Notes under the pieces: model-generated | Seen by the model: the letters and a program-made list of their open reading frames with translations, nothing else | What the model was told of the DNA's origin: nothing | Databases searched by the model: none | Assembly: GCA_021737785.1 (NCBI GenBank) | Contig: JAIPDI010000001.1 | Coordinates: forward strand, 62,001 to 126,000 | Direction: 5' to 3' | Length of the DNA stretch: 64,000 nucleotides | Origin: Deltaproteobacteria bacterium | GTDB taxonomy: Bacteria > Desulfobacterota > DSM-4660 > Desulfatiglandales > Desulfatiglandaceae | Made by a program: the position numbers and the translations under genes | Shown here: positions 1 to 64,000 of the stretch, in pieces | Numbering within the stretch: the first letter of the stretch is position 1 | Layout of the letters: each line of letters begins with the position of its first letter

Positions 1-2683
1 CATCCCCTTGGCCGGATAATCGCAATGCCACCCGGTAGACGCGACGATCTTCCGAAGGCCTTATGGAGAAGCCCAGCTTTTGTGCAAGGTTCAGCATGGT
101 CTTGTTTTCGGGAAGCACCAGCCCCCAGATTTCTTCCATTCCCCTCTCCTTTCCGATAGCCAGGAGATCCTCCATGAGACGGGCCCCGATACCCAGCCCC
201 TGCCAACTGTCCCCGATGACTACGGCGAATTCGCCCCGTTCTCCGCCGGGCTCCACCATCAGCCTGGCCACACCGAGAAGCCTTTCTTCTCCGTCCCGGT
301 GCTCCACGGCCACCAGGGCCATATCGCGGTCGTAGTCTATCTGGGTGAACAGCGAAACCATCTGAGGGGGCAACGCCTTTAGAGGACTCAGAAACCGGTA
401 GTACACCGACTTCCTTGAAAGGGTGCTGAAAAGCTGGATCAGTAAAGATGCATCCTCCGGTTTTATGGGCCGGATGCCGTAAGGTCGGCCATCCCGGGTA
501 ACGGCATCGGATTCATATTGTTCGGGATAGGGGCTGATCACCAGATGGGAAGGTGCCTTCACCGCCGTGGGAGTGACAACCACCCTCGCATCAACGGCAA
601 CTGCCTCTTTACCCCTGAGGATCAGCGGATTGATATCCAGTTCCCACACCTCAGGCAGATCGGTGAGGAGCTGAGAAAGACGTATCAGGATTTCCTCCAG
701 GAGGGGCATATTTGCGGCCTCCCTGTTTCGGAATCCCTTCAGGACCTGATAACAGAGGGTTTTTTCCATGAGCCGCCGGGCGAGCAGCCGGTTGAGAGGA
801 GGAAGTCCCAGGGCCCTGTCTTTGAAAATTTCGGTCATCACGCCGCCCATGCCGAAGAGGATCACGGGGCCGAATTCCGTGTCCTGCTTGGCGCCGACGA
901 TGAGTTCATGTTCTCCACCCAGGATCATCGGCTGGAGGGTCGCTCCATCGATCTCCGCCTCCGGAAAGTGTTGCCTTGCGCCTTGGATAATTTTTTGAAA
1001 GGCGGAGGCAACGGCGCGGTCGCCTTCGAGATTCAATAACACCCCTCCGATATCGCTCTTATGGGTGATCTGTCGCGACAAGACCTTCATGACGACCGGA
1101 CCCCTCATTTCCCTGGCTGCTGAGACAGCGGCCTCAGCAGAGGCGACCGCTCGAGTCGGATTCACCGGGATCCCATAAGCGCAAAGAAGGGCCTTCGATT
1201 CCATCTCCGTGAGAAGTCCGCCTCCTTTTTCCAGGACAGGGGTCAGAATGTCTCTTGCCTTGTTTCGATCAAACAGGAGGGTCGTTTCAAGTCTCGGGGG
1301 GACCTCTCCCAGCAGCTCCAGCTCCCTGGCATATCTCCGGAGATGGACAAAGGCCCTGACCGCCCTTTCAGGGGTGTCGTAGGTCGGGATGCCGGCGCGG
1401 TTGAGGAGTTGCCTCGGCTCCCTGGCGCTCTTCCCCCCCATCCACACGCCCAGAACCGGATAATGGGGGCCGGCCCCGAGACGTTCCACAAGCGCCCTGG
1501 CCACCTCGGTTCCAGGGGTCAGGGCCTGGGGGACAAAGATGATGAGAAGGGCCTGAATCTCCCGGGCCTCCAGCATGATTCCGACCACCTTCCGCCATCG
1601 TTCAATGGTGGCGTCTCCCAGCATATCGATGGGATTCCCCCTGCTCCAGTAGGAAGGGAGCACGCCATTCAGCTGCTGGATGGTTGAGGATTCGAGTTGG
1701 GCGGGCACCAGACCGCTGGTTGCCAGGGCATCGGCGGCCATTACGCCGGGGCCCCCGCCGTTTGTCAGGATGGCAAGGCTGGATCCCTTGGCCGGGGTCT
1801 GTTTGGCAACGAGTTCCGCACAGTCGAATAGCTCCTGAATGGTATCCACACGTATGATTCCGGCGCGTTCAAAGGCGGCATCATAGATGGCGTCTTCTCC
1901 GGCCAGCGCCCCCGTGTGTGAGGAGGCGGCCTTGGCCCCTGCCGGGGACCTTCCGGATTTGAGCACGATGATCGGCTTGAAGCGGGTCACTGTCCTGGCC
2001 GCGCTCAGAAATTTTCTGACGCGGCTGAGCTGCTCTATGTATAGGAGGATGCTGCTCACCTCCGGGTCATGCCCGAAATAATTGATGAGATCGCCGAAAT
2101 CCACGTCAAGCATGGACCCCACGCTGACAAAATACCGAAATCCGATGCTCTCTTCAAAGGACAGATCCAGAATCGCCGAGCAGATCGCACCACTCTGAGA
2201 GAGGAAGGCAATCCGTCCGGGAAGCGGCATCTCTTCGGCAAAACTTGCATTGAGTCCCGGTTCAGCCGCGATGATCCCCATGCAGTTGGGACCTACGATA
2301 CGGATCTTGCCCTTGGCGGCCGCTTTCTGGATCTCTTTTTCACTCCTGATCCCTTCCTTGCCGATTTCTTTTCCCCCGGCAGAAATGACAATCGCACCGC
2401 CCACCTGTTTTTGGGCGCACGCCGCCAGGACCTCCGGGACGGTATTGATGGGGGTGGCGATCACCGCCAGGTCCAGCGGCGCTTCGATGGCCGATATGGA
2501 AGGATAGACAACCGCTTTTCCCAATGCCTTGCGGTGGGGATTGACAGGATAGACCCTGCCCTTGAACCTCCCTGTGGTCAGGTTTCTCCACAGGGCATGC
2601 CCGATGGTTCCCTCCCTGTCGGTTGCACCGACAAGGGCCACGGACGTGGGCCTGAAAACCCTGTCGAGATTAACCATGCTCAT
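1..2683 (-). CDS. acyl-CoA synthetase (ADP-forming) fused to a GNAT acetyltransferase domain, C-terminus cut by window edge
   Basis: The leftward reading frame stays open from an ATG at 2683 to the window edge, about 894 codons. The start MSMVNLDRVFRP and the following SVALVGATD belong to the CoA-binding Rossmann domain of NDP-forming acyl-CoA synthetases; NCMGIIAAEPGLNASF and the later NGGGPGVMAADAL are succinyl-CoA-ligase-like motifs, and an ATP-grasp region follows. The last roughly 150 codons (positions 1-450) read as a GNAT fold ending in IRPSEDRRVYRV, so this is the ACS-GNAT arrangement seen in Pat-type protein lysine acetyltransferases and acetate-CoA ligases. Family knowledge: such proteins either make ATP from acyl-CoA or acetylate acyl-CoA synthetases. 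Whether the synthetase part is active cannot be judged here. A purine-rich GGGGAGGGG lies just upstream of the start. It is the last gene of a leftward pair with the Usp gene upstream. Confidence 0.85.
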   Translation of the reverse strand, partial: MSMVNLDRVFRPTSVALVGATDREGTIGHALWRNLTTGRFKGRVYPVNPHRKALGKAVVYPSISAIEAPLDLAVIATPINTVPEVLAACAQKQVGGAIVISAGGKEIGKEGIRSEKEIQKAAAKGKIRIVGPNCMGIIAAEPGLNASFAEEMPLPGRIAFLSQSGAICSAILDLSFEESIGFRYFVSVGSMLDVDFGDLINYFGHDPEVSSILLYIEQLSRVRKFLSAARTVTRFKPIIVLKSGRSPAGAKAASSHTGALAGEDAIYDAAFERAGIIRVDTIQELFDCAELVAKQTPAKGSSLAILTNGGGPGVMAADALATSGLVPAQLESSTIQQLNGVLPSYWSRGNPIDMLGDATIERWRKVVGIMLEAREIQALLIIFVPQALTPGTEVARALVERLGAGPHYPVLGVWMGGKSAREPRQLLNRAGIPTYDTPERAVRAFVHLRRYARELELLGEVPPRLETTLLFDRNKARDILTPVLEKGGGLLTEMESKALLCAYGIPVNPTRAVASAEAAVSAAREMRGPVVMKVLSRQITHKSDIGGVLLNLEGDRAVASAFQKIIQGARQHFPEAEIDGATLQPMILGGEHELIVGAKQDTEFGPVILFGMGGVMTEIFKDRALGLPPLNRLLARRLMEKTLCYQVLKGFRNREAANMPLLEEILIRLSQLLTDLPEVWELDINPLILRGKEAVAVDARVVVTPTAVKAPSHLVISPYPEQYESDAVTRDGRPYGIRPIKPEDASLLIQLFSTLSRKSVYYRFLSPLKALPPQMVSLFTQIDYDRDMALVAVEHRDGEERLLGVARLMVEPGGERGEFAVVIGDSWQGLGIGARLMEDLLAIGKERGMEEIWGLVLPENKTMLNLAQKLGFSIRPSEDRRVYRVALRLSGQGD

Positions 2684-2798
2684 ACGAAGCCCCTCCCCCC
2701 GGCCCGCCCTCCCGACTCGGTTCGATATTCGGGCGACAGGGCCGCGGCACTCTCCTGCATCAAAAAACGGAATTCAGCTGTCCGCTTTTTTCTCAAGA

Positions 2799-3254
2799 TT
2801 ATGGGTGCCTCTCCCGGATGCTGAGAACAGGACGCCTGGCAAGCCGAACGACCTTTTCTGCGACCGAACCGAAGACAAGGCGTTTTAATCCGGTTTGGCC
2901 CCGGGTGGCGATGACGATAACGTCCACGTTTTCATTTTCGGCGGTATTCACAATCTGATCGGCGGGATCGCCCGAAGATAATATCCTGCGGGTCGAAACA
3001 CGTTCAGGTATCCTCTTTCCGATTTGCTCTTCCAGGACCTTCATCGACGATGCTTCCATTACCTTCTGATATTCCTGAACATTGAAGGCTGCTGGGCTCC
3101 TGTACTCCGTTGCGATAACCGGAATCGGCGCTACGACGTGGATGACGATCAGCTCGGAGGAAAAATGCAAGGCCAGTTCGGTGGCCACTTCCAACGCCTC
3201 AAAAGATGGATCGCTGAAATCCGTAGGACATAGGATCTTTTTTAAAGGCAACAT
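2799..3254 (-). CDS. universal stress protein (UspA family)
   Basis: A 151-residue cytoplasmic protein. It opens MLPLKKILCPTDFSDPS, the first beta strand of the UspA fold, and its C-terminal half has the nucleotide-loop pattern ATRGQTGLKRLVFGSVAEKV, close to the G-2x-G-9x-G-S/T signature of ATP-binding Usp proteins. The ATG at 3254 is chosen because AGGAGG sits six to seven bases upstream; an upstream extension to 3371 has no such site and no family similarity. Usp proteins are induced by starvation or membrane stress and often pair with ion transporters. A second, two-domain Usp is encoded at 41093-41992. It is transcribed toward the acyl-CoA synthetase, about 115 bases away, and may be co-transcribed with it. 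Confidence 0.9.
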   Translation of the reverse strand: MLPLKKILCPTDFSDPSFEALEVATELALHFSSELIVIHVVAPIPVIATEYRSPAAFNVQEYQKVMEASSMKVLEEQIGKRIPERVSTRRILSSGDPADQIVNTAENENVDVIVIATRGQTGLKRLVFGSVAEKVVRLARRPVLSIRERHP

Positions 3255-3933
3255 GTAGACCTCCTTTCTTGGGTGGACAATGTGGATAAGATAATGTGGT
3301 CCATGGCATGTCGGGTGGAAAGCAGTGCGGTCCGCTCCCCGCCTTATCCCATCCCTGATGAAATGCAACACCTGTGCCTTTCCTGTCAGGGGGTCTGCAA
3401 AGCTGCCGTGGATCGCTGCAAAAGGATCTCCTCATGTCGCACCGCACCGGGGGAGCAGCAAATCCATCTCCTGTTTCCGAAAACAGGCAGCCGTCTAAGT
3501 CACTAAAAGAATTTGTTTTTGACAAAGTTTCCATTGTCCATGATTTTCTTTATCTCTTCTAATCTCAAAAATCTGCTGTCTATCAAATTTGCAGAAATCA
3601 TTTGAAGCTCAGGGGGGAACTGAATGATCTATTCCGGAAAGTCTCACGCTGCGGTTTACAGTTAGTAAAAGAAATCGACACATGTCGCTGTGAATCGAAT
3701 CCCAAACATATTTGTGCTCTATGAAAAACAATAGGATTTCAATTAATTGGGATCTTACTCCCTCTTTTTCTTCTGTTGGCACATCGGTTGCTAGAGAATG
3801 ACAGAAGAGAAGATGCGTGGATACGTCGCGCGACCCATATACTCATTTAACGTCGGTACGAGAAGAGGGGGAAGGCATTCCCCGGAGGTCGCTGCAATCA
3901 TTTTCATCCGCTTGAGGGAAAGGGGGTGTCAGC
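3255..3933. other. intergenic region between divergent genes, no gene seen
   Basis: These 679 bases separate the leftward Usp gene from the rightward 3934 gene. Reading frames here are short and lack family similarity. The stretch from about 3500 to 3780 is clearly more AT-rich than the surrounding coding DNA, fitting promoter DNA for both sides. I could not fix a convincing -35/-10 pair. Confidence 0.5.
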
Positions 3934-4203
3934 ATGGACTCCGAGTTCAAGATACTTACGCATGTAAACGGTGACTACCTGCATCTCAAACTCATAGGAA
4001 AATTCAACGGCGTTTCGGCCAGGCAACTGATCGATTTGCTCTGGCGGTATGTACGAAATGTATCGACCGTTATTATTCACACCAGTTCCTTGGTAAAGGA
4101 TATTCAATTCGCCCAGGATGAGTTCAGGGATGATCTTCTGTTTCTGAGGAAACAACCTGTCCGATTTATCGTCACAGGTGAATTTGCTTCACTGTTCAGT
4201 TGA
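3934..4203 (+). CDS. small conserved-looking protein, possibly STAS-like
   Basis: An 89-residue protein starting MDSEFKILTHVNGDYLHLKL with a good ribosome-binding site (AAAGGGGG) ahead of the ATG. The pattern of alternating hydrophobic strands (DYLHLKLIGKFNG, then TVIIHTS, then VRFIVTGEF) around a helix ISARQLIDLL-type segment resembles the small STAS/anti-sigma-antagonist fold, but no phosphorylatable serine motif can be asserted. No signal peptide or membrane segment. It is 84 bases upstream of the CBS-ACT gene and likely in one operon with it. Function unknown; the STAS assignment is an inference from strand pattern only. Confidence 0.6.
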   Translation: MDSEFKILTHVNGDYLHLKLIGKFNGVSARQLIDLLWRYVRNVSTVIIHTSSLVKDIQFAQDEFRDDLLFLRKQPVRFIVTGEFASLFS

Positions 4204-4287
4204 GGCATTCGATAATCGCGTTGGATAAGACAGCCGATCCGGGGATGAAAGATATCCCGGTCGCATAAAGGAAAGGGAGGTGCTGCA

Positions 4288-4965
4288 ATGTTGGTAAAAG
4301 ACTGGATGACAAAGACGGTCATCACTGTCGATGCGAATGACTCCATGCATGAGGCCATGGGGTTAATGAAAAAGCATATGATCTCCATGTTGCCTGTTAT
4401 GAAAAGGGGCAAGTTGGTGGGAATCGTTACGGACAGGGATATGAAAAGGGCCTCTGCATCCGATGCCACCACCCTGGAAATGCATGAGTTGCTTTATTTG
4501 ATTTCAAAAATCGCAGTCAAGGACATCATGACCAAAGAACCGGTGACCATACCCTTTGATTTTACGGTTGAAGAGGCCGCCGAGATATTAATGAAAAACA
4601 GGATATCCGGCGCCCCGGTGGTGGATCGGGAAGGCCGGGTGGTGGGGACCATTACCAAGGGAGACATCTTCAGGGTCCTGGTTTCTCTGACCGGTGTGGG
4701 GCAACGGGGGATCCAGTTTGCCTTCCAGGTGGAAGACCGCTCAGGGTCCATCAAAGAGGTCGCGGATATCATCCGGAGTTACGGGGGCCGAATGGTGAGC
4801 ATTCTGAGCACATACGAACATGTTCCCAAAGGCTTCAGAAAGGTATTCATCAGGATGTATGGGGTGGATCGGGACAAACTTCCCCGTCTCGAAGAGGAAC
4901 TCCGACAAAAAGCCGAACTCCTCTACGTGGTGGATCACCGGGAAAACAGGAGAGAAATCTTTTAG
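4288..4965 (+). CDS. CBS-pair protein with C-terminal ACT-like domain (AcuB-like)
   Basis: A 225-residue cytoplasmic protein. Two CBS domains come first: VKDWMTKTVITVDANDS to VGIVTDRDMK (about 1-60) and VKDIMTKEPVTIPFDFT to VVGTITKGDIFRVLVSL (about 75-135). After that comes an ACT-like segment, FQVEDRSGSIKEVADIIRSYGGR and the strands after it (about 145-215). This layout matches AcuB-type proteins, which bind adenine nucleotides through the CBS pair. A strong GGGAGGTG site precedes the ATG. A close paralogue with the same layout, including LVSLxGxxxxG and GSxxEVxxIxRxYG, lies at 39806-40516 in an operon with PsiE and glucan phosphorylase. Both are probably energy-charge sensors; the partner of this one is not evident. 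Confidence 0.88.
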   Translation: MLVKDWMTKTVITVDANDSMHEAMGLMKKHMISMLPVMKRGKLVGIVTDRDMKRASASDATTLEMHELLYLISKIAVKDIMTKEPVTIPFDFTVEEAAEILMKNRISGAPVVDREGRVVGTITKGDIFRVLVSLTGVGQRGIQFAFQVEDRSGSIKEVADIIRSYGGRMVSILSTYEHVPKGFRKVFIRMYGVDRDKLPRLEEELRQKAELLYVVDHRENRREIF

Positions 4966-5192
4966 TGCGCAACATTCGCAGCCCGTCCCTGCGCCTCTCC
5001 TGGTGCCGCCGGGCTGATGGTGCCCATACTTATTGATTCGTTGGGCATGGCCTTATTTCCCCTGATAAACTCCTGAACAAGTCGGGGCTTTCCCACCGCC
5101 TTCAGGCCATAGACGGGGATGAACCGGAATCCAGGGACTTGGGAGGCCCTTTCCAGGGCCGCCGGCGCCGCTTTCCCATCCACAAATTTCAT
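4962..5192 (-). CDS. small unrecognised ORF, possibly a gene remnant
   Basis: A 76-codon leftward frame starting MKFVDGKAAPAALERAS, convergent with the CBS-ACT gene and overlapping its stop by four bases. The first 50 residues look protein-like (SQVPGFRFIPVYGLKAVG), the last 25 do not. A weak GAGG lies about 14 bases upstream of the start. I do not recognise the family. It could be the 3-prime remnant of a larger gene, which would fit the decayed genes just to the right, or simply noncoding. Confidence 0.25.
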   Translation of the reverse strand: MKFVDGKAAPAALERASQVPGFRFIPVYGLKAVGKPRLVQEFIRGNKAMPNESISMGTISPAAPGEAQGRAANVAH

Positions 5193-5239
5193 ATGGGCTT
5201 ACCTCAGATTTCTGTGCCTTTGAGAGGAGGCTCGCGCCC

Positions 5240-5617
5240 ATGGGTCAAGTTTCACGTCAAAAGAACCTCACAGGTAACACCACGATTCGCAGAAGACTCT
5301 TCTTTCTTCTTTATATTCTCCTAATTCCGATATTATCGGTACAACTGCTTATTTATCGAGACCGCATCAAAGATCTCTCTAATTCCGCGCTAAGATCCAA
5401 TATGGAGGTGGCACGCGCGGCCGCCACATCCGCTTATTCATTCGTCCAAAATATTGCCTTATATCAAAGAGGAATCTCGTTTCTCCTCATTTCTCGGAAC
5501 TCTCTGAAAGTCGACCCCATCTCGGGTGGGATCTCTAACCTGATTTTGACGGTCGATGGAAATGTGCGACTGCAATCTATTGTTGGAAGAGTTCAGCCCA
5601 AGTTGCCGGAGAAATGA
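5240..5617 (+). pseudogene. truncated N-terminus of a membrane sensor protein
   Basis: A 125-codon frame with AGGAGG upstream of the ATG. Residues 17-40 form one membrane helix (RRLFFLLYILLIPILSVQLL), and the following DLSNSALRSNMEVARAAATS is the usual first helix of a Cache-type extracytoplasmic sensor in histidine kinases. The frame ends soon after ILTVDGNVRL, before any second membrane helix, HAMP or kinase domain. I read this as the surviving 5-prime end of a sensor kinase gene, cut off at the left border of the restriction-modification scar. It may still be expressed as a single-pass fragment. Confidence 0.6.
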
Positions 5618-5698
5618 TCGAGCTTTGCGGTCTTGGACTTTCAACGAGAAGCCGGGGGCAATTCTCGGGCCAGAACACCCATACCGGGAAGCGGGCAT

Positions 5699-6214
5699 AT
5701 GACGGCGATGAAGGTAAAAGCGCTTTTCAAGGAGTACTTGAAGGAGTTATCCGATACAACCCTGCGGGGGGACGCACGTGAGGAAAGCTTCTATCCGGCC
5801 CTGGCGAACCTGTTTCACGAGGTCTCCGAGACCACCGACCGCTCCCATGTCCCTGTCACCACCCTTCCCAAACCCACGGACGCGGGCAACCCCGACTTCC
5901 GCCTCTAGAACGGCACAGACCGAATCATCGGGTACATCGAGGCCAAAAGGCCCACTGAGGAATGGCTCGATCTCATTGAAGGCACTGACCAGCTTCGGCG
6001 CTACCGGTCCACCTTTCCCAACCTCATCCTGACCAACTTCCTCGAATTCCGCCTGTACCGGAACGGCGAACTGGTGGAAACGATCCTTTGCGGCCGGCCC
6101 GTGGTACTCAACAAACTCGGCATGGCCCCGCCCATGACGGGTATGGGCGTGTCGCCAAGGGCTATGGATATCACAGGATTTTTGAGCTTGACGATGTTCT
6201 GGGTTTTGACATAA
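5699..6214 (+). pseudogene. N-terminal remnant of a Type ISP-like restriction-modification enzyme (DNA N6-methylase type)
   Basis: The frame reads MTAMKVKALFKEYLKELSD, then LPKPTDAGNPDFRL, an in-frame TAG at 5906-5908, then NGTDRIIGYIEAKRPTEEW, FPNLILTNFLEFRLYRNGE and VVLNKLG before similarity is lost near 6120. This is the N-terminal nuclease-like domain of large single-polypeptide restriction-modification proteins; the PD-(D/E)xK-like residues would be D in NPDF and E-x-K in YIEAK. The expected residue at the stop is W (TGG to TAG is one change). The rest of the gene, methylase and target-recognition parts, is missing, but its extreme C-terminus is found at 7737-7928 in the same orientation. 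The gap between holds the AbiE pair. Confidence 0.7.
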
Positions 6215-6337
6215 GGAATAGGATAATACACGCGGATGGGATTTTTTGAATTCGATGCAGCGTTCTCATCAAGGAACCGTAGGCATATCTCACGTTTTCG
6301 ATGTCCGGAATTTTTTGAGTTTTAAAAAGATACACCT

Positions 6338-7033
6338 TTACATCTGCTTTTTGATCAGCCGCTCAAGGTCGGCAAGGAAGGATGTCTGTATCCAGTTCCT
6401 GTAATCCTGATTTAAAAGCTTACCGGTGTCTCGAAGGATTTTCTTGGGATCTGCTGTCTTGACCGTATTCAACAGGGCCTGAAAAAACGCCGAACGATTC
6501 TCAAACGCTCGCGCTATCATGGCTTCATCCAGGGGGTATGCGCCGTTCAGGATAAACCAGGTATCAAAGATGTCTCTGCCGGCCTGGCGGTCAAGATACG
6601 TGAGAAGCTTCTCTGTCATTAAGAAGGAGGGCTCCAGCGTGACGATGGGCACGCCTCTGAGGGGGAGAATGGCGGTTTTGAGTTCCTTTTCCCTGGTGGA
6701 GATTTCAATTTTTATATGGAAATTTCTGTCAGGCCCCCTGAATCGCAGCTCTACAAGGATTGTGTGGTATTTTAGGGCGTTGTCGGTTACCTCCCAGCGT
6801 TTCTTTGTGCAAAGGCTTTTGATGATGCCGATAAGCCCATCGGGCAATCCCCCTGGAAGGACATCATAATCGATATCCTCGGAGTAACGGGGCAGATCAT
6901 AGAAAAGCTTGAGTGCCGTTCCCCCCTTAAAGGCGATTTGTGAACCGGCATCGGATTTGGCCAGGGCCTGAACAACCTCTATGATGACGTTTTCCCGGTA
7001 CTGATTGAAAAAATCCTGTTTATTTGGCTTCAT
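6338..7033 (-). CDS. abiEii: AbiEii/AbiGii-type nucleotidyltransferase toxin
   Basis: A 231-residue cytoplasmic protein of the DUF1814/AbiEii family. FKGGTALKLFYDLPRYSEDIDYD (residues about 35-57) contains the GG-T and the paired acidic residues D53 and D55 of the nucleotidyltransferase fold; FLMTEKLLTYLDRQAGRDIFDTWFIL is the downstream family motif with the conserved R-D-x-x-D. Length matches the family. Known members are the toxin of Type IV toxin-antitoxin abortive-infection systems and modify RNA with nucleotides. Its start overlaps the antitoxin gene by 14 bases, so the two are translationally coupled. All key residues visible appear intact, so it is probably functional. Confidence 0.88.
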   Translation of the reverse strand: MKPNKQDFFNQYRENVIIEVVQALAKSDAGSQIAFKGGTALKLFYDLPRYSEDIDYDVLPGGLPDGLIGIIKSLCTKKRWEVTDNALKYHTILVELRFRGPDRNFHIKIEISTREKELKTAILPLRGVPIVTLEPSFLMTEKLLTYLDRQAGRDIFDTWFILNGAYPLDEAMIARAFENRSAFFQALLNTVKTADPKKILRDTGKLLNQDYRNWIQTSFLADLERLIKKQM

Positions 7034-7616
7034 AGTTCTGCTTCCTGAAAAAACGAACCAGTTCTCTCACCCTGTCAGGATAAAAACGGCCGTAATATGT
7101 GAGAATGTCCGTATCCAGTCTGCCCATATTCACGTCTTCCGGGAGGAGTTCGACAAGCCCTTTTGTCCGCATATATAGACTGTCCAGGAAGGCCTTTTCC
7201 GGATCGGCAATGTAAAAATCTTCGACCTGCACCTGTCCGAAACGCATCAGCGGGGGCGCTATGCGCCGATAAACAAATGTGGTGTTTTCGACTTGATACT
7301 GATAACTCTTAAGTGCCGTGGAAAAAACAATCTGTGGAACCTGAACAATCAGTCCCCAATAATTGAGAGCCGATTCCAATGAAACGACAGATGGTTGGCA
7401 TAGGGCGTTCGCTAAGGAAAACAGGGAGTACTTTCTGTTGATAAGGGCATAGAGATCACGACGAATGCGGGTGAGTACGCCCCGTTTGACAAGTCTGGTC
7501 GTGATCGTCCGGGTGCTCTCCCTTGATGCCTCAAAAATGACCTGGAGGGACGACGTCGTGAAAAACGGAGTGTCGGCACTCAATAATCTGGAGATCTTGT
7601 CGCCTGCCATGGCCAA
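7020..7616 (-). CDS. abiEi: AbiEi-type antitoxin and repressor
   Basis: A 198-residue protein with an N-terminal winged helix (TTSSLQVIFEASRESTRTITTRLVKRGVLTRIRRDLYAL, about 20-58) and a C-terminal AbiEi domain with the family segments SVVSLESALNYWGLI and IADPEKAFLDSLYMR. In characterised systems this protein neutralises AbiEii and represses its own promoter by binding inverted repeats. The start is uncertain: TTG at 7616 is six bases from an AGGA site, ATG at 7610 is twelve. A near-consensus promoter with a perfect inverted repeat lies directly upstream (7629-7681). It is the first gene of the pair. Confidence 0.88.
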   Translation of the reverse strand: MAMAGDKISRLLSADTPFFTTSSLQVIFEASRESTRTITTRLVKRGVLTRIRRDLYALINRKYSLFSLANALCQPSVVSLESALNYWGLIVQVPQIVFSTALKSYQYQVENTTFVYRRIAPPLMRFGQVQVEDFYIADPEKAFLDSLYMRTKGLVELLPEDVNMGRLDTDILTYYGRFYPDRVRELVRFFRKQNYEAK

Positions 7617-7628
7617 TAACGTTCCTGG

Positions 7629-7681
7629 TAAATAAACACTTTTGTTTATTTATTATTATCCTAATTGGGAGTATTTGTCAA
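7629..7681 (-). promoter_or_regulatory. abiE promoter with palindromic operator
   Basis: On the leftward strand, TTGACA (7681-7676) and TAATAA (7658-7653) are separated by exactly 17 bases, a near-consensus sigma-70 promoter. Immediately downstream, covering the expected transcription start, is a perfect 10-base inverted repeat with a 4-base centre, TAAATAAACA (7629-7638) and TGTTTATTTA (7643-7652). Position and symmetry are what an autorepressing AbiEi winged-helix protein would need. Binding itself is inference. Confidence 0.7.
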
Positions 7682-7736
7682 GTCTCTTCGGAGCAGTCTG
7701 TGGTCTCAGAGGAAAAAGGCAGCCACATGCCCATAG

Positions 7737-7928
7737 AACTATCGCATCGACGGATATATGGTCTGCGAGAAATGGCTCAAGAATCGGTGGGAGCGGCGTC
7801 TGGAACTGGACGACATCCGCACCTATTGCCGCATTGTAACTGCCTTGAAACTCACCATCGACATTCAAACAGAAATTACCGCCTTATACCCAGAGATTGA
7901 ACAAGCACGCCTATCGTTGCCCGCCTGA
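7737..7928 (+). pseudogene. C-terminal remnant of the same Type ISP-like restriction-modification enzyme
   Basis: The frame reads NYRIDGYMVCEKWLKNR, LDDIRTYCRIVTALKLT, IDIQTEITALYPEIE and a TGA at 7926-7928. IDGYMVxEKWLKxR and DIRTYCRIVTAL are the closing segment of N6-methylase-type restriction-modification proteins, the same family as the remnant at 5699. A stop (TAG, 7734-7736) lies in frame just upstream, so nothing more of the protein is encoded here. Same strand and order as the 5-prime remnant, about 1.5 kb apart, with AbiE in reverse orientation between them. Confidence 0.65.
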
Positions 7929-8062
7929 GAAAGAGATCTGGCCGCAGGAGACGATCGAATTGGTCCGATTTTATAATTTTATATCCTGATTGGCAAACTG
8001 TCAGAAAATGTAAACACTTTCCTGTTGCCGACCGGCCATAAGAACTGATAACATGTTTATAA

Positions 8063-8296
8063 ATGAAACCCATCACATATACCCGGCACGCAAAAAACAG
8101 AATGCGGTGGCGCAGGATTCCAAAAGCCGATGTGGCATCCGCGATTGCTTCTCCTGATTTTGAGGAGCCTTCGCTCGAGGACCGAAGGAATGTGTGGAAG
8201 AAGTTTTCAGCTAAATATCTAAGGGTTACCTATAAGGAATCAGAAGAAAGCATACTTGTTGTGACCGCAGTCAACAAGACCAAGAGTTGGAGGTGA
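8063..8296 (+). CDS. DUF4258 protein, putative toxin-like
   Basis: A 77-residue protein starting MKPITYTRHAKNRMRWRRIP, the R-H-A-x-x-R-M opening of DUF4258 (a RelE/BrnT-like small fold), with ADVASAIASPD in the middle and ILVVTAVNKTK as the last strand. No good ribosome-binding site is visible. It lies six bases upstream of a DUF2283 gene. Such pairs recur as two-gene units and are suspected toxin-antitoxin modules; no catalytic activity is established from sequence. It sits in the same accessory patch as the AbiE pair. Confidence 0.75.
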   Translation: MKPITYTRHAKNRMRWRRIPKADVASAIASPDFEEPSLEDRRNVWKKFSAKYLRVTYKESEESILVVTAVNKTKSWR

Positions 8297-8302
8297 TCGG
8301 AC

Positions 8303-8521
8303 ATGCGCATTGAGTACGATAGAGAAGCCGACGCACTGTATATCCAGTTACGGGATGTATATGTGGAAGATAACATCGATGTTGAAGAGGGCATTTCCAT
8401 CGATCTGGACAAAGAGCGGCATGTGGTGGGTATCGAAATCCTGGATGCAAGTAAGAAATTGACATCGCGGGATATGGCGAACATAACAATTGAAAATCTC
8501 CCCTTGGAAAAAGCCGCCTGA
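8303..8521 (+). CDS. DUF2283 protein, partner of the DUF4258 gene
   Basis: A 72-residue acidic protein, MRIEYDREADALYIQLRD then DVEEGISIDLDKERHVVGIEILDASK, which is the DUF2283 beta-rich signature almost end to end. It follows the basic DUF4258 protein after six bases, with a GGAGGTGA site inside the end of that gene, so they are co-translated. The small basic/acidic pairing fits a toxin-antitoxin arrangement with this as the antitoxin, which is inference. Confidence 0.8.
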   Translation: MRIEYDREADALYIQLRDVYVEDNIDVEEGISIDLDKERHVVGIEILDASKKLTSRDMANITIENLPLEKAA

Positions 8522-9148
8522 AGTATCCTATCGAAAGCGGTCTCCAACTCCGCTCCCTGCCGATAGAAGCCTGCAGACTTGAGGCGGCGTCAAGGCCCTG
8601 AATCCTGAAGACTACGAGCAATGACAAGGATATTCTTCATGACCATGGCAGCCGCCAAAGCCCAGTCCGACAGCCGCTCGACCCCCTCCTGGCGATCAAG
8701 GAGGATATTGGCAATCAGGATACCCAATATCTTGTGGCCGTCGGACAGGCACGCTAGAAATTTAGGCCTGGGGCTATGTAAGGTTATCAGGTTCTTGATG
8801 GGTCAAAATTTTTGAGATTTCCAAAACATAGCTTTCTGCTTCAGATAGTTGCTAGACGCGATCCGTTCTAACGTTCGGTCAAGCCTCTGTGGTCATGGAT
8901 ATACCATCTCCGGCTACCACCCTATGCATCTTCGAACCTCCCACAGCCTCGCGACCCCATACCCATCAACAGAGATGTCACAACCACCTTTTTGGCGCGG
9001 AACAGTTCTGGTATCGCTCTATTCGTCTTTGTCCCGCACCATCTCACTTACCCCCTCTCTAAACTTAATCCTATTTTTGCTTGCCTATTAAAACATATCA
9101 TGGTATAAGCCATTCATTCTAAAATAACCCGCAAATCGAGGAGGTCCC
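8522..9148. other. intergenic region with a short unrecognised coding remnant
   Basis: About 630 bases without a clear gene. A frame ending at 8755-8757 reads PLDPLLAIKEDIGNQDTQYL and a few residues more, which looks like the last 30 residues of some real protein but has no start or recognisable domain. The part from 8820 to 9100 is noncoding in appearance. Just upstream of 9149 a TTGCCT and TATAAG spaced 17 bases apart may be a weak promoter for the HTH gene. Confidence 0.3.
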
Positions 9149-9373
9149 ATGGCTCAAATCATGACCACCAAGGAAATGTCAGCTTATTTGAAACTCCATG
9201 AAATCACCATCTGCAAGTATGCTGCTGAGGGTGTAATCCCAGCGATCCGCATCGGGCGAGTCTGGCGCTTTGATAAAGATGAGATCGACAGATGGATCGC
9301 GGAAGGACCCCAACTGAAGGCAAAAAAAACCAAAAAGACAAAAACACGCTCCCGAAAACCAAGGAATAAATAA
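9149..9373 (+). CDS. excisionase/MerR-type helix-turn-helix protein
   Basis: A 74-residue DNA-binding protein: MTTKEMSAYLKLHEITICKY then GVIPAIRIGRVWRFDKDEIDRWI is the complete HTH_17 excisionase-family domain, followed by a very basic tail (KAKKTKKTKTRSRK). GAGGAGG precedes the ATG. Such proteins are found both in mobile elements as excisionases and as stand-alone small regulators. No integrase or attachment site is visible nearby, so I do not call it a true Xis. It closes the accessory patch at its right side. Confidence 0.82.
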   Translation: MAQIMTTKEMSAYLKLHEITICKYAAEGVIPAIRIGRVWRFDKDEIDRWIAEGPQLKAKKTKKTKTRSRKPRNK

Positions 9374-9452
9374 TAGACAAAGATCTACGGTCCATATCCA
9401 ACTTAGAAGGATCGAATCAATCCTGTCATCAGGAGAATGCACGAGGGAAACG

Positions 9453-9998
9453 ATGAAGGCGCTTGTTCTGTACGATTCATTGGGTGGCAACACGGAGAAG
9501 GTCGCGGATATGATTTACAACACATTACGCCAGGGAGGATTGGAGAGCGAACTCATCAAAGTTTCAACAGATACAGATATGGATCTTTATGAATATGACC
9601 TATTGTTTCTGGGTTCTCCGGTCATAGCCTGGGGTCCGACTGATACGATGAAAGAGTTTGTCATGAGAAAACTCCGCGAGTACCATAAATCAAGGATAAA
9701 ACCCTCCGCCCCGATCAGACCCGGGAAGTTCGCCGTCAGCTTCTGCACGTTTTCAGGCACTCACATCGGAGAGAATGAGGCAGTGCCCCTCACGAAATGG
9801 TTCAGCTCATTCCTGGGGCATTTAGGGTGCCAGGTAATGGCTGAGTGGCACATCGTGGGCCAATTCCATAACAAGGAGGAGGCCAATATCCATGGCAGGT
9901 TGGGTGATATACGCGGTCGCCCCAACGAGAATGACCTGATGGACGTCGAAAACCGCGTTAAAGGCCTTTTGGCGGGGCTGGCGTCTTGGATGGCATAA
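9453..9998 (+). CDS. flavodoxin-family protein
   Basis: A 181-residue cytoplasmic protein. MKALVLYDSLGGNTEKVADMI is the FMN phosphate-binding loop, FLGSPVIAWGPTDTMKEFV the isoalloxazine loop region, and FAVSFCTFSGTHIGENEA the second flavin loop. Length suits the long flavodoxin/NADPH-FMN reductase-like group. GAGGGAAACG precedes the ATG. It is a likely low-potential electron carrier or quinone-type reductase. It converges on the decayed cytochrome gene to its right, so no operon partner is obvious. Confidence 0.85.
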   Translation: MKALVLYDSLGGNTEKVADMIYNTLRQGGLESELIKVSTDTDMDLYEYDLLFLGSPVIAWGPTDTMKEFVMRKLREYHKSRIKPSAPIRPGKFAVSFCTFSGTHIGENEAVPLTKWFSSFLGHLGCQVMAEWHIVGQFHNKEEANIHGRLGDIRGRPNENDLMDVENRVKGLLAGLASWMA

Positions 9999-10041
9999 CG
10001 GATTCTTCTTGTTGCCCCCGGTTATGCGTCCTCGTCATCAT

Positions 10042-11236
10042 TCATTTTTCTTGCTTTTCGGGAAATACCGCTGTCGGTCGTTGGGTGCTGCCAGTAGCGT
10101 TGGGATAATTGGGGTAGACATAGGCCTTCTTCCCGGTCTTGAGGAGATGGTCGGCCTCTTCGTTAGATTCATTAAACCTGGATTTGACCTCGTAAAACCC
10201 GTGCCACCACGCATAATCCGGGACCATCATCATGGCGCCCATGCGGGCCCGCCTCCCCTCGTGGTGCCAGAGTTCGTAGAATTGAAGCTCCAGGTGCTCG
10301 TCGAAATACCGGGTCTTATCCAGGAGTCCCTTACTGTACAGTTCATCCAATTTGACCTTGGCCGGCGTGTAGTAGATCTCATTATATTCTTCCACCGCCT
10401 TGTCGAACCCCGCATAAAAATCATCGACCCATGAGTTCCCGTGGCACTGGAGACACACGGCCTTCATCTTATCCCGTTCCACCTTCCAATCCGTTTTGGC
10501 GGGAAAAAGCCTGGAAGTCCTGGGGACGGACGGTCAAAGGGGCCTGGGTCTCCCAGGACAGTCGTTCGGTCACGTCATGACTGGTGAGGACCTTGCCGCT
10601 CCCGGACATATGGCAGGCCGCGCAGGTGGGTGCCCGATAGTCGACCCCAGGGGTCCAGGTCCCCCCGGCCGCGTCAAAATTATACTCGTTCTTGTAGGCG
10701 TGATACAGGGTTCCGTGCTTGGACTCTTCATAGATCTCGATCTGGGGATGGTCAGGACCCAGATGGCACTGGTCGCAGGCCTCGGGCATGCGGGCCTCGG
10801 CCACGGAGAAGCGGTGCCGGGTATGGCACGAGGTGCAGGACCCTTTGCTGCCGTCCAGGTTGATCCGTCCCACGCCCACGTTGGGCCAGGTCTGGGGATC
10901 GAGGTCGCCCTTATTGTCGATCTTAATCACCGTGCCGTGACAGGTAAAACAACCGGTCTTCCGCTCATTGTCGGAGTTCATGCCGTCTTTCAGCCAGGAA
11001 TCGATCTTCCAGATGATCTCGATGGTGTTGGCGTGCTTGGACCGGTTGTATTGCATCACTTCATCGGGATGGCAGCGGGAGCAATCCCTGGGCGTTGCAA
11101 TGGATGCGACAGGGACCTTGTATTTGGCTTCGCCGTAGGGCAGATCGGACCGGTTGTAATACTGCTCATGTCCCTTGGCCATGTCCTCATCCCCAGGTTG
11201 GACCAGATGACAGTAGGAGTTTTGTGCTGTTGTCAT
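10042..11236 (-). pseudogene. decayed octaheme cytochrome c of the hydroxylamine oxidoreductase (HAO) family
   Basis: Two leftward frames together make one cytochrome. The first (11236-10469) carries CSRCH, CFTCH, CTSCH, CDQCH and CAACH; the second (10482-10042) carries CLQCH and the C-terminal helical region ending near DYAWWHGFYEV. Removing one base from the A5/T5 run at 10504-10508 joins them as QAFPAKTDWKVERDKMKAVC. The N-terminus is also defective: there is no signal peptide, an in-frame TGA lies just upstream of the ATG, and the first two heme motifs expected from the intact paralogue at 11459 are absent. CTSCHTRHRFSVAEA followed by CDQCHLGPDHPQIEIYEESKHG is the HAO-family hallmark. Two independent lesions favour a true pseudogene over a sequencing error. 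Confidence 0.72.
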
Positions 11237-11458
11237 AAACGGTTGTGACCCGCTACCTCATTTCATCGTCAGATGGGCATACCCATGCATTCGGCACTCA
11301 GCATGCTGGAACAGGTTTTGACATAGGTCAGCAGAAGGTGTATAAAAACAGAGAGCATCGAGTGGGCGTGGGCGAGGCGGATCTTTCTTGAATTCCCGAT
11401 ATGGGCCATGTGGCGAGACATCAGTCGCTTTTTCAACCTTTATTTATGGAGGCAGGCT

Positions 11459-12763
11459 ATGAAACGGCGCAGGTATTTCGGATGGATGGTTTTAGGGGTT
11501 TTCTGGGCAATTTCAATCTCCGGTGGGGCCATGGCGGCGGAGGGCGACAAAGATCCCTGTATCGCCTGCCACCAGAAGGTGTCTCCCGGACAGGTGGCCG
11601 ACTGGCAGGCCAGCCAACATAGCAAAGAGGATGTGGGATGTATCGCGTGCCATGGGGAAAAGCACACTACCGCAGAGGACTATAAACTGGCGGTGCTTCC
11701 GGACGAGAAGCTGTGCGCCCAGTGTCATGAGGACCAGTTCAACCAGTTCGTCAAGGGAAAGCACAATCTGGGCTGGTCGTCCCTCATGGCTTTGCCCGTC
11801 TCCCACCTGGAGCCGAACGAGTTGATCGAAGGGGGCCGGGGATGCGGCGGGTGTCACAACATGGGGGTCAAGAGCGAGGCCCAAAAGCAGGAGCAGGCGA
11901 AACTGGGCTATCGATATCAGAACAATTCCTGTGATGAATGCCATACCCGCCATGCCTTTTCCAAGAAGGAGGCCTTGAATCCGAGGGCCTGTCAGCAGTG
12001 TCACATGGGGTTTGACCATCCCCAGTGGGAGCTGTGGAGCAGCTCCAAACACGGGGCCCGCGCCCTCATTAAGGAGGTGGGCGACCTCCCCGATGGCGCC
12101 AATGCGCCAAAATGCCAGACCTGCCACATGCCGGACGGAAGCCACGACAACCACACGGCCTGGGGGTTTCTGGCAGTGCGGCTCCCCCTGCCTGAAGGCC
12201 CGCAGTGGAAACAGGATCGCATCACCATCCTCAAGGCCCTGGGGGTGCTTCATCCCGAGACCGGGGAACCCACTGCCCTGCTGGATGCGGTGAAGGCCCT
12301 GGATCTGGCCCGGCTGACCCGGGAGGCCTGGCAGACCGAGCGGGATAAGATGCTCAAGATCTGTGCCCAGTGCCACTCCAAGTCCTACGCGCAAAAGCAG
12401 TTGGAAATGGGGGATGGCATGCTGCGACAGGCGGATCGACTCATGGCCCAGGCCATCGAGATCGTGGCCGGGCTCTATCGGGAAGGCATTATCCAGAAAC
12501 CCGCAAGCTATCCATACAACTATCCCAACCTCCTGTTTTTCATGCGCACCGGGGGCGGCGACCTTACTAAGCTCTCGCATATCGATCAAACCCTCTTGAA
12601 GATGTATCTCAAGCACCGGATGCGCACCTTTCAGGGCTTTTTCCATATCAACCCGGACTATGCCTACTGGTACGGTTGGGCCGGGATGGTGGAGGATCTG
12701 GGCAAGATACAGGAGACCGCCAGGCTCATGCGGGCGACCCACGCCAAGAAATTACAAAAATGA
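11459..12763 (+). CDS. octaheme c-type cytochrome, hydroxylamine oxidoreductase-like
   Basis: A 434-residue exported protein with a signal peptide (MKRRRYFGWMVLGVFWAISI, cleaved near AMA) and eight CxxCH motifs: CIACH, CIACH, CAQCH, CGGCH, CDECH, CQQCH, CQTCH and CAQCH. CDECHTRHAFSKKEALNPRA and CQQCHMGFDHPQWELWSSSK match the HAO family, whose members oxidise hydroxylamine or, in reverse-type relatives, reduce nitrite or other small nitrogen compounds in the periplasm. The C-terminal helices end NPDYAYWYGWAGM; I cannot tell whether the heme-crosslinking tyrosine of true HAO is present. The ATG at 11459 is preferred for its GGAGG site and signal peptide. It is divergent from the decayed paralogue, sharing a 220-base control region. 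Confidence 0.87.
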   Translation: MKRRRYFGWMVLGVFWAISISGGAMAAEGDKDPCIACHQKVSPGQVADWQASQHSKEDVGCIACHGEKHTTAEDYKLAVLPDEKLCAQCHEDQFNQFVKGKHNLGWSSLMALPVSHLEPNELIEGGRGCGGCHNMGVKSEAQKQEQAKLGYRYQNNSCDECHTRHAFSKKEALNPRACQQCHMGFDHPQWELWSSSKHGARALIKEVGDLPDGANAPKCQTCHMPDGSHDNHTAWGFLAVRLPLPEGPQWKQDRITILKALGVLHPETGEPTALLDAVKALDLARLTREAWQTERDKMLKICAQCHSKSYAQKQLEMGDGMLRQADRLMAQAIEIVAGLYREGIIQKPASYPYNYPNLLFFMRTGGGDLTKLSHIDQTLLKMYLKHRMRTFQGFFHINPDYAYWYGWAGMVEDLGKIQETARLMRATHAKKLQK

Positions 12764-12865
12764 GGGCGTGAAGGGGTTTTAGACTCTTTGACTGTAACTT
12801 CTACGCAACGTGCGGAGAAGTTTTGGTGAACCGCGCAAAGGACGCGAAGAGGTCTTGATGGGTTC

Positions 12866-12899
12866 GTTCTGATCCTGAAAGAAAGCTCAGGATCAGAAC
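12866..12899. repeat. perfect 13-base inverted repeat between convergent genes
   Basis: GTTCTGATCCTGA (12866-12878) and its exact complement (12887-12899) flank an 8-base loop. It lies between the convergent octaheme cytochrome and Cys-rich membrane protein genes. There is no T-run on either side, so it is not a typical intrinsic terminator; it may stabilise or end transcripts from both directions. Confidence 0.6.
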
Positions 12900-12941
12900 A
12901 CACCAGGCTCTAAGAGGCATACCCCGGCATCATGAACTGAT

Positions 12942-13151
12942 TCATTTTTCATTTTGCTGGGTGCCAGTCTCACGGGGTCGAATCACGGATTGCTGGTTGA
13001 GCGGACACCCGGATCTTTGCCCGCATGATTCACAGCCGCTGGTACAATCGATCCCTTCTCCTTTACCTGGCTTGAACTTTTTCCAATTTCTCCGGATGAT
13101 GTACAGTGCTGCGAGGATCACAATCAATACTACGGTGATTTTTTGCCACAT
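12942..13151 (-). CDS. small Cys-rich single-pass membrane protein (FeoB-associated type)
   Basis: A 69-residue protein: one N-terminal membrane helix (ITVVLIVILAALYIIRR) followed by a basic stretch and CTSGCESCGQRSGC. This is the layout of FeoB-associated Cys-rich membrane proteins, which accompany ferrous-iron transporters. No feoA or feoB is visible nearby, so the role here is open; a metal or Fe-S related function is inferred. The ATG at 13151 is favoured by AAGGGA seven bases upstream. It is leftward, downstream of the hemerythrin gene and probably co-transcribed with it. Confidence 0.72.
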   Translation of the reverse strand: MWQKITVVLIVILAALYIIRRNWKKFKPGKGEGIDCTSGCESCGQRSGCPLNQQSVIRPRETGTQQNEK

Positions 13152-13228
13152 GGTCAATCCCTTACAATAAAGAACGGTATTGGCCGTTATCAGCTTTCTC
13201 TGCGTCGCGCGTTGCTTCCTGTTAGGGG

Positions 13229-13783
13229 TCAGTCGAGGTATTCATCCTGCAATCGATGCAAGAGCGCATGGAATTCCCCATGCTTGCCCACGCCGATACG
13301 CTCTTTCTCGAGGCGTTCGAAGGCCTCGATAAGCTCGATATCTGAATTTGCATCCAGTTTTTCATCCGCCATGGGAAACAGAACGGTGTTTTCCTTGACG
13401 ATATGCTGACTGAGCAACGTCACATACTCACCTACGATCGCCTGAACCCCGGCTTCGTTCGATACGGCGCCCGATTGAAGGGCCGCCAATGCGCCTTTGA
13501 GCCGCGAAACAAGCACGCGTCCCTTCTCGTGCTCTTTCAGCATAACGCCTATGGGGCCACCCTCTCGAGGCACGCCCGCCGCCTCCAGTGCCGGGAACAG
13601 AAACTCCTCTTCCTTGCCGTGATGGCATTTGTCCACAAAAACAGTAAGGAATTCCATGATGCCGCTAAGGTGGTCTGGCGCGACCTGTTGACCCTGATCG
13701 AGTCTGGTCGATACAGACTGAAGGATGTTCAGCATCAGTTCGATGCCGTGGTGTTCTTTCTTAAGTTCGTCGGTCGCTTGCAT
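13229..13783 (-). CDS. hemerythrin-domain protein
   Basis: A 184-residue cytoplasmic four-helix protein. Metal ligands are visible in order: EHHGIELML (H near 11), CHHGKEEEFLFP (H and E near 54-58), KEHEKGR (H near 85), and SQHIVKENTVLFP (H and E near 123-128), the non-heme di-iron pattern of bacterial hemerythrins of the YtfE/DUF438-like type. Such proteins bind or sense oxygen or NO, or help repair iron centres. Its neighbours, a Cys-rich iron-linked membrane protein downstream and a flavodiiron protein upstream, all leftward, support an oxygen/NO defence role in an anaerobe. Confidence 0.88.
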   Translation of the reverse strand: MQATDELKKEHHGIELMLNILQSVSTRLDQGQQVAPDHLSGIMEFLTVFVDKCHHGKEEEFLFPALEAAGVPREGGPIGVMLKEHEKGRVLVSRLKGALAALQSGAVSNEAGVQAIVGEYVTLLSQHIVKENTVLFPMADEKLDANSDIELIEAFERLEKERIGVGKHGEFHALLHRLQDEYLD

Positions 13784-14015
13784 TGGCGTCTCCCTTTATC
13801 GGTTGGTGTTAGCCAGGGCGTTGTCTCCCAGGTTCATGAATTGTCGGTCGCTTTCTCCTTTTTATGTCTTGACATCACGTATTTCTTCAGAGCAACCGCT
13901 TGATTGTACCGGGTGTCTCGGGCGGAAAAGAGGAGGGTAACCGGTACGTCGCTACGAGGCCGTGCGATGGGTGGGGTCTTTTGATTCGAAAGACATCAGA
14001 CATCGCCGCCCCATG

Positions 14016-15194
14016 CTATGCGAAACCATTCTCCTTATGTTTCTGGGCAATAGCGCCGGCCAGCCGGTCCAAGGCCTCAAAATCCGTCTCAGAAGGCAAC
14101 CCCTTGCACAATACCGGGTCCAGCACCTCCACCTTCAGGTTGGGGATCATGCCCGCGAGGGTCTCCACGGTCTTGCCGCCCCATCCGTAGGAGCCGATGA
14201 TGGAGAGAAACTTCACCCCGGGTCTCAGGGCATTGGCCAGGAAGGTTGCATAGGCAGCCATTGGGTGAGGACCTGCCAGGACCGTTGAGGTACCCACCAC
14301 CAGGGTCGCCGCATCCACCAGGGACATGGCCAGCTTGCCGATATCCGTGACCGGGAGGGAAAACAACTCCACGCGGACGCCCTTTTCCACCAACGCCGCG
14401 GTCAGGTAATCCACCATCACTTTGGTGCTCCCATGCATGGATACATAGGGAATGACGGCCAGGTTTTTAGGGGCGCCTGCCACCCACTCCTGATAGGCCT
14501 CCATGATCCAGGCAGGTTTGTCGAAGATCTGTCCATGGCTCGGGGCGATCATCCGGATGTCAACTTCCTTGAGCTTTTCCAGGTTTTTTCTGATGATGGT
14601 CCGAAACGGCATCATGATCTCGGCAAAATAGCGTTTGGCCGCCTCGTACACCCGGCCCCAATCGGTCACGAAGAGATCACTGGAAGCAATATGGGAGCCG
14701 AAGAAATCGCAGCTGAACAGGATGCGGTCTTCCTTCAGATAGGTCACCATGGTTTCGGGCCAGTGGACCCAGGGGGTGTGGATGAACTGGAGGGTCTTGT
14801 CTCCGAGGGAGAGGGCCTCCCCGTCTTTCACGGTGACAAAGGCGTCTTCAGGGATATTGAGCAGGTCCATGAGGAGGCCCTTGGCCTTCTCGGACGCCAC
14901 CACCTTGGCCTGCGGGAATTGTTTAAGCACACGCGGAATGGTCCCGGAATGGTCCTGCTCCGCATGGTGGGAGACGATGTAATCGATGTTGCTTACGCCG
15001 GCCAGTTGCGCCATCAGTTCCTCGGCCATGGGCGGATCCACTGTGTCGAGCAAGGCGGTCTTGTCGCTCCCTTCAATCAGGTAGGCATTGTAGGTGGTCC
15101 CGTCCGGAAGGGGAATGAGAGAGTCAAAGAGGCGTCTGTCCCAGTCCAAAGCGCCCAGCCAATGAACATTTTCCACTATTTTTCTCTTTTTCAT
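14016..15194 (-). CDS. flavodiiron protein (A-type flavoprotein, FprA/ROO family)
   Basis: A 392-residue soluble enzyme. The N-terminal metallo-beta-lactamase-like domain carries the di-iron ligands in HHAEQDHSG (H77, E79, D81, H82) with further ligands in the SCDFFGSH and PSHG regions; the C-terminal flavodoxin domain begins VIPYVSMHGSTKVMV (about 255) and continues to SYGWGGKTV. No rubredoxin or other extension is present. The family reduces oxygen to water or NO to N2O using rubredoxin electrons. The ATG at 15194 is preferred because AGGAGG lies ten bases upstream. It shares direction with the hemerythrin gene about 230 bases downstream. Confidence 0.92.
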   Translation of the reverse strand: MKKRKIVENVHWLGALDWDRRLFDSLIPLPDGTTYNAYLIEGSDKTALLDTVDPPMAEELMAQLAGVSNIDYIVSHHAEQDHSGTIPRVLKQFPQAKVVASEKAKGLLMDLLNIPEDAFVTVKDGEALSLGDKTLQFIHTPWVHWPETMVTYLKEDRILFSCDFFGSHIASSDLFVTDWGRVYEAAKRYFAEIMMPFRTIIRKNLEKLKEVDIRMIAPSHGQIFDKPAWIMEAYQEWVAGAPKNLAVIPYVSMHGSTKVMVDYLTAALVEKGVRVELFSLPVTDIGKLAMSLVDAATLVVGTSTVLAGPHPMAAYATFLANALRPGVKFLSIIGSYGWGGKTVETLAGMIPNLKVEVLDPVLCKGLPSETDFEALDRLAGAIAQKHKENGFA

Positions 15195-15234
15195 GATCAA
15201 TTATCCTCCTTGGCTATGGGTGGTTTTTACCTGT

Positions 15235-15516
15235 TTACATCCAGAATTCGGGATAACGCCGGTTGGGCGCCACATTGTTCACCAACAAGGCGATGATCAG
15301 CATCACGAGCGCCCCCAGCCCGGCGGGGACGAACACATAGAGGTAGCCCAGTTGGTGGACGCTGTCGCCTCCGATAACGGCAATCAGCGCGGTGGCCCCG
15401 CCCGGCGGGTGCAGCGTTTTTGTCAGATGCATCAGGGCGATGGCGATGGAGACGGCAAGCGCCGCTGCCAGCCACGGGATGCCGCCTGCGAATTGAAAGG
15501 CGGCCACGCCGATCAC
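15235..15516 (-). pseudogene. HPP-family integral membrane protein, N-terminally truncated
   Basis: About 93 codons give the C-terminal half of an HPP-family permease: WLAAALAVSIAIALMHLTK, then the name-giving TLHPPGGATALIAVIGGD, then YVFVPAGLGALVMLIIAL and NNVAPNRRYPEFW at the stop. Intact members are roughly 160-180 residues with four membrane helices; the first two are missing here because similarity ends near 15517. The sequence just beyond, containing AAAATGG twice around TGGCTCC, resembles the short repeated ends of some insertion sequences, so an old insertion may have removed the 5-prime part. The gene lies only 40 bases downstream of the flavodiiron gene start region on the opposite side. 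Confidence 0.6.
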
Positions 15517-15647
15517 GGACCGAAAATGGCAAGTGTGGCTCCAAAATGGAACTAGGGGACCAAGAATACCACCTTAAATCTCTGGACCCTTAAACCCATG
15601 AACGGTTACCATATTTTTTACACATATGGTCCGACGTTCCATAATTC

Positions 15648-15923
15648 CTAAGGCCCTGCGAGTAATGAAAGGAAATCCCTCACCGAGACATGATCAATGA
15701 TTCTATGTCTTAACTTGGCGTTCTTGTTGACATTATAGGCGTTGCCCCTTCCTTCCCTTTTCCTCTTCACAAAACCATCCCTCTCCAACTCGGAAATAAT
15801 CTTGTGAACGGTCCACTCCGTGACATTGACGGCTGAAGCGATTTCTCGAGCCGTGCTTTTGGGGTGCTTCGCAATATAGACAAGAACCAGACCGTGATTG
15901 GAGATAAAATTCCATTCCACCAT
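15648..15923 (-). CDS. small winged-helix transcriptional regulator (MarR/ArsR-like)
   Basis: A 91-residue protein: NFISNHGLVLVYIAKHPKST then AREIASAVNVTEWTVHKIIS and ERDGFVKRKREGRGNAYNVN, a complete winged helix with a basic wing. A short C-terminal helix (HRIIDHVSVRDFLSLL) may dimerise it. No ligand-binding domain is present. It is divergent from the 16109 gene, and a strong rightward promoter lies just upstream of its start (15963-15991), so it could control that gene and itself. Confidence 0.75.
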   Translation of the reverse strand: MVEWNFISNHGLVLVYIAKHPKSTAREIASAVNVTEWTVHKIISELERDGFVKRKREGRGNAYNVNKNAKLRHRIIDHVSVRDFLSLLAGP

Positions 15924-15962
15924 GCAGATGCTCCCTCAGGTAACGATCCCTCAAAATGTTTC

Positions 15963-15991
15963 TTGACACCCTGAGAAGATCTCGTTAATAT
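15963..15991 (+). promoter_or_regulatory. near-consensus sigma-70 promoter pointing right
   Basis: TTGACA (15963-15968) and TAATAT (15986-15991) are spaced exactly 17 bases apart. The expected transcript would run through an untranslated leader of about 110 bases to the small membrane-protein gene at 16109. It lies directly behind the divergent regulator gene. Confidence 0.65.
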
Positions 15992-16108
15992 ATGTGATAA
16001 ATCTAATTTGTTTAAACATGCATGATAAGTCACATTAGTAATGCCTCTATTAAATTAAAAAAATGGTGTTCGAATGTCAAACGCTTTGTAGATAAAAGGA
16101 GATAGGCC

Positions 16109-16276
16109 ATGTTAGAGACTCCCTTATGGTTTAAAATTGTGTTCGCTATCTGGCTCGTAGCCTTTATTTTCATACAGGCCGCTTGGGATCCCATTTGGGA
16201 ATGGATAACACGGAAATTCAAATCTTTTATCAAGGGCCTCCATACCCGGCATCGGATCGGGAAAAAAACGGCCTGA
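16109..16276 (+). CDS. 55-residue single-pass membrane protein
   Basis: A short gene with AAAGGAG ahead of the ATG. The product starts MLETPLWFKIVFAIWLVAFI, one membrane helix with a tryptophan-rich boundary (WDPIWEW), then a basic tail (TRKFKSFIKG, HTRHRIGKK). The strong ribosome-binding site, consensus promoter upstream and protein-like composition make it a likely real gene despite its size. I do not recognise the family. It may be an accessory subunit or regulator of the membrane transporter encoded downstream at 17024, which is an inference from position. Confidence 0.6.
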   Translation: MLETPLWFKIVFAIWLVAFIFIQAAWDPIWEWITRKFKSFIKGLHTRHRIGKKTA

Positions 16277-16439
16277 GGAAATGACGTCATCCTAAAAGAG
16301 ACTCAGGTGTTGGCGGAATAGGAATCTGGAACAAAGCAGATGAGGTGCCTTTGTTCTGGAGAACACATCTCCATCAATATCCGGTTGCCGGAATTGGTAC
16401 ATCTCACAGGTATTTTTTCGTCAACAAATAGGTTTCGCA

Positions 16440-16784
16440 ATGGAAAAAACAACCCTCAACCTTTGGTATATCACCCACCTCCTCCTCATGGGCGTGGTCT
16501 TTTGCCTTTTCGTTTCCACAACGATGGCAGCGGATCGCGTCCATACTGTAAACCCGTCTGAAACCGAGGCCGTTGAAATGGCCACTGCCATGGGGGTTCC
16601 CGATATATCCGTGACGAGGGAATCCCCATGCCCTGGGGAGAACCTTTTTCCCTGCCCTCTGGCAAAAGAGACAACGAAAACCGGCAGCGACAATGCGCTT
16701 GAATTTAGAGATCGATATACGATCTGCTCGAAGACCGTTGATAAGGGGTGTTTGATTACAGGCCTGACCGAGACGAGGAAATAG
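16440..16784 (+). CDS. small secreted protein of unknown function
   Basis: A 114-residue protein with a signal peptide (helix YITHLLLMGVVFCLFVS, cleavage near TTMA-A). The mature part is about 85 residues with five cysteines (SPCPG, FPCP, TICSK, KGCLI), suggesting disulfides or a periplasmic metal site. No family recognised. The Shine-Dalgarno is weak. An intrinsic terminator lies 75 bases after the stop, so it probably ends a transcript begun at 15963. Confidence 0.55.
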   Translation: MEKTTLNLWYITHLLLMGVVFCLFVSTTMAADRVHTVNPSETEAVEMATAMGVPDISVTRESPCPGENLFPCPLAKETTKTGSDNALEFRDRYTICSKTVDKGCLITGLTETRK

Positions 16785-16858
16785 AGCCAGTTCAGTCCCT
16801 GGAACTGGTGTATCCTCGGTCAAAAAGAATTTAAGGGACGTCTTTTCGTGGTGAGATT

Positions 16859-16890
16859 GGGGATCGCAAAATTTGCGATCCCCTTTTTTT
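16859..16890 (+). terminator. intrinsic transcription terminator
   Basis: GGGGATCGC (16859-16867) pairs with GCGATCCCC (16875-16883) around an AAAATTT centre that can extend the stem, followed directly by seven T residues (16884-16890). A textbook rho-independent terminator for the 16109-16784 transcript. Confidence 0.9.
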
Positions 16891-17023
16891 GTGCGGCCGC
16901 GCGGTTCCCTGGACGCCATGCCCGGGGTTTGTGCGAAACGGCAGATTGGCTTTGACAGGTGACTCAGGTGACTCATCTGGGTGCAGCCCGCACTCAATCA
17001 ACATCGGGAGGAACATCGGACCT

Positions 17024-18775
17024 ATGGAATTACCATCGAAAACAGTCAAATTCATTGGTATGCGCATAGCGTTAATGGGAATCATTCTCATCTGTCTATC
17101 ACCCTGCATCGCGATAGGGTCGCCTCAACGCTCCGGCCCGGCGGATATCCTGATCGTCACCGGGACCGTTACGAATGCCCAGGGCAAGGGGGTCAAAGAG
17201 GCCATAGTCGGATTGTTCGTCGACGGAAAGAGGGTGGAATTTGAACATGAACATGTAACGGAAAACCTTGGCACCTACAAGGCCGAAATTGTTTTGCCCC
17301 CAGGGACCCTTTCGATTGCCAAGGTTGCCGTGAGTGTAAGGAAGCCCTGTTACGAGGATTCGGGGCCAATGTCACTGGATACCATCGTCCAGGAAAAAAG
17401 CGATGGAAAAGGGTCCACGACCTATTTGGCCCATCAAAATGTGATGCTCAAAAGGACGATCGGACCGGCCTTCTGGATTGCAGCTTCCGTACTGGTCCTG
17501 GTTTATGCCCTGATCGCCTTCGAGCTGTTGCACCGGACCCTTTCGGCCCTCCTGGGGGCAGCAGCCCTCCTCGTTGTGAGTTATACGGCCGGGACATATC
17601 ATCCCGGCTATCGAATCCTCACCTTTGAAGATGCGATCCACGCTATGGATATGAATGTCATCTTTCTTCTCATGGCCATGATGATGATCGTAGGGGTCTT
17701 GAGGAGAACCGGCCTCTTTCAGTGGATGGCCTTTCGATCCTATCAACTGGCACGCGGCAGCATTTTCGCCCTGTCCGTGATTCTGATGTTTGTGACCGCC
17801 TTTACATCGGCCTTTTTGGATAATGTGACCACAATGATCCTCATCATCCCGGTCACCATCAATATCGCATCGGTCCTCAAAATCAACCCACTGACCCTTC
17901 TCATGCCGGAGGTGTTTGCGTCCAACGTAGGCGGTACCGCGACTCTCATCGGAGACCCTCCCAACATTATGATCGGGTCCTATGCCCAGTTGAGCTTTCT
18001 CGATTTTGTTCAAAACCTGGCCATCATCTGTTTCATTTCACTGGCCGTGACCATGGTCTATTTCATCTACTGGTACAAAAAAGACTATTTGAAGGCCCAG
18101 GCCGTGGATGTTAAAAAAATGATCGGCGAATTGAAAGAGACCTACCGGATCACCGACAGGAAGCTCTTGTTCCAGTCCCTTCTGATGCTTGGCATCACCA
18201 TCTTTCTCTTCATCATACACGGCGCCCTGCATATGGAGCCCAGCATCGCCGCCATGGCAGGGGCTGCAATACTCCTGGTGATCAGTCGGGTGAATATCGT
18301 CGAAATGCTTGAGCATGAGATCGAATGGCCCACCCTCGTCTTTTTTATGATGCTGTTTGTCATCGTGGCCGGTGCTGAAGAAACAGGCCTGATCCAGATC
18401 ATTGCTGACTGGGTCAATCATATGTCCAGAGGGTCCATTGTGGTAGCCATTGTCATGATCCTCTGGGTATCGGCTCTGGCTTCGGCCATTATCGACAACA
18501 TCCCATTCACTGCAACCATGCTTCCCATCGTGGCCTATCTGAACCAGGTTGTACCCGGAGCCGAAAGCGGAATCTTGTGGTGGGCCTTGGCCCTGGGGGC
18601 CTGCCTCGGCGGCAATGGGACCATGATCGGGGCCAGCGCCAATGTGGTCACGGTTGGCATTGCCGAAACCCAAGGTTACCGGATTACCTTTATGAAATAT
18701 ATGAAAACCGCCTTTGTTCCCATGATCATCACTATTGTTCTTTGCACCATCTGGCTGTTGGTGGTGATGAGATAA
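17024..18775 (+). CDS. ArsB/NhaD/P-protein-type ion transporter with an extra N-terminal periplasmic domain
   Basis: A 583-residue membrane protein. After a signal-like helix (about 10-30) comes a 110-residue beta-rich soluble domain, VTGTVTNAQGKGVKEAIVGL to SVRKPCYED, resembling carboxypeptidase-regulatory/Ig-like folds. The membrane part starts near 148 and holds the two inverted family repeats: FLDNVTTMILIIPVT with GGTATLIGDPPNIMIG, and AIIDNIPFTATMLP with GGNGTMIGASANVV. These are the signatures of the ion-transporter superfamily that includes ArsB, NhaD Na+/H+ antiporters and the human P protein. Substrate is not settled by sequence; Na+/H+ exchange or an anion are both possible. Start at 17024 has GGGAGGAA ten bases upstream. 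The added periplasmic domain is unusual. The OadG-like gene follows after 78 bases. Confidence 0.85.
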   Translation: MELPSKTVKFIGMRIALMGIILICLSPCIAIGSPQRSGPADILIVTGTVTNAQGKGVKEAIVGLFVDGKRVEFEHEHVTENLGTYKAEIVLPPGTLSIAKVAVSVRKPCYEDSGPMSLDTIVQEKSDGKGSTTYLAHQNVMLKRTIGPAFWIAASVLVLVYALIAFELLHRTLSALLGAAALLVVSYTAGTYHPGYRILTFEDAIHAMDMNVIFLLMAMMMIVGVLRRTGLFQWMAFRSYQLARGSIFALSVILMFVTAFTSAFLDNVTTMILIIPVTINIASVLKINPLTLLMPEVFASNVGGTATLIGDPPNIMIGSYAQLSFLDFVQNLAIICFISLAVTMVYFIYWYKKDYLKAQAVDVKKMIGELKETYRITDRKLLFQSLLMLGITIFLFIIHGALHMEPSIAAMAGAAILLVISRVNIVEMLEHEIEWPTLVFFMMLFVIVAGAEETGLIQIIADWVNHMSRGSIVVAIVMILWVSALASAIIDNIPFTATMLPIVAYLNQVVPGAESGILWWALALGACLGGNGTMIGASANVVTVGIAETQGYRITFMKYMKTAFVPMIITIVLCTIWLLVVMR

Positions 18776-18853
18776 GCAGAGCTTGTCAATTGGTTGGATA
18801 AAAGCATTCCCGTGGGACGACCCCGGGAGTATGACAAAAAGAAAGGAGATTCC

Positions 18854-19324
18854 ATGAAAACGTTTATTAAATGTTCGTTGCCTGCGCTTTTTTTAATGGC
18901 CGCTCCGGTCCTGGCCGGGGATTTCCTAAGTGCACCGGTCCGCTCGGGAGGGCAAACCTTTCGGAGCGACAAGTCATTATTGGAGATGCACTATCACCTT
19001 CCTCAGGAAGAGATCATCCAATTTTACAGGGATGCCCTGAAGAACCAGGAGGATCTGGTGTACAAGGATCGTGGGGAAAGCCTGGAAATTGAGGATCATG
19101 GCAAACGGGCCTGGCACAAGATCGTGATCGAAACAACGGAGAAGGGGGAACTTGCCGTAACCATTACCAAGGATAGCTGGACCTGGATTATGGGAACCCT
19201 GGCCATCCGGTTTGTTGGGGTTTTCGTGGTCCTGCTGATTGTATATCTGGGTATGGGCGCATCCACGTGGATCATAACCCGTTCCGTAAAGGCCGTGGAG
19301 GCCAAGGGCGGAGGAAAGGCCTGA
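18854..19324 (+). CDS. exported membrane-anchored protein with OadG-like C-terminal helix
   Basis: A 156-residue protein: signal peptide (SLPALFLMAAPVLAG), a soluble periplasmic middle of about 90 residues (SDKSLLEMHYHLPQEEIIQF, YKDRGESLEIED), then a membrane helix IRFVGVFVVLLIVYLGMGAS with a short cytoplasmic tail. The helix pattern resembles the gamma subunit (OadG) of sodium-pumping decarboxylases, but the decarboxylase alpha and beta subunits are absent. With the antiporter-type gene directly upstream, it may be an accessory subunit of that transporter. AAAGGAG precedes the ATG. Confidence 0.65.
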   Translation: MKTFIKCSLPALFLMAAPVLAGDFLSAPVRSGGQTFRSDKSLLEMHYHLPQEEIIQFYRDALKNQEDLVYKDRGESLEIEDHGKRAWHKIVIETTEKGELAVTITKDSWTWIMGTLAIRFVGVFVVLLIVYLGMGASTWIITRSVKAVEAKGGGKA

Positions 19325-19415
19325 GCCAGGGCAGGCATGCCCTGAGAAGAGTCCTAAGGAACAGGCCGATGCGTCAGGTTGGGGCCTTGGGGCGGGAAAA
19401 GGAGACATACATCCA

Positions 19416-20168
19416 TTGGACAGAGATGCGATTCTGAAAAGCCTTGAGGGCGTCCGCACCCGAATGGTCATCTGCGTGGCGATCGTGGGATTGGGGTTTG
19501 CTGGGGCCTACTCCTTTAGTGAAACCATCGTGACATTCTTGATGCGGCCCATGACCCGCGTCTTGCCGGCCGGAGAAACGCCTGTCTATACATGGCTCCC
19601 GGAGGCCTTCTTCTGTCATCTCAAGGCAGCGCTCGGCGTGGGATTCTTGCTGGCCCTGCCTGCCGTTCTATATGCGATCTGGTCCTTTTTCGCGCCTCAC
19701 CACGGCATAAAGGGAAAGCTGCCGTCTCTGCTGGTGGTCGGCCTGGCGACCCTTCTTTTTATTGCAGGCGCCTGCTTCTGCTATTTTCTTGTCATGCCCT
19801 TTGCCTTTAAATATCTGATCGGCCTTGCCCCTGAGTCGGTCCGTGCTCTGCCCAGGATGGGGGAATATTTCGGGCTGGCATGCTGGCTATTGTTTGCCTT
19901 TGGCGCCATCTTCGAGCTTCCTTTGCTCGTCAGCATCCTGTCCCGCGCGGGGATCGTAACCCCCGCCTTTCTTCAAAAAAACAGGAAATATGCCTTCCTC
20001 ATGAGTTTTGTTTTAGCGGCCTTTCTCACCCCGACCCCCGATGTGTTTAATCAGTTGCTGATGGCGGGACCCTTAGTGATCCTGTATGAACTGGGAATCC
20101 TTGGTGCGCGCATTTTTGTTCCGAAGAAGCCGACTGATCTGGTGCCGGCCCTGAAGGTTCCTGTCTGA
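19416..20168 (+). CDS. tatC: Sec-independent protein translocase TatC
   Basis: A 250-residue protein with six membrane helices. Family features are the N-terminal LEGVRTRMVICVAIVG, the periplasmic EAFFCHLKAALGVGFLLALPAVLYAIWSFF region with the conserved P and W-x-F-x-x-P pattern, and FAFGAIFELPLLVSIL with FAFG-E. The start is a TTG at 19416 with AAGGAG upstream. TatC recognises the twin-arginine signal; a Tat substrate is encoded at 36132-36689. No tatA or tatB is adjacent. The CHL segment replaces the more usual F-x-x-x-K/L context, so this is a somewhat divergent copy. Confidence 0.88.
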   Translation: MDRDAILKSLEGVRTRMVICVAIVGLGFAGAYSFSETIVTFLMRPMTRVLPAGETPVYTWLPEAFFCHLKAALGVGFLLALPAVLYAIWSFFAPHHGIKGKLPSLLVVGLATLLFIAGACFCYFLVMPFAFKYLIGLAPESVRALPRMGEYFGLACWLLFAFGAIFELPLLVSILSRAGIVTPAFLQKNRKYAFLMSFVLAAFLTPTPDVFNQLLMAGPLVILYELGILGARIFVPKKPTDLVPALKVPV

Positions 20169-20247
20169 AACGGTACAGGAATACAATCAGTACGCGATTG
20201 ATCCTGATAAGCATAAGAAACCCTTTGTTAGCTGTAACGGAGAGAGA

Positions 20248-21309
20248 GTGAAACCAATGGAACTTGTCAGACCTGGAATGAATATCGATTTTGTAGGCAA
20301 ACGAAACTGGGCCTACAGCGTCTCTTTGCTGATGATTGTTGTCACTATTGTCCTCTTTATTTGGAGGGGCGGTCCGAACTATGGCGTGGATTTTGCCGGG
20401 GGAACGGTCGTCCAATTCAAACTGGGGAAGAAACAAGCCGTCTCTGAAATAAGGGAAGCACTCAACCGCTTTTATATAGAGGGGACTCACATCCAGGAAT
20501 TCGAGGAGGAGGGCCAGGCGGAATATCTCATACGGATAGGGAAAGGAAGCGAAGTAGCGGGAATCGGGGAAAAGGTAGAGGAGGCCCTTGAGGCAGCGTT
20601 TGGTAAAGGGGGATTGGAGATCAGACGTGTCGAGAGCGTCGGTCCTCAGGTGAGCGAAGATCTGAGGGAGAAGGCGCTCTTTGCCATCTTCTATTCCATC
20701 CTTTTCATGGCGGTATACATATCGGGCCGCTTTGAAATGAAATGGACGATGAGCGTGGTTATGGCCCTTTCCCTCTGCGCCGTCACCTATGCAGCCCTCC
20801 GAATGGGGATGAGTGTGACCTGGCTCATCGTCATTGCGTTGCTGGTCACCTTAATCCTGTGCTGGCTGCTGAATTTGAAATACGCACTCGGCGCCATCAT
20901 TGCGCTCATACACGATGTGGCGATCACCCTGGGCGCATTCGCACTTACCGACCGGGAGTTCTCTCTCACCACCATCGCCGCGCTCCTCACCATCGTGGGG
21001 TATTCTCTGAATGATACGATCATCATATTTGACAGGATCCGGGAGAATCTCCGGCGCACTCGAAGGCAGAATCTGGCTAAACTGATCAATGACAGCGTCA
21101 ATCAAACCCTGAGCAGAACCCTGATTACCTCTGGCACGACCCTGATAGTCGTGGTAGCGTTGTTTATTTTTGGCGGCAACGTGATCCATGATTTCGCTTT
21201 TGCCCTGATGGTGGGATTCGTGGTGGGAACCTATTCGACCATATACGTGGCCAGCCCAATTCTGCTGCTCTTTGAGAAGAAGAAGCAGATGGCTGAAACA
21301 TTGAAATAG
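20248..21309 (+). CDS. secF: protein-export membrane protein SecF
   Basis: A 353-residue RND-like protein: helix 1 (about 21-38), periplasmic domain P4 beginning GGPNYGVDFAGGTVVQFKL, which carries the D-F-x-G-G-T signature, and after residue 140 five more helices with ALIHDVAITLGAFALT and GYSLNDTIIIFDRIRENLRR, the SecF family motifs. Starts GTG 20248 and ATG 20257 are both possible. SecD, its obligate partner, is not in the window, and SecF is not fused to it. Co-location with TatC gives a small export cluster with 80 bases between stop and start. Confidence 0.93.
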   Translation: MKPMELVRPGMNIDFVGKRNWAYSVSLLMIVVTIVLFIWRGGPNYGVDFAGGTVVQFKLGKKQAVSEIREALNRFYIEGTHIQEFEEEGQAEYLIRIGKGSEVAGIGEKVEEALEAAFGKGGLEIRRVESVGPQVSEDLREKALFAIFYSILFMAVYISGRFEMKWTMSVVMALSLCAVTYAALRMGMSVTWLIVIALLVTLILCWLLNLKYALGAIIALIHDVAITLGAFALTDREFSLTTIAALLTIVGYSLNDTIIIFDRIRENLRRTRRQNLAKLINDSVNQTLSRTLITSGTTLIVVVALFIFGGNVIHDFAFALMVGFVVGTYSTIYVASPILLLFEKKKQMAETLK

Positions 21310-21376
21310 ATGGTTGAAGTGGAATGGATGATATGAACGGTTTCATTTGCGGAAAAGGAGATTGCATAATGTTAGG

Positions 21377-21670
21377 ATGAAAAAACAAATTCTTTCGGAA
21401 AAGAAGAAGGCAATTGCAGACATAGAACAACTTGCTCCGGGAAAAAGCCTTATCTACCGGTTGCCAACAGTTTATCACAGTGCTATAGGTGCGTTTGCGA
21501 TTGTTGAACTGAATCAGGATTTTCCCAAGAATGGTGGGAAATATATTGTCAGTACAGACATGGCAGAGAATGGCAACCCGAAAGGCGAAAAGATGCGTCG
21601 CTGGGATACCAATAAGACCAAGCGAATCATAGACTGGCTCAAGGATAAAGGTGCCACTCCGTTCAATTGA
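21377..21670 (+). CDS. hypothetical protein of about 97 residues
   Basis: A small cytoplasmic protein starting MKKQILSEKKKAIADIEQLA, with ALYRLPTVYH-like and FAIVELNQDFPKNGGKYIVS strands and a charged C-terminus (TNKTKRIIDWLKDKG). AAAGGAG lies about 20 bases upstream, so the ribosome-binding site is not ideally placed; a two-codon mini-frame precedes the start. Unknown family. Composition and length fit a real gene. It follows SecF by 67 bases. Confidence 0.6.
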   Translation: MKKQILSEKKKAIADIEQLAPGKSLIYRLPTVYHSAIGAFAIVELNQDFPKNGGKYIVSTDMAENGNPKGEKMRRWDTNKTKRIIDWLKDKGATPFN

Positions 21671-21832
21671 TGCCCATGGGGCTTTTTCATGATACGTTTT
21701 CGGCAATGATCTGCTCCTAACGGATTGAGGCATTCGCTATTCCATGCTTCCAGTATCCCTGGATTATAAATCCAAGGCCGGCCGACGTGTTGCTTTTAAG
21801 GCATTGGGCGGCTATCCACAGAATTCTTTGCA

Positions 21833-22795
21833 TTAAGAAAGGGGGGCGGATCCCAACAGATAAAAAATATATCCCCCATATGCTGTCAACAGGATCGCCC
21901 CCTCCCACCGGTTGAGGCGAAACCCGCTGCGGGCCATGGGAAGCACCAGGATCGCGACGCCCAGCATCACGCCCATGTCGATCATGCGAATGCCCCCCAT
22001 TTCGATGGGATGGACGAGCGAGGTTACGCCAAGAATACAAAGGATATTAAAGATGTTGGAGCCCACCACATTCCCGACGGCGATGTCCCCTTCTTTCTTG
22101 AGGGCCGCCATCATGGAAGTGGCCAGCTCCGGCAGGCTGGTGCCCAGGGCCACGATGGTCAACCCGATAAAGGCCTCACTGACGCCAAGGTTTCTGGCCA
22201 GGGAAACCGCCCCTGTCAGAAAGAATTGGGCGCCCGCCATCAGGAGGCCCAACCCCCCTGCCACAAAGAGGAGGCTGACCCATACCCTGCCCACGGGGGC
22301 CTCCGAGGTCGTCGGCCCGGATGGATCCCCGTCGAGGCCTCCCTTCTCTTTTCGAGCCAGGTAAAGGCTGGCGCCCATATAGACCAGAATCCCCAAAAAG
22401 AGACAGGCGCCTTCAAAACGACCGATGCGTCCGTCCAGGAGAAGAACAGTCAGGAGGATGGAGATGAGGATCATGATGGGGATCTGCAGCCGAACCACCT
22501 GCGCATCGATCCGAAGGGGCTGGATGACGGCCGAGATGCCCAGGATAAGCGCGATATTGCAGATATTGGAGCCTGCCACGTTTCCCAGAGAAATCCCATA
22601 AAGCCCGTCGAGGGCGGCCTTGACGCTCACCACCAGCTCGGGCGTGCTGGTGCCGAATGCCACCACCGTCAATCCGATCACGAGTCGGCTCAGACCCAGT
22701 TGAAGGGCCAGGGCTACGCTCCCGCGCACCAACCCCTCTGCGCCAAGGTAAAGACCGAAAATCCCGCCCGATAAAAAGAGAAATGACTGAAACAT
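21833..22795 (-). CDS. calcium/sodium antiporter of the CaCA (YrbG) family
   Basis: A 320-residue membrane protein of ten helices built from two repeats. The alpha-1 motif TVVAFGTSTPELVVSVKAAL with GNVAGSNICNIALILG and the alpha-2 motif TIVALGTSLPELATSMMAAL with GNVVGSNIFNILCILG contain the acidic residues and asparagines that bind Ca2+ and Na+. Length and symmetry match YrbG. The ATG at 22795 is selected because GGAGG lies six bases upstream; a longer frame to 22828 lacks one. Single leftward gene. Confidence 0.92.
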   Translation of the reverse strand: MFQSFLFLSGGIFGLYLGAEGLVRGSVALALQLGLSRLVIGLTVVAFGTSTPELVVSVKAALDGLYGISLGNVAGSNICNIALILGISAVIQPLRIDAQVVRLQIPIMILISILLTVLLLDGRIGRFEGACLFLGILVYMGASLYLARKEKGGLDGDPSGPTTSEAPVGRVWVSLLFVAGGLGLLMAGAQFFLTGAVSLARNLGVSEAFIGLTIVALGTSLPELATSMMAALKKEGDIAVGNVVGSNIFNILCILGVTSLVHPIEMGGIRMIDMGVMLGVAILVLPMARSGFRLNRWEGAILLTAYGGYIFYLLGSAPLS

Positions 22796-23169
22796 CCGTA
22801 CCTCCATATAGTCAAGGTTTGAGACCACTATTGTTCAAAACAGACGCATTCCCAGTGAAGACCAAAAGTCTCCCCTGACAGCCGGGCATCGATTTATCTC
22901 TTTAGTCTCGGAAAAGGCTGAGCCATTAAGCCCTTTATACCACAGATTCTCCTATATCTTGTCCTGTATTTGAACCCAAAGGTGTAAAACCAGCAAAAAG
23001 CGGTTAGGATCACGTCTCCAACAAATGCGATTTGGTCTGGATGCTTACACCTTCTTTTGGAGTGCGGCCTGTTCCATTTGCGTCCGGACCCGGCATGTGG
23101 TAATTTGCTCTCGAAACCGGCCATATGTTGATCACGGCTATTGAAGATGAATGACTTCCTTCATATCTT
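22796..23169. other. intergenic region before the two-component block
   Basis: These 374 bases separate the divergent antiporter and first histidine kinase genes. I see no gene. The region should carry the promoter for the large potassium-linked gene block to the right, but no clear sigma-70 or sigma-54 (GG-N10-GC) element stands out. Confidence 0.4.
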
Positions 23170-24735
23170 ATGGGGTTGACCAAGTTGAAACAAAAGAAAA
23201 ATGGGCCCATCCGGCACTCCATAAGGTTCAAAATTTTCCTTGTGAGCCTGGTGCCGACCATTGCCTTGCTGATGGCCGCGCTTCTCAATAATCAATACTT
23301 GAACTCGCTGGGGGAGAGTGCTGAGCAGATTCTGTCCAAGAACTACAAGAGCATTCGCGCCGCTCAAGAAGCGCGAAAGACTCTGGAAGAGATACGAAAC
23401 CTGCTCCTGGAGCAGGTCCCACGGGATCAAAAAACGATTATTGTTCCTTTGGAAACCCTTCGGAAGTTGTCCTCCAATCTCAACATCTGCCGGGAAAATA
23501 TCACAGAGGAGGGAGAGCGTGAGCTGATCGATCGTTTATTCGACAGCTATCGTCGATATCAAGCGCTTGCTCGTTCCCTCGTTGAAGCAACCGGCCCTCT
23601 TTGGCCCAGTGACCGTTTTACGGGCTTTCTCAAATTGACGGCCGGGATGGTGACCCTCATCGATGATCTGGTCGCCGTCAATGAAGGGGCTATGGAGCGT
23701 GCAGAGCAGGAGACTCGCCTTCTGGCACGCCGGGCACAACGGAACGCTGCCGTGCTGTTCGGCATCATCATTACGGCCATATTGGCCTTGAGCTATTTTT
23801 TGTCTTACCGTATCGCCAAGCCCATCATGATTCTCGCCCGTGAGCTTTCAAAGACGAAGGAGGGGGCCGGCAGCTACCCCATGATTCCTTCGCGAACCAA
23901 TGACGAGATCGGGTTCTTGACGGAATCCTTCAACCGCCTGTTCAGCCGCCTGGAACAATACGACCATCATCGCGATGACATCATCGCCGCCGAGAGGGAA
24001 AAGGTCCGCCGAAGCGAGGAGGCCAAAGGACGGTTTATTGCCGAGATCTCTCATCAGCTCAAAACGCCGATGACATCACTTGCCATGAGTGTGGGCATGC
24101 TTTACAGCCGGGGCCAAGGACTGGATGCCAAGAAAAAGGCCACACTGGTTTCCACAGCCCATGACGATTGCACGCGGTTGACCGCGTTGATCAATGAGCT
24201 TGTGGATATATCCCGCCTTGAGACCCTGTCGCGACCGCGACCCAAAGAGACCCTTGACATCGGCCTGGTTGTCCGGGAATGCCTGGCCCCGCTGATGAAA
24301 CAGGCTGAAAGCAGGGGCATTTCTATTGAGATCGACATGCCGGACAACCTGCCGAAAATGACGATCGATTCTTTCCGGTTTCCTTGGGTGCTAACGAATC
24401 TGGTGGGGAATGCCCTCCGATATACGGATCGCGGTGGTCGGATCATACTGAAGGTCTTTATTGAGGGATCGCGTTTTTATTTTCAGTGTAACGACACCGG
24501 CAGCGGCATCGATCCAGAATTTCTTCCCCATATCTTTGATCGGTTCGCCCAGTTTTCGGAACGCGGCAAAAGCGGCACCATCGGGCTCGGACTGGCGATC
24601 GTAAAAGACATCATCGAACAGCACGGCGGCGACGTCCAGGTTCAGAGCAAGGTGGGGGAAGGGACGACATTTACGTTCTGGATACCGGCTTTTAAGGAGG
24701 AAAATGGTGAAAAAAACGCTGATCATCGACGATGA
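23170..24735 (+). CDS. membrane sensor histidine kinase (first of two in the block)
   Basis: A 521-residue protein. Helix 1 at about 20-40, a 150-residue extracytoplasmic helical sensor opening with QILSKNYKSIRAAQEARKTL, helix 2 at about 195-215, HAMP (to about 270), HisKA with H295 in AEISHQLKTPMTSLAMSV, and a HATPase with N-box NLVGNALRYTDRGG and G-boxes DTGSGIDPEFLPHIF and GLGLAIVKDIIEQHGG. The sensor region is like that of the second kinase at 26300 (ILSENYRSILAAENMVDALE), a KinB-type four-helix sensor. It overlaps its response regulator by 32 bases, so the two form a coupled system. The ribosome-binding site is poor at the ATG used. No PAS domain is visible. Confidence 0.9.
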   Translation: MGLTKLKQKKNGPIRHSIRFKIFLVSLVPTIALLMAALLNNQYLNSLGESAEQILSKNYKSIRAAQEARKTLEEIRNLLLEQVPRDQKTIIVPLETLRKLSSNLNICRENITEEGERELIDRLFDSYRRYQALARSLVEATGPLWPSDRFTGFLKLTAGMVTLIDDLVAVNEGAMERAEQETRLLARRAQRNAAVLFGIIITAILALSYFLSYRIAKPIMILARELSKTKEGAGSYPMIPSRTNDEIGFLTESFNRLFSRLEQYDHHRDDIIAAEREKVRRSEEAKGRFIAEISHQLKTPMTSLAMSVGMLYSRGQGLDAKKKATLVSTAHDDCTRLTALINELVDISRLETLSRPRPKETLDIGLVVRECLAPLMKQAESRGISIEIDMPDNLPKMTIDSFRFPWVLTNLVGNALRYTDRGGRIILKVFIEGSRFYFQCNDTGSGIDPEFLPHIFDRFAQFSERGKSGTIGLGLAIVKDIIEQHGGDVQVQSKVGEGTTFTFWIPAFKEENGEKNADHRR

Positions 24736-26032
24736 CCGCAACATCCTGACCACCCTGGAGATGTATCTCGAAAATATGGGTTTCGATGTGGTTACGGCGA
24801 CCTCGGGTGAAGCGGGACTTCAGAGTCTTCGAAGCGACCCCCCGGACCTGGTGCTGCTGGATATGAAACTGCCGGATCGCAACGGGTTGGAAGTGCTGAA
24901 AGAAATCGTTGCCAGCGGCATCAAGACCCAGGTGCTGATGATCACCGCCTATGCCACCATAGAGACCGCGGTTCGTGCCGTCAAAATGGGCGCATTCGAC
25001 TATATTCCCAAACCATTTGCCCCGGATCAACTGGATCTTGTCTTGGAAAGGCTGAAGCGGTTTCAGAACATGGAGGTGGAGATCGCCACCCTCAAGGGCA
25101 TCTTCTCAGAGGGGGGCATCCTGACGCGCAACCCCAGGATGCGAAAGATTCTGCAGACAGCGCGTCAGGCGGCCGATTCAGAGGCCATTGTTTTGATCAG
25201 CGGAGAAAGCGGCACCGGAAAAGGCCTTCTGGCGCGCTTGATTCACGACTGGAGCCCACGCTCGGGTCGGCCCCTGGTTACGGTCGATTGCGCGGCCCTG
25301 CATGAGAATTTGCTTGAAAGCGATCTGTTCGGCCATGTCAAAGGGGCATTCACCGGCGCTCTGCGCGATAAGGCGGGCAAGCTTCAACTGGCCGAGGGCG
25401 GCACGGTTTTTCTGGACGAAGTTTCGGAGATACCGACAGCGGTTCAGGGAAAGCTCCTCCGTTTCATACAACATCGCGAGTACGAACGGGTGGGCGACCC
25501 CAGGCCGCACACCGTGGACGTGCGCATCATCGCTGCGACCAACAAGGATCTGGAAGAGATGGTTCATGAAGGGGCGTTTAGAGAAGACCTCTATTTCCGC
25601 CTCAACGTGCTGGAACTCTTTCTCCCCCCCTTGCGGGATCGACCTGAAGATATCCAACTCCTTGCCGAGCACTATCTGCAGCGATCAGCCCGCCTGAACC
25701 ATAAGGCGATCCAGGGCATCACCGCCGAAGCCATGCAACGGCTCCAGAGCTATCCCTGGCCCGGGAATGTCCGCGAACTGATCAACACCATCGAACGTTC
25801 CGTGATTATGGCGCATGACATGGAACTCAAGCTCACCGACCTGTCTTCAAACATTGCGAATTTCAATCCCAACGCCCTTGCTGATGCTTCTTTACAGAGT
25901 CTGACCGACATGGAAAAACGGCACATTCAGAAGGTGATCCTCCATTCTCCTTCCCTTGAAGAGGCCGCCAGGGTGCTGGGCATCGACCCGGCCACCTTGT
26001 GGCGCAAGCGCAAAAAATACAATCTGGATTGA
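24704..26032 (+). CDS. sigma-54-dependent response regulator (NtrC family)
   Basis: A 442-residue transcription activator: receiver domain with D10/D11 and phosphoacceptor D53 (LVLLDMKLPD), AAA+ domain with Walker A GESGTGKG (167-174), GAFTGA loop (214-219), Walker B VFLDEVSEI and the arginine region, and a C-terminal Fis-type helix-turn-helix (SLEEAARVLGIDPATLWRKR). AAGGAGG precedes the ATG inside the end of the kinase gene. Target promoters should be sigma-54 type; none was identified in the window by eye. Likely targets include the downstream kinase and trk genes. Confidence 0.93.
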   Translation: MVKKTLIIDDDRNILTTLEMYLENMGFDVVTATSGEAGLQSLRSDPPDLVLLDMKLPDRNGLEVLKEIVASGIKTQVLMITAYATIETAVRAVKMGAFDYIPKPFAPDQLDLVLERLKRFQNMEVEIATLKGIFSEGGILTRNPRMRKILQTARQAADSEAIVLISGESGTGKGLLARLIHDWSPRSGRPLVTVDCAALHENLLESDLFGHVKGAFTGALRDKAGKLQLAEGGTVFLDEVSEIPTAVQGKLLRFIQHREYERVGDPRPHTVDVRIIAATNKDLEEMVHEGAFREDLYFRLNVLELFLPPLRDRPEDIQLLAEHYLQRSARLNHKAIQGITAEAMQRLQSYPWPGNVRELINTIERSVIMAHDMELKLTDLSSNIANFNPNALADASLQSLTDMEKRHIQKVILHSPSLEEAARVLGIDPATLWRKRKKYNLD

Positions 26033-26299
26033 GCCTTGCAAGTTGCAATCCGCTTTTCGTGCAAAATTCAAGGTAACCTTCGTCATCGTCCCACAAGCCT
26101 CAGGCTAACATCACCATTTCCCATGCAATTCCAATAAGATCGAATTAAGGGCATCCTTTTTGCTTTCCGCAGAGACTATGCAGATTCCCCTATGCCTGTC
26201 CTCATTCATAAGCCGAATTAAGCGCAGCGATGGATCTGCATGCATTTCTGTTCGTTCTAACATTGATGGCTGCGGAGAGCGACGGCGGGACCGTGTCCA

Positions 26300-28132
26300 A
26301 TGACGTTAAAGAAAAAAATTCTCATCGGATATGGCGTTTCCTTTGCCCTCATGGGTCTTGTGGTCGCATGGGCCGTTACGAACCTGGTATCTCTGGGCAA
26401 GGCCACCGACGCCATCCTGAGCGAAAACTACCGGAGCATTCTTGCCGCCGAAAACATGGTGGATGCACTGGAACGGCAGGACAGCGGCATTCTGCTCATG
26501 TTCCTGGGTGATACAGAAAAAGGGATCGCTCAATTCCGTGAAAACGAGGCGGTCTTCCTGGGGTGGTTTGCCCGCGCCGAGGACAACATCACGATTGCCG
26601 GCGAGGCGGAGCTTGTCCAGTCTATTGCGGCTGATTACGCGACCTATCGGCAACATTTTTCCGCCTTGACCGATTTGCGCGTTGCGGAAAACCCGCCCTT
26701 GCGGCCCGCCAATTATCAGGAAACGGCCTACCCCCTGTTCGCTAAAGTGCGAGAGGTGTGTATTCAGCTGCGTAATCTTAACGAGGAGACCATGTACTCC
26801 GCCAGCGTGCGGGCCGGCAAGGTGGCCAATCGCGCCATCTGGTCCACGGTGATCGTGGCGGCGTCGGCACTGATCGTGGCGTTAATGTTCAGCTTGTATC
26901 TCGCGGAGCGGATCGTCCGTCCGATCCGGCGTTTCATGGAGGCATCCAGGCAGATCTCCTCGGGCGATTATGCTGTTCAGGTGCCCGTGGAAACCGGTGA
27001 CGAACTGGGCCGTCTGGCCGGCGAGTTCAACCAGATGGCCTCCCAGCTTGGCCGGTACCACGAGATGAACATCGAACAGATCGTCTCGCAGAAGAACAAG
27101 GGGGACGCGATCCTTTCCAGTATCGAGGATGGTCTGGTGGTCTTCGACACCGGCCTCAAGATGACGGACATCAATCCGGCCGCACGCCGGATGCTGGACT
27201 TGGAATTCGCCGAGGCCCCGACCCTGGCGTGCGCGGACATCCTGCCCACTCCCGATGTGTGCGAGATAATTCGAGAGACCGTCGAAACGGGGATGCATCC
27301 CAATATCCCCGAGGAGCAGCGGATCATTACCCTGCCTGAGGGAGATCGGTCGCGGCACTATCTATATTCCGTGGCCGCGATTCGCGGAAGGGATCGCACC
27401 CTGTCCGGCATCGTGCTCCTGCTCAGGGACGTCACTCGTTTAAAGGAAGTGGAAAGGCTCAAAAGTGACTTTGTTATGGCTGCCTCTCATGAGCTGCGCA
27501 CACCGCTGACCAGTCTGGGCATGAGTGTGGATCTGCTCCTCGAACACGCAGCCCAAGCTCTTGGCGAGAAGGATCGGGACCTTCTCCGGGCGGCTCACGA
27601 AGAAGTCCACCGCATGAAGGCACTCGTCAATGATCTGCTTGACCTCTCAAAAATCGAGGCGGGCAGGATCGAACTGGAGTTCGAAAGTGTTCCGGTCCCC
27701 ACCTTGTTTGGGCACGTTGAAGCGGTTTTCAAAAGTCAGACGGACATGAAACAAGTTTCGCTGACATCAGAGCCTACCGAAGAGTTGCCCAAGGTTCGCG
27801 CGGATGCCAACAAAATAACATGGGTATTGACCAATCTGATTTCAAATGCTCTGCGATACGTGAGCAAAGGCGGCCACATACGTCTCTCAGCACACAGGAT
27901 CGGGCCTCACGTTCACCTCTCCGTGCGAGATGATGGGCCGGGAATCTCTCCTGAGTACCAGTCCAGGATATTTCAGAAATTCATCCAGATTAAGGGTCAA
28001 GAAGCGGGTGGGACGGGTTTAGGCCTGGCCATCTGCAAGGAGATCGTTCGCGCCCACGGAGGCGCGATTTGGGTCGAATCGTCCGCAGGTCAGGGAAGCA
28101 CCTTCACATTCACCCTGCCGGTGGCCCAATAG
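26300..28132 (+). CDS. membrane sensor histidine kinase with HAMP and PAS (second in the block)
   Basis: A 610-residue protein. Helix 1 at about 8-30, a helical extracytoplasmic sensor like that of the kinase at 23170, helix 2 at about 180-200, HAMP (to about 255), a PAS domain (AILSSIEDGLVVFDTGLKMT to GIVLLLRDVTRLKEVERLKS, about 270-385), HisKA with H397 in AASHELRTPLTSLGMSVDLL, and a HATPase with NLISNALRYVSKGGH and GTGLGLAICKEIVRAHGG. The architecture is that of KinB/NtrY-like kinases. The receiver-TPR gene follows after nine bases with AGGAGGAA. Confidence 0.92.
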   Translation: MTLKKKILIGYGVSFALMGLVVAWAVTNLVSLGKATDAILSENYRSILAAENMVDALERQDSGILLMFLGDTEKGIAQFRENEAVFLGWFARAEDNITIAGEAELVQSIAADYATYRQHFSALTDLRVAENPPLRPANYQETAYPLFAKVREVCIQLRNLNEETMYSASVRAGKVANRAIWSTVIVAASALIVALMFSLYLAERIVRPIRRFMEASRQISSGDYAVQVPVETGDELGRLAGEFNQMASQLGRYHEMNIEQIVSQKNKGDAILSSIEDGLVVFDTGLKMTDINPAARRMLDLEFAEAPTLACADILPTPDVCEIIRETVETGMHPNIPEEQRIITLPEGDRSRHYLYSVAAIRGRDRTLSGIVLLLRDVTRLKEVERLKSDFVMAASHELRTPLTSLGMSVDLLLEHAAQALGEKDRDLLRAAHEEVHRMKALVNDLLDLSKIEAGRIELEFESVPVPTLFGHVEAVFKSQTDMKQVSLTSEPTEELPKVRADANKITWVLTNLISNALRYVSKGGHIRLSAHRIGPHVHLSVRDDGPGISPEYQSRIFQKFIQIKGQEAGGTGLGLAICKEIVRAHGGAIWVESSAGQGSTFTFTLPVAQ

Positions 28133-28141
28133 GAGGAACAC

Positions 28142-28864
28142 ATGGAAAAGAAACCCATTCTGGTCGTTGACGACGAGAAGAACATCCGTCTTACCATGTC
28201 GCAGTCATTGGAGCCGCTGGGTATTCCAATCCAGACGGCCGTGAATGGCGAGGAAGCGCTTCGGAAGCTCCGCGAAACTCCGTTCGGCTTGGTGTTTTTG
28301 GATTTGAAGATGCCAGGGATAGACGGGATGGAGGTCCTTCGGCAAATCAAGGACGACTGGCCCAAAATCCGGGTGATCATCATCACTGCACACGGGACGA
28401 TTGAATCCGCGGTTGAGGCCATGAAACTCGGCGCGGTGGACTTCATTCAGAAGCCTTTCAACCCCGGTGAGATTCGAGAGTTGGCCACCCAAGTGCTCCA
28501 GCGCGAGGCGCTGAGTGAAGAGAACGCTGTCGATTACCTTTCGTTGATCGAGCTCACCAAGCGCCACATCTCGGATCGTGGATTTTCAGCCGCCCGTGAA
28601 ACGGCGCGAAAGGCCATAGCGGCGAACCCGGCTAAGCCGGAGGCATACAACCTTCTCGGGGCGTTGCTTGAAATCAAGGGTGATTGGCTGGAGGCCCAGA
28701 AGTTTTACCGGGCGGCCTTGGATATCGACCCCACGTTCAAACCGGCCTCTGCGAACCTGAACCGGACCACGTCCTGGAATAAATTCGGCGGGATCGATCT
28801 CGGGCCGGACAAGAAAGCCACGGATTCAAGGGACGACAACGCCGAAGAGGGCTCGAATGAGTAA
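28142..28864 (+). CDS. response regulator with C-terminal TPR-like repeats and no DNA-binding domain
   Basis: A 240-residue cytoplasmic protein: receiver domain 1-125 with D10-D11, D54 (VFLDLKMPG), the T (ITAHGT) and K (QKPF) switch residues; then helices LIELTKRHISDRGFSAARET and AIAANPAKPEAYNLLGALLE with GDWLEAQKFYRAALDIDPTF, a pair of TPR-like repeats (about 140-210); then a polar tail. There is no output domain for DNA or enzymatic activity, so output must be by protein contact. It overlaps the next gene, a TrkA-type protein, by eight bases, which makes a Trk protein a likely partner. Confidence 0.85.
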   Translation: MEKKPILVVDDEKNIRLTMSQSLEPLGIPIQTAVNGEEALRKLRETPFGLVFLDLKMPGIDGMEVLRQIKDDWPKIRVIIITAHGTIESAVEAMKLGAVDFIQKPFNPGEIRELATQVLQREALSEENAVDYLSLIELTKRHISDRGFSAARETARKAIAANPAKPEAYNLLGALLEIKGDWLEAQKFYRAALDIDPTFKPASANLNRTTSWNKFGGIDLGPDKKATDSRDDNAEEGSNE

Positions 28865-29297
28865 TAACCGCTACATCGTGATCGTAGGCTGCGGCCGGCT
28901 TGGCTCTCATCTGGCCAACCACCTCAGTCGCGCCGGAAATTCGGTAGTGGTAATCGATAGGGACGAGCCGACTTTCAACGACCTGTCGCCCGATTTCAGC
29001 GGCTTTCGAGTTCACGGGGACGCCACCCAGATGGCCGTGCTCAGGGAGGCCAAGGTCAAGAATGCGGATGTTCTGATTGCCACGACACACGAGGATAACG
29101 TCAATTTGATGGTGGCCCAGGTGGCCCGGGGGATTTTCAGTGTTCCCCATGTATTGGCCAGGGTTTTCGACCCCAAGAGAGAGGAAGTCTACGCGCAATT
29201 GGGCATTGATACCATATGCCCGACTTCCGTGGCCGCAAAGATGTTCCTTCGGGCCGTTGCCGATGGCGCCGCCGAACGGGAAGGCGCACAATCATGA
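28857..29297 (+). CDS. TrkA-N (RCK) domain protein, short form
   Basis: A 146-residue cytoplasmic protein made of a single Rossmann RCK-N domain: YIVIVGCGRLGSHLANHLSR is the NAD/ATP-binding G-x-G-x-x-G loop, VVVIDRDEPTF the following acidic strand, and FRVHGDATQMAVLREAKVKN the nucleotide contact. No TrkA-C domain. It overlaps the receiver-TPR gene upstream and the full-length TrkA-like gene downstream (ATGA), forming a two-gene TrkA unit for the TrkH at 29969. Likely gates that channel in response to nucleotides. Confidence 0.88.
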   Translation: MSNNRYIVIVGCGRLGSHLANHLSRAGNSVVVIDRDEPTFNDLSPDFSGFRVHGDATQMAVLREAKVKNADVLIATTHEDNVNLMVAQVARGIFSVPHVLARVFDPKREEVYAQLGIDTICPTSVAAKMFLRAVADGAAEREGAQS

Positions 29298-29956
29298 AGA
29301 TTCTCATCGTCGGAGGCGGTAAAACGCTCTATTTTCTTAGCCGGAATTTTGCAGCGCGGGGATATCAGGTCGTCATCATCAACCGGAACCGGGAAGAATG
29401 TGTCCAGTTGGCCCGCCAACTGTCCGCCACGGTGGTTTGCGGAGACGGCAGCGATGCCGGGATTCTCAAGGAAGCCGGCGCAATGGGGGCCGACGCCATA
29501 CTCGCCATCACGCCGAACGACCAGGATAATCTGGTTATCTGTCAACTGGCCTCCCTCAAATTCGGTGTTCCCAGGACCGTGGCCCTGGCAAACGACCCCG
29601 ACAACGCCGAGGTGTTCGAAAAGCTGGGGGTCTCGGGCTTTTCCACAACCCGCATCGTCGGGAGTCTGATTGAGCAGCGGGCGTCGCTGGAACAGATCAC
29701 CAATTTGCTGCCCGTGGGCGAAGGCCGGGTGAATGTAACGGAGATCGTGCTCGATGACGATTCTCCCGTCGCAGGGAAATTGCTAAGGGATATCGACCTG
29801 CCTGAAAACGCCTTGGTGGCCGTCGTGATCCGCGACAACAGGCCGATCGTCCCCCGTGGAGCCAATGACCTGTTGGCAGGCGACCGCGTGGTCCTGATTA
29901 CGCTGCCGGAAAACCATGGCCCGGTGCTCAAGGCGTTCACCGGCGAACGGATTTAG
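29294..29956 (+). CDS. TrkA-family potassium uptake regulator (RCK-N plus RCK-C)
   Basis: A 220-residue cytoplasmic protein. RCK-N: MKILIVGGGKTLYFLSRNFA with VVIINRNREECVQLA and TVVCGDGSDAGILKEAGAMG; RCK-C from about 140: VTEIVLDDDSPVAGKLLRDI and LLAGDRVVLITLPENHG. The loop reads GGGKTLYF rather than the canonical G-x-G-x-x-G, so NAD binding could be altered. The ATGA overlap with the preceding gene shows coupling. It lies 12 bases before trkH. Confidence 0.87.
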   Translation: MKILIVGGGKTLYFLSRNFAARGYQVVIINRNREECVQLARQLSATVVCGDGSDAGILKEAGAMGADAILAITPNDQDNLVICQLASLKFGVPRTVALANDPDNAEVFEKLGVSGFSTTRIVGSLIEQRASLEQITNLLPVGEGRVNVTEIVLDDDSPVAGKLLRDIDLPENALVAVVIRDNRPIVPRGANDLLAGDRVVLITLPENHGPVLKAFTGERI

Positions 29957-29968
29957 AGGGGCCGGGCC

Positions 29969-31459
29969 TTGCGAGAGAAACAATACCTTAAACAGCGCTA
30001 TGCCGCGATCATTTCCTCCGTCGGCATGATCCTGCTTCTATCCAGCGCCGTGATGTTGACCCCACTTCTGATTCTCCTATCGCATCCCGGGGAGGCCGAT
30101 CACGCATGGGCCTTTGGTCTGCCCTCGGCCTCCCTTTTTCTCTTAGGAATTGCCTTGTGGAAGGCATTTCGTTCCCCGCTCAACATCACGCTCACTGTTC
30201 AGGAGGGCGGCATCATCGTTTTGTTGAGCTGGATCATCGTCATCCTCTTTTCAGCATGGCCGTTTGCATCCGCTTTGGGTCTCCCCTATTCACGGGCACT
30301 ATTTGAATCGGTAAGCGGATGGACCACCACCGGACTCTCGGTCGTGGACGTCACCAGCGCAGGCAAGATGATTCTGATCTGGAGAAGCATCATCCAATTG
30401 GCCGGCGGAGCAGGGTTGGCCATCCTCATGATGTCGGCCATCGTCGGTCCCGTTGGTGTCGGTATCTCGAGCGCGGAGGGCCGAAGCGACCAGCTCGTGC
30501 CGCATGTCCGGCAGTCGGCCCGGTTGGTTCTGATCATCTATGGCTGCTACGCCCTTGCCGGAACCTTTGCCTACTGGATGGCGGGCATGTCGCCTTTTGA
30601 CGCGGTCAACCATTCCTTCGCAGTTGTGTCCACGGGCGGATTTTCCACGCGAGTGGAGAGTATCGGATACTGGGACTCAACTGCCATCGAGGCCGTGACC
30701 CTGCCGCTGATGATTCTCGGTAGTTTAAGCTTTGTCACCGCATGGTTGCTGTGGCGCGGCAAGCTGCGCATGGTTACGCGAAACGGCGAGGTGCGCCTGC
30801 TGGTTGTGCTCATTCCTTTATCGGCCGCGGCCATTTTCCTCCTGACGAGCCACACGCTCTACCTACAGCTCGGGAAATCAATCCGAGTCGCTGTTTTCGA
30901 GACAGTGACGGCTATAACCACCACGGGATTTTCAACCGTAAGCTACGGCAATTGGAATGCCTTTGGTATGTTCCTGTTGATCATTCTGATGCTGATTGGC
31001 GGCGGAACGTGTTCAACGGCCGGCGGTATCAAGCAGTTTCGTGTTTATCTATTGTGGAAGATGCTCTACTGGGAAATCAAGCGCTACCTCATGCCCCGCA
31101 CCACGGTTTTGGAACGTCCCATGTGGGAGGGGAACAGGCGTGTTTTTGTGGATGACGCCAGGATTCGCCAGGTGATGGTTTTTATCTTCTTGTATTTGGC
31201 GACCTACGTATTCGGAGTCATGATCTTATGCGCTTGCGGCTACAGTCTTGGAGATTCTCTCTTCGAATTCGCTTCTGCTATCGGAACGGTTGGACTTTCG
31301 GTTGGCGTCACCACCGCCCAAATGCCGGATGCCGCCTTATGGACCGAAACCATTGCCATGTTTCTCGGGCGACTTGAGTTCATTGTGGTGCTCGTCAGTC
31401 TACTTAAGATCGGCGGGGACGGTCGGCGAATGTTGGCGCGGACACCAAAGGAAAAATGA
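29969..31459 (+). CDS. trkH: TrkH-family potassium transporter (first copy)
   Basis: A 496-residue membrane protein of the SKT superfamily with four pore repeats: SGWTTTGLSVVDV, VSTGGFSTRVESIG, AITTTGFSTVSYGNW and AIGTVGLSVGVTTA, each with the filter glycine. GGGTCSTAGGIKQFRVYLL is the TrkH intramembrane-loop motif. The start is a TTG at 29969 with GAGGGG nine bases upstream. Full length for TrkH rather than the shorter KtrB. It works with the two RCK proteins encoded just upstream. Confidence 0.92.
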   Translation: MREKQYLKQRYAAIISSVGMILLLSSAVMLTPLLILLSHPGEADHAWAFGLPSASLFLLGIALWKAFRSPLNITLTVQEGGIIVLLSWIIVILFSAWPFASALGLPYSRALFESVSGWTTTGLSVVDVTSAGKMILIWRSIIQLAGGAGLAILMMSAIVGPVGVGISSAEGRSDQLVPHVRQSARLVLIIYGCYALAGTFAYWMAGMSPFDAVNHSFAVVSTGGFSTRVESIGYWDSTAIEAVTLPLMILGSLSFVTAWLLWRGKLRMVTRNGEVRLLVVLIPLSAAAIFLLTSHTLYLQLGKSIRVAVFETVTAITTTGFSTVSYGNWNAFGMFLLIILMLIGGGTCSTAGGIKQFRVYLLWKMLYWEIKRYLMPRTTVLERPMWEGNRRVFVDDARIRQVMVFIFLYLATYVFGVMILCACGYSLGDSLFEFASAIGTVGLSVGVTTAQMPDAALWTETIAMFLGRLEFIVVLVSLLKIGGDGRRMLARTPKEK

Positions 31460-31463
31460 TGTG

Positions 31464-32066
31464 ATGAAAAAAGAAGAGATCAAACCAACTGGAGCGGATA
31501 CCGGGGGAAACCTCCGGTTCTTGCTATGCGACATCGCCGGCGGCATCGCTGGTCCGTCATGGCCCAAGGAAGAATGGGTTGCCAGCCCGATCCAATGCCT
31601 CGACAGGGCCGTTGACTGGAAACCTAAGATTATTGTGGTTTTATTTGGGCAGATGTCCATCCGGGAACGCGAAGCCCTCGTGGAATTGAGTACCGCGCTG
31701 AAACGAAACAGCCACACCAAACAGTGTCCCGTGCTGGTTCTCCTGCGTTCAAAACACCGCAAGTTGATTGAAGATCTGGAGAGAGCAAAAGCCGATTACG
31801 TGCGGTATATCGGTGAAGTCAAGCTGAATTCAAGTATAGTGCGGGAGATCATCGAAAATTTGGGATCAGAAGACCGTCTCCAGCGACACCTGGAGACGCT
31901 ATGCCCTTTTCTGCATTACAGCAAGATCGATTCACAACGTGAGATGACGGTATGCGGGGCGTACCTGGACCGGATGTTCCTTGGAGGTCGTCGCCTTCAC
32001 GAGCTGTGTCAAACCAAAGCCCACCTCCACTGTGAATACTATTTGAATCCGAGAGTGAAGAGATGA
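31464..32066 (+). CDS. unrecognised receiver-like protein with C-terminal cysteine cluster, inside the trk block
   Basis: A 200-residue cytoplasmic protein with AAAGGAAAA ahead of its ATG. Residues 17-135 alternate hydrophobic strands and helices (LRFLLCDIAGG, PKIIVVLFGQMS, CPVLVLLRS, ADYVRYIGEVK) like a degenerate CheY fold without the phosphoacceptor pattern. The last 55 residues contain C147 (LCPFLHY), C164 (MTVCGAYLDR), C182 (LHELCQTKAH) and C190 (LHCEYY) with H187 and H189, spaced C-x16-C-x17-C-x7-C, which suggests an iron-sulfur or zinc site. It starts five bases after trkH and overlaps the next trkH by four (ATGA), so it is translated as part of the potassium block. No known Trk accessory protein has this form to my knowledge. 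Confidence 0.75.
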   Translation: MKKEEIKPTGADTGGNLRFLLCDIAGGIAGPSWPKEEWVASPIQCLDRAVDWKPKIIVVLFGQMSIREREALVELSTALKRNSHTKQCPVLVLLRSKHRKLIEDLERAKADYVRYIGEVKLNSSIVREIIENLGSEDRLQRHLETLCPFLHYSKIDSQREMTVCGAYLDRMFLGGRRLHELCQTKAHLHCEYYLNPRVKR

Positions 32067-33433
32067 TCTTTCGCAGTCGAATCCTCAAATTGCACCCGGC
32101 GACACTCGTGCTGAGCAGTTTTCTCTTGGCCATCACCGTGGGCGCGCTCCTGCTCAAAATACCGATTTCCACCCATCCCGGTCATATCCCCTGGGTGGAT
32201 GCGCTGTTTACCGCCACTTCGGCCGTATGCGTCACCGGGCTGATTGTCGTGGATACGGGGAGTTATTTCACCCCGTTTGGGCAGGGTGTGATCCTGGCCC
32301 TCATCCAGATGGGTGGATTGGGGGTCATGACCATAGCGGTTCTGCTGTTTAAATGGATCGGCCGCAGCATCTCCTTTCGTCAGCGAATGGCCATGCAGGA
32401 CCTGTTTGCCCATACGCCCCGGGAGGATATTCTCGGGCTGGTCAAGGGTGTTGTGGTGTTGACCATCACAGCGGAAGCCATCGGCGCTCTCTTGTTGACC
32501 ATTCACTGGAGCAGGGAGTTTCCATTCCTGCGAGCGCTCTATACAGCCATCTTTCACTCGGTGTCGGCCTTCTGCAATGCCGGATTTTCCATTTTTCCCG
32601 ACAGCATGATGCAATACAGCGACGACCTCCTTCTCAACATGACCATGTGCGGGTTGATTATCGGCGGGGGCATCGGATTCCCGGTTCTCCATGACCTGCG
32701 ATCCTGGATCAAGTTTCGCAAACACCAGCGCCAGAGGCTTTCGATTCAAACCAAGACGGTGCTGCTGACCACCTTGATCCTGATCGTGTCCGGGGCCTTG
32801 ATGTTTGCCTTCCTGGAGCGACAACCCCTTAGAGACGCGCCATCCTTTTCCCATCATATCCTGACCCCCATTTTCCAGTCCATCACCTGCCGAACCGCCG
32901 GTTTCAACACGGTGGATATTTCGCGCCTGAAAGAGGCCACGCTCGCAATGATGATTTTCCTGATGTTTTTCGGCGCATCGCCCGGCTCTTGCGGGGGAGG
33001 GGTCAAGACAACCACGCTGGCCCTCATCACCGTATTCATGGTGAGCCGGATCAGGAGAAGGCGGCGTGTCAATATCTTCAAAAAAAGCATTCCCGCAGAA
33101 ACAGTGACCCGAAGCGTATCGCTGATTCTCGTTTCCATCGGAATCATCGCTTTGATTCTGTTTTTGATCCTTGTAGGCGACGCTGTGAGTGGTCGAGACG
33201 ACCCTGCTCAGGCGGGATTTTTTCTCGCTTGTTTTTTTGAGACGGTATCGGCCTTTGGAACGGTGGGTTTGTCCATGGGTGTTACACCTCACCTGAGCAC
33301 ATGGGGCAAGTGCTTAATTGTATTAATGATGATTATCGGCAGGGTGGGGGTGCTCACCTTCTCTTACATTGTTTTGCGCACAGGGATCGCCAATGGGATC
33401 GAGCACGCCGAAGAGAACATGATGATCGGCTGA
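32063..33433 (+). CDS. TrkH/KtrB-type potassium transporter (second copy)
   Basis: A 456-residue membrane protein. Pore motifs are TSAVCVTGLIVVDTG, VSAFCNAGFSIFPDS, CRTAGFNTVDISRL and VSAFGTVGLSMGVTP, and GASPGSCGGGVKTTTLA is the intramembrane loop of the Ktr/NtpJ-like branch. The first filter, VCVTGL, is KtrB/Na+-dependent-type. It begins with an ATGA overlap on the Cys-cluster gene and is followed 47 bases on by its own RCK gene. Its paralogue at 57353 is closely similar throughout. Confidence 0.92.
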   Translation: MIFRSRILKLHPATLVLSSFLLAITVGALLLKIPISTHPGHIPWVDALFTATSAVCVTGLIVVDTGSYFTPFGQGVILALIQMGGLGVMTIAVLLFKWIGRSISFRQRMAMQDLFAHTPREDILGLVKGVVVLTITAEAIGALLLTIHWSREFPFLRALYTAIFHSVSAFCNAGFSIFPDSMMQYSDDLLLNMTMCGLIIGGGIGFPVLHDLRSWIKFRKHQRQRLSIQTKTVLLTTLILIVSGALMFAFLERQPLRDAPSFSHHILTPIFQSITCRTAGFNTVDISRLKEATLAMMIFLMFFGASPGSCGGGVKTTTLALITVFMVSRIRRRRRVNIFKKSIPAETVTRSVSLILVSIGIIALILFLILVGDAVSGRDDPAQAGFFLACFFETVSAFGTVGLSMGVTPHLSTWGKCLIVLMMIIGRVGVLTFSYIVLRTGIANGIEHAEENMMIG

Positions 33434-33500
33434 GAGGTAGCAGAGCATCCAGTATTCATCATCCAGACAGGAGCCTAAAAATGAAACGATTCGCGGTCAT
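33418..33500 (+). repeat. copy 1 of noncoding sequence shared by both trkH-trkA pairs
   Basis: From ACATGATGATCGGCTGAGAG through the intergenic ATCCAGTATTCATCATCCAG to the start ATGAAACGATTCGC, this stretch is almost identical to the junction of the second pair (58699-58850). In this copy the two conserved halves are directly joined; in the other they are separated by about 72 extra bases. Confidence 0.8.
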
Positions 33501-34137
33501 AGGGCTTGGCAATTTCGGTTTTCACGCGGCCAAGGCCCTGTATGAAGATGGAAACGAAGTCATCGCCATTGACCTCAACAAGGGGCGGGTACAGGCAGTC
33601 GACCCCCACTGCAGCGAGGCGATCGTCCTGGATGCCACGGACAAAGAGGCCTTGAAAACGCTCGGATTGGAAACCATGGATGGGGTGATTGTGTCCACAG
33701 GCACCAAAATCAGCAGCAGTATTCTGATCTGCCTCTATCTGCAGGAGATGGGGGTCAAAAAGATCCTTGTCAAGGCGTTGGACGAGGACCACGAAAAAAT
33801 TCTGAAACGGGTGGGAGCGACGGATATCATCCATCCTGAAAGGGACATGGCCCTGCGAATATCCAGAGGCCTGTCCCGGCCGAATATGCTGGATTTTATC
33901 CCCCTTTCCGACGAGTTCGACCTTGTCCAGATCGGGCCGCCAAGAGACTTCATCGGAAAAAGTCTAAATGAGCTGAATCTGAGGGCCAAGTACAATGTCC
34001 ACATCATCGCCATTCACGAGATTGTCCCGGAGAATTTCCGTCTTGTCCCTCCGGCAAACTTTGTGATCAAGGACAGCGACATCCTGATCATGCTGGGCAA
34101 ATCCGAGGATATCAGGCGGATCAAGGCGTTGAAATGA
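33481..34137 (+). CDS. KtrA/TrkA-type RCK protein (paired with the second trkH)
   Basis: A 218-residue cytoplasmic protein: MKRFAVIGLGNFGFHAAKAL is a perfect G-x-G-x-x-G nucleotide loop, VIAIDLNKGRVQ the acidic strand, and the C-terminal RCK-C domain runs from VQIGPPRDFIGKSLNELNLR to ILIMLGKSEDIRRIKAL. AGGAG lies eight bases upstream. KtrA proteins form octameric rings that open KtrB on ATP binding. Paralogue at 58837 (clearly more than half of residues identical by eye). The DNA just upstream is almost identical to that before the 58837 gene. Confidence 0.92.
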   Translation: MKRFAVIGLGNFGFHAAKALYEDGNEVIAIDLNKGRVQAVDPHCSEAIVLDATDKEALKTLGLETMDGVIVSTGTKISSSILICLYLQEMGVKKILVKALDEDHEKILKRVGATDIIHPERDMALRISRGLSRPNMLDFIPLSDEFDLVQIGPPRDFIGKSLNELNLRAKYNVHIIAIHEIVPENFRLVPPANFVIKDSDILIMLGKSEDIRRIKALK

Positions 34138-34349
34138 AATTCGGGTTTACTCTTTATCACCCCTGACACCTGAAACCCGAAACCTGGCCGTGTGAACTGA
34201 AAAACATTCTGCCTGGGGCCGCCTTATTGCAGAACGCTGTCAAATCTGGTAACATCCGACGCTTCAAGCCGGTTCAAAGCGTTCGGCAGTCGCGCCCGGG
34301 ACAGGAGACCCACGCTTCCGGCATTCCAACTCAAGGAAAGGGTCTATAT

Positions 34350-36101
34350 ATGCGTTCCCGACGGTTCTCTCTCGTTGGCCTACTCGGAGCCCTTGCATTC
34401 TACCTGCTGATGTTTACCCCAGGCGCCGCCCTCGCAATGGCCGACCGGGAGGAGGTTTCAAAGGCCATCAAAGGATATCTGGAGACGGCGGAAAGGCCCC
34501 AATCGTTCTGGATCGGGGGTGAGCCGGTTTATGCCGGGAAGGACCTCATGGAGTTCTACAGCCGGCGCGGATACGAGCCCATTTGGGTCTCTGAAAACGG
34601 TCCTACCGAAGCGGCCGGCGTACTTGTGGCGGCACTGGGAAAGGCCGAGCGTCACGGCTTGTCCAGCCTCGACTACCATTATGCCTGCCTTTCAGAATGG
34701 CTGAAAACCAAGGTTTCAGACCGGCCGGCCTCAACCAGGGCCATGGAACTGGCAGGATTGGAGATCGTCCTTTCGGACGCCTTCGTCAATTTCGGAAACC
34801 ATCTGACCAACGGAAAAGTGGACCCTGTCACCATCTACCCTCAATGGTTGACCGAAAAGAAAAGGCCGGAGGTCTTTGAATTCCTGGCAGGGATTCAGAC
34901 GGGCCAGGATGTTCGCGAGACCCTGGAGGCGCTGGCGCCCATCAGCCATGGCTATCTGGTTGCCATGGCTGAGGCAGGACGGTTACGGGAGGTAATCGCC
35001 TCGGGTGGTTGGCCCATCATCCGCCCGGGGAAAACCCTGCGAAAGGGTGACTGGTCTCCGAGGGTCACCCCGCTTAGAAAGCGGCTTTTCCTCGACGGCT
35101 GCCTCCCTGAGGCCGGCATGGAGAATGACCGGGTATCTCTTTTCGACCTGGATCTGGAAAAGGCGGTGGCTCAGTTTCAATCCCGGCGCGGGCTTTCACC
35201 GGACGGCGCGGTCGGGCGCAAGACGCTTGCCGCGCTTAATCGCTCCCCGGAAGATCTTCTCGAGACCGTCCTTGTCAACCTGGAACGATGGCGGTGGCTT
35301 CCGCGGGATCTTGGCAGGCGCCACATCATGATCAACTCCGCGGCATTTGCACTGGAAGCCTTTCAAGACAATCAAAAGATTTTGGAAATGGCCATCATTG
35401 TCGGCGAGGCATACACCCAGACGCCGGTATTCAGCCAGGATATGGCCTATCTGGTCATCAATCCCTATTGGAATGTTCCCCGTGGGGTTCTATCGAGAAA
35501 AATCCTCCCCAAGATCAAGAAAGATCCAGGCTACCTCTCCAAGAACCACTTCGAGTTAATCAAAGGCTGGAAGGAACCGGCTGCCCTTGTGGACCCTGCA
35601 ACCGTTGACTGGTCAACGGTTCATGCCGCCAATTTTCCGGGCCGGCTTCGACAGAGGCCCGGACCCTGGAACGCCCTCGGGCGCATCAAATTTATTTTCC
35701 CAAACCGATTCAGCGTCTATCTTCACGACACCCCGGAACGTGACCTGTTCCAACGAACGATCCGCACCTTCAGCAGCGGTTGCATCCGGGTGGAAAAACC
35801 CATCGATCTGGCTTGTTTTGTTATGGAAAACAACCCCTCGTGGAGCCGAAGTCGGATAGACGATATCCTTGCGGGCGGCAAGAGCACGACCGTTCCTGTC
35901 CAGGACGCCGTAACCGTTCATCTGGCTTACTTGACCTTCTGGATGGGAGAAGAGGGGAAAACCCACTACCGGGGGGACATCTATGATCGGGACAGGGTGC
36001 TGTTGAAAGCCCTGCGTGCGGTTCCAGGAACCCGCTTAGCGAGACCTCCGAGGACCTTGCCCGAAGTGGACCCAAATGTTGCGGTGGAGCCTAAAGGGTA
36101 G
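34350..36101 (+). CDS. L,D-transpeptidase of the YcbB/LdtD type
   Basis: A 583-residue exported protein: signal peptide (SLVGLLGALAFYLLMFTPGA, cut near ALA), a scaffold with DLMEFYSRRGYEPIWVSENG, a peptidoglycan-binding helix region LEKAVAQFQSRRGLSPDGAV with GRKTLAALN, and the YkuD catalytic domain (about 330-500) with YLHDTPERDLF and the catalytic motif RTFSSGCIRVEKP, where S-x-G-C supplies the nucleophile. The family forms 3-3 peptidoglycan cross-links or anchors lipoproteins in the periplasm. The ATG at 34350 is preferred over an upstream extension because the signal peptide begins there. A YcbK-like gene converges on it, the same pair being adjacent in enterobacteria. Confidence 0.9.
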   Translation: MRSRRFSLVGLLGALAFYLLMFTPGAALAMADREEVSKAIKGYLETAERPQSFWIGGEPVYAGKDLMEFYSRRGYEPIWVSENGPTEAAGVLVAALGKAERHGLSSLDYHYACLSEWLKTKVSDRPASTRAMELAGLEIVLSDAFVNFGNHLTNGKVDPVTIYPQWLTEKKRPEVFEFLAGIQTGQDVRETLEALAPISHGYLVAMAEAGRLREVIASGGWPIIRPGKTLRKGDWSPRVTPLRKRLFLDGCLPEAGMENDRVSLFDLDLEKAVAQFQSRRGLSPDGAVGRKTLAALNRSPEDLLETVLVNLERWRWLPRDLGRRHIMINSAAFALEAFQDNQKILEMAIIVGEAYTQTPVFSQDMAYLVINPYWNVPRGVLSRKILPKIKKDPGYLSKNHFELIKGWKEPAALVDPATVDWSTVHAANFPGRLRQRPGPWNALGRIKFIFPNRFSVYLHDTPERDLFQRTIRTFSSGCIRVEKPIDLACFVMENNPSWSRSRIDDILAGGKSTTVPVQDAVTVHLAYLTFWMGEEGKTHYRGDIYDRDRVLLKALRAVPGTRLARPPRTLPEVDPNVAVEPKG

Positions 36102-36131
36102 TTTCGTGAAAAAAACTTGCGACGAGGGGGC

Positions 36132-36689
36132 CTACCAGCACCGAACGGGCCCAATATCCACGTGGACGAATTCCGAGTACAAACCCACCCCGCCCCCTTG
36201 AATCTGTTTCGCCTCCCGGCACAGACCCGTGAGGCTGACCCCCCTAATCTGAATGTCGGCCGCCATCCCTTTCAGGTGGTAACTCCTCTTGACCACCCCC
36301 CTTCCCTTGGACATCAGCAGTCGGTTGTATTCCGGCGATCGGTATCCTGAGATCAGATTCAGGGGACGTCTGCCTGCGCCCAGGCGTGTGTGGATCCGAT
36401 CCATGAGCAGGAACAGGTCCGGATCAATGGGCTTCACCCGGTCGCTGTAATGGCATCGGAACAAATGATTCAGCCTCCACAGGGCATCCGGGATCCACTT
36501 CCCGTCGGCGTCCAGGTATCGGATGAGCAGGGACTCGTCGGTGTGGGTGTTGGTAACGGAAAGACGGCCCGAGATCTCCTCACGTTGGGTTCGGCTCTGG
36601 GCAGGGGATGCGGCCAGCCATGGGATGGTCAATGCCGTGGCGCCGCCAAACAACGCCTGTTTCAGAAAAGACCTTCGCGATATGGGCAT
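36132..36689 (-). CDS. YcbK/DUF882-family peptidase-like protein with Tat signal
   Basis: A 185-residue exported protein. MPISRRSFLKQALFGGATAL is a twin-arginine signal (S-R-R-S-F-L-K). The mature domain is of the DUF882/M15 type: LNLISGYRSPEYNRLL, SYHLKGMAADIQIRGVSL and GGGVGLYSEFVHVDIGPVR carry the zinc-ligand pattern H-x-x-G-x-A-x-D and H-V-D. Likely a murein-active metallopeptidase in the periplasm. The start at 36689 is set by the signal. Convergent with the L,D-transpeptidase gene, 30 bases between stops. It depends on Tat, for which tatC is at 19416. Confidence 0.88.
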   Translation of the reverse strand: MPISRRSFLKQALFGGATALTIPWLAASPAQSRTQREEISGRLSVTNTHTDESLLIRYLDADGKWIPDALWRLNHLFRCHYSDRVKPIDPDLFLLMDRIHTRLGAGRRPLNLISGYRSPEYNRLLMSKGRGVVKRSYHLKGMAADIQIRGVSLTGLCREAKQIQGGGVGLYSEFVHVDIGPVRCW

Positions 36690-37045
36690 GTCGATATACC
36701 GTTTCCTTACACTTCTGATGGGTGGTTGTGGGAGACCGGAGACCAATGATCGGCGACAGACGATGAGAAGTCCTTGTTTGGAAAAAGACCTTATGGGAAT
36801 TCAGATTTCGGGTCAAGGAAAAAAGGTCAAAGGTCTTCATTACCTTGCATGCGGGTTATCTGGCATTCCTTATCGTTCAGGGTTAATCAGATCCTGTAAT
36901 AGGAGCGACTGAGGTTCCTGACGTAAAAACAGCCTGCTGATTCACAGAAGCCAGATATGTTGTGACTGCTTTGTCCTTGACCCACGAGGTATTTTTCGTA
37001 TAATGTGTCGATGTTAATTTATGTTAATATTAATTAGAGTAAATA
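36690..37045. other. intergenic region upstream of the ATPase fragment
   Basis: A 356-base gap between divergent genes. Apart from the promoter at 36978-37005 and the AT-rich TTAATATTAA palindrome after it, no gene or strong structure was seen. Confidence 0.5.
36978..37005 (+). promoter_or_regulatory. sigma-70-like promoter upstream of the P-type ATPase fragment
   Basis: TTGACC (36978-36983) and TATAAT (37000-37005) are 16 bases apart. The downstream leader to the ATG at 37046 is very AT-rich and holds the palindrome TTAATATTAA, a possible operator. The promoter looks intact although the gene is broken. Confidence 0.6.
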
Positions 37046-37597
37046 ATGAAGAAAGAAGATAAATCCCGTGTCTCATGGCATGCCCCGGAAACCGATCGCG
37101 TATTCGAGCAATTAACGACTGTGCCCGAGGGGCTGGCCCATGAGGACGCTCAAAGGCGCATGCTGGAATACGGGCCGAACCGTCTGCGGCCCAAGAAAAG
37201 GCGCAGTGCCTGGACTCTTTTTCTGAACCATTTCAAGGAGCTTCTCATTTACGTCTTATTGATCTCCGCAGGCGTCACCGCTGTTATTGGTCACTGGGTG
37301 GACGCAGGCATCATTCTTGGTGTGGTTATCCTGAATGCACTCATTGGGTTCATACAGGAGGGAAAGGCTGAAAAGGCCCTTGAGGCGATACGTGACCTGC
37401 TCTCGTCACAGGCCACTGTCATGCGCGGCGGAGAACGGGTCATTATTCCATCTGAGCAGTTGGTTCCGGGAGATATTGTCTTGATACAATCAGGCGACAA
37501 GGTCCCGGGAGATCTGCGGTTGTACAAAACGAAAAGTCTTCGTATCGATGAGGCCTCACTCACGGGCGAGTCGGTGCCTGAGATTCTTTTCACCTGA
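37046..37597 (+). pseudogene. P-type cation ATPase, N-terminal fragment only
   Basis: The 183-residue frame carries the Cation_ATPase_N domain (HAPETDRVFEQLTTVPEGLA, YGPNRLRPKKRRSAW), two membrane helices (LLIYVLLISAGVTAVIG and GIILGVVILNALIGFIQEG) and the actuator domain as far as the catalytic loop SLTGESVPE, then stops. Everything after TGES, including the DKTGT phosphorylation site, is missing; intact enzymes have about 900 residues. A 6-base repeat GTGCCT flanks the last 18 bases before the stop, hinting at a small insertion, and another stop follows soon after. The intact promoter means the fragment may still be made. It is of the Ca2+/Na+/K+-type subfamily. Confidence 0.8.
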
Positions 37598-37652
37598 GTG
37601 CCTGTCAGCGCGGTTTGAGATCGGGCAAACGCGGATCGGGGCGACCTGTTTT

Positions 37653-39809
37653 TCAAAAAAATAGCGCAGTTTTTAGGGCGTTGCCATATAGATGGCCAAC
37701 ATAATCTCTTGCCATTCTGCGCGAGGAAAACTTCGGAAAAGTGCTGGTTATCGATTCCTTCATGATCTTGACCCAATTATGGGGGATGCCGTCCTCGGAA
37801 GTATCGTAAAACATTGGGACGACTTGCCTTTCAAGTATTTCATAGACAGCTTCCGCATCCTTCTTGTCGCGGTCTTCGGAAGGGGTATCCTCTCCAAAAG
37901 ACCATCCGTTCTTGCCATTAAAACCCTCCGCCCACCAGCCATCCATAATGCTTAAGTTTGGCACCCCGTTCAGGGCGGCCTTCATTCCGCTGGTGCCGCA
38001 GGCCTCCATCGGCGGAATCGGATTATTTAACCAGACATCTACGCCATGTACCATATACTGGGCAAATTGCTCTCCGTAATCCTCCAAAAAAGCGATGCGC
38101 CCGCCCAGTTCAGGATCCCTTGCCGCATTATATACTCTTTGAAGAATCCGTTTGCCTTGATCGTCGGCTGGGTGCGCCTTGCCGGCAAAAACGAATTGGA
38201 CGGGCTTCCATGGGTCACTTACAAGCCTTTTCAGTCGCTCGTAATCATAAAAGATCAAGTCCGATCGCTTGTATGCTGCAAATCGGCGAGCAAAGCCGAC
38301 CGTCAGAACCGAAGGGGTCAGCATGGTTCCGCCTGTCAAGATAATAGAAGGATTTCCTTTATCCTCAGCCCATCGACCGCGTGAACGTTCACGAATAACA
38401 TTGAACAATTTCATCTTCAACCAACAATGCGTTTTCCATAGTTCGTCATCCGGGATATCCAAAACAGCATGCCAGCATCTGGCATCTTCATGCTTCAGCA
38501 GCCAATCCGTTCCCAGGTATTTATTGAAAAGCAGCTCCATCTTTGGCTCGATCCATGTCGGGACGTGAACACCATTCGTCACATATTCAATCGGTATTGC
38601 ATCCTCCGGCATACTCGGCCAAAGATTCCTCCACATTTTACGTGCCACTTCCAAATGCTTTCTGCTGACGGCATTGCGATAACCGGACATCCTCAGCGAC
38701 AATGCCGTCATATTGAAACCGGCCCCAGGTTCTTCAGGATGAAGCCCGAGGCTCAAAAAACTGTCCCGGTCCAAGCCCAGGTCGGGCCAGTAAGATCCGA
38801 AATACTTTTCAATCAGGTGAAAAGGAAAAACATCATGTCCGGCCGGGACAGGGGTATGGGTGGTAAATATGGTTGTATCCCGGATGTCCCTCGCCGCTCG
38901 GTCAAAGTCCGCGCCTGCATTCACACGATCTCTGATCCGCTCCAGAATGGCAAAGGCGGGATGGCCTTCATTCAGATGGAGCACAGAGTGCCTGATCCCG
39001 AGGCTCTCAAGCACTTCGGATCCGCCGATGCCGAGAACGATTTCCTGCCTCAGCCGCTGTTCCACGTCTCCCACATAAAGGTGGCTTGATATGATGCGGT
39101 TCCATGGGTCATTGAGTTCATGATCCGTATCCAGAAGATAGAGAGGAATACGGCCTACTTCGATTTTCCAAACCTTGACAAATATGGGAGGATCGATCAG
39201 CGGAACCGTGACAACCAGTTCCTGACCGTTCGGTTGAAAAACTCTGGAGATGGAAGCGGCTTCCCTGTCAAAATGCTCGACGTGGCTCTCCTGCCATCCG
39301 TCTTCACGGATCTTCTGACGGAAGTATCCCTGCAGATACATGAAACCGACGGCGATGAGAGGAATACTGAGATCGCTGCACTCCTTTAGAAAATCTCCTG
39401 CCAGAAAGCCTAAACCTCCGGCATAAAAGGGCAGAGAGTGATGAAGCCCGTACTCGGCGGAAAAATATGCAATCGACCGGTCGTCCGGAAGATAGACGTC
39501 CCTCAGCAAGTCACATTCCCTCCGCCCCAGCTCTTCTCGAAACCGGTCCATGACCAGATCATAGTCCCTTATGAAATCGGTATTTGTCGCTGCCGATTCG
39601 AGCAATTCAATGGGAATCTGCTTCAGCACCTTATCAGGATTATGACCGCTTTCTTTCCAGGTCCGTCGATCAAGGCTTTTAAAAAGCATCCTCGCCGACG
39701 GGTGCCAGCTCCACCACAAGTTCTCAGCCAGATCTCCGAGTCCGGCAATCCTGTTGGGGAGATGGGGGAACTGGTTCTTTCCCATGGCGTTGCAGGCGGT
39801 TTCATTCAT
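37653..39809 (-). CDS. glgP: alpha-glucan family phosphorylase
   Basis: A 718-residue cytoplasmic enzyme of the short DUF3417-containing phosphorylase type. NRIAGLGDLAENLWWSWHPS is the N-terminal DUF3417 motif, DRSIAYFSAEYGLHHSLPFY the glucan region, and EACGTSGMKAALNGVPNLSI contains the lysine that binds pyridoxal phosphate (about 620). It releases glucose-1-phosphate from storage glucans. Its ATG overlaps the stop of the CBS-ACT gene (ATGA), so it is translated together with a putative nucleotide sensor. It is the last gene of a leftward PsiE / CBS-ACT / GlgP operon, suggesting glycogen use tied to energy or phosphate state. Confidence 0.93.
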   Translation of the reverse strand: MNETACNAMGKNQFPHLPNRIAGLGDLAENLWWSWHPSARMLFKSLDRRTWKESGHNPDKVLKQIPIELLESAATNTDFIRDYDLVMDRFREELGRRECDLLRDVYLPDDRSIAYFSAEYGLHHSLPFYAGGLGFLAGDFLKECSDLSIPLIAVGFMYLQGYFRQKIREDGWQESHVEHFDREAASISRVFQPNGQELVVTVPLIDPPIFVKVWKIEVGRIPLYLLDTDHELNDPWNRIISSHLYVGDVEQRLRQEIVLGIGGSEVLESLGIRHSVLHLNEGHPAFAILERIRDRVNAGADFDRAARDIRDTTIFTTHTPVPAGHDVFPFHLIEKYFGSYWPDLGLDRDSFLSLGLHPEEPGAGFNMTALSLRMSGYRNAVSRKHLEVARKMWRNLWPSMPEDAIPIEYVTNGVHVPTWIEPKMELLFNKYLGTDWLLKHEDARCWHAVLDIPDDELWKTHCWLKMKLFNVIRERSRGRWAEDKGNPSIILTGGTMLTPSVLTVGFARRFAAYKRSDLIFYDYERLKRLVSDPWKPVQFVFAGKAHPADDQGKRILQRVYNAARDPELGGRIAFLEDYGEQFAQYMVHGVDVWLNNPIPPMEACGTSGMKAALNGVPNLSIMDGWWAEGFNGKNGWSFGEDTPSEDRDKKDAEAVYEILERQVVPMFYDTSEDGIPHNWVKIMKESITSTFPKFSSRRMARDYVGHLYGNALKTALFF

Positions 39810-40516
39810 CCGATGTGCCTTTCCGTCATGGGCGGTTCATATTCCCCGTAGAAATCCGTTTTGTTCTCGCCCAAGTCCGCCACATACAGCAGTTTTCCCA
39901 ATTTCTGAAGATCTTTTGTCATCTCTGAAAGTTTTGTACGGTCGCATTTGCACAAACGCAAATAGACATGACGAAAACGTTCCACCTCCTTGAACGTGCT
40001 CATCATGCCAAGGATCCTGCACCCATAACCACGGACGATTTCCTCTACTTCGGCGACTGATCCGGGACGGTTGACGAGTTTAAGTGCCACCTGAAGACCT
40101 TTTTCGCGCAGTCCGCTCAACGAAATCAGCACTCTCAGGATGTCCTGCCTTTCAATAATACCCTTGAGCCTTCCTTCACCATCTACAACGGACACTCCGC
40201 CGATTGCCTTGTCCAGTAGGATATCAGCCGCTTCCTCTATCGTGCGATCTTCCAGCACCTTTTCCGGGTTATGGTCCATCCGCGCACTCACTTTAATTTC
40301 AGGAATCACGCTGAGCATATCATGAATTTTAAGGGAAGGGGCCTCGGAAACAATCGCCTGTTTGAGGTCGTTAACAGAAATGGTTCCAACCAGATTATGC
40401 CCATTGACCACAGGCAGCCAATTGCTGCCGTTTACCTTCATCCGTTTTGCGGCTTCGAGAAGCGTAGCGTCATGAGCAATCGATATGGGTTTGCGCATCC
40501 AATTTCTTACGATCAT
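39806..40516 (-). CDS. CBS-pair protein with C-terminal ACT-like domain (second copy)
   Basis: A 236-residue cytoplasmic protein: CBS 1 VRNWMRKPISIAHDATLLEA to VGTISVNDLKQAI, CBS 2 around MDHNPEKVLEDRTIEEAADI to IIERQDILRVLISLSGL, then the ACT-like segment KLVNRPGSVAEVEEIVRGYG. It has the same layout as the protein at 4288. It overlaps the PsiE-like gene upstream and glgP downstream by four bases each, which strongly suggests equal, coupled synthesis of all three. The likely role is sensing adenine nucleotides to control the phosphorylase or the membrane protein. Confidence 0.9.
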   Translation of the reverse strand: MIVRNWMRKPISIAHDATLLEAAKRMKVNGSNWLPVVNGHNLVGTISVNDLKQAIVSEAPSLKIHDMLSVIPEIKVSARMDHNPEKVLEDRTIEEAADILLDKAIGGVSVVDGEGRLKGIIERQDILRVLISLSGLREKGLQVALKLVNRPGSVAEVEEIVRGYGCRILGMMSTFKEVERFRHVYLRLCKCDRTKLSEMTKDLQKLGKLLYVADLGENKTDFYGEYEPPMTERHIG

Positions 40517-40992
40517 TTTGAGGCCCCCTCTTTTAGGTTTTCTTGTGTGTCCCTTTTCCTCAGCAGCCAGTACGTGACGCCCAATGAGAGAATTACAGCC
40601 CCTGATGCGTAGATGTAATTCGGACTCAGTTCCTTATAGTCAAAGACAATCACCTTACGGGCAATCGCCATAAGTGCCGTCGCTACGACCAGCCTTACAT
40701 GAATCACGTCTTCCCTGAGATAGAGGGTGATGTTCAAGAATATCTCTATTGCGATCAATACAACCAAAATGGCGCCAAATAAATGTAAGATATCAGGCAC
40801 TTTCAATACAAGAAACGGAGGATCTCTCAGCCTCTTGACAAAAACCCATACCACGTCAAATATGGCCCACAAGATGATAAGCAACATCAGTAAGGCCAAA
40901 ACTTTTACACCCCAACGGATCACATTGTTGAGCAATCGAATATAGGGATCCTTGTCGTATTCAGACAAGCTGGAGTATTCTTCATCTTTCAT
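40513..40992 (-). CDS. PsiE-family membrane protein
   Basis: A 159-residue integral membrane protein with four helices (VKVLALLMLLIILWAIFDVV, DILHLFGAILVVLIAIEIFL, VVATALMAIARKVIVFD and YIYASGAVILSLGVTYWLL). YLREDVIHVRLVVATALMAI-ARKVIVFD is the family signature of phosphate-starvation-inducible PsiE proteins, whose biochemical role is unknown. It is the first gene of the leftward operon with CBS-ACT and glgP. Confidence 0.86.
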   Translation of the reverse strand: MKDEEYSSLSEYDKDPYIRLLNNVIRWGVKVLALLMLLIILWAIFDVVWVFVKRLRDPPFLVLKVPDILHLFGAILVVLIAIEIFLNITLYLREDVIHVRLVVATALMAIARKVIVFDYKELSPNYIYASGAVILSLGVTYWLLRKRDTQENLKEGASK

Positions 40993-41092
40993 GCCTGGTA
41001 CTCCTTTGCGTCACTTAAGGATGCAACCTTCAGGATGGTTGCCCCCCACTCAACCACCCCTGAATTGTCGCTCGCTGAATGATTTCCGTATT

Positions 41093-41992
41093 TCAGTTGA
41101 CGATCCATAAAGTCAAACCTTTGGCCTGGTACGCCACCTTGTTCGTCACGCGTCCAATGAAAAATTCTTCCACCTTCGATAAGCCTCTACGCCCCATTGC
41201 GATGGTGCCGTAGTTTCCGGATCTCGCTTCTCGAACGAGAGCGCCGGACCGGCTTTCCTCTCCGAATAAAATTTCCGTCTCTACGTTTTCTATTGGAAAT
41301 CCATATTCAGCGAAGACCGCTTTTGCCGCCTCGAATTGCTGTTCCATCTCCTTTTGTACAACTTTCTCCAGGGCTTCTTCGTTACTTCTGACCACGTGCA
41401 GCAATTTCACGTGAAATTGGCTTTCCCGAAGTGCGATGGCGACAAAACGAACAACCCGCATCGCATTTTCAGAGCCGTCAAATCCCACGATGGTCTTCCC
41501 GGGGGCGGCCTCCTTCCCTACCAGCATCAAGGGTGTGCTATGAAGTTTTTCCATGAGTTTCATGGAAACGCTCCCAAGCACCGTTTCCTTCAACTGGCCC
41601 ATCCCCCTGCGACCCACGGCAACAGCGTCATACCCCCTCGTAGATACATTAAGAATGTCCCGGGCGATTCCCTTTTCTCTTTTTTTGATTTTTAACGTCA
41701 CCGCCTTTTCTGAAAACCCCTTGTCAACCAGGAGTTGTTTGGCAGTATTCATTTGCTTTTCAAGTTCGCGCTTTTGTTGTATTTCCCATGCAACGATTTC
41801 GCCGAGTCTGGACCGATATTGCTGCTCCCAACCCAATTCCCGATATGCCTGAGGCACTTCATCGAAGACGTTCAGAAGCACGAGTTCACATCTTTTGAAT
41901 GACGGGATGTTGCCGAGATATTTGACAACTGCCATCGCGCGATCCGACCCATCCAGCCCGACCAGGATTTTGCCAAGTTGCTTCTTCGTCAT
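41093..41992 (-). CDS. tandem universal stress protein (two UspA domains)
   Basis: A 299-residue cytoplasmic protein with two UspA folds. Domain 1: KILVGLDGSDRAMAVVKYLG to VGRRGMGQLKETVLGSVSMK (G-2x-G-9x-G-S, ATP-binding type); domain 2: KTIVGFDGSENAMRVVRFVA to MGRRGLSKVEEFFIGRVTNK, where the last part departs from the ATP motif at S-to-R, so only domain 1 may bind ATP. AAAGGAG precedes the ATG at 41992. It lies 100 bases upstream of the PsiE/CBS-ACT/GlgP operon in the same direction and could be its first gene. Confidence 0.9.
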   Translation of the reverse strand: MTKKQLGKILVGLDGSDRAMAVVKYLGNIPSFKRCELVLLNVFDEVPQAYRELGWEQQYRSRLGEIVAWEIQQKRELEKQMNTAKQLLVDKGFSEKAVTLKIKKREKGIARDILNVSTRGYDAVAVGRRGMGQLKETVLGSVSMKLMEKLHSTPLMLVGKEAAPGKTIVGFDGSENAMRVVRFVAIALRESQFHVKLLHVVRSNEEALEKVVQKEMEQQFEAAKAVFAEYGFPIENVETEILFGEESRSGALVREARSGNYGTIAMGRRGLSKVEEFFIGRVTNKVAYQAKGLTLWIVN

Positions 41993-42375
41993 ATCGCTTT
42001 CTCCTTTCATGTTTCTTAAATGCTCCGATGCTACTGCGAGCAACCGATCCCTGCTTGTTGAAAGGATTTCCTGCGGCCGTTTGCCGGCCATTTTCCCCTA
42101 AAAAATGGTTAATCTAAATGATTATGCCAGAACTCTTGTTGCATTTCTTATAAGCATCCTATAACATTATTTATCGATTGTTATCAATAAAATATCATTT
42201 CATTCATAATAGTTATAGAGATCTGCCGAGGAATACAATCGATTTTGGTGACCATGAGGCCAAAAAACGGCAGCTCTGATTCTTCAGTCCCTAATCAAGA
42301 GCCCGGAACCTTTGGAAACGTCTATTTCCATCTCCATGCCCGGCATTGTCGTGCACCCGGTTTCGGGGGCACCCA

Positions 42376-42510
42376 ACTGATCGGGTACAGGCCATCTCTA
42401 CCTGTTTCAGTAATGATAAGGTGGAAGCCGTCTACAAAGACGACTTCCTGACCATTAAACTCAAAAAGACGGCCAAGAGCACGGCGAAGAAGATTGAAAT
42501 CAAGACGTGA
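42376..42510 (+). pseudogene. C-terminal remnant of a small heat-shock protein (Hsp20)
   Basis: The frame ending at TGA 42508-42510 reads NDKVEAVYKDDFLTIKLKKT and ends KKIEIKT, the last beta strands of the alpha-crystallin domain (V-x-A-x-Y-K-D/N-G-x-L-T-I-x-L then K-x-I-x-I-K). Nothing upstream gives the rest of the domain. It is followed by a perfect intrinsic terminator. The remainder of the 41993-42754 gap holds no other gene that I can see; the AT-rich part at 42110-42240 is likely promoter DNA of the leftward Usp gene. Confidence 0.5.
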
Positions 42511-42539
42511 TTGAGTTGCACCCAAAGGTATGGGGGGTC

Positions 42540-42578
42540 GAGCAGAGAAAGTCATATGATTTTCTCTGCTCATTTTTT
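42540..42578 (+). terminator. intrinsic transcription terminator
   Basis: GAGCAGAGAAA (42540-42550) pairs with TTTCTCTGCTC (42561-42571) around a 10-base loop, followed by A and six T residues. It stands 30 bases after the Hsp20 remnant stop, as expected for its former terminator. Confidence 0.88.
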
Positions 42579-42754
42579 CCGCGCATGCAACTCAAAAGCC
42601 AGCGTCGTTGAAGGCTGAGGAACTTTAAATGCATATCAACGCCTATCGCATGAAGAGACCAGAGATCATTTCCGCCGTTCGGTAGGCAGAGAGAACAGGG
42701 CGTGTTCTGAATGCGTGCGCGGAATGCCTGCAACATCGGGGTAAAAACAGGGCA

Positions 42755-45397
42755 ATGTTCAGACTCCTTTGGAAATGGCTGAATGTCTACGAAGATGAGG
42801 CGGCGCTTTTTCTTTGGGCGGCCTTCCTCCTCTTCATCATCCACGTGGGGAATATTCTTTTCACCAACACCGCGGAGACGGCCTTTCTCAAACGCTACGG
42901 AGTTCAGTATCTCCCTGTCATGTACATGATCAATGCGGCGGTCACCTTTTTTGTCATGGGGATGCTCACCGGCGCCATGGCCCGTATGCCGGACAGCCGG
43001 CTCCTGTCGTATATGCTGGTGGGGAGCGGGGGACTGGTGGGGGCACTCAGGTTTACGATCCCCCTGGGCCACGACATCATCTATCCGGTTCTGTTCCTCT
43101 TGAAGTCCCAGCTTGAGGTCCTCCTGGCCGTGGTCTTCTGGAACATGGCCAATGATCTCTTGACCACCCGTCAATCCAAGCGGCTCTTTCCGCTCTTGAC
43201 CGCAGGAGGGGTGATCGGCGCCATCTTGGGAAGCTTTGCCACGTCGCCCCTGGCCCGACTTGTTCGCATGGACAACCTGCTCCTGGCCTATTTGGCCATC
43301 TCCTTGATAGGAGCGGCCGTGGCCCGTCTCATGGGACACCTCTATCCCACGTTGCTGGTGCAGGACCCGGCGGCCGTGAAAAACGGAAAGGCGGCCAGCC
43401 GCAGCAACATGATTCAAGAGTTCAAGAAGATCCTCCCCTTGGTGAAAGAATCCACCCTGGTTCGGGTCCTCATCGCCCTGTCCCTCATGGCCAACATCGT
43501 GATTACCATCATCAATTACCAGTTCAATTTCGCCGTGAATGCAAGCTTCGCCACCGAAGTCGGAATGATCCACTTCTTTGCGGTATTCAGGGGGTTCCTC
43601 AACATCATCAGCCTGGTGCTCCTTCTTTTTGTTGGGAGGCTCTATGGCAGATGGGGCCTTCCCGTTGCCCTCATGATCCACCCCTTCAACTACGTCATCG
43701 CCTTTCTGGCCCTCCTCTTCCGATTTGACATCTATTCGGCCATGTATGCCCGGATATCCACCAATGTCCTTCGGACTACCATCAACGCCCCGGCCATGGC
43801 CGTGTTGATGGGGCTGTTTCACTCCTCCCAACGGGCCGTGGTCAGGCCCTTCCTTCGCGGAACCGTGGTCCGGATCGGTACCCTGGTGGGATCCGGGCTG
43901 ATTTTGCTCCTGGGGGGCGTGTTTCATCCCAGGTATCTTTCCATCATTGCGCTTTTCTGTATGGGGATATGGCTGGCCTATGACGTCATCCTTAAACAGC
44001 AGTATCCCAACATCCTTCTGAACCTCATCTCCCGGAAACTACTCGACCTGAAGTCCCTGGAGCAAAAGGAAATCGTTCAGGTCTTCAAAGACAAAAGAAT
44101 GCAGGCACGGTTGCGCGACCTGTTTCTATCCTCCCGGGGAAAAGACGCCCTGTGGTACGGCGCGCTCCTGAGAAACCAGGATATACCTGATGTTGACAAT
44201 GTCCTCCTGACCGTGCTGAAGCGGGAGGACGACCAGATCCGGATTGGTCTCTTGGACCTCCTGTCGGATCGGGCAGGGAGCGCGGCCATCCCCATCTTCA
44301 GGGAACTGGCAGATCCCGGCAGGCCCTATCTGATGGTGGCCATGGCAAAGGCGGCCCGCCGGTTCCCCCCTCAAGTCAGCCGGGACTTCTACAACGAGCT
44401 CTTCAACACCGTTCAAGAGCCGGAAGCAAGGGGCTATGCCCTGGCCGGCCTCTATGACGAGGCCCCCAACCGGTACCAAGAGATCATTCGATCGTTTCTT
44501 TATTCGAACATGCCCGAGGAAAGGTGGGCCGGCGTGATCGCGGCCGGTGAGTCCGGGAATGAAGCGTTTGCAGATACCCTTCGGGAGAGGCTCGGTGCAG
44601 AAGCGGATCAGAGGACCCTCTGCGCCCTCTTTCGGGCGCTTCGCCAGTTGAAAAACGCCCGGCTCAACAGCATCGTATCTCCCTATCTCTCCCATTCATC
44701 GGAGACGATCCGGATGGGGGCACTCGAGGCCTTCGAGATCCAGGGTGACGAGGACCTTCGCAGGGTTATCGGCCTTATGGGAGACCCTGTCCCGGAAATC
44801 GGCGCAAGGGCCATGGAAATGATCCAAGCCAGCGCCTATCAAAACCCCGCGGTCCTGGTGAAATCCCTCAATATCCCCAGCCGTAAGGTGAGAGAGGGGC
44901 TTTTCCGCGTCCTTGAAACGCTCGATATCAAGGCCCTTGATGTCTACCGGTTCGCCCGGACACAGCTCAAAAAGGCCTATTCCTGCCTCCTCGAAAAAGA
45001 GGCCCTGAAGGCGCTTCTTGAGAGCCCGGAGCGGGACCTGCTCATGGATCACTTGATCCAGGAGGGAAAGACCAGAATCGAAAACGTCCTTCGCGTCCTT
45101 TCCATTCAGGACACCTCGGGCCGAATCCGGGTCATATGGAGAGGCCTTTCTTCCTCTGACGCGCGGCAGCGATCCAATGGCATCGAGGCCTTGACCCATG
45201 TGGCGGACAGGGCCCTCACGACGATCCTGATACCGGTCGTGGAGGACCTGCGGCTGGCAGAAAAACTGAAAGCCGGTAGAAAGACCTTCGCGTTCCCGGA
45301 ATTCAGAGAAAAGCCATCCTTGATGGCCCATCTCATGGCAAAAGGCGACTGGGTGACCAGTCAGTTGGCCCTGTCTTTGGCGGCAAAAAGGGTGTGA
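42755..45397 (+). CDS. Npt/Tlc-type nucleotide transporter with HEAT-like repeats
   Basis: An 880-residue membrane protein. Residues 1-430 have about twelve membrane helices of the ATP/ADP-exchange or MFS-like fold (AALFLWAAFLLFIIHVGNIL, PVMYMINAAVTFFVMGMLTG, AVVFWNMANDLLTTRQSKRL with FPLLTAGGVIGAILGSF). Residues 450-880 form HEAT-like helical repeats (IPIFRELADPGRPYLMVAMA, ETIRMGALEAFEIQGDEDLR). Related bacterial proteins carry a cyclic-nucleotide-binding domain at the C-terminus; here that part is encoded downstream in shifted frames (45402-46022), and the gene may be one longer gene broken by indels. Substrate is unknown: bacterial members are not proven nucleotide exchangers. Start 42755 has a modest CAGGG site. 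Confidence 0.8.
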   Translation: MFRLLWKWLNVYEDEAALFLWAAFLLFIIHVGNILFTNTAETAFLKRYGVQYLPVMYMINAAVTFFVMGMLTGAMARMPDSRLLSYMLVGSGGLVGALRFTIPLGHDIIYPVLFLLKSQLEVLLAVVFWNMANDLLTTRQSKRLFPLLTAGGVIGAILGSFATSPLARLVRMDNLLLAYLAISLIGAAVARLMGHLYPTLLVQDPAAVKNGKAASRSNMIQEFKKILPLVKESTLVRVLIALSLMANIVITIINYQFNFAVNASFATEVGMIHFFAVFRGFLNIISLVLLLFVGRLYGRWGLPVALMIHPFNYVIAFLALLFRFDIYSAMYARISTNVLRTTINAPAMAVLMGLFHSSQRAVVRPFLRGTVVRIGTLVGSGLILLLGGVFHPRYLSIIALFCMGIWLAYDVILKQQYPNILLNLISRKLLDLKSLEQKEIVQVFKDKRMQARLRDLFLSSRGKDALWYGALLRNQDIPDVDNVLLTVLKREDDQIRIGLLDLLSDRAGSAAIPIFRELADPGRPYLMVAMAKAARRFPPQVSRDFYNELFNTVQEPEARGYALAGLYDEAPNRYQEIIRSFLYSNMPEERWAGVIAAGESGNEAFADTLRERLGAEADQRTLCALFRALRQLKNARLNSIVSPYLSHSSETIRMGALEAFEIQGDEDLRRVIGLMGDPVPEIGARAMEMIQASAYQNPAVLVKSLNIPSRKVREGLFRVLETLDIKALDVYRFARTQLKKAYSCLLEKEALKALLESPERDLLMDHLIQEGKTRIENVLRVLSIQDTSGRIRVIWRGLSSSDARQRSNGIEALTHVADRALTTILIPVVEDLRLAEKLKAGRKTFAFPEFREKPSLMAHLMAKGDWVTSQLALSLAAKRV

Positions 45398-45401
45398 AGG
45401 G

Positions 45402-46022
45402 ATGGATCCAAAAGCCCTTACAGCCCTTGCGGCCTCTGAAAATCCGTGGGTCAGCAAGAGCGCGCTCAGGTGTCTGCATGCCTCAAATCCTGAAAGAGGC
45501 GTCAAGCCAACCGACCAACCGATGAAATCGATCCGGGTCTACGGATGCTCCATCTCAAAAAAGTCGGCATCTTCCAGGGACTCTCTGTGGGTGAACTTGC
45601 CGCTATCGGGATCATGTGCAAGGTGGTATCATACGGAGCAGAGGAGGTCGTGATCCGTGAGGGCGAACCAGGGGATACCCTGTATCTCATTTTTGAGGGA
45701 GACGTCTCTGTGATCAAGGGGGAAGGTCTGGAAAAGTGCAGCGAGATTGCTGTCATGACCGCCGGGGACTACTTTGGGGAGATGGCGTTAATCGATGACG
45801 CGCCCCGGTCGGCAACTGTAAAAACCAAAACCAAGGCCCGTTTCATGATCCTGACCAAGCGCGACTTTGGCCGCATCGCACGCGAACACCCCCCCCATCG
45901 GCCTCAACATCTGCAAGGCGCTGAGCCGAAGGATACGAGACCTGCACGGAAAGCTTGGGCAACCGGAAAAAGTGTCCGGCGAAGGTCAGGAGACCAAGTG
46001 CCCGCTCGATAATCCGTCTTGA
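45402..46022 (+). pseudogene. cyclic-nucleotide-binding C-terminal part of the Npt-type transporter, frameshifted
   Basis: Three frames must be joined. From 45402, MDPKALTALAASENPWVSKS continues the HEAT repeat; near 45490-45515 the frame changes to PTDEIDPGLRMLHLKKVGIF, which runs through the cNMP-binding domain (VIREGEPGDTLYLIFEGDVS, AGDYFGEMALIDDAPRSATV with the FGE-x-A-L and R-S-A phosphate-binding cassette). At a run of eight C (45889-45896) the natural continuation, IGLNICKALSRRIRDLHGKL, needs one base fewer, ending at TGA 46020-46022. If the frames are real, a separate cNBD protein from ATG 45545 to 46012 could still be made. The C-run suggests either an error-prone or a variable site. 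Confidence 0.6.
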
Positions 46023-46236
46023 CAACCGGAGAACCCCTGATATACCATTCCCGGTCAATGACCCTGACGATCCAAAACCCAAATCATTCCGCACAGGGAG
46101 CCCCCGGTAACAGCACAAACAGACATGGCTTCACGGGCGGGCTCGGAATCTAATCGTGATGTTATTCCAGGTCACCCTTTTCAGGGGAGCTCGCTCAAAA
46201 GACCCGCCCTTGGTTCAAACTTAAGGAGAAGGGATT

Positions 46237-48030
46237 ATGTGGAACACCGTGAGCAAAGGCGCGTCAGCGGTGGAACCGGCAGTCAAGCAGTACCTCCCCC
46301 CCTGCCAGGAGCAATGTCCCATCAACGAAGACATCCAGCGGACCAACGTCCTGATTTCCCTCCTCCCCAAGGACCCTGCGAAGGCTGCTCCGGGCATTCT
46401 CCAGATCGGAGACTATCTCTACGAAAAGAACCCCTTCTTTGCGGTTTGCGGCTATGTCTGCGGCCTCTGTGAACTGGAATGCAACTACCACGCCAAGGGC
46501 GGCGCCATCAAGAGAAGGCTTCTCAAACGCTTCATCTCCGACACGTATATACCTTATCTCGAGACGCGGGACGAATGGAGCCTGATCAAGCACAAGGAGA
46601 ATGTGGCTATCGTGGGCGGAGGCCCGGCAGGGCTCATGGCCGGCTATGAGCTCAGCAGGCGCGGATACCGCGTGACCATCTTCGAGGCATCGGATCGCCT
46701 TGGGGGGGCCCTCTGGCTCATCCCCCGCTACAGGCTGCCGGAACGGGTGCTGATGTCCACGCTGGAGGGCCTGGTACGGATGGTCGGCATGGACGTCAAA
46801 TACAACACGCGGATCGGTCAGGGGAAGTGGACCCTGGACAGGCTGCAAAACGAGGGATTCAAGGCCGTCTTCATTGCGCAGGGGACTCCCACCCCCCGGA
46901 CCCTGACCTTTGGGGGGGAACAGGTGGAAGGCCAAGACCTTTCGGGCGTCATGTACGGCCATACCTTTCTGTATGAGGTCAGTCACGGCAACATCCGCCC
47001 CGATTATTTCAAGGGCAAAAAGATCCTGGTGATCGGTGGCGGAAACGTGGCCTTTGACGTGGCAAGAACGGCCCGAAGACTGGGTGGGGAGACCACGGTT
47101 GTGGCCCTCGAATGCGAGGACAAGACCTCCCACAACGGCATCCCTGCGGACGTGGAGGAGATCCGAGGGGCCTGGGAGGAGGGGATCCGGATTGTCTATT
47201 CGAGAGGCGTTCAGCGAATCATCGGCGAGGGAGAGCGCATGAAGCGGATCGAATGCCCTAAGTGTCTTCGGGTCTACGACGAAAAGGGCTTCGACCCAAA
47301 GTTCGATCCGGAGGACACGATGGTCTTGGATGGGGATGTCCTCATCGTCACGGTGGGTCAGGGCCCGGATTGGACGGCCCTTCAGCGCGAAGGCCTCGTG
47401 GACGAACACGGAAGGCTGGCCGTGGACCCCTTGACCCTACAGAGCCGGAACAAGGACTGGGTCTTTGTGGGAGGCGACCTCCTCAAGATCGGATTCATGG
47501 TGGAGGCCATGCAGGATGGACTGACGGCCGCTGAATCCATCGAACGTCATCTTCAGGATCGTGATATGACCGAGGGAAGAAAGCGCCTTTTCGAGGTCCA
47601 GGACATCCCCCTGAGGCGGCATTACTTGTCCGAGCCCGAGGTCGTCTGGATTCCCCCTGAAAAACGGATGCACTTCCAGCTATTCGAGCGGGGGTTCACC
47701 CTGAAGGAGGCCATCGAGGAGGCCCATCGCTGTCTTGCCTGCGGTCCCTGCATTGCCTGCAAGGCCTGCGTGTCCATCGGGCTCAGGGAGTTCCTTAACC
47801 CGGTGGAGGTCCTGACGGATCGTTGCTGCGGGTGCGGCATCTGCGTGTCGGCCTGTTTCTACAGCGCCATCCAGCTCAAGGACGTGGAGATGGGACGCAT
47901 CTCCATTACAGACCCTTTCAAGTGCAAGTCCTGCGGGATGTGTGTGTCGGCCTGTCCTTCGGATGCCAGGGAACTTAAAGACGATCCCCTGGAGGGGATG
48001 CTGCAAACAACCTACGGCCGGCTATCGTGA
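46237..48030 (+). CDS. FAD-dependent NAD(P)H oxidoreductase of the GltD type with added ferredoxin domains
   Basis: A 597-residue cytoplasmic protein. The N-terminal iron-sulfur domain (CQEQCPINEDIQ, VCGYVCGLCELEC) is of the glutamate-synthase small-subunit type, then FAD-binding VAIVGGGPAGLMAGYELSRR (about 123), then NAD(P)-binding ILVIGGGNVAFDVARTARRL (about 265), and at the C-terminus CLACGPCIACKACVS, CCGCGICVSACFYSA and CKSCGMCVSACPSDA, giving ferredoxin-type [4Fe-4S] clusters. It overlaps or abuts genes for MvhD and a [NiFe]-hydrogenase, so it probably replaces HdrA as the flavin unit, linking H2 to NAD(P)H and ferredoxin or a thiol acceptor. The first of the hydrogenase operon. Confidence 0.88.
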   Translation: MWNTVSKGASAVEPAVKQYLPPCQEQCPINEDIQRTNVLISLLPKDPAKAAPGILQIGDYLYEKNPFFAVCGYVCGLCELECNYHAKGGAIKRRLLKRFISDTYIPYLETRDEWSLIKHKENVAIVGGGPAGLMAGYELSRRGYRVTIFEASDRLGGALWLIPRYRLPERVLMSTLEGLVRMVGMDVKYNTRIGQGKWTLDRLQNEGFKAVFIAQGTPTPRTLTFGGEQVEGQDLSGVMYGHTFLYEVSHGNIRPDYFKGKKILVIGGGNVAFDVARTARRLGGETTVVALECEDKTSHNGIPADVEEIRGAWEEGIRIVYSRGVQRIIGEGERMKRIECPKCLRVYDEKGFDPKFDPEDTMVLDGDVLIVTVGQGPDWTALQREGLVDEHGRLAVDPLTLQSRNKDWVFVGGDLLKIGFMVEAMQDGLTAAESIERHLQDRDMTEGRKRLFEVQDIPLRRHYLSEPEVVWIPPEKRMHFQLFERGFTLKEAIEEAHRCLACGPCIACKACVSIGLREFLNPVEVLTDRCCGCGICVSACFYSAIQLKDVEMGRISITDPFKCKSCGMCVSACPSDARELKDDPLEGMLQTTYGRLS

Positions 48031-48050
48031 CCAGCGCAAGGAGCGACCCG

Positions 48051-48449
48051 ATGGGCTACGACCCGAAACTCGTATGTTTTTCGTGCAAGTTCGGCTGGGG
48101 GTATCTCATGGATCTGAATGCCCTGAGAGAGGAGGCGGCCTTCCTCACTCCTGTGGAGTGCAGCGGGAGGCTGGATGCACTTCACCTGCTCAAGGCGTTC
48201 AAGGAGGGGGCGGACGGAATCCTGATCCTTGCCTGCGAGGAAGGGCATTGCCACTTCCAGGAAGGAAACTTCCGAACCCTCAAGATGCTGTATCTCTTGA
48301 GAGATGTTCTCCAGGCACACGGCATCGAAAAAGAAAGGGTGAGAATTGAGTTTTCCCTGGATCCGGAAGGCCGAAAGATCCGGGAGCGCATCGCCCGAAT
48401 GAAGGAATCTCTCTCAGCGCTGGGTCCCGTGAACAGGACCTTGCTGTAG
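48051..48449 (+). CDS. MvhD-like hydrogenase delta (iron-sulfur) subunit
   Basis: A 132-residue cytoplasmic protein: MGYDPKLVCFSCKFGWGYLM, VECSGRLDALHLLKAFKEGA and ILACEEGHCHFQEGNFR are the cysteine-rich MvhD motifs that bind a [2Fe-2S] cluster and pass electrons between hydrogenase and the flavin protein. ATG 48051 is preferred to GTG 48027 because AAGGAG lies seven bases upstream. Located between the flavin oxidoreductase and the hydrogenase small subunit, as in Mvh operons. Confidence 0.88.
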   Translation: MGYDPKLVCFSCKFGWGYLMDLNALREEAAFLTPVECSGRLDALHLLKAFKEGADGILILACEEGHCHFQEGNFRTLKMLYLLRDVLQAHGIEKERVRIEFSLDPEGRKIRERIARMKESLSALGPVNRTLL

Positions 48450-48464
48450 GGGCAGGAGGTCGGA

Positions 48465-49457
48465 ATGGGAGAAAAACCAAAGGTTGCCATCTGCTGGCTC
48501 GGGGCCTGCGGAGGCTGCGATGAGGCCATTGTCGATCTGAACGAGGGCCTGCTGGATGTGGCCGAGGCCGTTTCCATTGAACTCTGGCCCGTGGCCATGG
48601 ACTTCAAGTATGATCATCTGGCGGCCTTCGGGAAAGACGACATCGCGGTGGGACTTGTGAGCGGCCATGTGAGGAACTCCGAACATGAGGAGGTGGCGCA
48701 TCTCTTGAGGGACCGATGCAGAATCGTCATTGCGCTTGGAACCTGCGCCTGCTTCGGGGGAACCCCAGGCCTTGCCAATCTCTTTCCCAGAGAGGAGATC
48801 CTCGATGCGGTCTATTTGAAGTCCCCCGGTGTGGTCAATCCGGATGGGCGGATCCCGCAGGTTGAGACCCTGTGGGAAGGAGAGATCCTCCACCTCCCCG
48901 CGTTCTTCGATCATGTCTACGCCCTGAATCAGGTTGTTGATGTGGATTTTTACATTCCGGGATGCCCGCCCCCTTCGGAGCTCATCCGGAACGGGGTCCG
49001 GGCCGTCCTGACAGATGATCTGCCGCCAAAGGGGTCCACCCTCGCCCCGCGTAAAGCCCTCTGTGAAACCTGCCCCAGGAACAAGACCAAGCCGATGCGA
49101 TTGGAAATCCACGGGCCCATCCGGCGCATCCATGAGGTGGAGGCAGACCCGGAGATCTGCTTCCTGGCAGAGGGGATCCTGTGCATGGGCCCTGCCACCC
49201 GGACCGGGTGCGGCGAGACCTGCATCCGCACCAATACCCCCTGTCGGGGCTGCTTCGGACCTGTTCCCGGCGTCGCCGATCCAGGCTCCCGGTTTATCTC
49301 ATCCCTCGCCGCGCTCCTCAAGGTCGGGACCGCAGGGGATCCCGATACTGTCATGGCCTCCATCGGCGACCCGGTGGGGTATCTCTACCGGTTTACCCAC
49401 CCCATATCCACCCTGGGGGTGAGACGCTTGAGCAAACCAACAAAGGAGATCCCATGA
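48465..49457 (+). CDS. [NiFe]-hydrogenase small subunit, group 3 (MvhG-like)
   Basis: A 330-residue cytoplasmic protein without Tat signal. VAICWLGACGGCDEAIVDLN holds the proximal-cluster cysteines (C10, C15, C18 region), ALGTCACFGGTPGLANLF and DFYIPGCPPPSELI the remaining ones, and the C-terminal part (LCETCPRN, CFLAEGILCMGPATRTGCGE, CRGCFGPV) the medial and distal clusters. This matches the F420-non-reducing/methyl-viologen hydrogenase type. GGCAGGAGG precedes the ATG. It overlaps the large-subunit gene by four bases (ATGA). Confidence 0.92.
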   Translation: MGEKPKVAICWLGACGGCDEAIVDLNEGLLDVAEAVSIELWPVAMDFKYDHLAAFGKDDIAVGLVSGHVRNSEHEEVAHLLRDRCRIVIALGTCACFGGTPGLANLFPREEILDAVYLKSPGVVNPDGRIPQVETLWEGEILHLPAFFDHVYALNQVVDVDFYIPGCPPPSELIRNGVRAVLTDDLPPKGSTLAPRKALCETCPRNKTKPMRLEIHGPIRRIHEVEADPEICFLAEGILCMGPATRTGCGETCIRTNTPCRGCFGPVPGVADPGSRFISSLAALLKVGTAGDPDTVMASIGDPVGYLYRFTHPISTLGVRRLSKPTKEIP

Positions 49458-50917
49458 CCCAGAGGATCACTATCAATCCCGTAACAAGGATCGAGGGACA
49501 CGGAAGGATCGAGATTTTTCTGGACGATCAGGGGGAAGTCCGGGACGCCTTCTGGCAGGTTGTTGAGCTGAGGGGCTTCGAGAGGTTTTGCGTGGGAAGG
49601 CCTGCGGAAGAGATGACGCGGATCGCCCCCAATATCTGCGGGGTCTGCCCCTCGGCCCATCACATGGCTGCGACAAAGGCACTGGACGCCCTCTACAGCG
49701 TCGAGCCCACTCCCACCGCAAGGCTCCTGCGTGAACTGGAATTCAATGCATTTTTTATTGAAGACCATTTCATCCATTTCTTCTTCCTCGCCGCCCCTGA
49801 CTTCATCCTGGGACCGGACGCCGACCCATCGGAGCGAAACATCCTCGGGGTGATCGGGAAGGTGGGAAAAGAGATCGGATTGAAGGTCATTGACATCCGG
49901 AAGCGGAACCGCGACATCATCCGGCTCCTCTTCGGCAAGGCCCCCCATCCTGAGGGCGGGCTCCCCGGGGGCGTGCCGCGGGGGATTGCCGAGGAGGATC
50001 GAAAAGGCCTCATCGCCACGGCCGATGACTCGGTGGCCTTGGCCCTTTTTGCCCTCGATCTGTTCAAAAAGGAGGTCCTTGGGCAAAAGGCCTTGAAGGA
50101 CCTCATCCTCAGCGAGGCCTATGCCCTCAAGGCCTATTCCATGGCCCTTGTGGATGGAAACGATTGCGTGACCTTCTACGACGGGACCGTCAAGGTCGTC
50201 GCGCCCGATGGAAAGGAGTTTGTGCGGTTTCATCCTAGGGACTATCTGGCGCATATCGCGGAATGGGTGGAGCCGTGGACCACGGTCAAGTTCTGCTTTC
50301 TGAGGCAATTGGGCTGGAAGGGACTGGTGGAAGGGGAGGAGACTTCCCTGTACCGGGTGGCCCCTCTGGCCAGACTTAATGTAGCGGGCGGCATGGCGAC
50401 CCCCCTCGCTCAAAAGGAGTACGAGTTCTTTTTCGATACCCTCGGAGGGAGACCTGCACCCCATACCCTGGCCATGCACTGGGCAAGGCTCATCTGCGCG
50501 CTTCAGGCCGCAGAGCGTAACCGGGACATCGTGAGGGATCCCCTGCTGACAAGCAGGGACCTCCGAAACATGGACCTCAAGCTGGTACGCACAGGCGTAG
50601 GCTGCGTGGAGGCCCCCCGAGGGACCCTTTTCCACCATTATGAGACAGATGAACGGGGCATCCTGACACGGGTCAACCTCATTGTGGCAACCCAGAACAA
50701 CGCAGGCCCCATCTGCCTCTCCGTCAAGAAGGCGGCTAAGGCCTTTGTTCGGGGGCCGGAGGTGAAGGAGGGGTTCCTCAACAGGGTGGAGATGGCCTTC
50801 CGCGCCTATGACCCCTGCCTGGCCTGCGCGACGCACTCCCTTCCCGGAAGGATCCCCTTTGTGGTGAACCTGAGAGACCCTTCCGGAGAGATCATCCGGA
50901 CCCTTGGGCGTGAATGA
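49454..50917 (+). CDS. [NiFe]-hydrogenase large subunit, group 3 (MvhA-like)
   Basis: A 487-residue cytoplasmic protein. Nickel ligands are C62 and C65 in APNICGVCPSAH (L1) and C455 and C458 in DPCLACATH (L2). After H461 there is a 26-residue tail, the part removed by the maturation protease, whose gene follows directly. RIEGHGRIEIFLDDQG is the N-terminal signature. AAAGGAG lies upstream. The enzyme exchanges H2 with the small subunit clusters and from there MvhD and the flavin oxidoreductase at 46237. No hdrA, hdrB or hdrC is in the window. Confidence 0.94.
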   Translation: MTQRITINPVTRIEGHGRIEIFLDDQGEVRDAFWQVVELRGFERFCVGRPAEEMTRIAPNICGVCPSAHHMAATKALDALYSVEPTPTARLLRELEFNAFFIEDHFIHFFFLAAPDFILGPDADPSERNILGVIGKVGKEIGLKVIDIRKRNRDIIRLLFGKAPHPEGGLPGGVPRGIAEEDRKGLIATADDSVALALFALDLFKKEVLGQKALKDLILSEAYALKAYSMALVDGNDCVTFYDGTVKVVAPDGKEFVRFHPRDYLAHIAEWVEPWTTVKFCFLRQLGWKGLVEGEETSLYRVAPLARLNVAGGMATPLAQKEYEFFFDTLGGRPAPHTLAMHWARLICALQAAERNRDIVRDPLLTSRDLRNMDLKLVRTGVGCVEAPRGTLFHHYETDERGILTRVNLIVATQNNAGPICLSVKKAAKAFVRGPEVKEGFLNRVEMAFRAYDPCLACATHSLPGRIPFVVNLRDPSGEIIRTLGRE

Positions 50918-51377
50918 GACCTGGGAAGGTCTGATCATCATCGGCATGGGGAATCCCCTTCTCTCCGATGACGGGGTAGGCCTCCATGCGGCGAGGGCAC
51001 TGGGGAGATCCTTTCCCGGCGCTGCGGTGCATATGACGCCGATGGTGGGGATGGACATCCTCGAACTCATTGTGGATTACGACAGCCTGTGCCTCGTGGA
51101 TGCCATGACCACCGGAGAGTTCCCGCTCGGGGCCGTAAGCCGTTTTCGTCCCACCGGACAGGGTCTTCATCTCTCCTCTTCTCACGGCCCGGACCTGGAG
51201 GGCCTCCTTTCTCTGGGGAAGACTCTGGGCCTGAACATCCCCCGAGTCATCCTGACCTACGGCATCGAAATCGGCAGGGAAATCCCCTATGGGGAGGAGC
51301 TCACTCCGGAACTCCAAAAATGTTTCAACGGCGCAGTCGCAAAAATCGCAGCGGATATGCGCACCACCCTCTGTTAA
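50904..51377 (+). CDS. hydrogenase maturation protease (HyaD/HycI family)
   Basis: A 157-residue protein: IIGMGNPLLSDDGVGLHAAR is the family start with the nickel-sensing D (near residue 22), DSLCLVDAMTTGEFPLGAVS contains the second acidic residue, and SSSHGPDLEGLL the histidine ligand H. It clips the C-terminal tail from the large subunit after nickel insertion. It starts with TTG 50904 or GTG 50910, overlapping the large-subunit gene by 14 or 8 bases, so the two are coupled. Confidence 0.9.
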   Translation: MGVNETWEGLIIIGMGNPLLSDDGVGLHAARALGRSFPGAAVHMTPMVGMDILELIVDYDSLCLVDAMTTGEFPLGAVSRFRPTGQGLHLSSSHGPDLEGLLSLGKTLGLNIPRVILTYGIEIGREIPYGEELTPELQKCFNGAVAKIAADMRTTLC

Positions 51378-51407
51378 GAGGCGCTCCGTAGGCCCGGAAA
51401 CCGGAGG

Positions 51408-51620
51408 CGGCGGGAAGACTGGCACGCGGCGTGGCCCACGACTTCAACAATCTCCTGTCCGTGATCCCGGGCTATGGGGAGATGGCGCTGGAAGATCTCC
51501 GGGCGGATTATCCCCGCATCGCTTGACGCATATTCGCGATGCAGGGAACAGGGTCGGGAACCTGACGCGGCAGTTCCTGGCCTTCAGCCGCAAACAGGTC
51601 CACGAGACGCAGTCGGTGAG
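51408..51620 (+). pseudogene. histidine-kinase dimerisation-domain fragment
   Basis: One frame gives [20 protein letters not shown], the HisKA H-box of hybrid PAS kinases (usually [11 protein letters not shown]), ending in a stop at 51525. A second frame continues HIRDAGNRVGNLTRQFLAFS then RKQVHE, the end of the same domain. Nothing upstream (sensor) or downstream (ATPase) remains. It is a frameshifted fragment directly after the hydrogenase operon. Confidence 0.7.
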
Positions 51621-51739
51621 GTCAACGGTCGCCCTGAGGTTGGCAAAAGATGCCGCAGTTCGCAAGATGCCGGGGTGCGGAACAGGGGGAACAGCCTTTG
51701 TTCACTTTTCAATTCTTCATTCTCAATGACCGGTGACTT

Positions 51740-52165
51740 ATGACCGAATGGTATGCTACGTTGCGATTTCGCATCATTCTCATTGTCGTTATTTCGGTGC
51801 TTCCGGCCCTGGGCCTTGTGCTGTGCGGCGGTCTGGAGCAACGGCGGCTCGCAGGCCTCGAAGCCCGGCAGGAGGCCCTCCAGCTCGCCCGGCAGGCCTC
51901 CCTGAATCAGAAAAATCTAATCACCGAAACGCACCACCTGCTAAGCATGATCGCCGAACGGCAGGCGGCACGCAACGGCCAGTGGGAGGAATGCTCGGCA
52001 TTCATGGCCTCACTGCTCTCCGAGTTCAGCCACTATCTCAACTTCGGGGTGATCGACCTGGAGGGGAACCTGCAATGCAGCGCCCTGCCGTATTCGGGGA
52101 CGGTCTCTGCAACGGATCGCACCTATTTTCAGAGGGTATTGCAGACCGGGGACTTTTCAGGGTTA
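51740..52165 (+). pseudogene. truncated N-terminus of a membrane sensor kinase (Cache-type)
   Basis: MTEWYATLRFRIILIVVISV is the first membrane helix, followed by LEARQEALQLARQASLNQKN and FSHYLNFGVIDLEGNLQCSA with ATDRTYFQRVLQTGDFSG, the double-Cache sensor pattern of PAS hybrid kinases. The similarity ends at about 52165, where the sequence becomes the 3-prime flank of the convergent kamA gene (stop at 52215). With the HisKA fragment at 51408, these look like parts of similar kinases that have been broken up. Confidence 0.65.
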
Positions 52166-52214
52166 AGACCCTCGCCGCTTCGGATATCCTTGCAGTCCCC
52201 ATGTCTTTACCCAT

Positions 52215-53360
52215 TCATTTCCTATTCGGATTGTGTCTTGCCGGTTTTCCTTCGATCCTTTCGATCGGATCGTTTACATAGACTTTTCCCAATCCAATGG
52301 CCGAAGTAACAACACCTCCTTTTCTATTTTCACTGATTCCGTCCGAATATCCGAGATCTACCGGAATCTTGCCTCTTCCACCTTGCGCATCCACAACATA
52401 GGTAGGCCGAAGGAAACCTGTGGTGGCTCCGCAGAGATCTCTGCAGATTTCTTTTCCTTTGTAGATTTCCGTTCTGAAATGACCTGTTCCCTCAACAAGA
52501 TCGGCGTAATATAGATAGTAGGGTCTTACGCCCATTCTACCGAGGCCATGCACCAGGTCTCTCATGACATCCGTATCATCATTGACCCCCTTGAGCAACA
52601 CGCTTTGGTTCGCGATTGGAATGCCCAGATCCTTTAAAATTTTAATGGCTTGATAACTCTGATCGGTTATTTCATTAGGATGATTGAAATGGGTGTTGAT
52701 GTAAAACTGGGGGTCTTTCAGCGACCGAGGTGTATGTTTTTTCAGCATATCAATCAATTCCGTATCTTCAACGATTTTCTGCGGCCATACGCAAGGAACT
52801 CTCGTGCCGATTCTGAACAAATCAAGGTGTTTGATTTCCCTTAGCTTTCCGATGATTTCATCAAGTCTCCGGGTTGAGATCAGGAATGGGTCCCCACCGG
52901 AGATCAATACGTCTCTAATCTCCTCGTGAGACGCAATGTATGCGATCCCCTTATTGATTTCCTCTAATGAGGGATTCTTACGGTCGTCGCCGACTTTTCG
53001 TTTTCTGGTGCAGAATCTGCAATACATTGAACATTCGTTCGAAACAAACAACAGCACCCTGTCAGGATATCTGTGGATAATGGTTCTTGGACCACCCAAT
53101 GGGATATCTCCTTCCTCGTCCAGAGGATCTTCCGACAAATCCATATAGTGCACGAGTTCCTCCACATCGGGAATTGCCTGTTTCCAGATGCCGTCATTCA
53201 TCTTTTGAATGAGACTGAGGTAATACGTATTCACCCTCATAGGGTATTTGGCAATGACATCCCTGAGCCGGGGATCCACTTTCGCCTTCCGTCCAATGAG
53301 CCATTTCTCCAAATCTTCGAATGTCTTCACGCCGTTTTTCAAAATCTCTTTATATGCCAT
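52215..53360 (-). CDS. KamA-family radical SAM aminomutase (lysine 2,3-aminomutase-like)
   Basis: A 381-residue cytoplasmic enzyme. VSNECSMYCRFCTRKRKVGD has the CxxxCxxC cluster (C110, C114, C117) that binds [4Fe-4S] and SAM; VLISGGDPFL is the GGDP loop, and TGHFRTEIYKGKEICRDLCG with FLRPTYVVDAQGGRGKIPV the PLP and substrate region. Substrate could be lysine or glutamate. The start is ATG 53360 with AAAGGAG eight bases upstream; an upstream extension of 106 codons has no family similarity. In anaerobes, beta-lysine is used as an osmolyte or a fermentation intermediate; near potassium transport genes the osmolyte role is attractive but inferred. Confidence 0.9.
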   Translation of the reverse strand: MAYKEILKNGVKTFEDLEKWLIGRKAKVDPRLRDVIAKYPMRVNTYYLSLIQKMNDGIWKQAIPDVEELVHYMDLSEDPLDEEGDIPLGGPRTIIHRYPDRVLLFVSNECSMYCRFCTRKRKVGDDRKNPSLEEINKGIAYIASHEEIRDVLISGGDPFLISTRRLDEIIGKLREIKHLDLFRIGTRVPCVWPQKIVEDTELIDMLKKHTPRSLKDPQFYINTHFNHPNEITDQSYQAIKILKDLGIPIANQSVLLKGVNDDTDVMRDLVHGLGRMGVRPYYLYYADLVEGTGHFRTEIYKGKEICRDLCGATTGFLRPTYVVDAQGGRGKIPVDLGYSDGISENRKGGVVTSAIGLGKVYVNDPIERIEGKPARHNPNRK

Positions 53361-53685
53361 TGAAGATTCTCCTTTGTATTCCTTGGGAACAGGCAGTCTG
53401 GGACCCGGGGGAAAAATGTCCCTGGCCAAAGGGGTCGCTCCGGTTTCCAGTTTTACCACTCGATTAATCGACGTACCAGCGGTTTTCTTGCGTTTTATGT
53501 CAAAAAACCAGCAAATACGGCACGACGCTTTTTCCTTGACCGCGCTCGGAAAAAATGGGGCCTTTGGGGCAGTCAAGGCACCGAACCCGTTGGGCGCGTA
53601 ACAGTTGTCAGTCCCGCGAGCCGGCGGGAAAACCTGGCGCTCTTCGTTTCTTGCAACATGTCGTAAGTTGCGGGACACCAGGTGC
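53361..53685. other. intergenic region upstream of kamA
   Basis: This 325-base stretch lies between the end of the leftward channel gene and kamA. The frame upstream of kamA stays open, but it shows no protein similarity. No promoter or hairpin is convincing. Confidence 0.4.
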
Positions 53686-54828
53686 CTAAGAGTAGGCGGC
53701 GAGGCGGGACTCGGCCACCCGGGTGATGTTTTCTCTAATTTGCGGGTTTTCCTCGATGAGCCGCCTGAAATCCTTTACGCCCAGGACAAGGAGATGGACC
53801 TCGGTGATGGAGATGACGGTGGCGGTCCGTTCCACGTCCTTCAACAAGGCGATCTCGCCGAAATACTGGCCTGCCGTAAGCCGCACCGGTCTGGGACTGA
53901 TTTCCACCTCCACGTCTCCCTCCAGGATAAAGAACATGGCCTGTGCAGCATCCCCCTTGCGGACAATGACCGTATCGGCGGGGATGATCTGTGAGGTAAG
54001 GAGTCGCGAGATATCGCCAATGGCGTTCGCATCGAGGCCGGAGAAAAGCGGCAAGCGGGAGACCGTTTTCCATGTCACGAGAAAATCCCGTTTCCGTAAT
54101 TCCTTGGCAAAGCCCGTGGCAAGTATCCCGGCAGGGACTGCAAAGACCGCAATGCCTAAAAGCATCAGAAAACCGGACAGGAGTCGCGCCATCGGCGTGA
54201 TGGGGATCATATCCCCATAACCCACGCTCGCAATGGTCACGATGGCCCACCAAAGGGTGTGAGGGACAGAGCTGAAGACCAATGGCTGATATGGGTATTC
54301 CAGCGCATATATCAATCCCGATGCGAGGATGAGAAGCACCACCAGGACAATCAAGGCGGTCAGCAGGGAATGGCCTTCGTTGCGAAACACCGAGATGAAA
54401 ATGCCAAGCCCGGGCACAAAACGGGCCAGCTTGATCAGGGAGAGAAAGGAGGCCATCATGATCCACCCATGGGGAACGCCAAAGAAAAAGCTGAGCCAGT
54501 AGGGAAAAATCACGGCAAAATCCACCAGACCGAGAAAAGAAAAGGCATAATCGCAAAGAGCCCTGAACGGGTTCTTATGGGATCCCGCAGGGGAGGCCCA
54601 CAGCCTCACCGCATACTCCAGGGTGAAGGCAGAGAACGCCCCAAACGAGATGACCTTGAAGATCCGGCCGCAGGATGGCGCCAGATCGGGGACCGTGGAA
54701 AGGATGGCCTCAAAAACGATGAGGATAATGGCCACGAGTATGAGGATATAGGCCGGGTGACGGGCCAGTGAAGGATCGCCCACAGGGGCAATGGCTTTAT
54801 ACGTCTCTTCTTTTAAATCCAGACTCAT
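53686..54828 (-). CDS. six-helix potassium channel with C-terminal cyclic-nucleotide-binding domain
   Basis: A 380-residue membrane protein: six helices (about 20-240) with a pore sequence WWAIVTIASVGYGDMIPITP, where SVGYGD is the K+ filter (T replaced by S), then a linker and cNMP-binding domain (TVIVRKGDAAQAMFFILEGD, AGQYFGEIALLKDVERTATV, about 265-375) with F-G-E-x-A-L and R-T-A. S4 has few arginines (SLIKLARFVPGLGIFISVFR), so it is like the MloK1 type, gated by ligand rather than voltage. ATG 54828 has GGAGGGG nine bases upstream; a longer frame to 54975 has a long C-run and no similarity. Another cNBD protein is encoded at 45545. Confidence 0.9.
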   Translation of the reverse strand: MSLDLKEETYKAIAPVGDPSLARHPAYILILVAIILIVFEAILSTVPDLAPSCGRIFKVISFGAFSAFTLEYAVRLWASPAGSHKNPFRALCDYAFSFLGLVDFAVIFPYWLSFFFGVPHGWIMMASFLSLIKLARFVPGLGIFISVFRNEGHSLLTALIVLVVLLILASGLIYALEYPYQPLVFSSVPHTLWWAIVTIASVGYGDMIPITPMARLLSGFLMLLGIAVFAVPAGILATGFAKELRKRDFLVTWKTVSRLPLFSGLDANAIGDISRLLTSQIIPADTVIVRKGDAAQAMFFILEGDVEVEISPRPVRLTAGQYFGEIALLKDVERTATVISITEVHLLVLGVKDFRRLIEENPQIRENITRVAESRLAAYS

Positions 54829-55242
54829 AACCAGATGCCCCTCCGACATTACAAAGCCCGGCCGATCGCATGAGGCCGGCCCCTGTTTTTCCACCCCCCA
54901 TCTCAGAATGGAGAGAATGCCCGATTGCAGGGACCGAGTCAAGGAAGACTTTCGCGTTTTCGCTATGATAGGCACCCCCCCCCCCGCTCCTTTTTGAACG
55001 CGCGTTATATTCTGAATAATCAGCAGCGCTGCCGAAACTGGAGGGCACCTACCAAAGGGGGAAACTCAGCTTTCTGGTGGTGTACAGATCACATCCTGTG
55101 CTATAAACATATTGTTTCGCCTCAACCATCAAGAAATGCTATCAAATCTTCCGGTTCGGCAGCTCAAGACCTGCCTTACGGAGAAAGAACATCACCGGCG
55201 CTTCCTGCGGGAGGGCGGCGCCGAGACCTGATTCCTGCAACC
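54829..55242. other. intergenic region between divergent channel genes, with an 11-base C-run
   Basis: The 414-base region separates the two potassium channel genes. It contains a run of eleven C (54975-54985), a slippage-prone tract between the two promoters. No gene was found. Both channels must have their promoters here. Confidence 0.5.
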
Positions 55243-56277
55243 ATGACGATGAACCGGCAACGAAAATCCTCGCGCCAGTCAAAAGCACTGGGGCATGCCC
55301 TTCGCGGGGCCATGCTGCTTGTGCTGATTCTCCTGGTCGGCACCATGGGATATGTTCTCCTGGAGGGCTGGCCGGTTCTCGATGCCCTGTACATGACCAT
55401 CATCACCATCACCACTGTGGGTTTTGGAGAGGTGAACGTTGTTTCAAGTCCAGGCCGGGTCTTCACCATCTGCATCATCTTCATGGGTATGGGCATCATG
55501 GCCTACAGTCTCGGCATGGTTGCCCAGATCATGGTGGAGACACAGGTGCGAACCATCCTGGGGAGGAGAAAATTGGGAAAAGAACTTCGGTCCATCAAAA
55601 ATCATTATATCGTTTGCGGATTCGGGCGTATCGGGAAGATTATTGCCCAGGGCCTGAAAAGCCAAAGGGTTCCTTTGGTGGTAATTGACCAATCCCTGGA
55701 CTCGAAAGAAATTTTGGAGGAGCAGGATATCCCTTATATTATCGGTGATGCCACCAGTGATGACATCCTCATCGAAGCGGGGATAGAGAGGGCCAAAGGA
55801 CTGATCACCGTTGTACTTTCCGATGCGGACAATCTCTTTATCACCATGACGGCCCGGGGCCTCAACCCGAATCTGTTCATCTTGTCCCGGGCCGATGATG
55901 GCGCAACAGAGAAGAAGTTGATGAGAGCGGGGGCCAATAAGGTAGTCCTTCCGTATCTTATCGGCGGCATGAGGATGGTCCAGACCATTCTGAGACCCGT
56001 GGTGATGGATTTTATCGATTTCACCATGCATGAAAAGAATATTGAACTGAAGCTCGAAGAACTCCTGGTAGGGGAACGGTCCAGGCTGAATGGTACAAGC
56101 CTGCTCAATTCGGGCATTCGGAAGGAAATGAACGTGATCATCGTGGCCATCCGCAAAAAGGGGGGCGAGATGATTTTCAACCCCTCGTCAGAGACGGTAA
56201 TCGAGGCCGGAAATACCCTCATTGCCCTGGGTCCTGCAAAGGATCTGGATCAGCTCTCCAAGATGCTGCTCCATTGA
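55243..56277 (+). CDS. two-helix potassium channel with RCK (TrkA-N and TrkA-C) domains, MthK-like
   Basis: A 344-residue protein: helix 1 (RGAMLLVLILLVGTMGYVLL, about 20-42), pore with MTIITITTVGFGEVN (filter TVGFG-E), helix 2 (FTICIIFMGMGIMAYSLGMV), then RCK-N from YIVCGFGRIGKIIAQGLKSQ (G-x-G-x-x-G) with VVIDQSLDSKEILEE and YIIGDATSDDILIEAGIERA, and RCK-C to the C-terminus. It is a Ca2+- or nucleotide-gated K+ channel of the MthK or YugO/Kch type. ATG 55243 lacks a strong site. It is divergent from the cyclic-nucleotide-gated channel and precedes the DUF3124 gene by 119 bases. Confidence 0.9.
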   Translation: MTMNRQRKSSRQSKALGHALRGAMLLVLILLVGTMGYVLLEGWPVLDALYMTIITITTVGFGEVNVVSSPGRVFTICIIFMGMGIMAYSLGMVAQIMVETQVRTILGRRKLGKELRSIKNHYIVCGFGRIGKIIAQGLKSQRVPLVVIDQSLDSKEILEEQDIPYIIGDATSDDILIEAGIERAKGLITVVLSDADNLFITMTARGLNPNLFILSRADDGATEKKLMRAGANKVVLPYLIGGMRMVQTILRPVVMDFIDFTMHEKNIELKLEELLVGERSRLNGTSLLNSGIRKEMNVIIVAIRKKGGEMIFNPSSETVIEAGNTLIALGPAKDLDQLSKMLLH

Positions 56278-56396
56278 ACGGGGTCTCCGGTCTTTTCCGC
56301 GGTGAGCAGACACGGGGATTTAATCTTTGGCATCCTGAAATCTCCACGATAATGCCCAGACCCGACTACGTGGTCCGGAAAACAGGGAGGCAAGCA

Positions 56397-57293
56397 ATGG
56401 AAAAAACGAGGAACAATCTGAATGTGTGGCTGTGGATCCTGATCGTCTCGGGGCTTCTTTTTATTCAGGCAGCCGATGCACGCGCCAATGGGGTCCTCAG
56501 TACGGGCCAGACCGTATATGTTCCGGTGTATTCCCACATCTACCAGGGAGATCGGGAAAGCCCTGTCTATCTTGCGGTCACCCTCAGCATCCGGAATGTG
56601 GACCCAAAAAAGCCGATTGCGGTCCTATCGGCTGATTATTTTGACTCCAAGGGCAATCTGCTTAAAAAACACCAGGAAGGGTCAGTTCACGTCCCCCCTG
56701 GCTCCTCCATTCGCTACGTGGTTCCGGAATCGGACAAGACCGGAGGGTCAGGGGCCTTTTTTATGGTCGCCTGGCGATCGGACGGACCGGTTAACCCACC
56801 CATCCTGGAGTCCATCATGATCGGGACCAAATCCCAACAGGGCATCTCGTTTACCTCCCGAGGGGAGGTAGTCGTGGAAGGCACGCCGGAGCAGGCCCCC
56901 ATGGCCGAACATGAGAAGATTCTCCGAATGGCCGAACAATGGGCGCCTGCCCTGACATCCGGAAATATAGAGAAGGGGATGTCTTTTTATGCGGAAGACG
57001 CACTCGTGGCAGGGGCCGGAAAAGACGTGGTCTACGTCGGGCCGAAGAAGGTTCGCGAACTACTTACGCACCACCTGGACAATTACAATGTAACGGACTG
57101 TTCCTTCCGGGTGCGGTCCGTCACTGTTGCGAAGGACTGGGCCGAACTTAGGGGAGAGTTCAAGGCCGTCTGGAAACCCAAAAAGGAGGGCGTGGCCGAA
57201 GAAAAGGAGTTCAGCAACTATATCTGGGTCCTGAAAAAGCAGACGGACGGTTCGTGGAAGATCGCCCGCTTTTTATTCTATCCGGCAGAGTGA
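56397..57293 (+). CDS. exported protein: DUF3124 domain fused to a SnoaL/NTF2-like domain
   Basis: A 298-residue protein with signal peptide (VWLWILIVSGLLFIQAADARA). Residues 30-150 match DUF3124 (GQTVYVPVYSHIYQGDRESP, VTLSIRNVDPKKPIAVLSAD, YDSKG..L and VPPGSSIRYVVPESDKTGGS, FMVAWRSDGPVNPPILESIM). Residues 170-298 form an NTF2/SnoaL-like fold (EHEKILRMAEQWAPALTSGN, EDALVAGAGKDVVYVGPKKV, DGSWKIARFLFYP). The ATG at 56397 has GGGAGG seven bases upstream. DUF3124 function is unknown; the fusion with NTF2 is unusual. It lies between a channel and a TrkH gene, so may work at the periplasmic side of potassium transport. Confidence 0.75.
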   Translation: MEKTRNNLNVWLWILIVSGLLFIQAADARANGVLSTGQTVYVPVYSHIYQGDRESPVYLAVTLSIRNVDPKKPIAVLSADYFDSKGNLLKKHQEGSVHVPPGSSIRYVVPESDKTGGSGAFFMVAWRSDGPVNPPILESIMIGTKSQQGISFTSRGEVVVEGTPEQAPMAEHEKILRMAEQWAPALTSGNIEKGMSFYAEDALVAGAGKDVVYVGPKKVRELLTHHLDNYNVTDCSFRVRSVTVAKDWAELRGEFKAVWKPKKEGVAEEKEFSNYIWVLKKQTDGSWKIARFLFYPAE

Positions 57294-57352
57294 ATCTGCA
57301 CAGACTGTGATAACTTCTTTCCAATTTTAGTATTCACGGAGATCGCAACGAG

Positions 57353-58717
57353 ATGCCGTCCTGGCTCAAAAGCCGATTCCACCACGCCCACCCAACCAGC
57401 TTGCTGCTGATGAGCTATTTGGCGGCAATTGCCTTCGGAACGTCTGTCCTGATGCTGCCGATCTCTACGGTGAACGGCCATATCAGACTTATCGACGCCC
57501 TGTTTACGGCCACCTCCGCCGTGTGCGTCACCGGGCTGATCGTGGTGGATACCGGCGCCTATTTCACGGCCTTTGGTCAGGCGGTAATCCTTTGTCTGAT
57601 CCAGATCGGCGGATTGGGGATCATGACCATTTCAGTGGCCCTGTTCCGGATCATCGGCAAAAAGGTCGTTTTCCAACAGCGCATGGCCATGCAGGAGGTC
57701 TTCTCCCATACGCCCCGGGAGGACATTTATTACCTGATCCGCTCAGTGCTGTTTTTTTCATTTTTGATCGAGACTGTTGGCGCGATCATTCTTTTTTTAT
57801 ATTGGCGACCCGCGTATCCTTTTTCCGAGGCCCTTTACAAGGCCGTTTTTCACTCGGTTTCCGCCTTCTGCAATGCCGGTTTTTCTCAATTCAGCAACAG
57901 CCTTATGGATGCCCGGGGCTCCGTGATGTTGAATGCGACCGTGTGCGGACTGATCGTTCTGGGCGGCATCGGGTTTCCGGTGGTCTATGAACTCTATCGC
58001 CGCGGCCTCTTGCGGGAAAAGGGCAAGGTATCGATCCAAACCAAGAGCGTGGTGCTCACAACCGTCGGTTTGACTGTGGCGGGTGTCCTGGTCATACTGG
58101 TTTCCGAACGAACATTGGTTCCCTCCCTCGGCTGGGGCAAGGGCCTGTTGACGGCGGTTTTTCAATCGGTGACCTGTCGTACGGCCGGGTTCAATACGCT
58201 GGATATCGCATCGCTCAATACGGCCACCCTGCTGTTCATGATGTTTCTCATGCTGGTGGGGGCTTCTCCGGGATCGTGCGGGGGCGGCGTCAAAACCACC
58301 ACTTTTGCCGTGCTGACCGCCTTTTCATGGAGCCGGCTGATGCGCTACAAATGCGTGAATCTGTTCGGCAAAACCGTGCCCGAAGATACGGTCACCAAAA
58401 GTATTTCCGTCCTGGTGTTTTCGGTGGCGGCCATCTGCATCGCCGTCTTTTTAATTCTGTTCATCGACCCGGATCATGGTGCGCGCGTCCAGGGAGATCG
58501 TCAGTTCTTAGGCTTTCTCTTCGAAACGGTCTCGGCATTCGGTACGGTCGGTCTTTCCATGGGCGTTACCCCGGCCCTCACCTTTTCTGGAAAACTGGTG
58601 ATCATCGTGCTCATGATCATCGGTCGCGTAGGCGTCCCGGCCTTTACCTATATTATCGCCGGAGGCGGTTCGACCAAGGGGATTCAGTACGCCGAAGAAA
58701 ACATGATGATCGGCTGA
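57353..58717 (+). CDS. TrkH/KtrB-type potassium transporter (third copy)
   Basis: A 454-residue membrane protein with pore motifs TSAVCVTGLIVVDTG, VSAFCNAGFSQFSNS, CRTAGFNTLDIASLN and VSAFGTVGLSMGVTP, and GASPGSCGGGVKTTTF. Closely related over its whole length to the 32063 copy, including conserved internal stretches such as HTPREDI and SIQTKSVVLTT. It is followed by an RCK gene in the same arrangement. Whether the two operate in parallel for different ions (K+, Na+) cannot be told. Confidence 0.92.
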   Translation: MPSWLKSRFHHAHPTSLLLMSYLAAIAFGTSVLMLPISTVNGHIRLIDALFTATSAVCVTGLIVVDTGAYFTAFGQAVILCLIQIGGLGIMTISVALFRIIGKKVVFQQRMAMQEVFSHTPREDIYYLIRSVLFFSFLIETVGAIILFLYWRPAYPFSEALYKAVFHSVSAFCNAGFSQFSNSLMDARGSVMLNATVCGLIVLGGIGFPVVYELYRRGLLREKGKVSIQTKSVVLTTVGLTVAGVLVILVSERTLVPSLGWGKGLLTAVFQSVTCRTAGFNTLDIASLNTATLLFMMFLMLVGASPGSCGGGVKTTTFAVLTAFSWSRLMRYKCVNLFGKTVPEDTVTKSISVLVFSVAAICIAVFLILFIDPDHGARVQGDRQFLGFLFETVSAFGTVGLSMGVTPALTFSGKLVIIVLMIIGRVGVPAFTYIIAGGGSTKGIQYAEENMMIG

Positions 58718-58850
58718 GAGGTAGCAGAGCGCGTGGAGCAGGGAGCAGGGGGTAGGGAGTTGTCGGTGATCTGTTTATCGGACCGGGTACTCCGAATCCA
58801 ACATCCAGTATTCATCATCCAGACAGGAGCGTAAAAATGAAACGATTCGC
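58699..58850 (+). repeat. copy 2 of noncoding sequence shared by both trkH-trkA pairs, with an extra 72-base insert
   Basis: The end of trkH and the next 16 bases, and then the 46 bases from ATCCAGTATTCATCATCCAG to the trkA start, match 33418-33500 with one change (GAGCGTAAAA versus GAGCCTAAAA). Between the halves lie about 72 bases starting GCGTGGAGCAGGGAGCAGGG, which look like the low-complexity, G-rich type of dispersed intergenic repeat. Confidence 0.8.
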
Positions 58851-59493
58851 CGTGATCGGCACGGGGAGCTTCGGCTACCATGTGGCCAAGGCCCTTTATG
58901 AGAACAAGAACGAGGTGATCGCCATCGATCGGAACAAGGATCGCGTGCAGGCCATCGAACCCTTTTGCACCAGCGCCATGGTTCAGGATGTTACCGACAT
59001 GGAGGGCCTCAAAGGCCTGGGACTCGAGGAGATGGATGCCGTTATTGTGAGCACGGGCGCCAATATCAAGCCCAGCATTCTGATCTGCTTTTACCTGAGC
59101 CGCCTCGGGATCAAGCGCATCATTGCCAAGGCCGAGGACGATGATCACGGAGAGATCCTTATGCAATTAGGGGCCACGGAAATTATCCGGCCCGGCGTGG
59201 ATATGGCGCATCGTCTGGCCATGCGCCTGACATCGCCGAACATCTTGGAATTTTTGCCTTTGGGAGAGGATTATACCATCGCCCATGTCGAGCCGCCGAC
59301 GTCCTTCATCGGCAAATCGCTCAAGGACCTGGACCTGCGCAAGCGTTATGAGGTCAACATCATCGCTGTCAAGGAATCGGACCCGGAACGGTTTGTCATA
59401 GTCCCTAATGCCGATTTCACCGTAGAAGAGAACGATATTCTCATTATCCTGGGCAAGGAGACGGACCTGACCAAGATCAGGGAACTGAAATGA
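58837..59493 (+). CDS. KtrA/TrkA-type RCK protein (paired with the third trkH)
   Basis: A 218-residue cytoplasmic protein. MKRFAVIGTGSFGYHVAKAL is the nucleotide loop, VIAIDRNKDRVQAIE the following strand, SMVQDV-like and the RCK-C domain from HVEPPTSFIGKSLKDLDLRK to ILIILGKETDLTKIREL. It has the same length as the 33481 protein and aligns with no gaps; about 55-60 percent of residues look identical by eye. AGGAG lies eight bases upstream, inside the shared repeat. Confidence 0.92.
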   Translation: MKRFAVIGTGSFGYHVAKALYENKNEVIAIDRNKDRVQAIEPFCTSAMVQDVTDMEGLKGLGLEEMDAVIVSTGANIKPSILICFYLSRLGIKRIIAKAEDDDHGEILMQLGATEIIRPGVDMAHRLAMRLTSPNILEFLPLGEDYTIAHVEPPTSFIGKSLKDLDLRKRYEVNIIAVKESDPERFVIVPNADFTVEENDILIILGKETDLTKIRELK

Positions 59494-59560
59494 AACGCAT
59501 CGGCTGCGGCGCCGGCCGAACCGATAACCATCAACCCCAAACCCAAAGGAGTACCCCATC

Positions 59561-59878
59561 ATGACTGGAGAAAGAGACGCCTATGTGCAAAAACTGAAGG
59601 CCAAACTGGAAGAATGGAACGCCGAGATCGACATGCTGGCGGCCAAGGCCGATCAGGCCGAGGCAGACGCAAAAATTGAATATTATAGACGGTTGGAGGA
59701 CCTGCGTGCAAAGCGCTCGGAACTTGAAGGAAAGATTGCAGAACTGCAACAGGCAGGTGAAGGGGCCTGGGAAGATCTTAAGGAAGGCCTTGAAAACTCC
59801 TGGGAGATTCTCAAGACAAGCTTCAGCAGGGCCAAGTCCGAGTTCGAGCGGGGCTACAGGGAAGGCCGGGAAGAGTAG
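59561..59878 (+). CDS. small coiled-coil protein (sll1863-type stress protein)
   Basis: A 105-residue highly charged helical protein: YVQKLKAKLEEWNAEIDMLA, AEADAKIEYYRRLEDLRAKR, SELEGKIAELQQAGEGAWED and LENSWEILKTSFSRAKSEFE keep heptad spacing almost to the end. This pattern resembles the family called sll1863-type stress response proteins. No membrane segment or enzyme motif. AAAGGAG precedes the ATG. It is 68 bases after the trkA stop and may be in one transcript with that pair. Function is unknown; it may bind a membrane or another coiled coil. Confidence 0.75.
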   Translation: MTGERDAYVQKLKAKLEEWNAEIDMLAAKADQAEADAKIEYYRRLEDLRAKRSELEGKIAELQQAGEGAWEDLKEGLENSWEILKTSFSRAKSEFERGYREGREE

Positions 59879-59929
59879 ACAGGTGTGCAGACAATCATAG
59901 CATGTCGGATCAGGTTTCAGGCCTGGCAA

Positions 59930-61027
59930 TCAGGGCTCGCATTTCACGTAACAGACGCCTGTGGGCGTTTCCACGGCGTACGGGAAATACTTCTTCCGGA
60001 TCCACAGGGAGAGATGGACCAGGTTGATAAGCACGGGCACTTCCACAAGGGGTCCGATGACCGCGGCAAAGGCCTGGCCTGAGTTGATGCCGAAAACCGC
60101 AACGGCAACCGCTATGGCAAGCTCAAAATTATTGGAGGCGGCCGTAAACGAAAGGGTTGCGGATTGACCGTAGTGAGCCCCCATCTTCCTGCTCAGGTAA
60201 AAGGAAATCACAAACATGAGAACGAAATAGATGAGAAGCGGTATGGCGATTCGTACCACATCCAGAGGGATCTTGACAATATACTCACCCTTCAGGGAAA
60301 ACATCACCAGTATGGTGAACAAGAGCGCAATTAGGGTAATGGGGCTGATCTTGGGGATGAACATTTTTTCGTACCACTCTTTTCCCTTTGTCTTCAGACC
60401 GATGATCCGGGAAATGACGCCGGCAATGAAGGGGATGCCGAGATAGATGAAGACGCTCTCTGCGATCTGCCCGATGGTGATATCCACGACCCCCCCTTTG
60501 AGCCCGAAAAGCGGGGGGAGGACCGTGATGAAAATATAGGCGTAAACAGAGAAGAAGAGGACCTGAAAGATGGAATTGAAGGCCACAAGCCCTGCGCAAT
60601 ATTCCGTATCCGCCTTGGCCAGATCATTCCAGACGATCACCATGGCAATGCACCGGGCAAGACCGATCATGATAAGTCCTACCATATACTCGGGGTAGTT
60701 GCGCAGGAAGATGATGGCCAGGGTAAACATGAGAATGGGGCCGATCACCCAGTTCTGGACCAGGGAAAGGCCGAGGATCCTGTAATTGCGGAACACTTCC
60801 CCCAATTGCTCGTACTTGACCTTGGCCAGCGGCGGGTACATCATGAGGATGAGTCCGATGGCGATGGGGATGTTGGTGGTGCCCACCTGGAATTGGTGCC
60901 AGAAATCGACGACTCCGGGGAAACCATATCCCCAGCCGACCCCGATGAACATGGCCAGAAAGATCCACAAGGTCAAAAATCGATCAAGGAATGAAAGTTG
61001 TTTGGTGACGGTCCGGTCGTTGGGCAT
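59930..61027 (-). CDS. acr3: arsenite efflux permease of the ACR3 family
   Basis: A 365-residue membrane protein of ten helices. [20 protein letters not shown] is the N-terminal helix, [20 protein letters not shown] holds the family cysteine needed for transport, [20 protein letters not shown] follows, and [20 protein letters not shown] the conserved end. The Cys in CIAMVIVW and the E in NNFELA are intact. It extrudes As(III) thiolates by proton exchange. AGGAGGAGGAAAGGAA precedes the ATG. A regulator (ArsR) or reductase (ArsC) is not adjacent; the rhodanese and RseC genes upstream may be in the same transcript. Confidence 0.93.
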
Positions 61028-61183
61028 TTCCTTTCCTCCTCCTTGAATACCCCCCCCGGCAGTTCCCCGGTGAGGTGTTTTACCACCATGAGGGGCTCTT
61101 TACAGGTGATGAACCTGTATTCGATGAGAGTTTCGAGTCCTCGAATCAGAAGATTGCCCTCCCCTCTCAGAGAACAGGGTCTG

Positions 61184-61384
61184 CTACCGGCCGCTGCCGG
61201 ATCGCTCCGTTAGGTACTTCCTGTATTCCTTCAGCAGGGCATACGCATACTGTCTGCGGACACGTTCGGACGAAGGGATAAAATTCTTTTCTTCTTCCAG
61301 CCGATGGATGATCTCTTGGGCGGTCTCATCAACCGGCTTTCTGTCTTCGGCGTAGAGTTCAGCCATGATACGGCCCAAACCCAC
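61184..61384 (-). CDS. hypothetical helical protein of about 66 residues, possibly 5-prime frameshifted
   Basis: MGLGRIMAELYAEDRKPVDE then ETAQEIIHRLEEEKNFIPSSER and YAYALLKEYRKYL look like a real helical protein, but the start codon is not clear (GTG/TTG within a longer open frame). Upstream in another frame there is an ATG with a short MDETSLNRQLAG that joins as HLLKFPDDSQVGVVGLGRI if one base is added near 61428. So the gene may be a frameshifted 90-residue protein. Family not recognised. It lies between RseC and ACR3 in the same direction. Confidence 0.4.
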   Translation of the reverse strand: MGLGRIMAELYAEDRKPVDETAQEIIHRLEEEKNFIPSSERVRRQYAYALLKEYRKYLTERSGSGR

Positions 61385-61633
61385 AACGCCGACCTGTGAA
61401 TCATCAGGGAATTTCAGCAGGTGCCGGCCAACTGCCGGTTGAGGGAAGTCTCATCCATCTTTTCACCCGTTCCCCTGGCTTTGTAAAATGATGTGGGTGT
61501 CTTGGAATATATCCTCAGGGTTCTTCGGTATGTGCTTCTCATGCCGCGTCATATTCCATCTCCTTATTTGAGGGGCCTCTTTTCCTTTCAGGCGCAAACG
61601 ATAGGGTGAAAATTGAGGCCTCTCGATCCGGCT

Positions 61634-62164
61634 TTATGGGAAAGGGCCGGAACACCCATTGCAGGCCCTCTGGTCCGGTCCAATACAGAACGCGTTTTCG
61701 TCATGGCCTGAAGCCGCTTCAACGCGTGTCCTGACAATGCGGTCGATAACGGGCAGGTTATCGGTCGCCATCCGCCTGAACAATAGAACACCCAGGAAAA
61801 TCCCGATCAGGAGGCAGAGGGCGGCAACCCCCACGCCGCCGATCATCGGAAATACAAAGACATGGTACAGGATGGTTGCAAGGGTGATGCCTATCATCAG
61901 GCATATTCCGGGAATGCCCAATAGCACCGCCGCATTCTTTACCAGCCCGGAAGTATCCCGACTGACAGAAACAACATCGCCGATATCGGCGCCCACCCTG
62001 TTCAGGGCCTCAAATGTGATGGTGGAGCCGTTGGTGGCGCAGTGGCACACGTGACGATTCACCCGGCGAGATGCTCCCGGGATACCGGAGCTGACCGGCT
62101 GAATAACCACTTCCGCTTTGCCATCTCCTTTGAGGGTGGTTACAAGACCTTCATTTTGTGGCAT
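61634..62164 (-). CDS. RseC/MucC-family membrane protein (SoxR-reducing type)
   Basis: A 176-residue protein with an N-terminal soluble part (EGLVTTLKGDGKAEVVIQPV, a CHCATNGST-type cysteine region C-H-C), two membrane helices (LLGIPGICLMIGITLATILY and MIGGVGVAALCLLIGIFLGV), and a cysteine-rich C-terminal tail (CIGPDQRACNGCSGPFP). These are the RseC_MucC family hallmarks. Members help reduce SoxR or affect sigma-E; here Rnf genes are not visible. AAAAGGAGTCG precedes the ATG. The C-terminal CNGC is an added feature. Confidence 0.83.
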   Translation of the reverse strand: MPQNEGLVTTLKGDGKAEVVIQPVSSGIPGASRRVNRHVCHCATNGSTITFEALNRVGADIGDVVSVSRDTSGLVKNAAVLLGIPGICLMIGITLATILYHVFVFPMIGGVGVAALCLLIGIFLGVLLFRRMATDNLPVIDRIVRTRVEAASGHDENAFCIGPDQRACNGCSGPFP

Positions 62165-62281
62165 CCGAACGACTCCTTTTGCTTGGCATGATAATGGCGC
62201 CTGGCCCGACAGTGCGTATGCAAGGGACAGCGATACATCACTTGAAAAGCATTCATATCGGCCCGACCCGTGAGGAAATGC

Positions 62282-62764
62282 TCACATCCCCGCCTTCTGT
62301 CTCCTTCCCCGAAAGGTGCGAAAAAACAGGTAGAGTGCCGTCAGGAGGAAAAGGCTGTCCCTGAAAACATACCATGACATCGACGTGCTGTCCGTGAGTT
62401 GGGTGCTTGTGTGAAAGCACCCGCAGTGAATATCCAGGCCCCGTGCCAAATTGAAGATCACCGCGCCAAAAAAAATGGTCAGGAGCAGCGTCACTATGGA
62501 TACGGTTCCTTCCCGGAACAGACCGATCACCAGGAAAGCACCTGTGACAAGCTCCAGCCAGGGAAGAACGATCGCCGTGAGATTGACCAGGGCGTCCGGA
62601 AGGATCTGGTAATTATGGACGACCTCTGCAAAGGCCTCGGGATGGGCGATCTTGTCCATGCTTGCGTAAATGAAAACGGCCCCCAGGATCAGACGGGCAA
62701 CCAGAACAAGAAGGCCGTCCCGTTTGCACTGGGCCTTGAAAAAATGTGGTTTATCTTCATCCAT
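62282..62764 (-). CDS. DoxX/MauE-family redox-associated membrane protein
   Basis: A 160-residue protein with four membrane helices: LLVLVARLILGAVFIYASMD, ALVNLTAIVLPWLELVTGAF, IVTLLLTIFFGAVIFNLARG and VFRDSLFLLTALYLFFRTF. LGAVFIYASMDKIAHPEAFA is the DoxX/MauE signature and HCGCFH a cysteine pair (C-G-C) typical of MauE/DoxD-like redox partners. ATG 62764 overlaps the end of the CDF gene by eight bases and has GGAG nine bases upstream, so that start fits translational coupling better than any longer one. Confidence 0.82.
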   Translation of the reverse strand: MDEDKPHFFKAQCKRDGLLVLVARLILGAVFIYASMDKIAHPEAFAEVVHNYQILPDALVNLTAIVLPWLELVTGAFLVIGLFREGTVSIVTLLLTIFFGAVIFNLARGLDIHCGCFHTSTQLTDSTSMSWYVFRDSLFLLTALYLFFRTFRGRRQKAGM

Positions 62765-63764
62765 TTCCAGCGACTCCGCAAGAATTTTCACAAAGGATCC
62801 CGCCATTTCCACATTCCGTGGTCTCGAACTGAAGTACGGGATGGTCGATTCCGAATTCATGAGAGAGTTCATGACGGATAGCCTCAAACAGCCCCCGGGT
62901 CTCACTTACGGGTTGATCACTGACCAGCACATGGCATGAAAACGCAGTGCTGTTGGATGAGATCCGCCAGGCATGCAGGTAATGGACCCCCAGGACACCC
63001 GGAATCTTTTCCAGCCGCGCCTTGACCTCGGAAAGATGGAGGTCTTCCGGCGTGGCGTTCATCAGGATATTGCTTGCCCCTTTGACGATGGACCAGCAAT
63101 TCTTGAGAATAAACAGAACAATGAAGATCGAGAGGAGGGGGTCCAGCCAGTACCAGGGCCTGACCAGAAATATCGCCCCGCTGATCAGCACCATGACGGA
63201 GGTCAGGAGGTCGCCCATCATGTGGAGGAAGGCCCCCCGGACGTTGAGGCTGTGCTTTGAATCCCGATGGAGAAGCCAGGCGGAAAGGCCGTTTCCCGCA
63301 ATGCCCACGCCGGCCAGGAGAATGACCACATTCCCAAGTACGGGCTGCGGGCGATAAAACCGTTCCACTGCCCCGTAGACGATGAAGGCCGACGCACCCA
63401 GGAGGATGGCTACGTTTATCAATGCGGCCAGGACCTCCGCACGCTTGTAACCAAAGGTATTTCGGGGCGATGCCCCTTTCTTTCCTATGAGATGTGCAAA
63501 ATATGCGATGAGGATGGCCACGAAATCGCTGAAGTTGTGAGCGGCATCGGAGATAAGGGCCATGCTGTTGGCAACCACGCCCCCGATAATCTGGACAACG
63601 GGGATAATAAAGTTCAGGAGGAGCGTAATCAGCAACCGGGAGCCGCTCGTGTCATCCGCTTCTACTGCCACATGATTGGAGGTCTCGCCAGGGGGGCGGC
63701 CATGGTCCTCTCTTGAAATCTCTTCGAATTTCATGTCCTCTTGGGGACCTGGTTTCTTTTTCAT
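62757..63764 (-). CDS. cation diffusion facilitator (CDF) metal efflux protein
   Basis: A 335-residue membrane protein with six helices. DAAHNFSDFVAILIAYFAHL carries the H-N-x-x-D metal site and GAFLHMMGDLLTSVMVLISG the H-x-x-x-D site; the cytoplasmic C-terminal domain has HYLHAWRISSNSTAFSCHVLV. It exports Zn2+, Co2+, Cd2+ or Fe2+. Start 63764 overlaps the rhodanese stop (ATGA), but the alternative ATG at 63734 has AGAGGAC upstream. The last residues (CGNGGILCENSCG) are cysteine-rich and unusual. It heads toward the DoxX gene. Confidence 0.9.
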   Translation of the reverse strand: MKKKPGPQEDMKFEEISREDHGRPPGETSNHVAVEADDTSGSRLLITLLLNFIIPVVQIIGGVVANSMALISDAAHNFSDFVAILIAYFAHLIGKKGASPRNTFGYKRAEVLAALINVAILLGASAFIVYGAVERFYRPQPVLGNVVILLAGVGIAGNGLSAWLLHRDSKHSLNVRGAFLHMMGDLLTSVMVLISGAIFLVRPWYWLDPLLSIFIVLFILKNCWSIVKGASNILMNATPEDLHLSEVKARLEKIPGVLGVHYLHAWRISSNSTAFSCHVLVSDQPVSETRGLFEAIRHELSHEFGIDHPVLQFETTECGNGGILCENSCGVAGNG

Positions 63765-64000
63765 CAGGAGGTTCTTTCTTTATCGGAAAGTGCATGCCGG
63801 ACCCCATCGGTGGGAAATCCGGCTTCCTTCCATCTCGTCCAGCCGTTCACAAGGACCCTCACGTCTTGATAGCCCAGGGAAATGAGCTCTCTGGCCAGAT
63901 CTGCGCTCAGGGAACACTCCTCCCCATCGCAATAGGTTACGATCCGGGCATCCTCGGGGATAACACCCCAGACGCGGTCCAGCCATGCGTCAAAGGACTG
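63764..64000 (-). CDS. rhodanese-like protein, N-terminus cut by the window edge
   Basis: The visible 78 C-terminal residues (DARIVTYCDGEECSLSADLA, ELISLGYQDVRVLVNGWTRW) contain the active-site loop CDGEEC with the catalytic cysteine and the C-terminal W-x-x-W, the rhodanese/sulfurtransferase fold. The 5-prime end lies beyond position 64000. Its stop overlaps the CDF start (ATGA), so it is in one operon with CDF, DoxX, and probably RseC and ACR3. Likely a periplasmic or cytoplasmic sulfur carrier in thiol/metal stress. Confidence 0.8.
   Translation of the reverse strand, partial: QSFDAWLDRVWGVIPEDARIVTYCDGEECSLSADLARELISLGYQDVRVLVNGWTRWKEAGFPTDGVRHALSDKERTS

Follow-up and report, generated by a model that had tools for sequence, protein, structure and literature searches.

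According to Nobusato et al. (2000), as cited in PMC3874152 and PMC4978471, the insertion of restriction-modification (RM) systems duplicates target sequence over lengths of the order of 100 bp. Prophage e14, for its part, produced a 165-bp duplicate of the 3′ end of icd (icdC) and left icd functional (PMC11148124). In relatives of the AbiE toxin-antitoxin (TA) pair, the nucleotidyltransferase AbiEii has been proposed to be a toxin that modifies tRNAs, with AbiEi as its antitoxin (PMC7725324). The window analysed here, a stretch of 64,000 nucleotides from a Deltaproteobacteria bacterium (genome G000), carries an AbiE pair between the two ends of an RM gene (Table 1). A sequence-only reading of this DNA had proposed that one defence system replaced another at the same site. 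The comparisons described below indicate instead that the locus is probably what is left of a small defence cluster, in which AbiE came to lie at the RM 3′ end with duplication of the RM tail and the RM gene was later deleted.

The locus resembles the RM insertions with long target duplications in that direct repeats derived from the neighbouring gene, each of the order of 100 bp, enclose a defence module, and differs from them in that AbiE would be the mobile unit and the RM gene the target, the repeats having diverged to ~80%. Long direct repeats flanking the module, one of them in the target gene, were found in a sister species (genome G002) only, the window having lost the attached copy. 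As in e14 and icd, the insertion lies near a 3′ end and separates a complete gene end from a displaced tail of similar length; unlike e14, no integrase or phage genes lie between the repeats that flank AbiE. Both the components and the process are of known kinds.

Table 1. Features of the RM/AbiE locus, in positions of the window
Feature	Position	Strand	Basis or remark
N-terminal RM remnant, ~146 codons, pseudogene	5699..6136	+	type IIG/ISP-like fused gene; tblastn/blastp homology
In-frame TAG, Trp in close homologues (NPDFRLWNGTD)	5906..5908	+	homologue alignment
27-bp stretch at the putative left deletion joint	6137..6163	+	RM homology ends at 6136, repeat homology starts at 6164
Dispersed repeat reaching the AbiEii stop	6164..6334	+	blastn copies on C4, C39
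AbiEii, predicted nucleotidyltransferase toxin of a type IV TA pair, intact	6338..7033	-	Pfam, PADLOC
AbiEi, predicted antitoxin/repressor, 14-bp overlap with AbiEii	7020..7610	-	PADLOC AbiEi 5.9e-26
Putative abiE promoter region, TTGACA-18-AATAAT and imperfect 26-nt inverted repeat	7613..7681	-	alignable with G002
TAG at conserved Trp codon	7734..7736	+	TGG in attached RM tails; common to the G002 detached tail
Probable detached copy of the RM 3′ end, last ~62 codons	7737..7928	+	homologue C-terminus match

Two Ends of One Restriction-Modification Gene Family

The N fragment matched more than 50 full-length homologues at up to 77% identity and E 1e-72 (tblastn/blastp), residues 4-146 of the homologues aligning at 56-77% identity and the homology starting at 5687 by tblastn. 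The C fragment corresponds to the last ~62 residues of the full-length proteins that the N fragment also matched (69% identity to the closest homologue, best E 8e-27), and window positions 7733-7964 share 85% DNA identity with an RM tail on contig C4 of the same genome. Both fragments lie on the same strand and in the same order, with ~840 codons absent between them. With the N fragment as query, 80 loci were recovered from public genomes, and at more than 50 of these one open frame of ~990-1200 codons held the N match and, at its end, the C match. The two pieces also matched the PADLOC profile REase_MTase_IIG (PDLC03610) at its opposite ends, the N fragment with E 8.9e-18. In agreement with the sequence-only reading, they derive from a single family of fused nuclease-methylases of ~1050 residues.

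The full-length homologues carry an N6-methylase (N6_Mtase) and the Pfam Type_ISP_C specificity domain and match LlaBIII, LlaGI and PDB 7lo5 by sequence. In homologues of 1115 and 1164 aa Pfam returned N6_Mtase and Type_ISP_C only, with no helicase match, and the nuclease domain of the family is predicted from a single putative PD-(D/E)XK motif, PDF...EAK, which lies inside the N fragment. Judged on the homologues, the family seems to have a type IIG-like fused layout, with nuclease, N6-methylase and specificity functions in one chain of ~1000 aa, while the canonical type ISP set (nuclease, SF2 helicase, methyltransferase and specificity in a single chain) appears incomplete. The homologues are thus like the single-chain type IIG and type ISP enzymes (LlaBIII, LlaGI; 7lo5) in combining an N6-methylase with Type_ISP_C and in their N-terminal nuclease-like motif, and unlike type ISP in their length (~1050 aa) and in having no Pfam helicase; the window keeps the two ends only. 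The label "Type ISP-like" given previously is borne out by Type_ISP_C and falters at the helicase, so that "type IIG-like with ISP-type specificity domain" is more exact.

The RM gene in the window has decayed. The N fragment reads as coding through a single TAG, which had been pointed out before and stands in place of a Trp of the closest homologues, and a second in-frame TAG, a detail beyond that reading, opens the C fragment. Searches of the 96-contig assembly of the window's genome found no intact gene of the family, its copies there being the two window fragments and a C-terminal remnant with two TGA stops on contig C4, 6.5 kb upstream of which lies a 25-codon RM scrap. Directly before the RM remnant of the window there is a 125-codon open frame with a membrane segment (5240-5617), possibly the truncated start of a sensor gene.

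A Maintained AbiE Pair between the Two Ends

As the sequence-only reading stated, AbiEii and AbiEi lie between the remnants, on the opposite strand; the pair is intact. AbiEii scored 92.9 bits against Pfam AbiEii PF08843 (E 3.9e-26, cut-off 22.5) and 2e-26 against PADLOC, and its GGT...RYSEDID motif is invariant in three genomes; the score and the motif identify a nucleotidyltransferase with the DxD motif. AbiEi, recognised by PADLOC, falls below the cut-offs for Pfam AbiEi_4 and NCBIfam TAA_AbiEi (E 1.9e-10 for the latter), and lies just upstream of AbiEii, the overlap of the two genes indicating one operon of the AbiE type IV kind. A good promoter match (7681-7652) and the inverted repeat stand ahead of AbiEi, which in AbiE relatives is an autorepressor.

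Compared with its counterpart in the sister genome, AbiEii has 89% amino acid identity, dN 0.065 and dS 0.78 (dN/dS ~0.08), and AbiEi has dN 0.096 and dS 0.64 (dN/dS ~0.15), the differences between the two AbiE loci falling mostly at third codon positions. The pair is under purifying selection and maintained between the ends of a dead RM gene. By family it would be a type IV TA/abortive-infection pair. It is like described type IV AbiE pairs (AbiEi-AbiEii; relatives including MenA-MenT) in its overlapping genes with the antitoxin first, its nucleotidyltransferase toxin, its family HMM matches and its promoter with an inverted repeat, and unlike them in the shortness of AbiEi (196 aa), which goes with the scores below the Pfam and NCBIfam cut-offs, and in that phage defence is predicted only. 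A structure prediction for AbiEii by AlphaFold, with a mean pLDDT of 60 from too shallow an alignment, was left out of the analysis.

The Sister Species Carries a Second RM Tail

Three genomes of the genus were compared, with G002 as the single informative sister species. Its contig C45 begins inside an RM gene of this family, the last 419 codons of which are open to a stop at 1261. The AbiE pair follows 47 bp downstream of the gene end (AbiEii stop at 1309, AbiEi start at 2581), and beyond it lies a second RM tail (2701-2883). This second tail and positions 1064-1246 form direct repeats around AbiE, 183 bp long and 81% identical, the AbiE-containing unit measuring 1.44 kb. Window positions 6342-7869 are colinear with G002 positions 1313-2842 at 82% identity, a stretch that starts at the AbiEii stop and extends across the promoter as far as the tail, so that the right-hand junction represents one event in both species. 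Furthermore, the conserved Trp codon is TAG in the detached tails of both the window and G002 and TGG in the attached tails of G002 and C4. The second tail in G002, the common junction and the common TAG indicate that the C fragment of the window is probably a detached duplicate tail and not an end left by the excision of codons 147-1040; AbiE, on these comparisons, would have sat at the RM 3′ end and never within those codons.

The idea put forward from the sequence alone, namely that AbiE took the place of the middle of one RM gene and that the fragments are its two remaining ends, would account for their common family, strand and order and for there being nothing else between them. It has nevertheless become improbable. 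G002 has the same AbiE/tail junction, with AbiE downstream of a separate, continuous RM 3′ half and its stop, an arrangement that contradicts replacement unless contig C45 is chimeric. The TAG common to the detached tails likewise marks the C fragment as a duplicate, a search for direct repeats between the proposed breakpoints gave nothing beyond chance-length matches, and on C4 the repeat that lies beside the RM head in the window follows an RM stop.

The RM N-terminal part was not found elsewhere in the G002 assembly, and the RM gene of this species is demonstrated for its 3′ half only. The neighbourhoods differ between the species, with mgtE at the side in G002 and a DUF4258/DUF2283 pair in the window, which means that the AbiE unit moved or that its flanks were rearranged. 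A fragment of mgtE with stops lies in the window's genome (contig C35:29479-29847) and has 84% amino acid identity to the mgtE beside the G002 AbiE, which suggests a rearrangement of the neighbourhood between the species.

A Derived Left Junction in the Window

On the left side of the window locus the order is RM N fragment, dispersed repeat and AbiEii, a junction that differs from that of G002 and is derived. By blastn, the repeat (6164-6334) is 79% identical to C4:69926-70049 and 69% identical to C39:51139-51306. The C4 copy lies ~135 bp past the stop codon of another truncated RM remnant of the same genome, so that the repeat in the window looks like 3′ flank and not like gene-internal DNA. 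The left side would fit a deletion with one end inside the RM gene and the other in the 3′ flank; given that the repeat is mobile or multi-copy, this fit counts as no more than supporting evidence. Partial copies of this intergenic dispersed repeat occur on contigs C4, C39, C19, C46 and C27.

A DUF4258/DUF2283 pair lies 2.9 kb beyond the RM tail on C4 and is 92% identical to the pair located directly after the window tail, from which it follows that both loci have a common ancestry. C4 carries a single tail and lacks AbiE, but represents a truncated paralogue in other surroundings; none of the three genomes of the genus showed a true empty site.

Origin of the Detached Tail

A 165-nt tree of the tails, resting on that number of sites, set the outgroups and the attached tail of G002 apart from the detached tails of G002 and the window and the tail of C4, with bootstrap values of 80-82. 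According to this topology, the two G002 tails parted before the species did. The C4 tail is attached to an RM body and yet groups with the detached tails, which needs a recombination or excision step; such a grouping would be expected of a C4 locus that either has always been free of AbiE or has shed it through tail-to-tail recombination.

Three origins of the detached tail, all of which put AbiE 3′ of a complete RM end, can be weighed here. Besides duplication on insertion, circular or otherwise incoming DNA bearing AbiE and a partial RM tail could have recombined into the resident RM gene in the manner of e14, making the attached tail of G002 donor-derived and the detached one native. The detached tail of the window and the C4 tail do share ~36 bp past the stop and cluster in the tree, as expected of native 3′ ends; on the other hand, the identity between G002 and C4 stays steady from the upstream body into the conserved part of the tail, with no drop in the scan, so that no foreign tail is visible, and the 1.44-kb unit holds no integrase. 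This origin is conceivable but doubtful. Unlikely as well is an origin of the detached tail from a second RM gene in tandem, AbiE having landed between or within the two with no duplication on insertion, and the second gene having then disappeared but for its last 60 codons. Tandem whole genes of this family exist at one locus (L075); against such a relic, its 5′ limit beside the AbiE promoter is the same in both species, and any further piece of a second gene was absent. Both proposals are variants of the origin of the tail, and the tandem relic is compatible with the rest of the preferred history.

Among the fetched RM loci, L075 was the only one with a second tail, which is hence not a habit of the RM family. 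RM sequence was found nearby in none of the five AbiEii relatives checked within the taxonomic order, and the relatives with both flanks present (G057, G015) showed no flanking repeat. No further close AbiEii turned up in a 395-genome sample of the phylum, and searches for plasmid copies of the RM-tail/AbiE unit found none.

Proposed History and Its Implications

In the preferred history, the AbiEii/AbiEi genes would have been placed, in an ancestor of the genus, where a fused type IIG/ISP-like RM gene has its 3′ end. As a result, the RM tail would have been complete ahead of AbiE, and its last ~60 codons would have been present a second time, as a non-coding copy, behind it. AbiE would then have stood between direct repeats, with the RM reading frame kept. 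Later, and in the window lineage only, a deletion would have run from about codon 147 through the attached tail, nonsense mutations building up in the RM remains, so as to leave the RM head, the dispersed repeat, the intact AbiE pair and the detached tail. We infer that the tail duplication arose with the arrival of AbiE and that the two events took place in this order. The repeats of G002 would still allow the loss of AbiE by recombination, leaving an intact RM 3′ end, a route that would be gone in the window.

A more general mechanism can be suggested tentatively, in which a TA pair with no integrase inserts at an RM 3′ end, rebuilds the RM tail and displaces the old one, the two systems being stacked unharmed and the pair removable by recombination between the tails. 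If the insertion reading is true, a TA pair joins the RM systems known for insertion with long target duplications, and the locus offers a small, testable case of defence-gene stacking without destruction of the neighbour. More broadly, gene ends flanking another defence system need not mean that a gene was replaced, and a relative can reveal a duplicated tail.

Other Features of the Window and C4 Loci

The DUF4258/DUF2283 small-gene pair of the window (8063-8521) is toxin-antitoxin-like, and its C4 copy is without 69 bp spanning the DUF4258 end. On the reverse strand of the C4 locus (L094), direct repeats of ~31 bp with 90% identity occur at 10533-10563 and 15614-15647, one at the truncated 5′ end of the RM remnant and the other inside a coding gene with a relative in G002, so that a 5-kb segment with RM, DUF3089-like and toxin-antitoxin-like genes is also flanked by direct repeats. 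Further along the window (9149-9373) lies a small HTH_17 (excisionase-like) gene, which has DNA relatives at several places in the genome and in both congeners.

Follow-up and report, generated by a model that had tools for sequence, protein, structure and literature searches.

The window, the whole 64,000-nucleotide stretch of DNA analysed here, encodes between two potassium-transporter genes a 200-aa protein that joins a pseudo-receiver to an unclassified domain with four invariant cysteines (gene X, 31464 to 32066, forward strand; 36 copies aligned). The gene is co-inherited with those for potassium uptake, and its product probably adjusts that uptake in response to a metal or redox signal. 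Pseudo-receivers, including some that are switched through cysteines, are already known. The combination of a pseudo-receiver and a four-cysteine (Cys4) domain tied to a potassium channel gene, however, had no match in the libraries or open-access literature searched; a search of that literature by title or abstract start found no paper on an X-like protein.

Results

Gene X starts with an ATG at 31464 and ends with a TGA at 32064 to 32066. Both of its neighbours match TIGR00933 and PF02386. The original prediction of a new receiver-like protein between two trkH genes holds, as do the predicted reading frame and cysteine spacing. The left-hand gene, trkH1 (29969 to 31459), adjoins X as predicted, at a distance of four bases (31460 to 31463) rather than five. 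The predicted coupling to the right-hand gene is also present: trkH2 (32063 to 33433), of KtrB-like length (456 aa; TIGR00933 score of 340.8 bits, above the cut-off), begins at 32063 and overlaps the end of X as ATGA. It is followed by the KtrA-like trkA3 (33481 to 34137; TrkA_N and TrkA_C, PF02254 and PF02080).

The locus reads in one direction on the forward strand. A histidine kinase gene, HK' (23170 to 24735; PF00512, PF02518), lies upstream of an NtrC/AtoC-type sigma54-dependent response regulator gene (24704 to 26032; PF00072, PF00158, PF02954). Then come a histidine kinase with HAMP, PAS, HisKA and HATPase domain matches (26300 to 28132), a response regulator with TPR repeats (RR-TPR, 28142 to 28864; PF00072 and TPR models), trkA1 (28857 to 29297; TrkA_N only, PF02254), trkA2 (29294 to 29956; TrkA_N and TrkA_C, PF02254 and PF02080), trkH1, X, trkH2 and trkA3. 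At 28857 to 29956 TrkA is encoded as two overlapping halves, of which the first has TrkA_N alone and the second both TrkA_N and TrkA_C. Elsewhere in the window there is a second trkH2-like/trkA pair (57314 to 58714 and 58756 to 59490), which has no X and whose TrkH is 55% identical to TrkH2. A 183-aa open reading frame at 37046 to 37597 resembles, by eye, the N-terminal part of a cation P-type ATPase and is truncated ahead of a phosphorylase-like gene that lies on the opposite strand.

Overall, we found 36 copies of X in 35 genomes, plus one deletion scar (locus L077). In genome contigs, the proteins of Desulfosarcina widdelii (L003) and of a Deltaproteobacteria MAG are 66% and 67% identical to the window protein, respectively. 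The genome from which the window comes has a single X and otherwise one match to the Cys-domain profile, at E 1.29. A family-level whole-genome search located X in 4 of 46 genomes, and a class-level profile search matched 9 of 85, of which seven have X and two gave weak matches to ordinary receivers. In a sample of 395 genomes from the phylum, nine matched the Cys-domain profile. X occurs in 3 of 21 genomes from the order of genome G428, and 24 copies were detected in 23 of 194 genomes from the order of genome G240 (Cys-domain profile, E≤0.1), where all non-X matches had E values of at least 0.008. Weak receiver-only profile matches were not counted as X. The full-length alignment holds 33 copies (pairwise identity: minimum 20.5%, median 32%) and the Cys-domain alignment holds 36; three short or cut copies (L025, L073 and L074) are in the latter only, and the scar, which lacks a Cys domain, is in neither.

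X is a real, conserved gene under purifying selection. With the window protein as one partner, pN/pS is 0.30 versus L002 and 0.32 versus L003; for the Cys domain alone the values are 0.23 and 0.16, and they span 0.16 to 0.26 across the three comparisons among these sequences. The ratio is lower in the Cys domain than in the receiver in all four comparisons among the window, L002, L003 and L031. It is not lower in the Cys part between L075 and L076, where the automatic cut left just 15 codons.

Residues 14 to 137 (31503 to 31874) are predicted to adopt the (beta-alpha)5 receiver (REC) fold. AlphaFold2, run with the 33-row alignment, returned a model of X with mean pLDDT 90.2 and pTM 0.85. The best VIA-align match to residues 14 to 137 is KdpE (4l85_C; Z 12.8, rmsd 3.1 over 112 residues, 15% identity), with CheY, PleD and Spo0F just behind, and nearly all of the matches listed are receivers. 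Foldseek matches to receivers reach E 1.2e-05. By sequence the relationship is faint: the X family profile detects true receivers at E 1e-06, Pfam Response_reg matches none of the 33 members (E≤1), the PleD model weakly matches 6 of them (best E 0.021), and the best solved structures are PleD receivers at a nonsignificant E of 0.26.

The active site of this receiver is gone, as the original prediction of a degenerate receiver without a phosphoacceptor pattern had it. With positions assigned from the strand ends of the model, the phosphoacceptor position (60, at the end of strand 3) is Asp in only 1 of 33 full-length copies; 16 of the 33 have Asp at position 23, position 24 is not acidic, and there is neither a conserved T/S near 95 nor a conserved K near 116. 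By the DD, D, T/S and K residues that mark a phosphorylatable receiver, X is not one. In the available text of PMC12632262, a pseudo-receiver, or aspartate-less receiver, is defined as a receiver fold without the phosphoacceptor Asp, and the receiver half of X is one by this definition because the fold is present and that residue is lost. Other positions are retained: R99 in every copy and H98 in 30 of the 33. Cysteines are frequent in the receiver without being invariant (C22 in 26/33, C45 in 29/33, column 76 in 27/33; the window protein has Ser at column 76).

The Cys4 domain (residues 146 to 197; 31899 to 32054) is the better conserved half, with mean pairwise identity of 52% versus 29% for the receiver. 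Its cysteines are spaced C147-x16-C164-x17-C182-x7-C190 in the window protein, and the original prediction had proposed an alignment of homologues as the check on them: all four are invariant in 33/33 full-length proteins and 36/36 Cys domains. P148, A166, R170 and L173 are also invariant in the full-length set, and the proline after C147 is found in 35 of the 36 domains. The two histidines that had been predicted as additional ligands do not share this conservation (H187 in 27/33, H189 in 10/33), and we reject a Cys4-His2 metal site on these grounds. There is no CxxC pair among the invariant cysteines of the 36 domains, and the predicted X model contains no metal. At two loci this half of the protein remains while the receiver does not remain whole. 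In L025 (G240, a single-contig genome) X is an 80-aa open reading frame (8796 to 9038) from which the receiver is deleted in frame while the Cys domain is intact, and in L074 the receiver is shortened and the Cys domain retained. L077 (G588) is the reverse case: a scar reading frame (5857 to 6279) consists of a kinase N-terminus followed by a fragment of the X receiver and the final residues of X; it lacks the Cys domain and still reads into trkH2.

Profile and Foldseek searches, which might have returned a known family with another function, matched none. Whole X gave just weak, inconsistent matches to Pfam, NCBIfam and PHROGs, on which grounds we reject membership in a known family, and a phage collection gave one match at chance level. 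TrkA_N (PF02254) and TrkA_C (PF02080) are absent from the matches of all 33 members, so X is not a TrkA/KtrA RCK subunit. For the Cys domain there was no Pfam consensus and no NCBIfam or PHROG match; Zn_ribbon_3 matched 1 of 36 domains weakly (E 0.21), and no solved chain matched by sequence better than E 1.6. Predicted alone (pLDDT 79), the domain had a best Foldseek E value of 3.5, which is no match, and nothing at Z≥2 in VIA-align. The absence of fold matches to this model does not establish a new fold, nor does it exclude the zinc-finger class. A C-x17-C-x7-C motif with 'TE-H..CP' may also occur in other proteins of Deltaproteobacteria. Searched as a DNA pattern, it was absent from all 85 genomes covered, and a regular expression applied to the fetched loci and the window recovered X proteins, scattered and mostly out-of-frame matches, and one ferredoxin-like sequence. 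The pattern is very strict, so the idea of a broader protein family for the Cys domain simply gains no support from it.

On the downstream side, trkH2 directly follows X in 31 of 35 copies (excluding L062, which ends at a contig edge), and the ATGA overlap with the trkH2 start occurs in 23 of 36, including the remnant in L060; L052, L073, L075 and L076 have an ATGA string that is not on an ATG trkH2 start and were not counted. The copies without an intact trkH2 directly behind are L060, L073, L075 and L076. L060 retains about 38 codons of a broken trkH2 start behind X and has an intact trkH2 on another contig. In L075 and L076 a kinase gene follows, overlapping the X stop as TTGA; ntrC is present and there is no adjoining trkH2. 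Upstream, the neighbour is trkH1 in 15 copies, an ntrC-type gene in 17, a kinase gene in 2 (L029 and L054), an unrelated gene in 1 (L062) and a contig end in 1 (L073). Apart from L062, every copy with readable context has a kinase gene, an NtrC-type gene or trkH1 in its locus.

Several loci have been rearranged. In L056 (G613; reverse strand, 2614 to 3324) the trkH2 beside an intact X (237 aa for trkH2) has lost a large internal part in frame; genome G613 also has a second X-trkH2 locus (L057). In L052 (G487; reverse strand, 566 to 3322) a 919-aa open reading frame, which by eye resembles a cation P-type ATPase, replaces RR-TPR between the kinase and trkA1. The X-trkH2 pair is retained there.

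The reverse count, from trkH2 to X, indicates how far the association extends. Within the class, X lies upstream of 7 of 8 trkH2 orthologues at ≥64% identity and of none of the more distant trkH2 loci examined. In the order of G240, where 30 trkH2 loci out of 34 places were examined, 17 have an upstream X that includes the Cys domain, 1 has the scar and 12 have no upstream X. Among these 12, X is displaced in G610. An RR-TPR gene precedes trkH2 in place of X in G074 and G581, and G074 has the order HK-RR-trkH2 with no X. Because many trkH2 orthologues lack it, X is accessory and dispensable for the transporter.

A candidate control region lies between the NtrC-type gene and the kinase gene at 26300. 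It comprises an inverted repeat TTGCA-N3-TGCAA (26036 to 26048) and a second, weaker copy (26059 to 26071), both putative enhancers, followed by a sigma54 (-24/-12) type site, GGGCATCCTTTTTGCT (26149 to 26164). Across 24 loci including the window, the pattern TGGCA-N6-TTGCW is found in 23 at ≤2 mismatches (0.07 in shuffles), mostly 115 to 124 nt past the ntrC stop, and the repeats in 21 and 17 at ≤1 mismatch (0.005 and 0.004 in shuffles, respectively). L025 and L054 were left out of this count and, checked later, are both positive. Four further pre-kinase regions gave three positives (L053, L061, L072) and one negative (L055), so five of six extra regions agree with the sigma54-type pattern. 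Counted within the window, neither pattern is more frequent than expected by chance; the evidence is the conserved position across loci.

At the sequence level, the -24/-12 type site with upstream repeats is the arrangement of a bEBP-controlled sigma54 operon, and the region from 26036 to 26164, with its 23 counterparts, probably marks a sigma54 regulon that serves potassium uptake by Trk/Ktr. Where X follows ntrC, the sigma54-type site directly precedes X. In the window it lies ahead of the kinase gene, and X would be the sixth gene of the resulting transcript. Such control of potassium uptake has a precedent in Desulfovibrio vulgaris, where, in the available text of PMC3333781 and PMC4641369, the Kdp potassium genes are under the control of DVU3334, a two-component regulator of the sigma54 type.

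Discussion

What does a receiver that can no longer be phosphorylated do beside a potassium channel? We tentatively propose, at a probability of roughly 45%, that X is a post-translational accessory regulator whose dead receiver docks and whose Cys4 domain, as a metal site or thiol switch, modulates TrkH2-TrkA3. Judging from the conserved control region, a sigma54-type promoter would drive the potassium-uptake locus, and X would be co-translated with the KtrB-like channel subunit TrkH2. The phosphorylation-dead receiver may then serve as a protein-docking surface through which X would bind TrkH2/TrkA3; docking on TrkH2 rather than on a kinase is suggested by the gene coupling. The Cys4 domain would carry a metal centre or work as a thiol switch, and its state would alter TrkH2-TrkA3 activity. 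The four invariant cysteines point to such a role, given that the protein is presumably cytoplasmic and that its hosts, related to sulfate reducers, are presumed to be anaerobes. Fe-S is slightly favoured over Zn on general knowledge, in view of the missing CxxC knuckle and the conserved Cys-Pro. In favour of the main reading are the invariant cysteines and stronger conservation of the Cys domain, its retention in L025 and L074, the frequent coupling to trkH2, the receiver fold without a phosphosite, the conserved control region and the precedent of pseudo-receivers that are redox-switched through cysteines (RitR and HP1021, PMC12632262). A more specific version, in which X is a channel subunit that senses redox or iron, is doubtful: here an Fe-S or thiol Cys4 domain, carried by a repurposed receiver, would gate TrkH2-TrkA3 and make potassium uptake in anaerobes depend on their redox or iron state. 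Counting against the main reading are L056, where trkH2 is internally deleted and X is intact, L075 and L076, where X is coupled to the kinase gene and no trkH2 adjoins it, L077, where the Cys domain is lost, the dispensability of X at trkH2 loci and the missing CxxC pair. The two roles offered by the original prediction fit these data: a redox- or metal-dependent switch of potassium transport would be consistent with the sequences, and a tie between two-component systems and transporters is consistent with them because X stays in a locus with kinases and an NtrC-type regulator.

That same context could place X on the signalling side, its dead receiver docking on one of the two histidine kinases, the NtrC-type regulator or RR-TPR and tuning their output with the Cys4 domain as input, and the trkH2 link would then reflect only the regulon. 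L075 and L076 argue for docking of this kind, as they keep X with ntrC and a kinase whose start it overlaps and have no trkH2; the position directly behind a kinase in L029 and L054 and the company of kinase, NtrC-type gene or trkH1 in nearly every readable locus point the same way. Yet 31 of 35 copies have trkH2 directly behind them, L060 still has a broken trkH2 start behind X, and L052 keeps the X-trkH2 pair despite its replaced RR-TPR, so we consider docking on the signalling proteins rather improbable. Obligatory structural zinc sites are common, and a small domain with four invariant cysteines, in which A166, R170 and L173 are also invariant in the 33 full-length rows, might hold a purely structural Zn, making X a constitutive assembly or docking factor for the transporter that senses nothing. 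The lack of a zinc-finger family or fold match and of a CxxC knuckle, together with the many orthologous loci that do without X, makes this unlikely.

The remaining two explanations give the protein a lesser part. Translation of X up to the ATGA junction might set trkH2 translation, with the protein secondary; the overlap in 23 of 36 copies and the L077 scar, which retains a reading frame into the junction, speak for such a leader. It would not need conservation at the protein level, however, and the invariant cysteines and Cys-domain pN/pS of 0.16 to 0.26 make a mere leader very unlikely. That X is no more than the decaying remnant of a response regulator, without a function today, is scarcely credible: the phosphosite is lost, the receiver is deleted in L025 and shortened in L074, and X is gone from some loci, but purifying selection acts on the Cys domain, which is invariant across many families.

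Should X be the redox- or iron-sensing channel subunit of the more specific version above, it would add a new type of input to the Trk/Ktr family and provide a concrete non-phosphorylation mechanism for a pseudo-receiver. If it senses metal or redox state, potassium homeostasis would be linked to redox in relatives of sulfate reducers. The switching of bacterial pseudo-receivers is described as a mystery in the available text of PMC12632262; with a pseudo-receiver joined to an unclassified four-Cys domain and genetically tied to one potassium channel class, X makes the switching question directly testable.

Parts of this arrangement have counterparts in known systems. The D. vulgaris DVU3334 system, like the X locus, has a sigma54-dependent response regulator for potassium uptake in a sulfate reducer, but it acts on a Kdp operon rather than Trk/Ktr, and the available text of PMC3333781 and PMC4641369 mentions no X-like gene. 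The TrkA/KtrA RCK subunits are soluble partners encoded beside TrkH/KtrB, as X is; they have the nucleotide-binding TrkA_N (PF02254), which X does not match. The KdpE receiver has the same fold as X; that it too belongs to a potassium-related locus is probably a coincidence. KdpE retains its Asp and a DNA-binding domain, whereas the alignment shows no such Asp in X and the family search no such domain, and the two are 15% identical. Closest in kind are the pseudo-receiver or ALR proteins, which, as described in the available text of PMC12632262 and PMC4395418, have a receiver fold without the phosphoacceptor Asp, like X. Among them, that text of PMC12632262 presents RitR and HP1021 as redox-switched through cysteines that lie in the receiver or linker, and as DNA-binding or transcriptional regulators. 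X, in contrast, matches no DNA-binding family, carries its four cysteines in a separate domain and adjoins a transporter gene.
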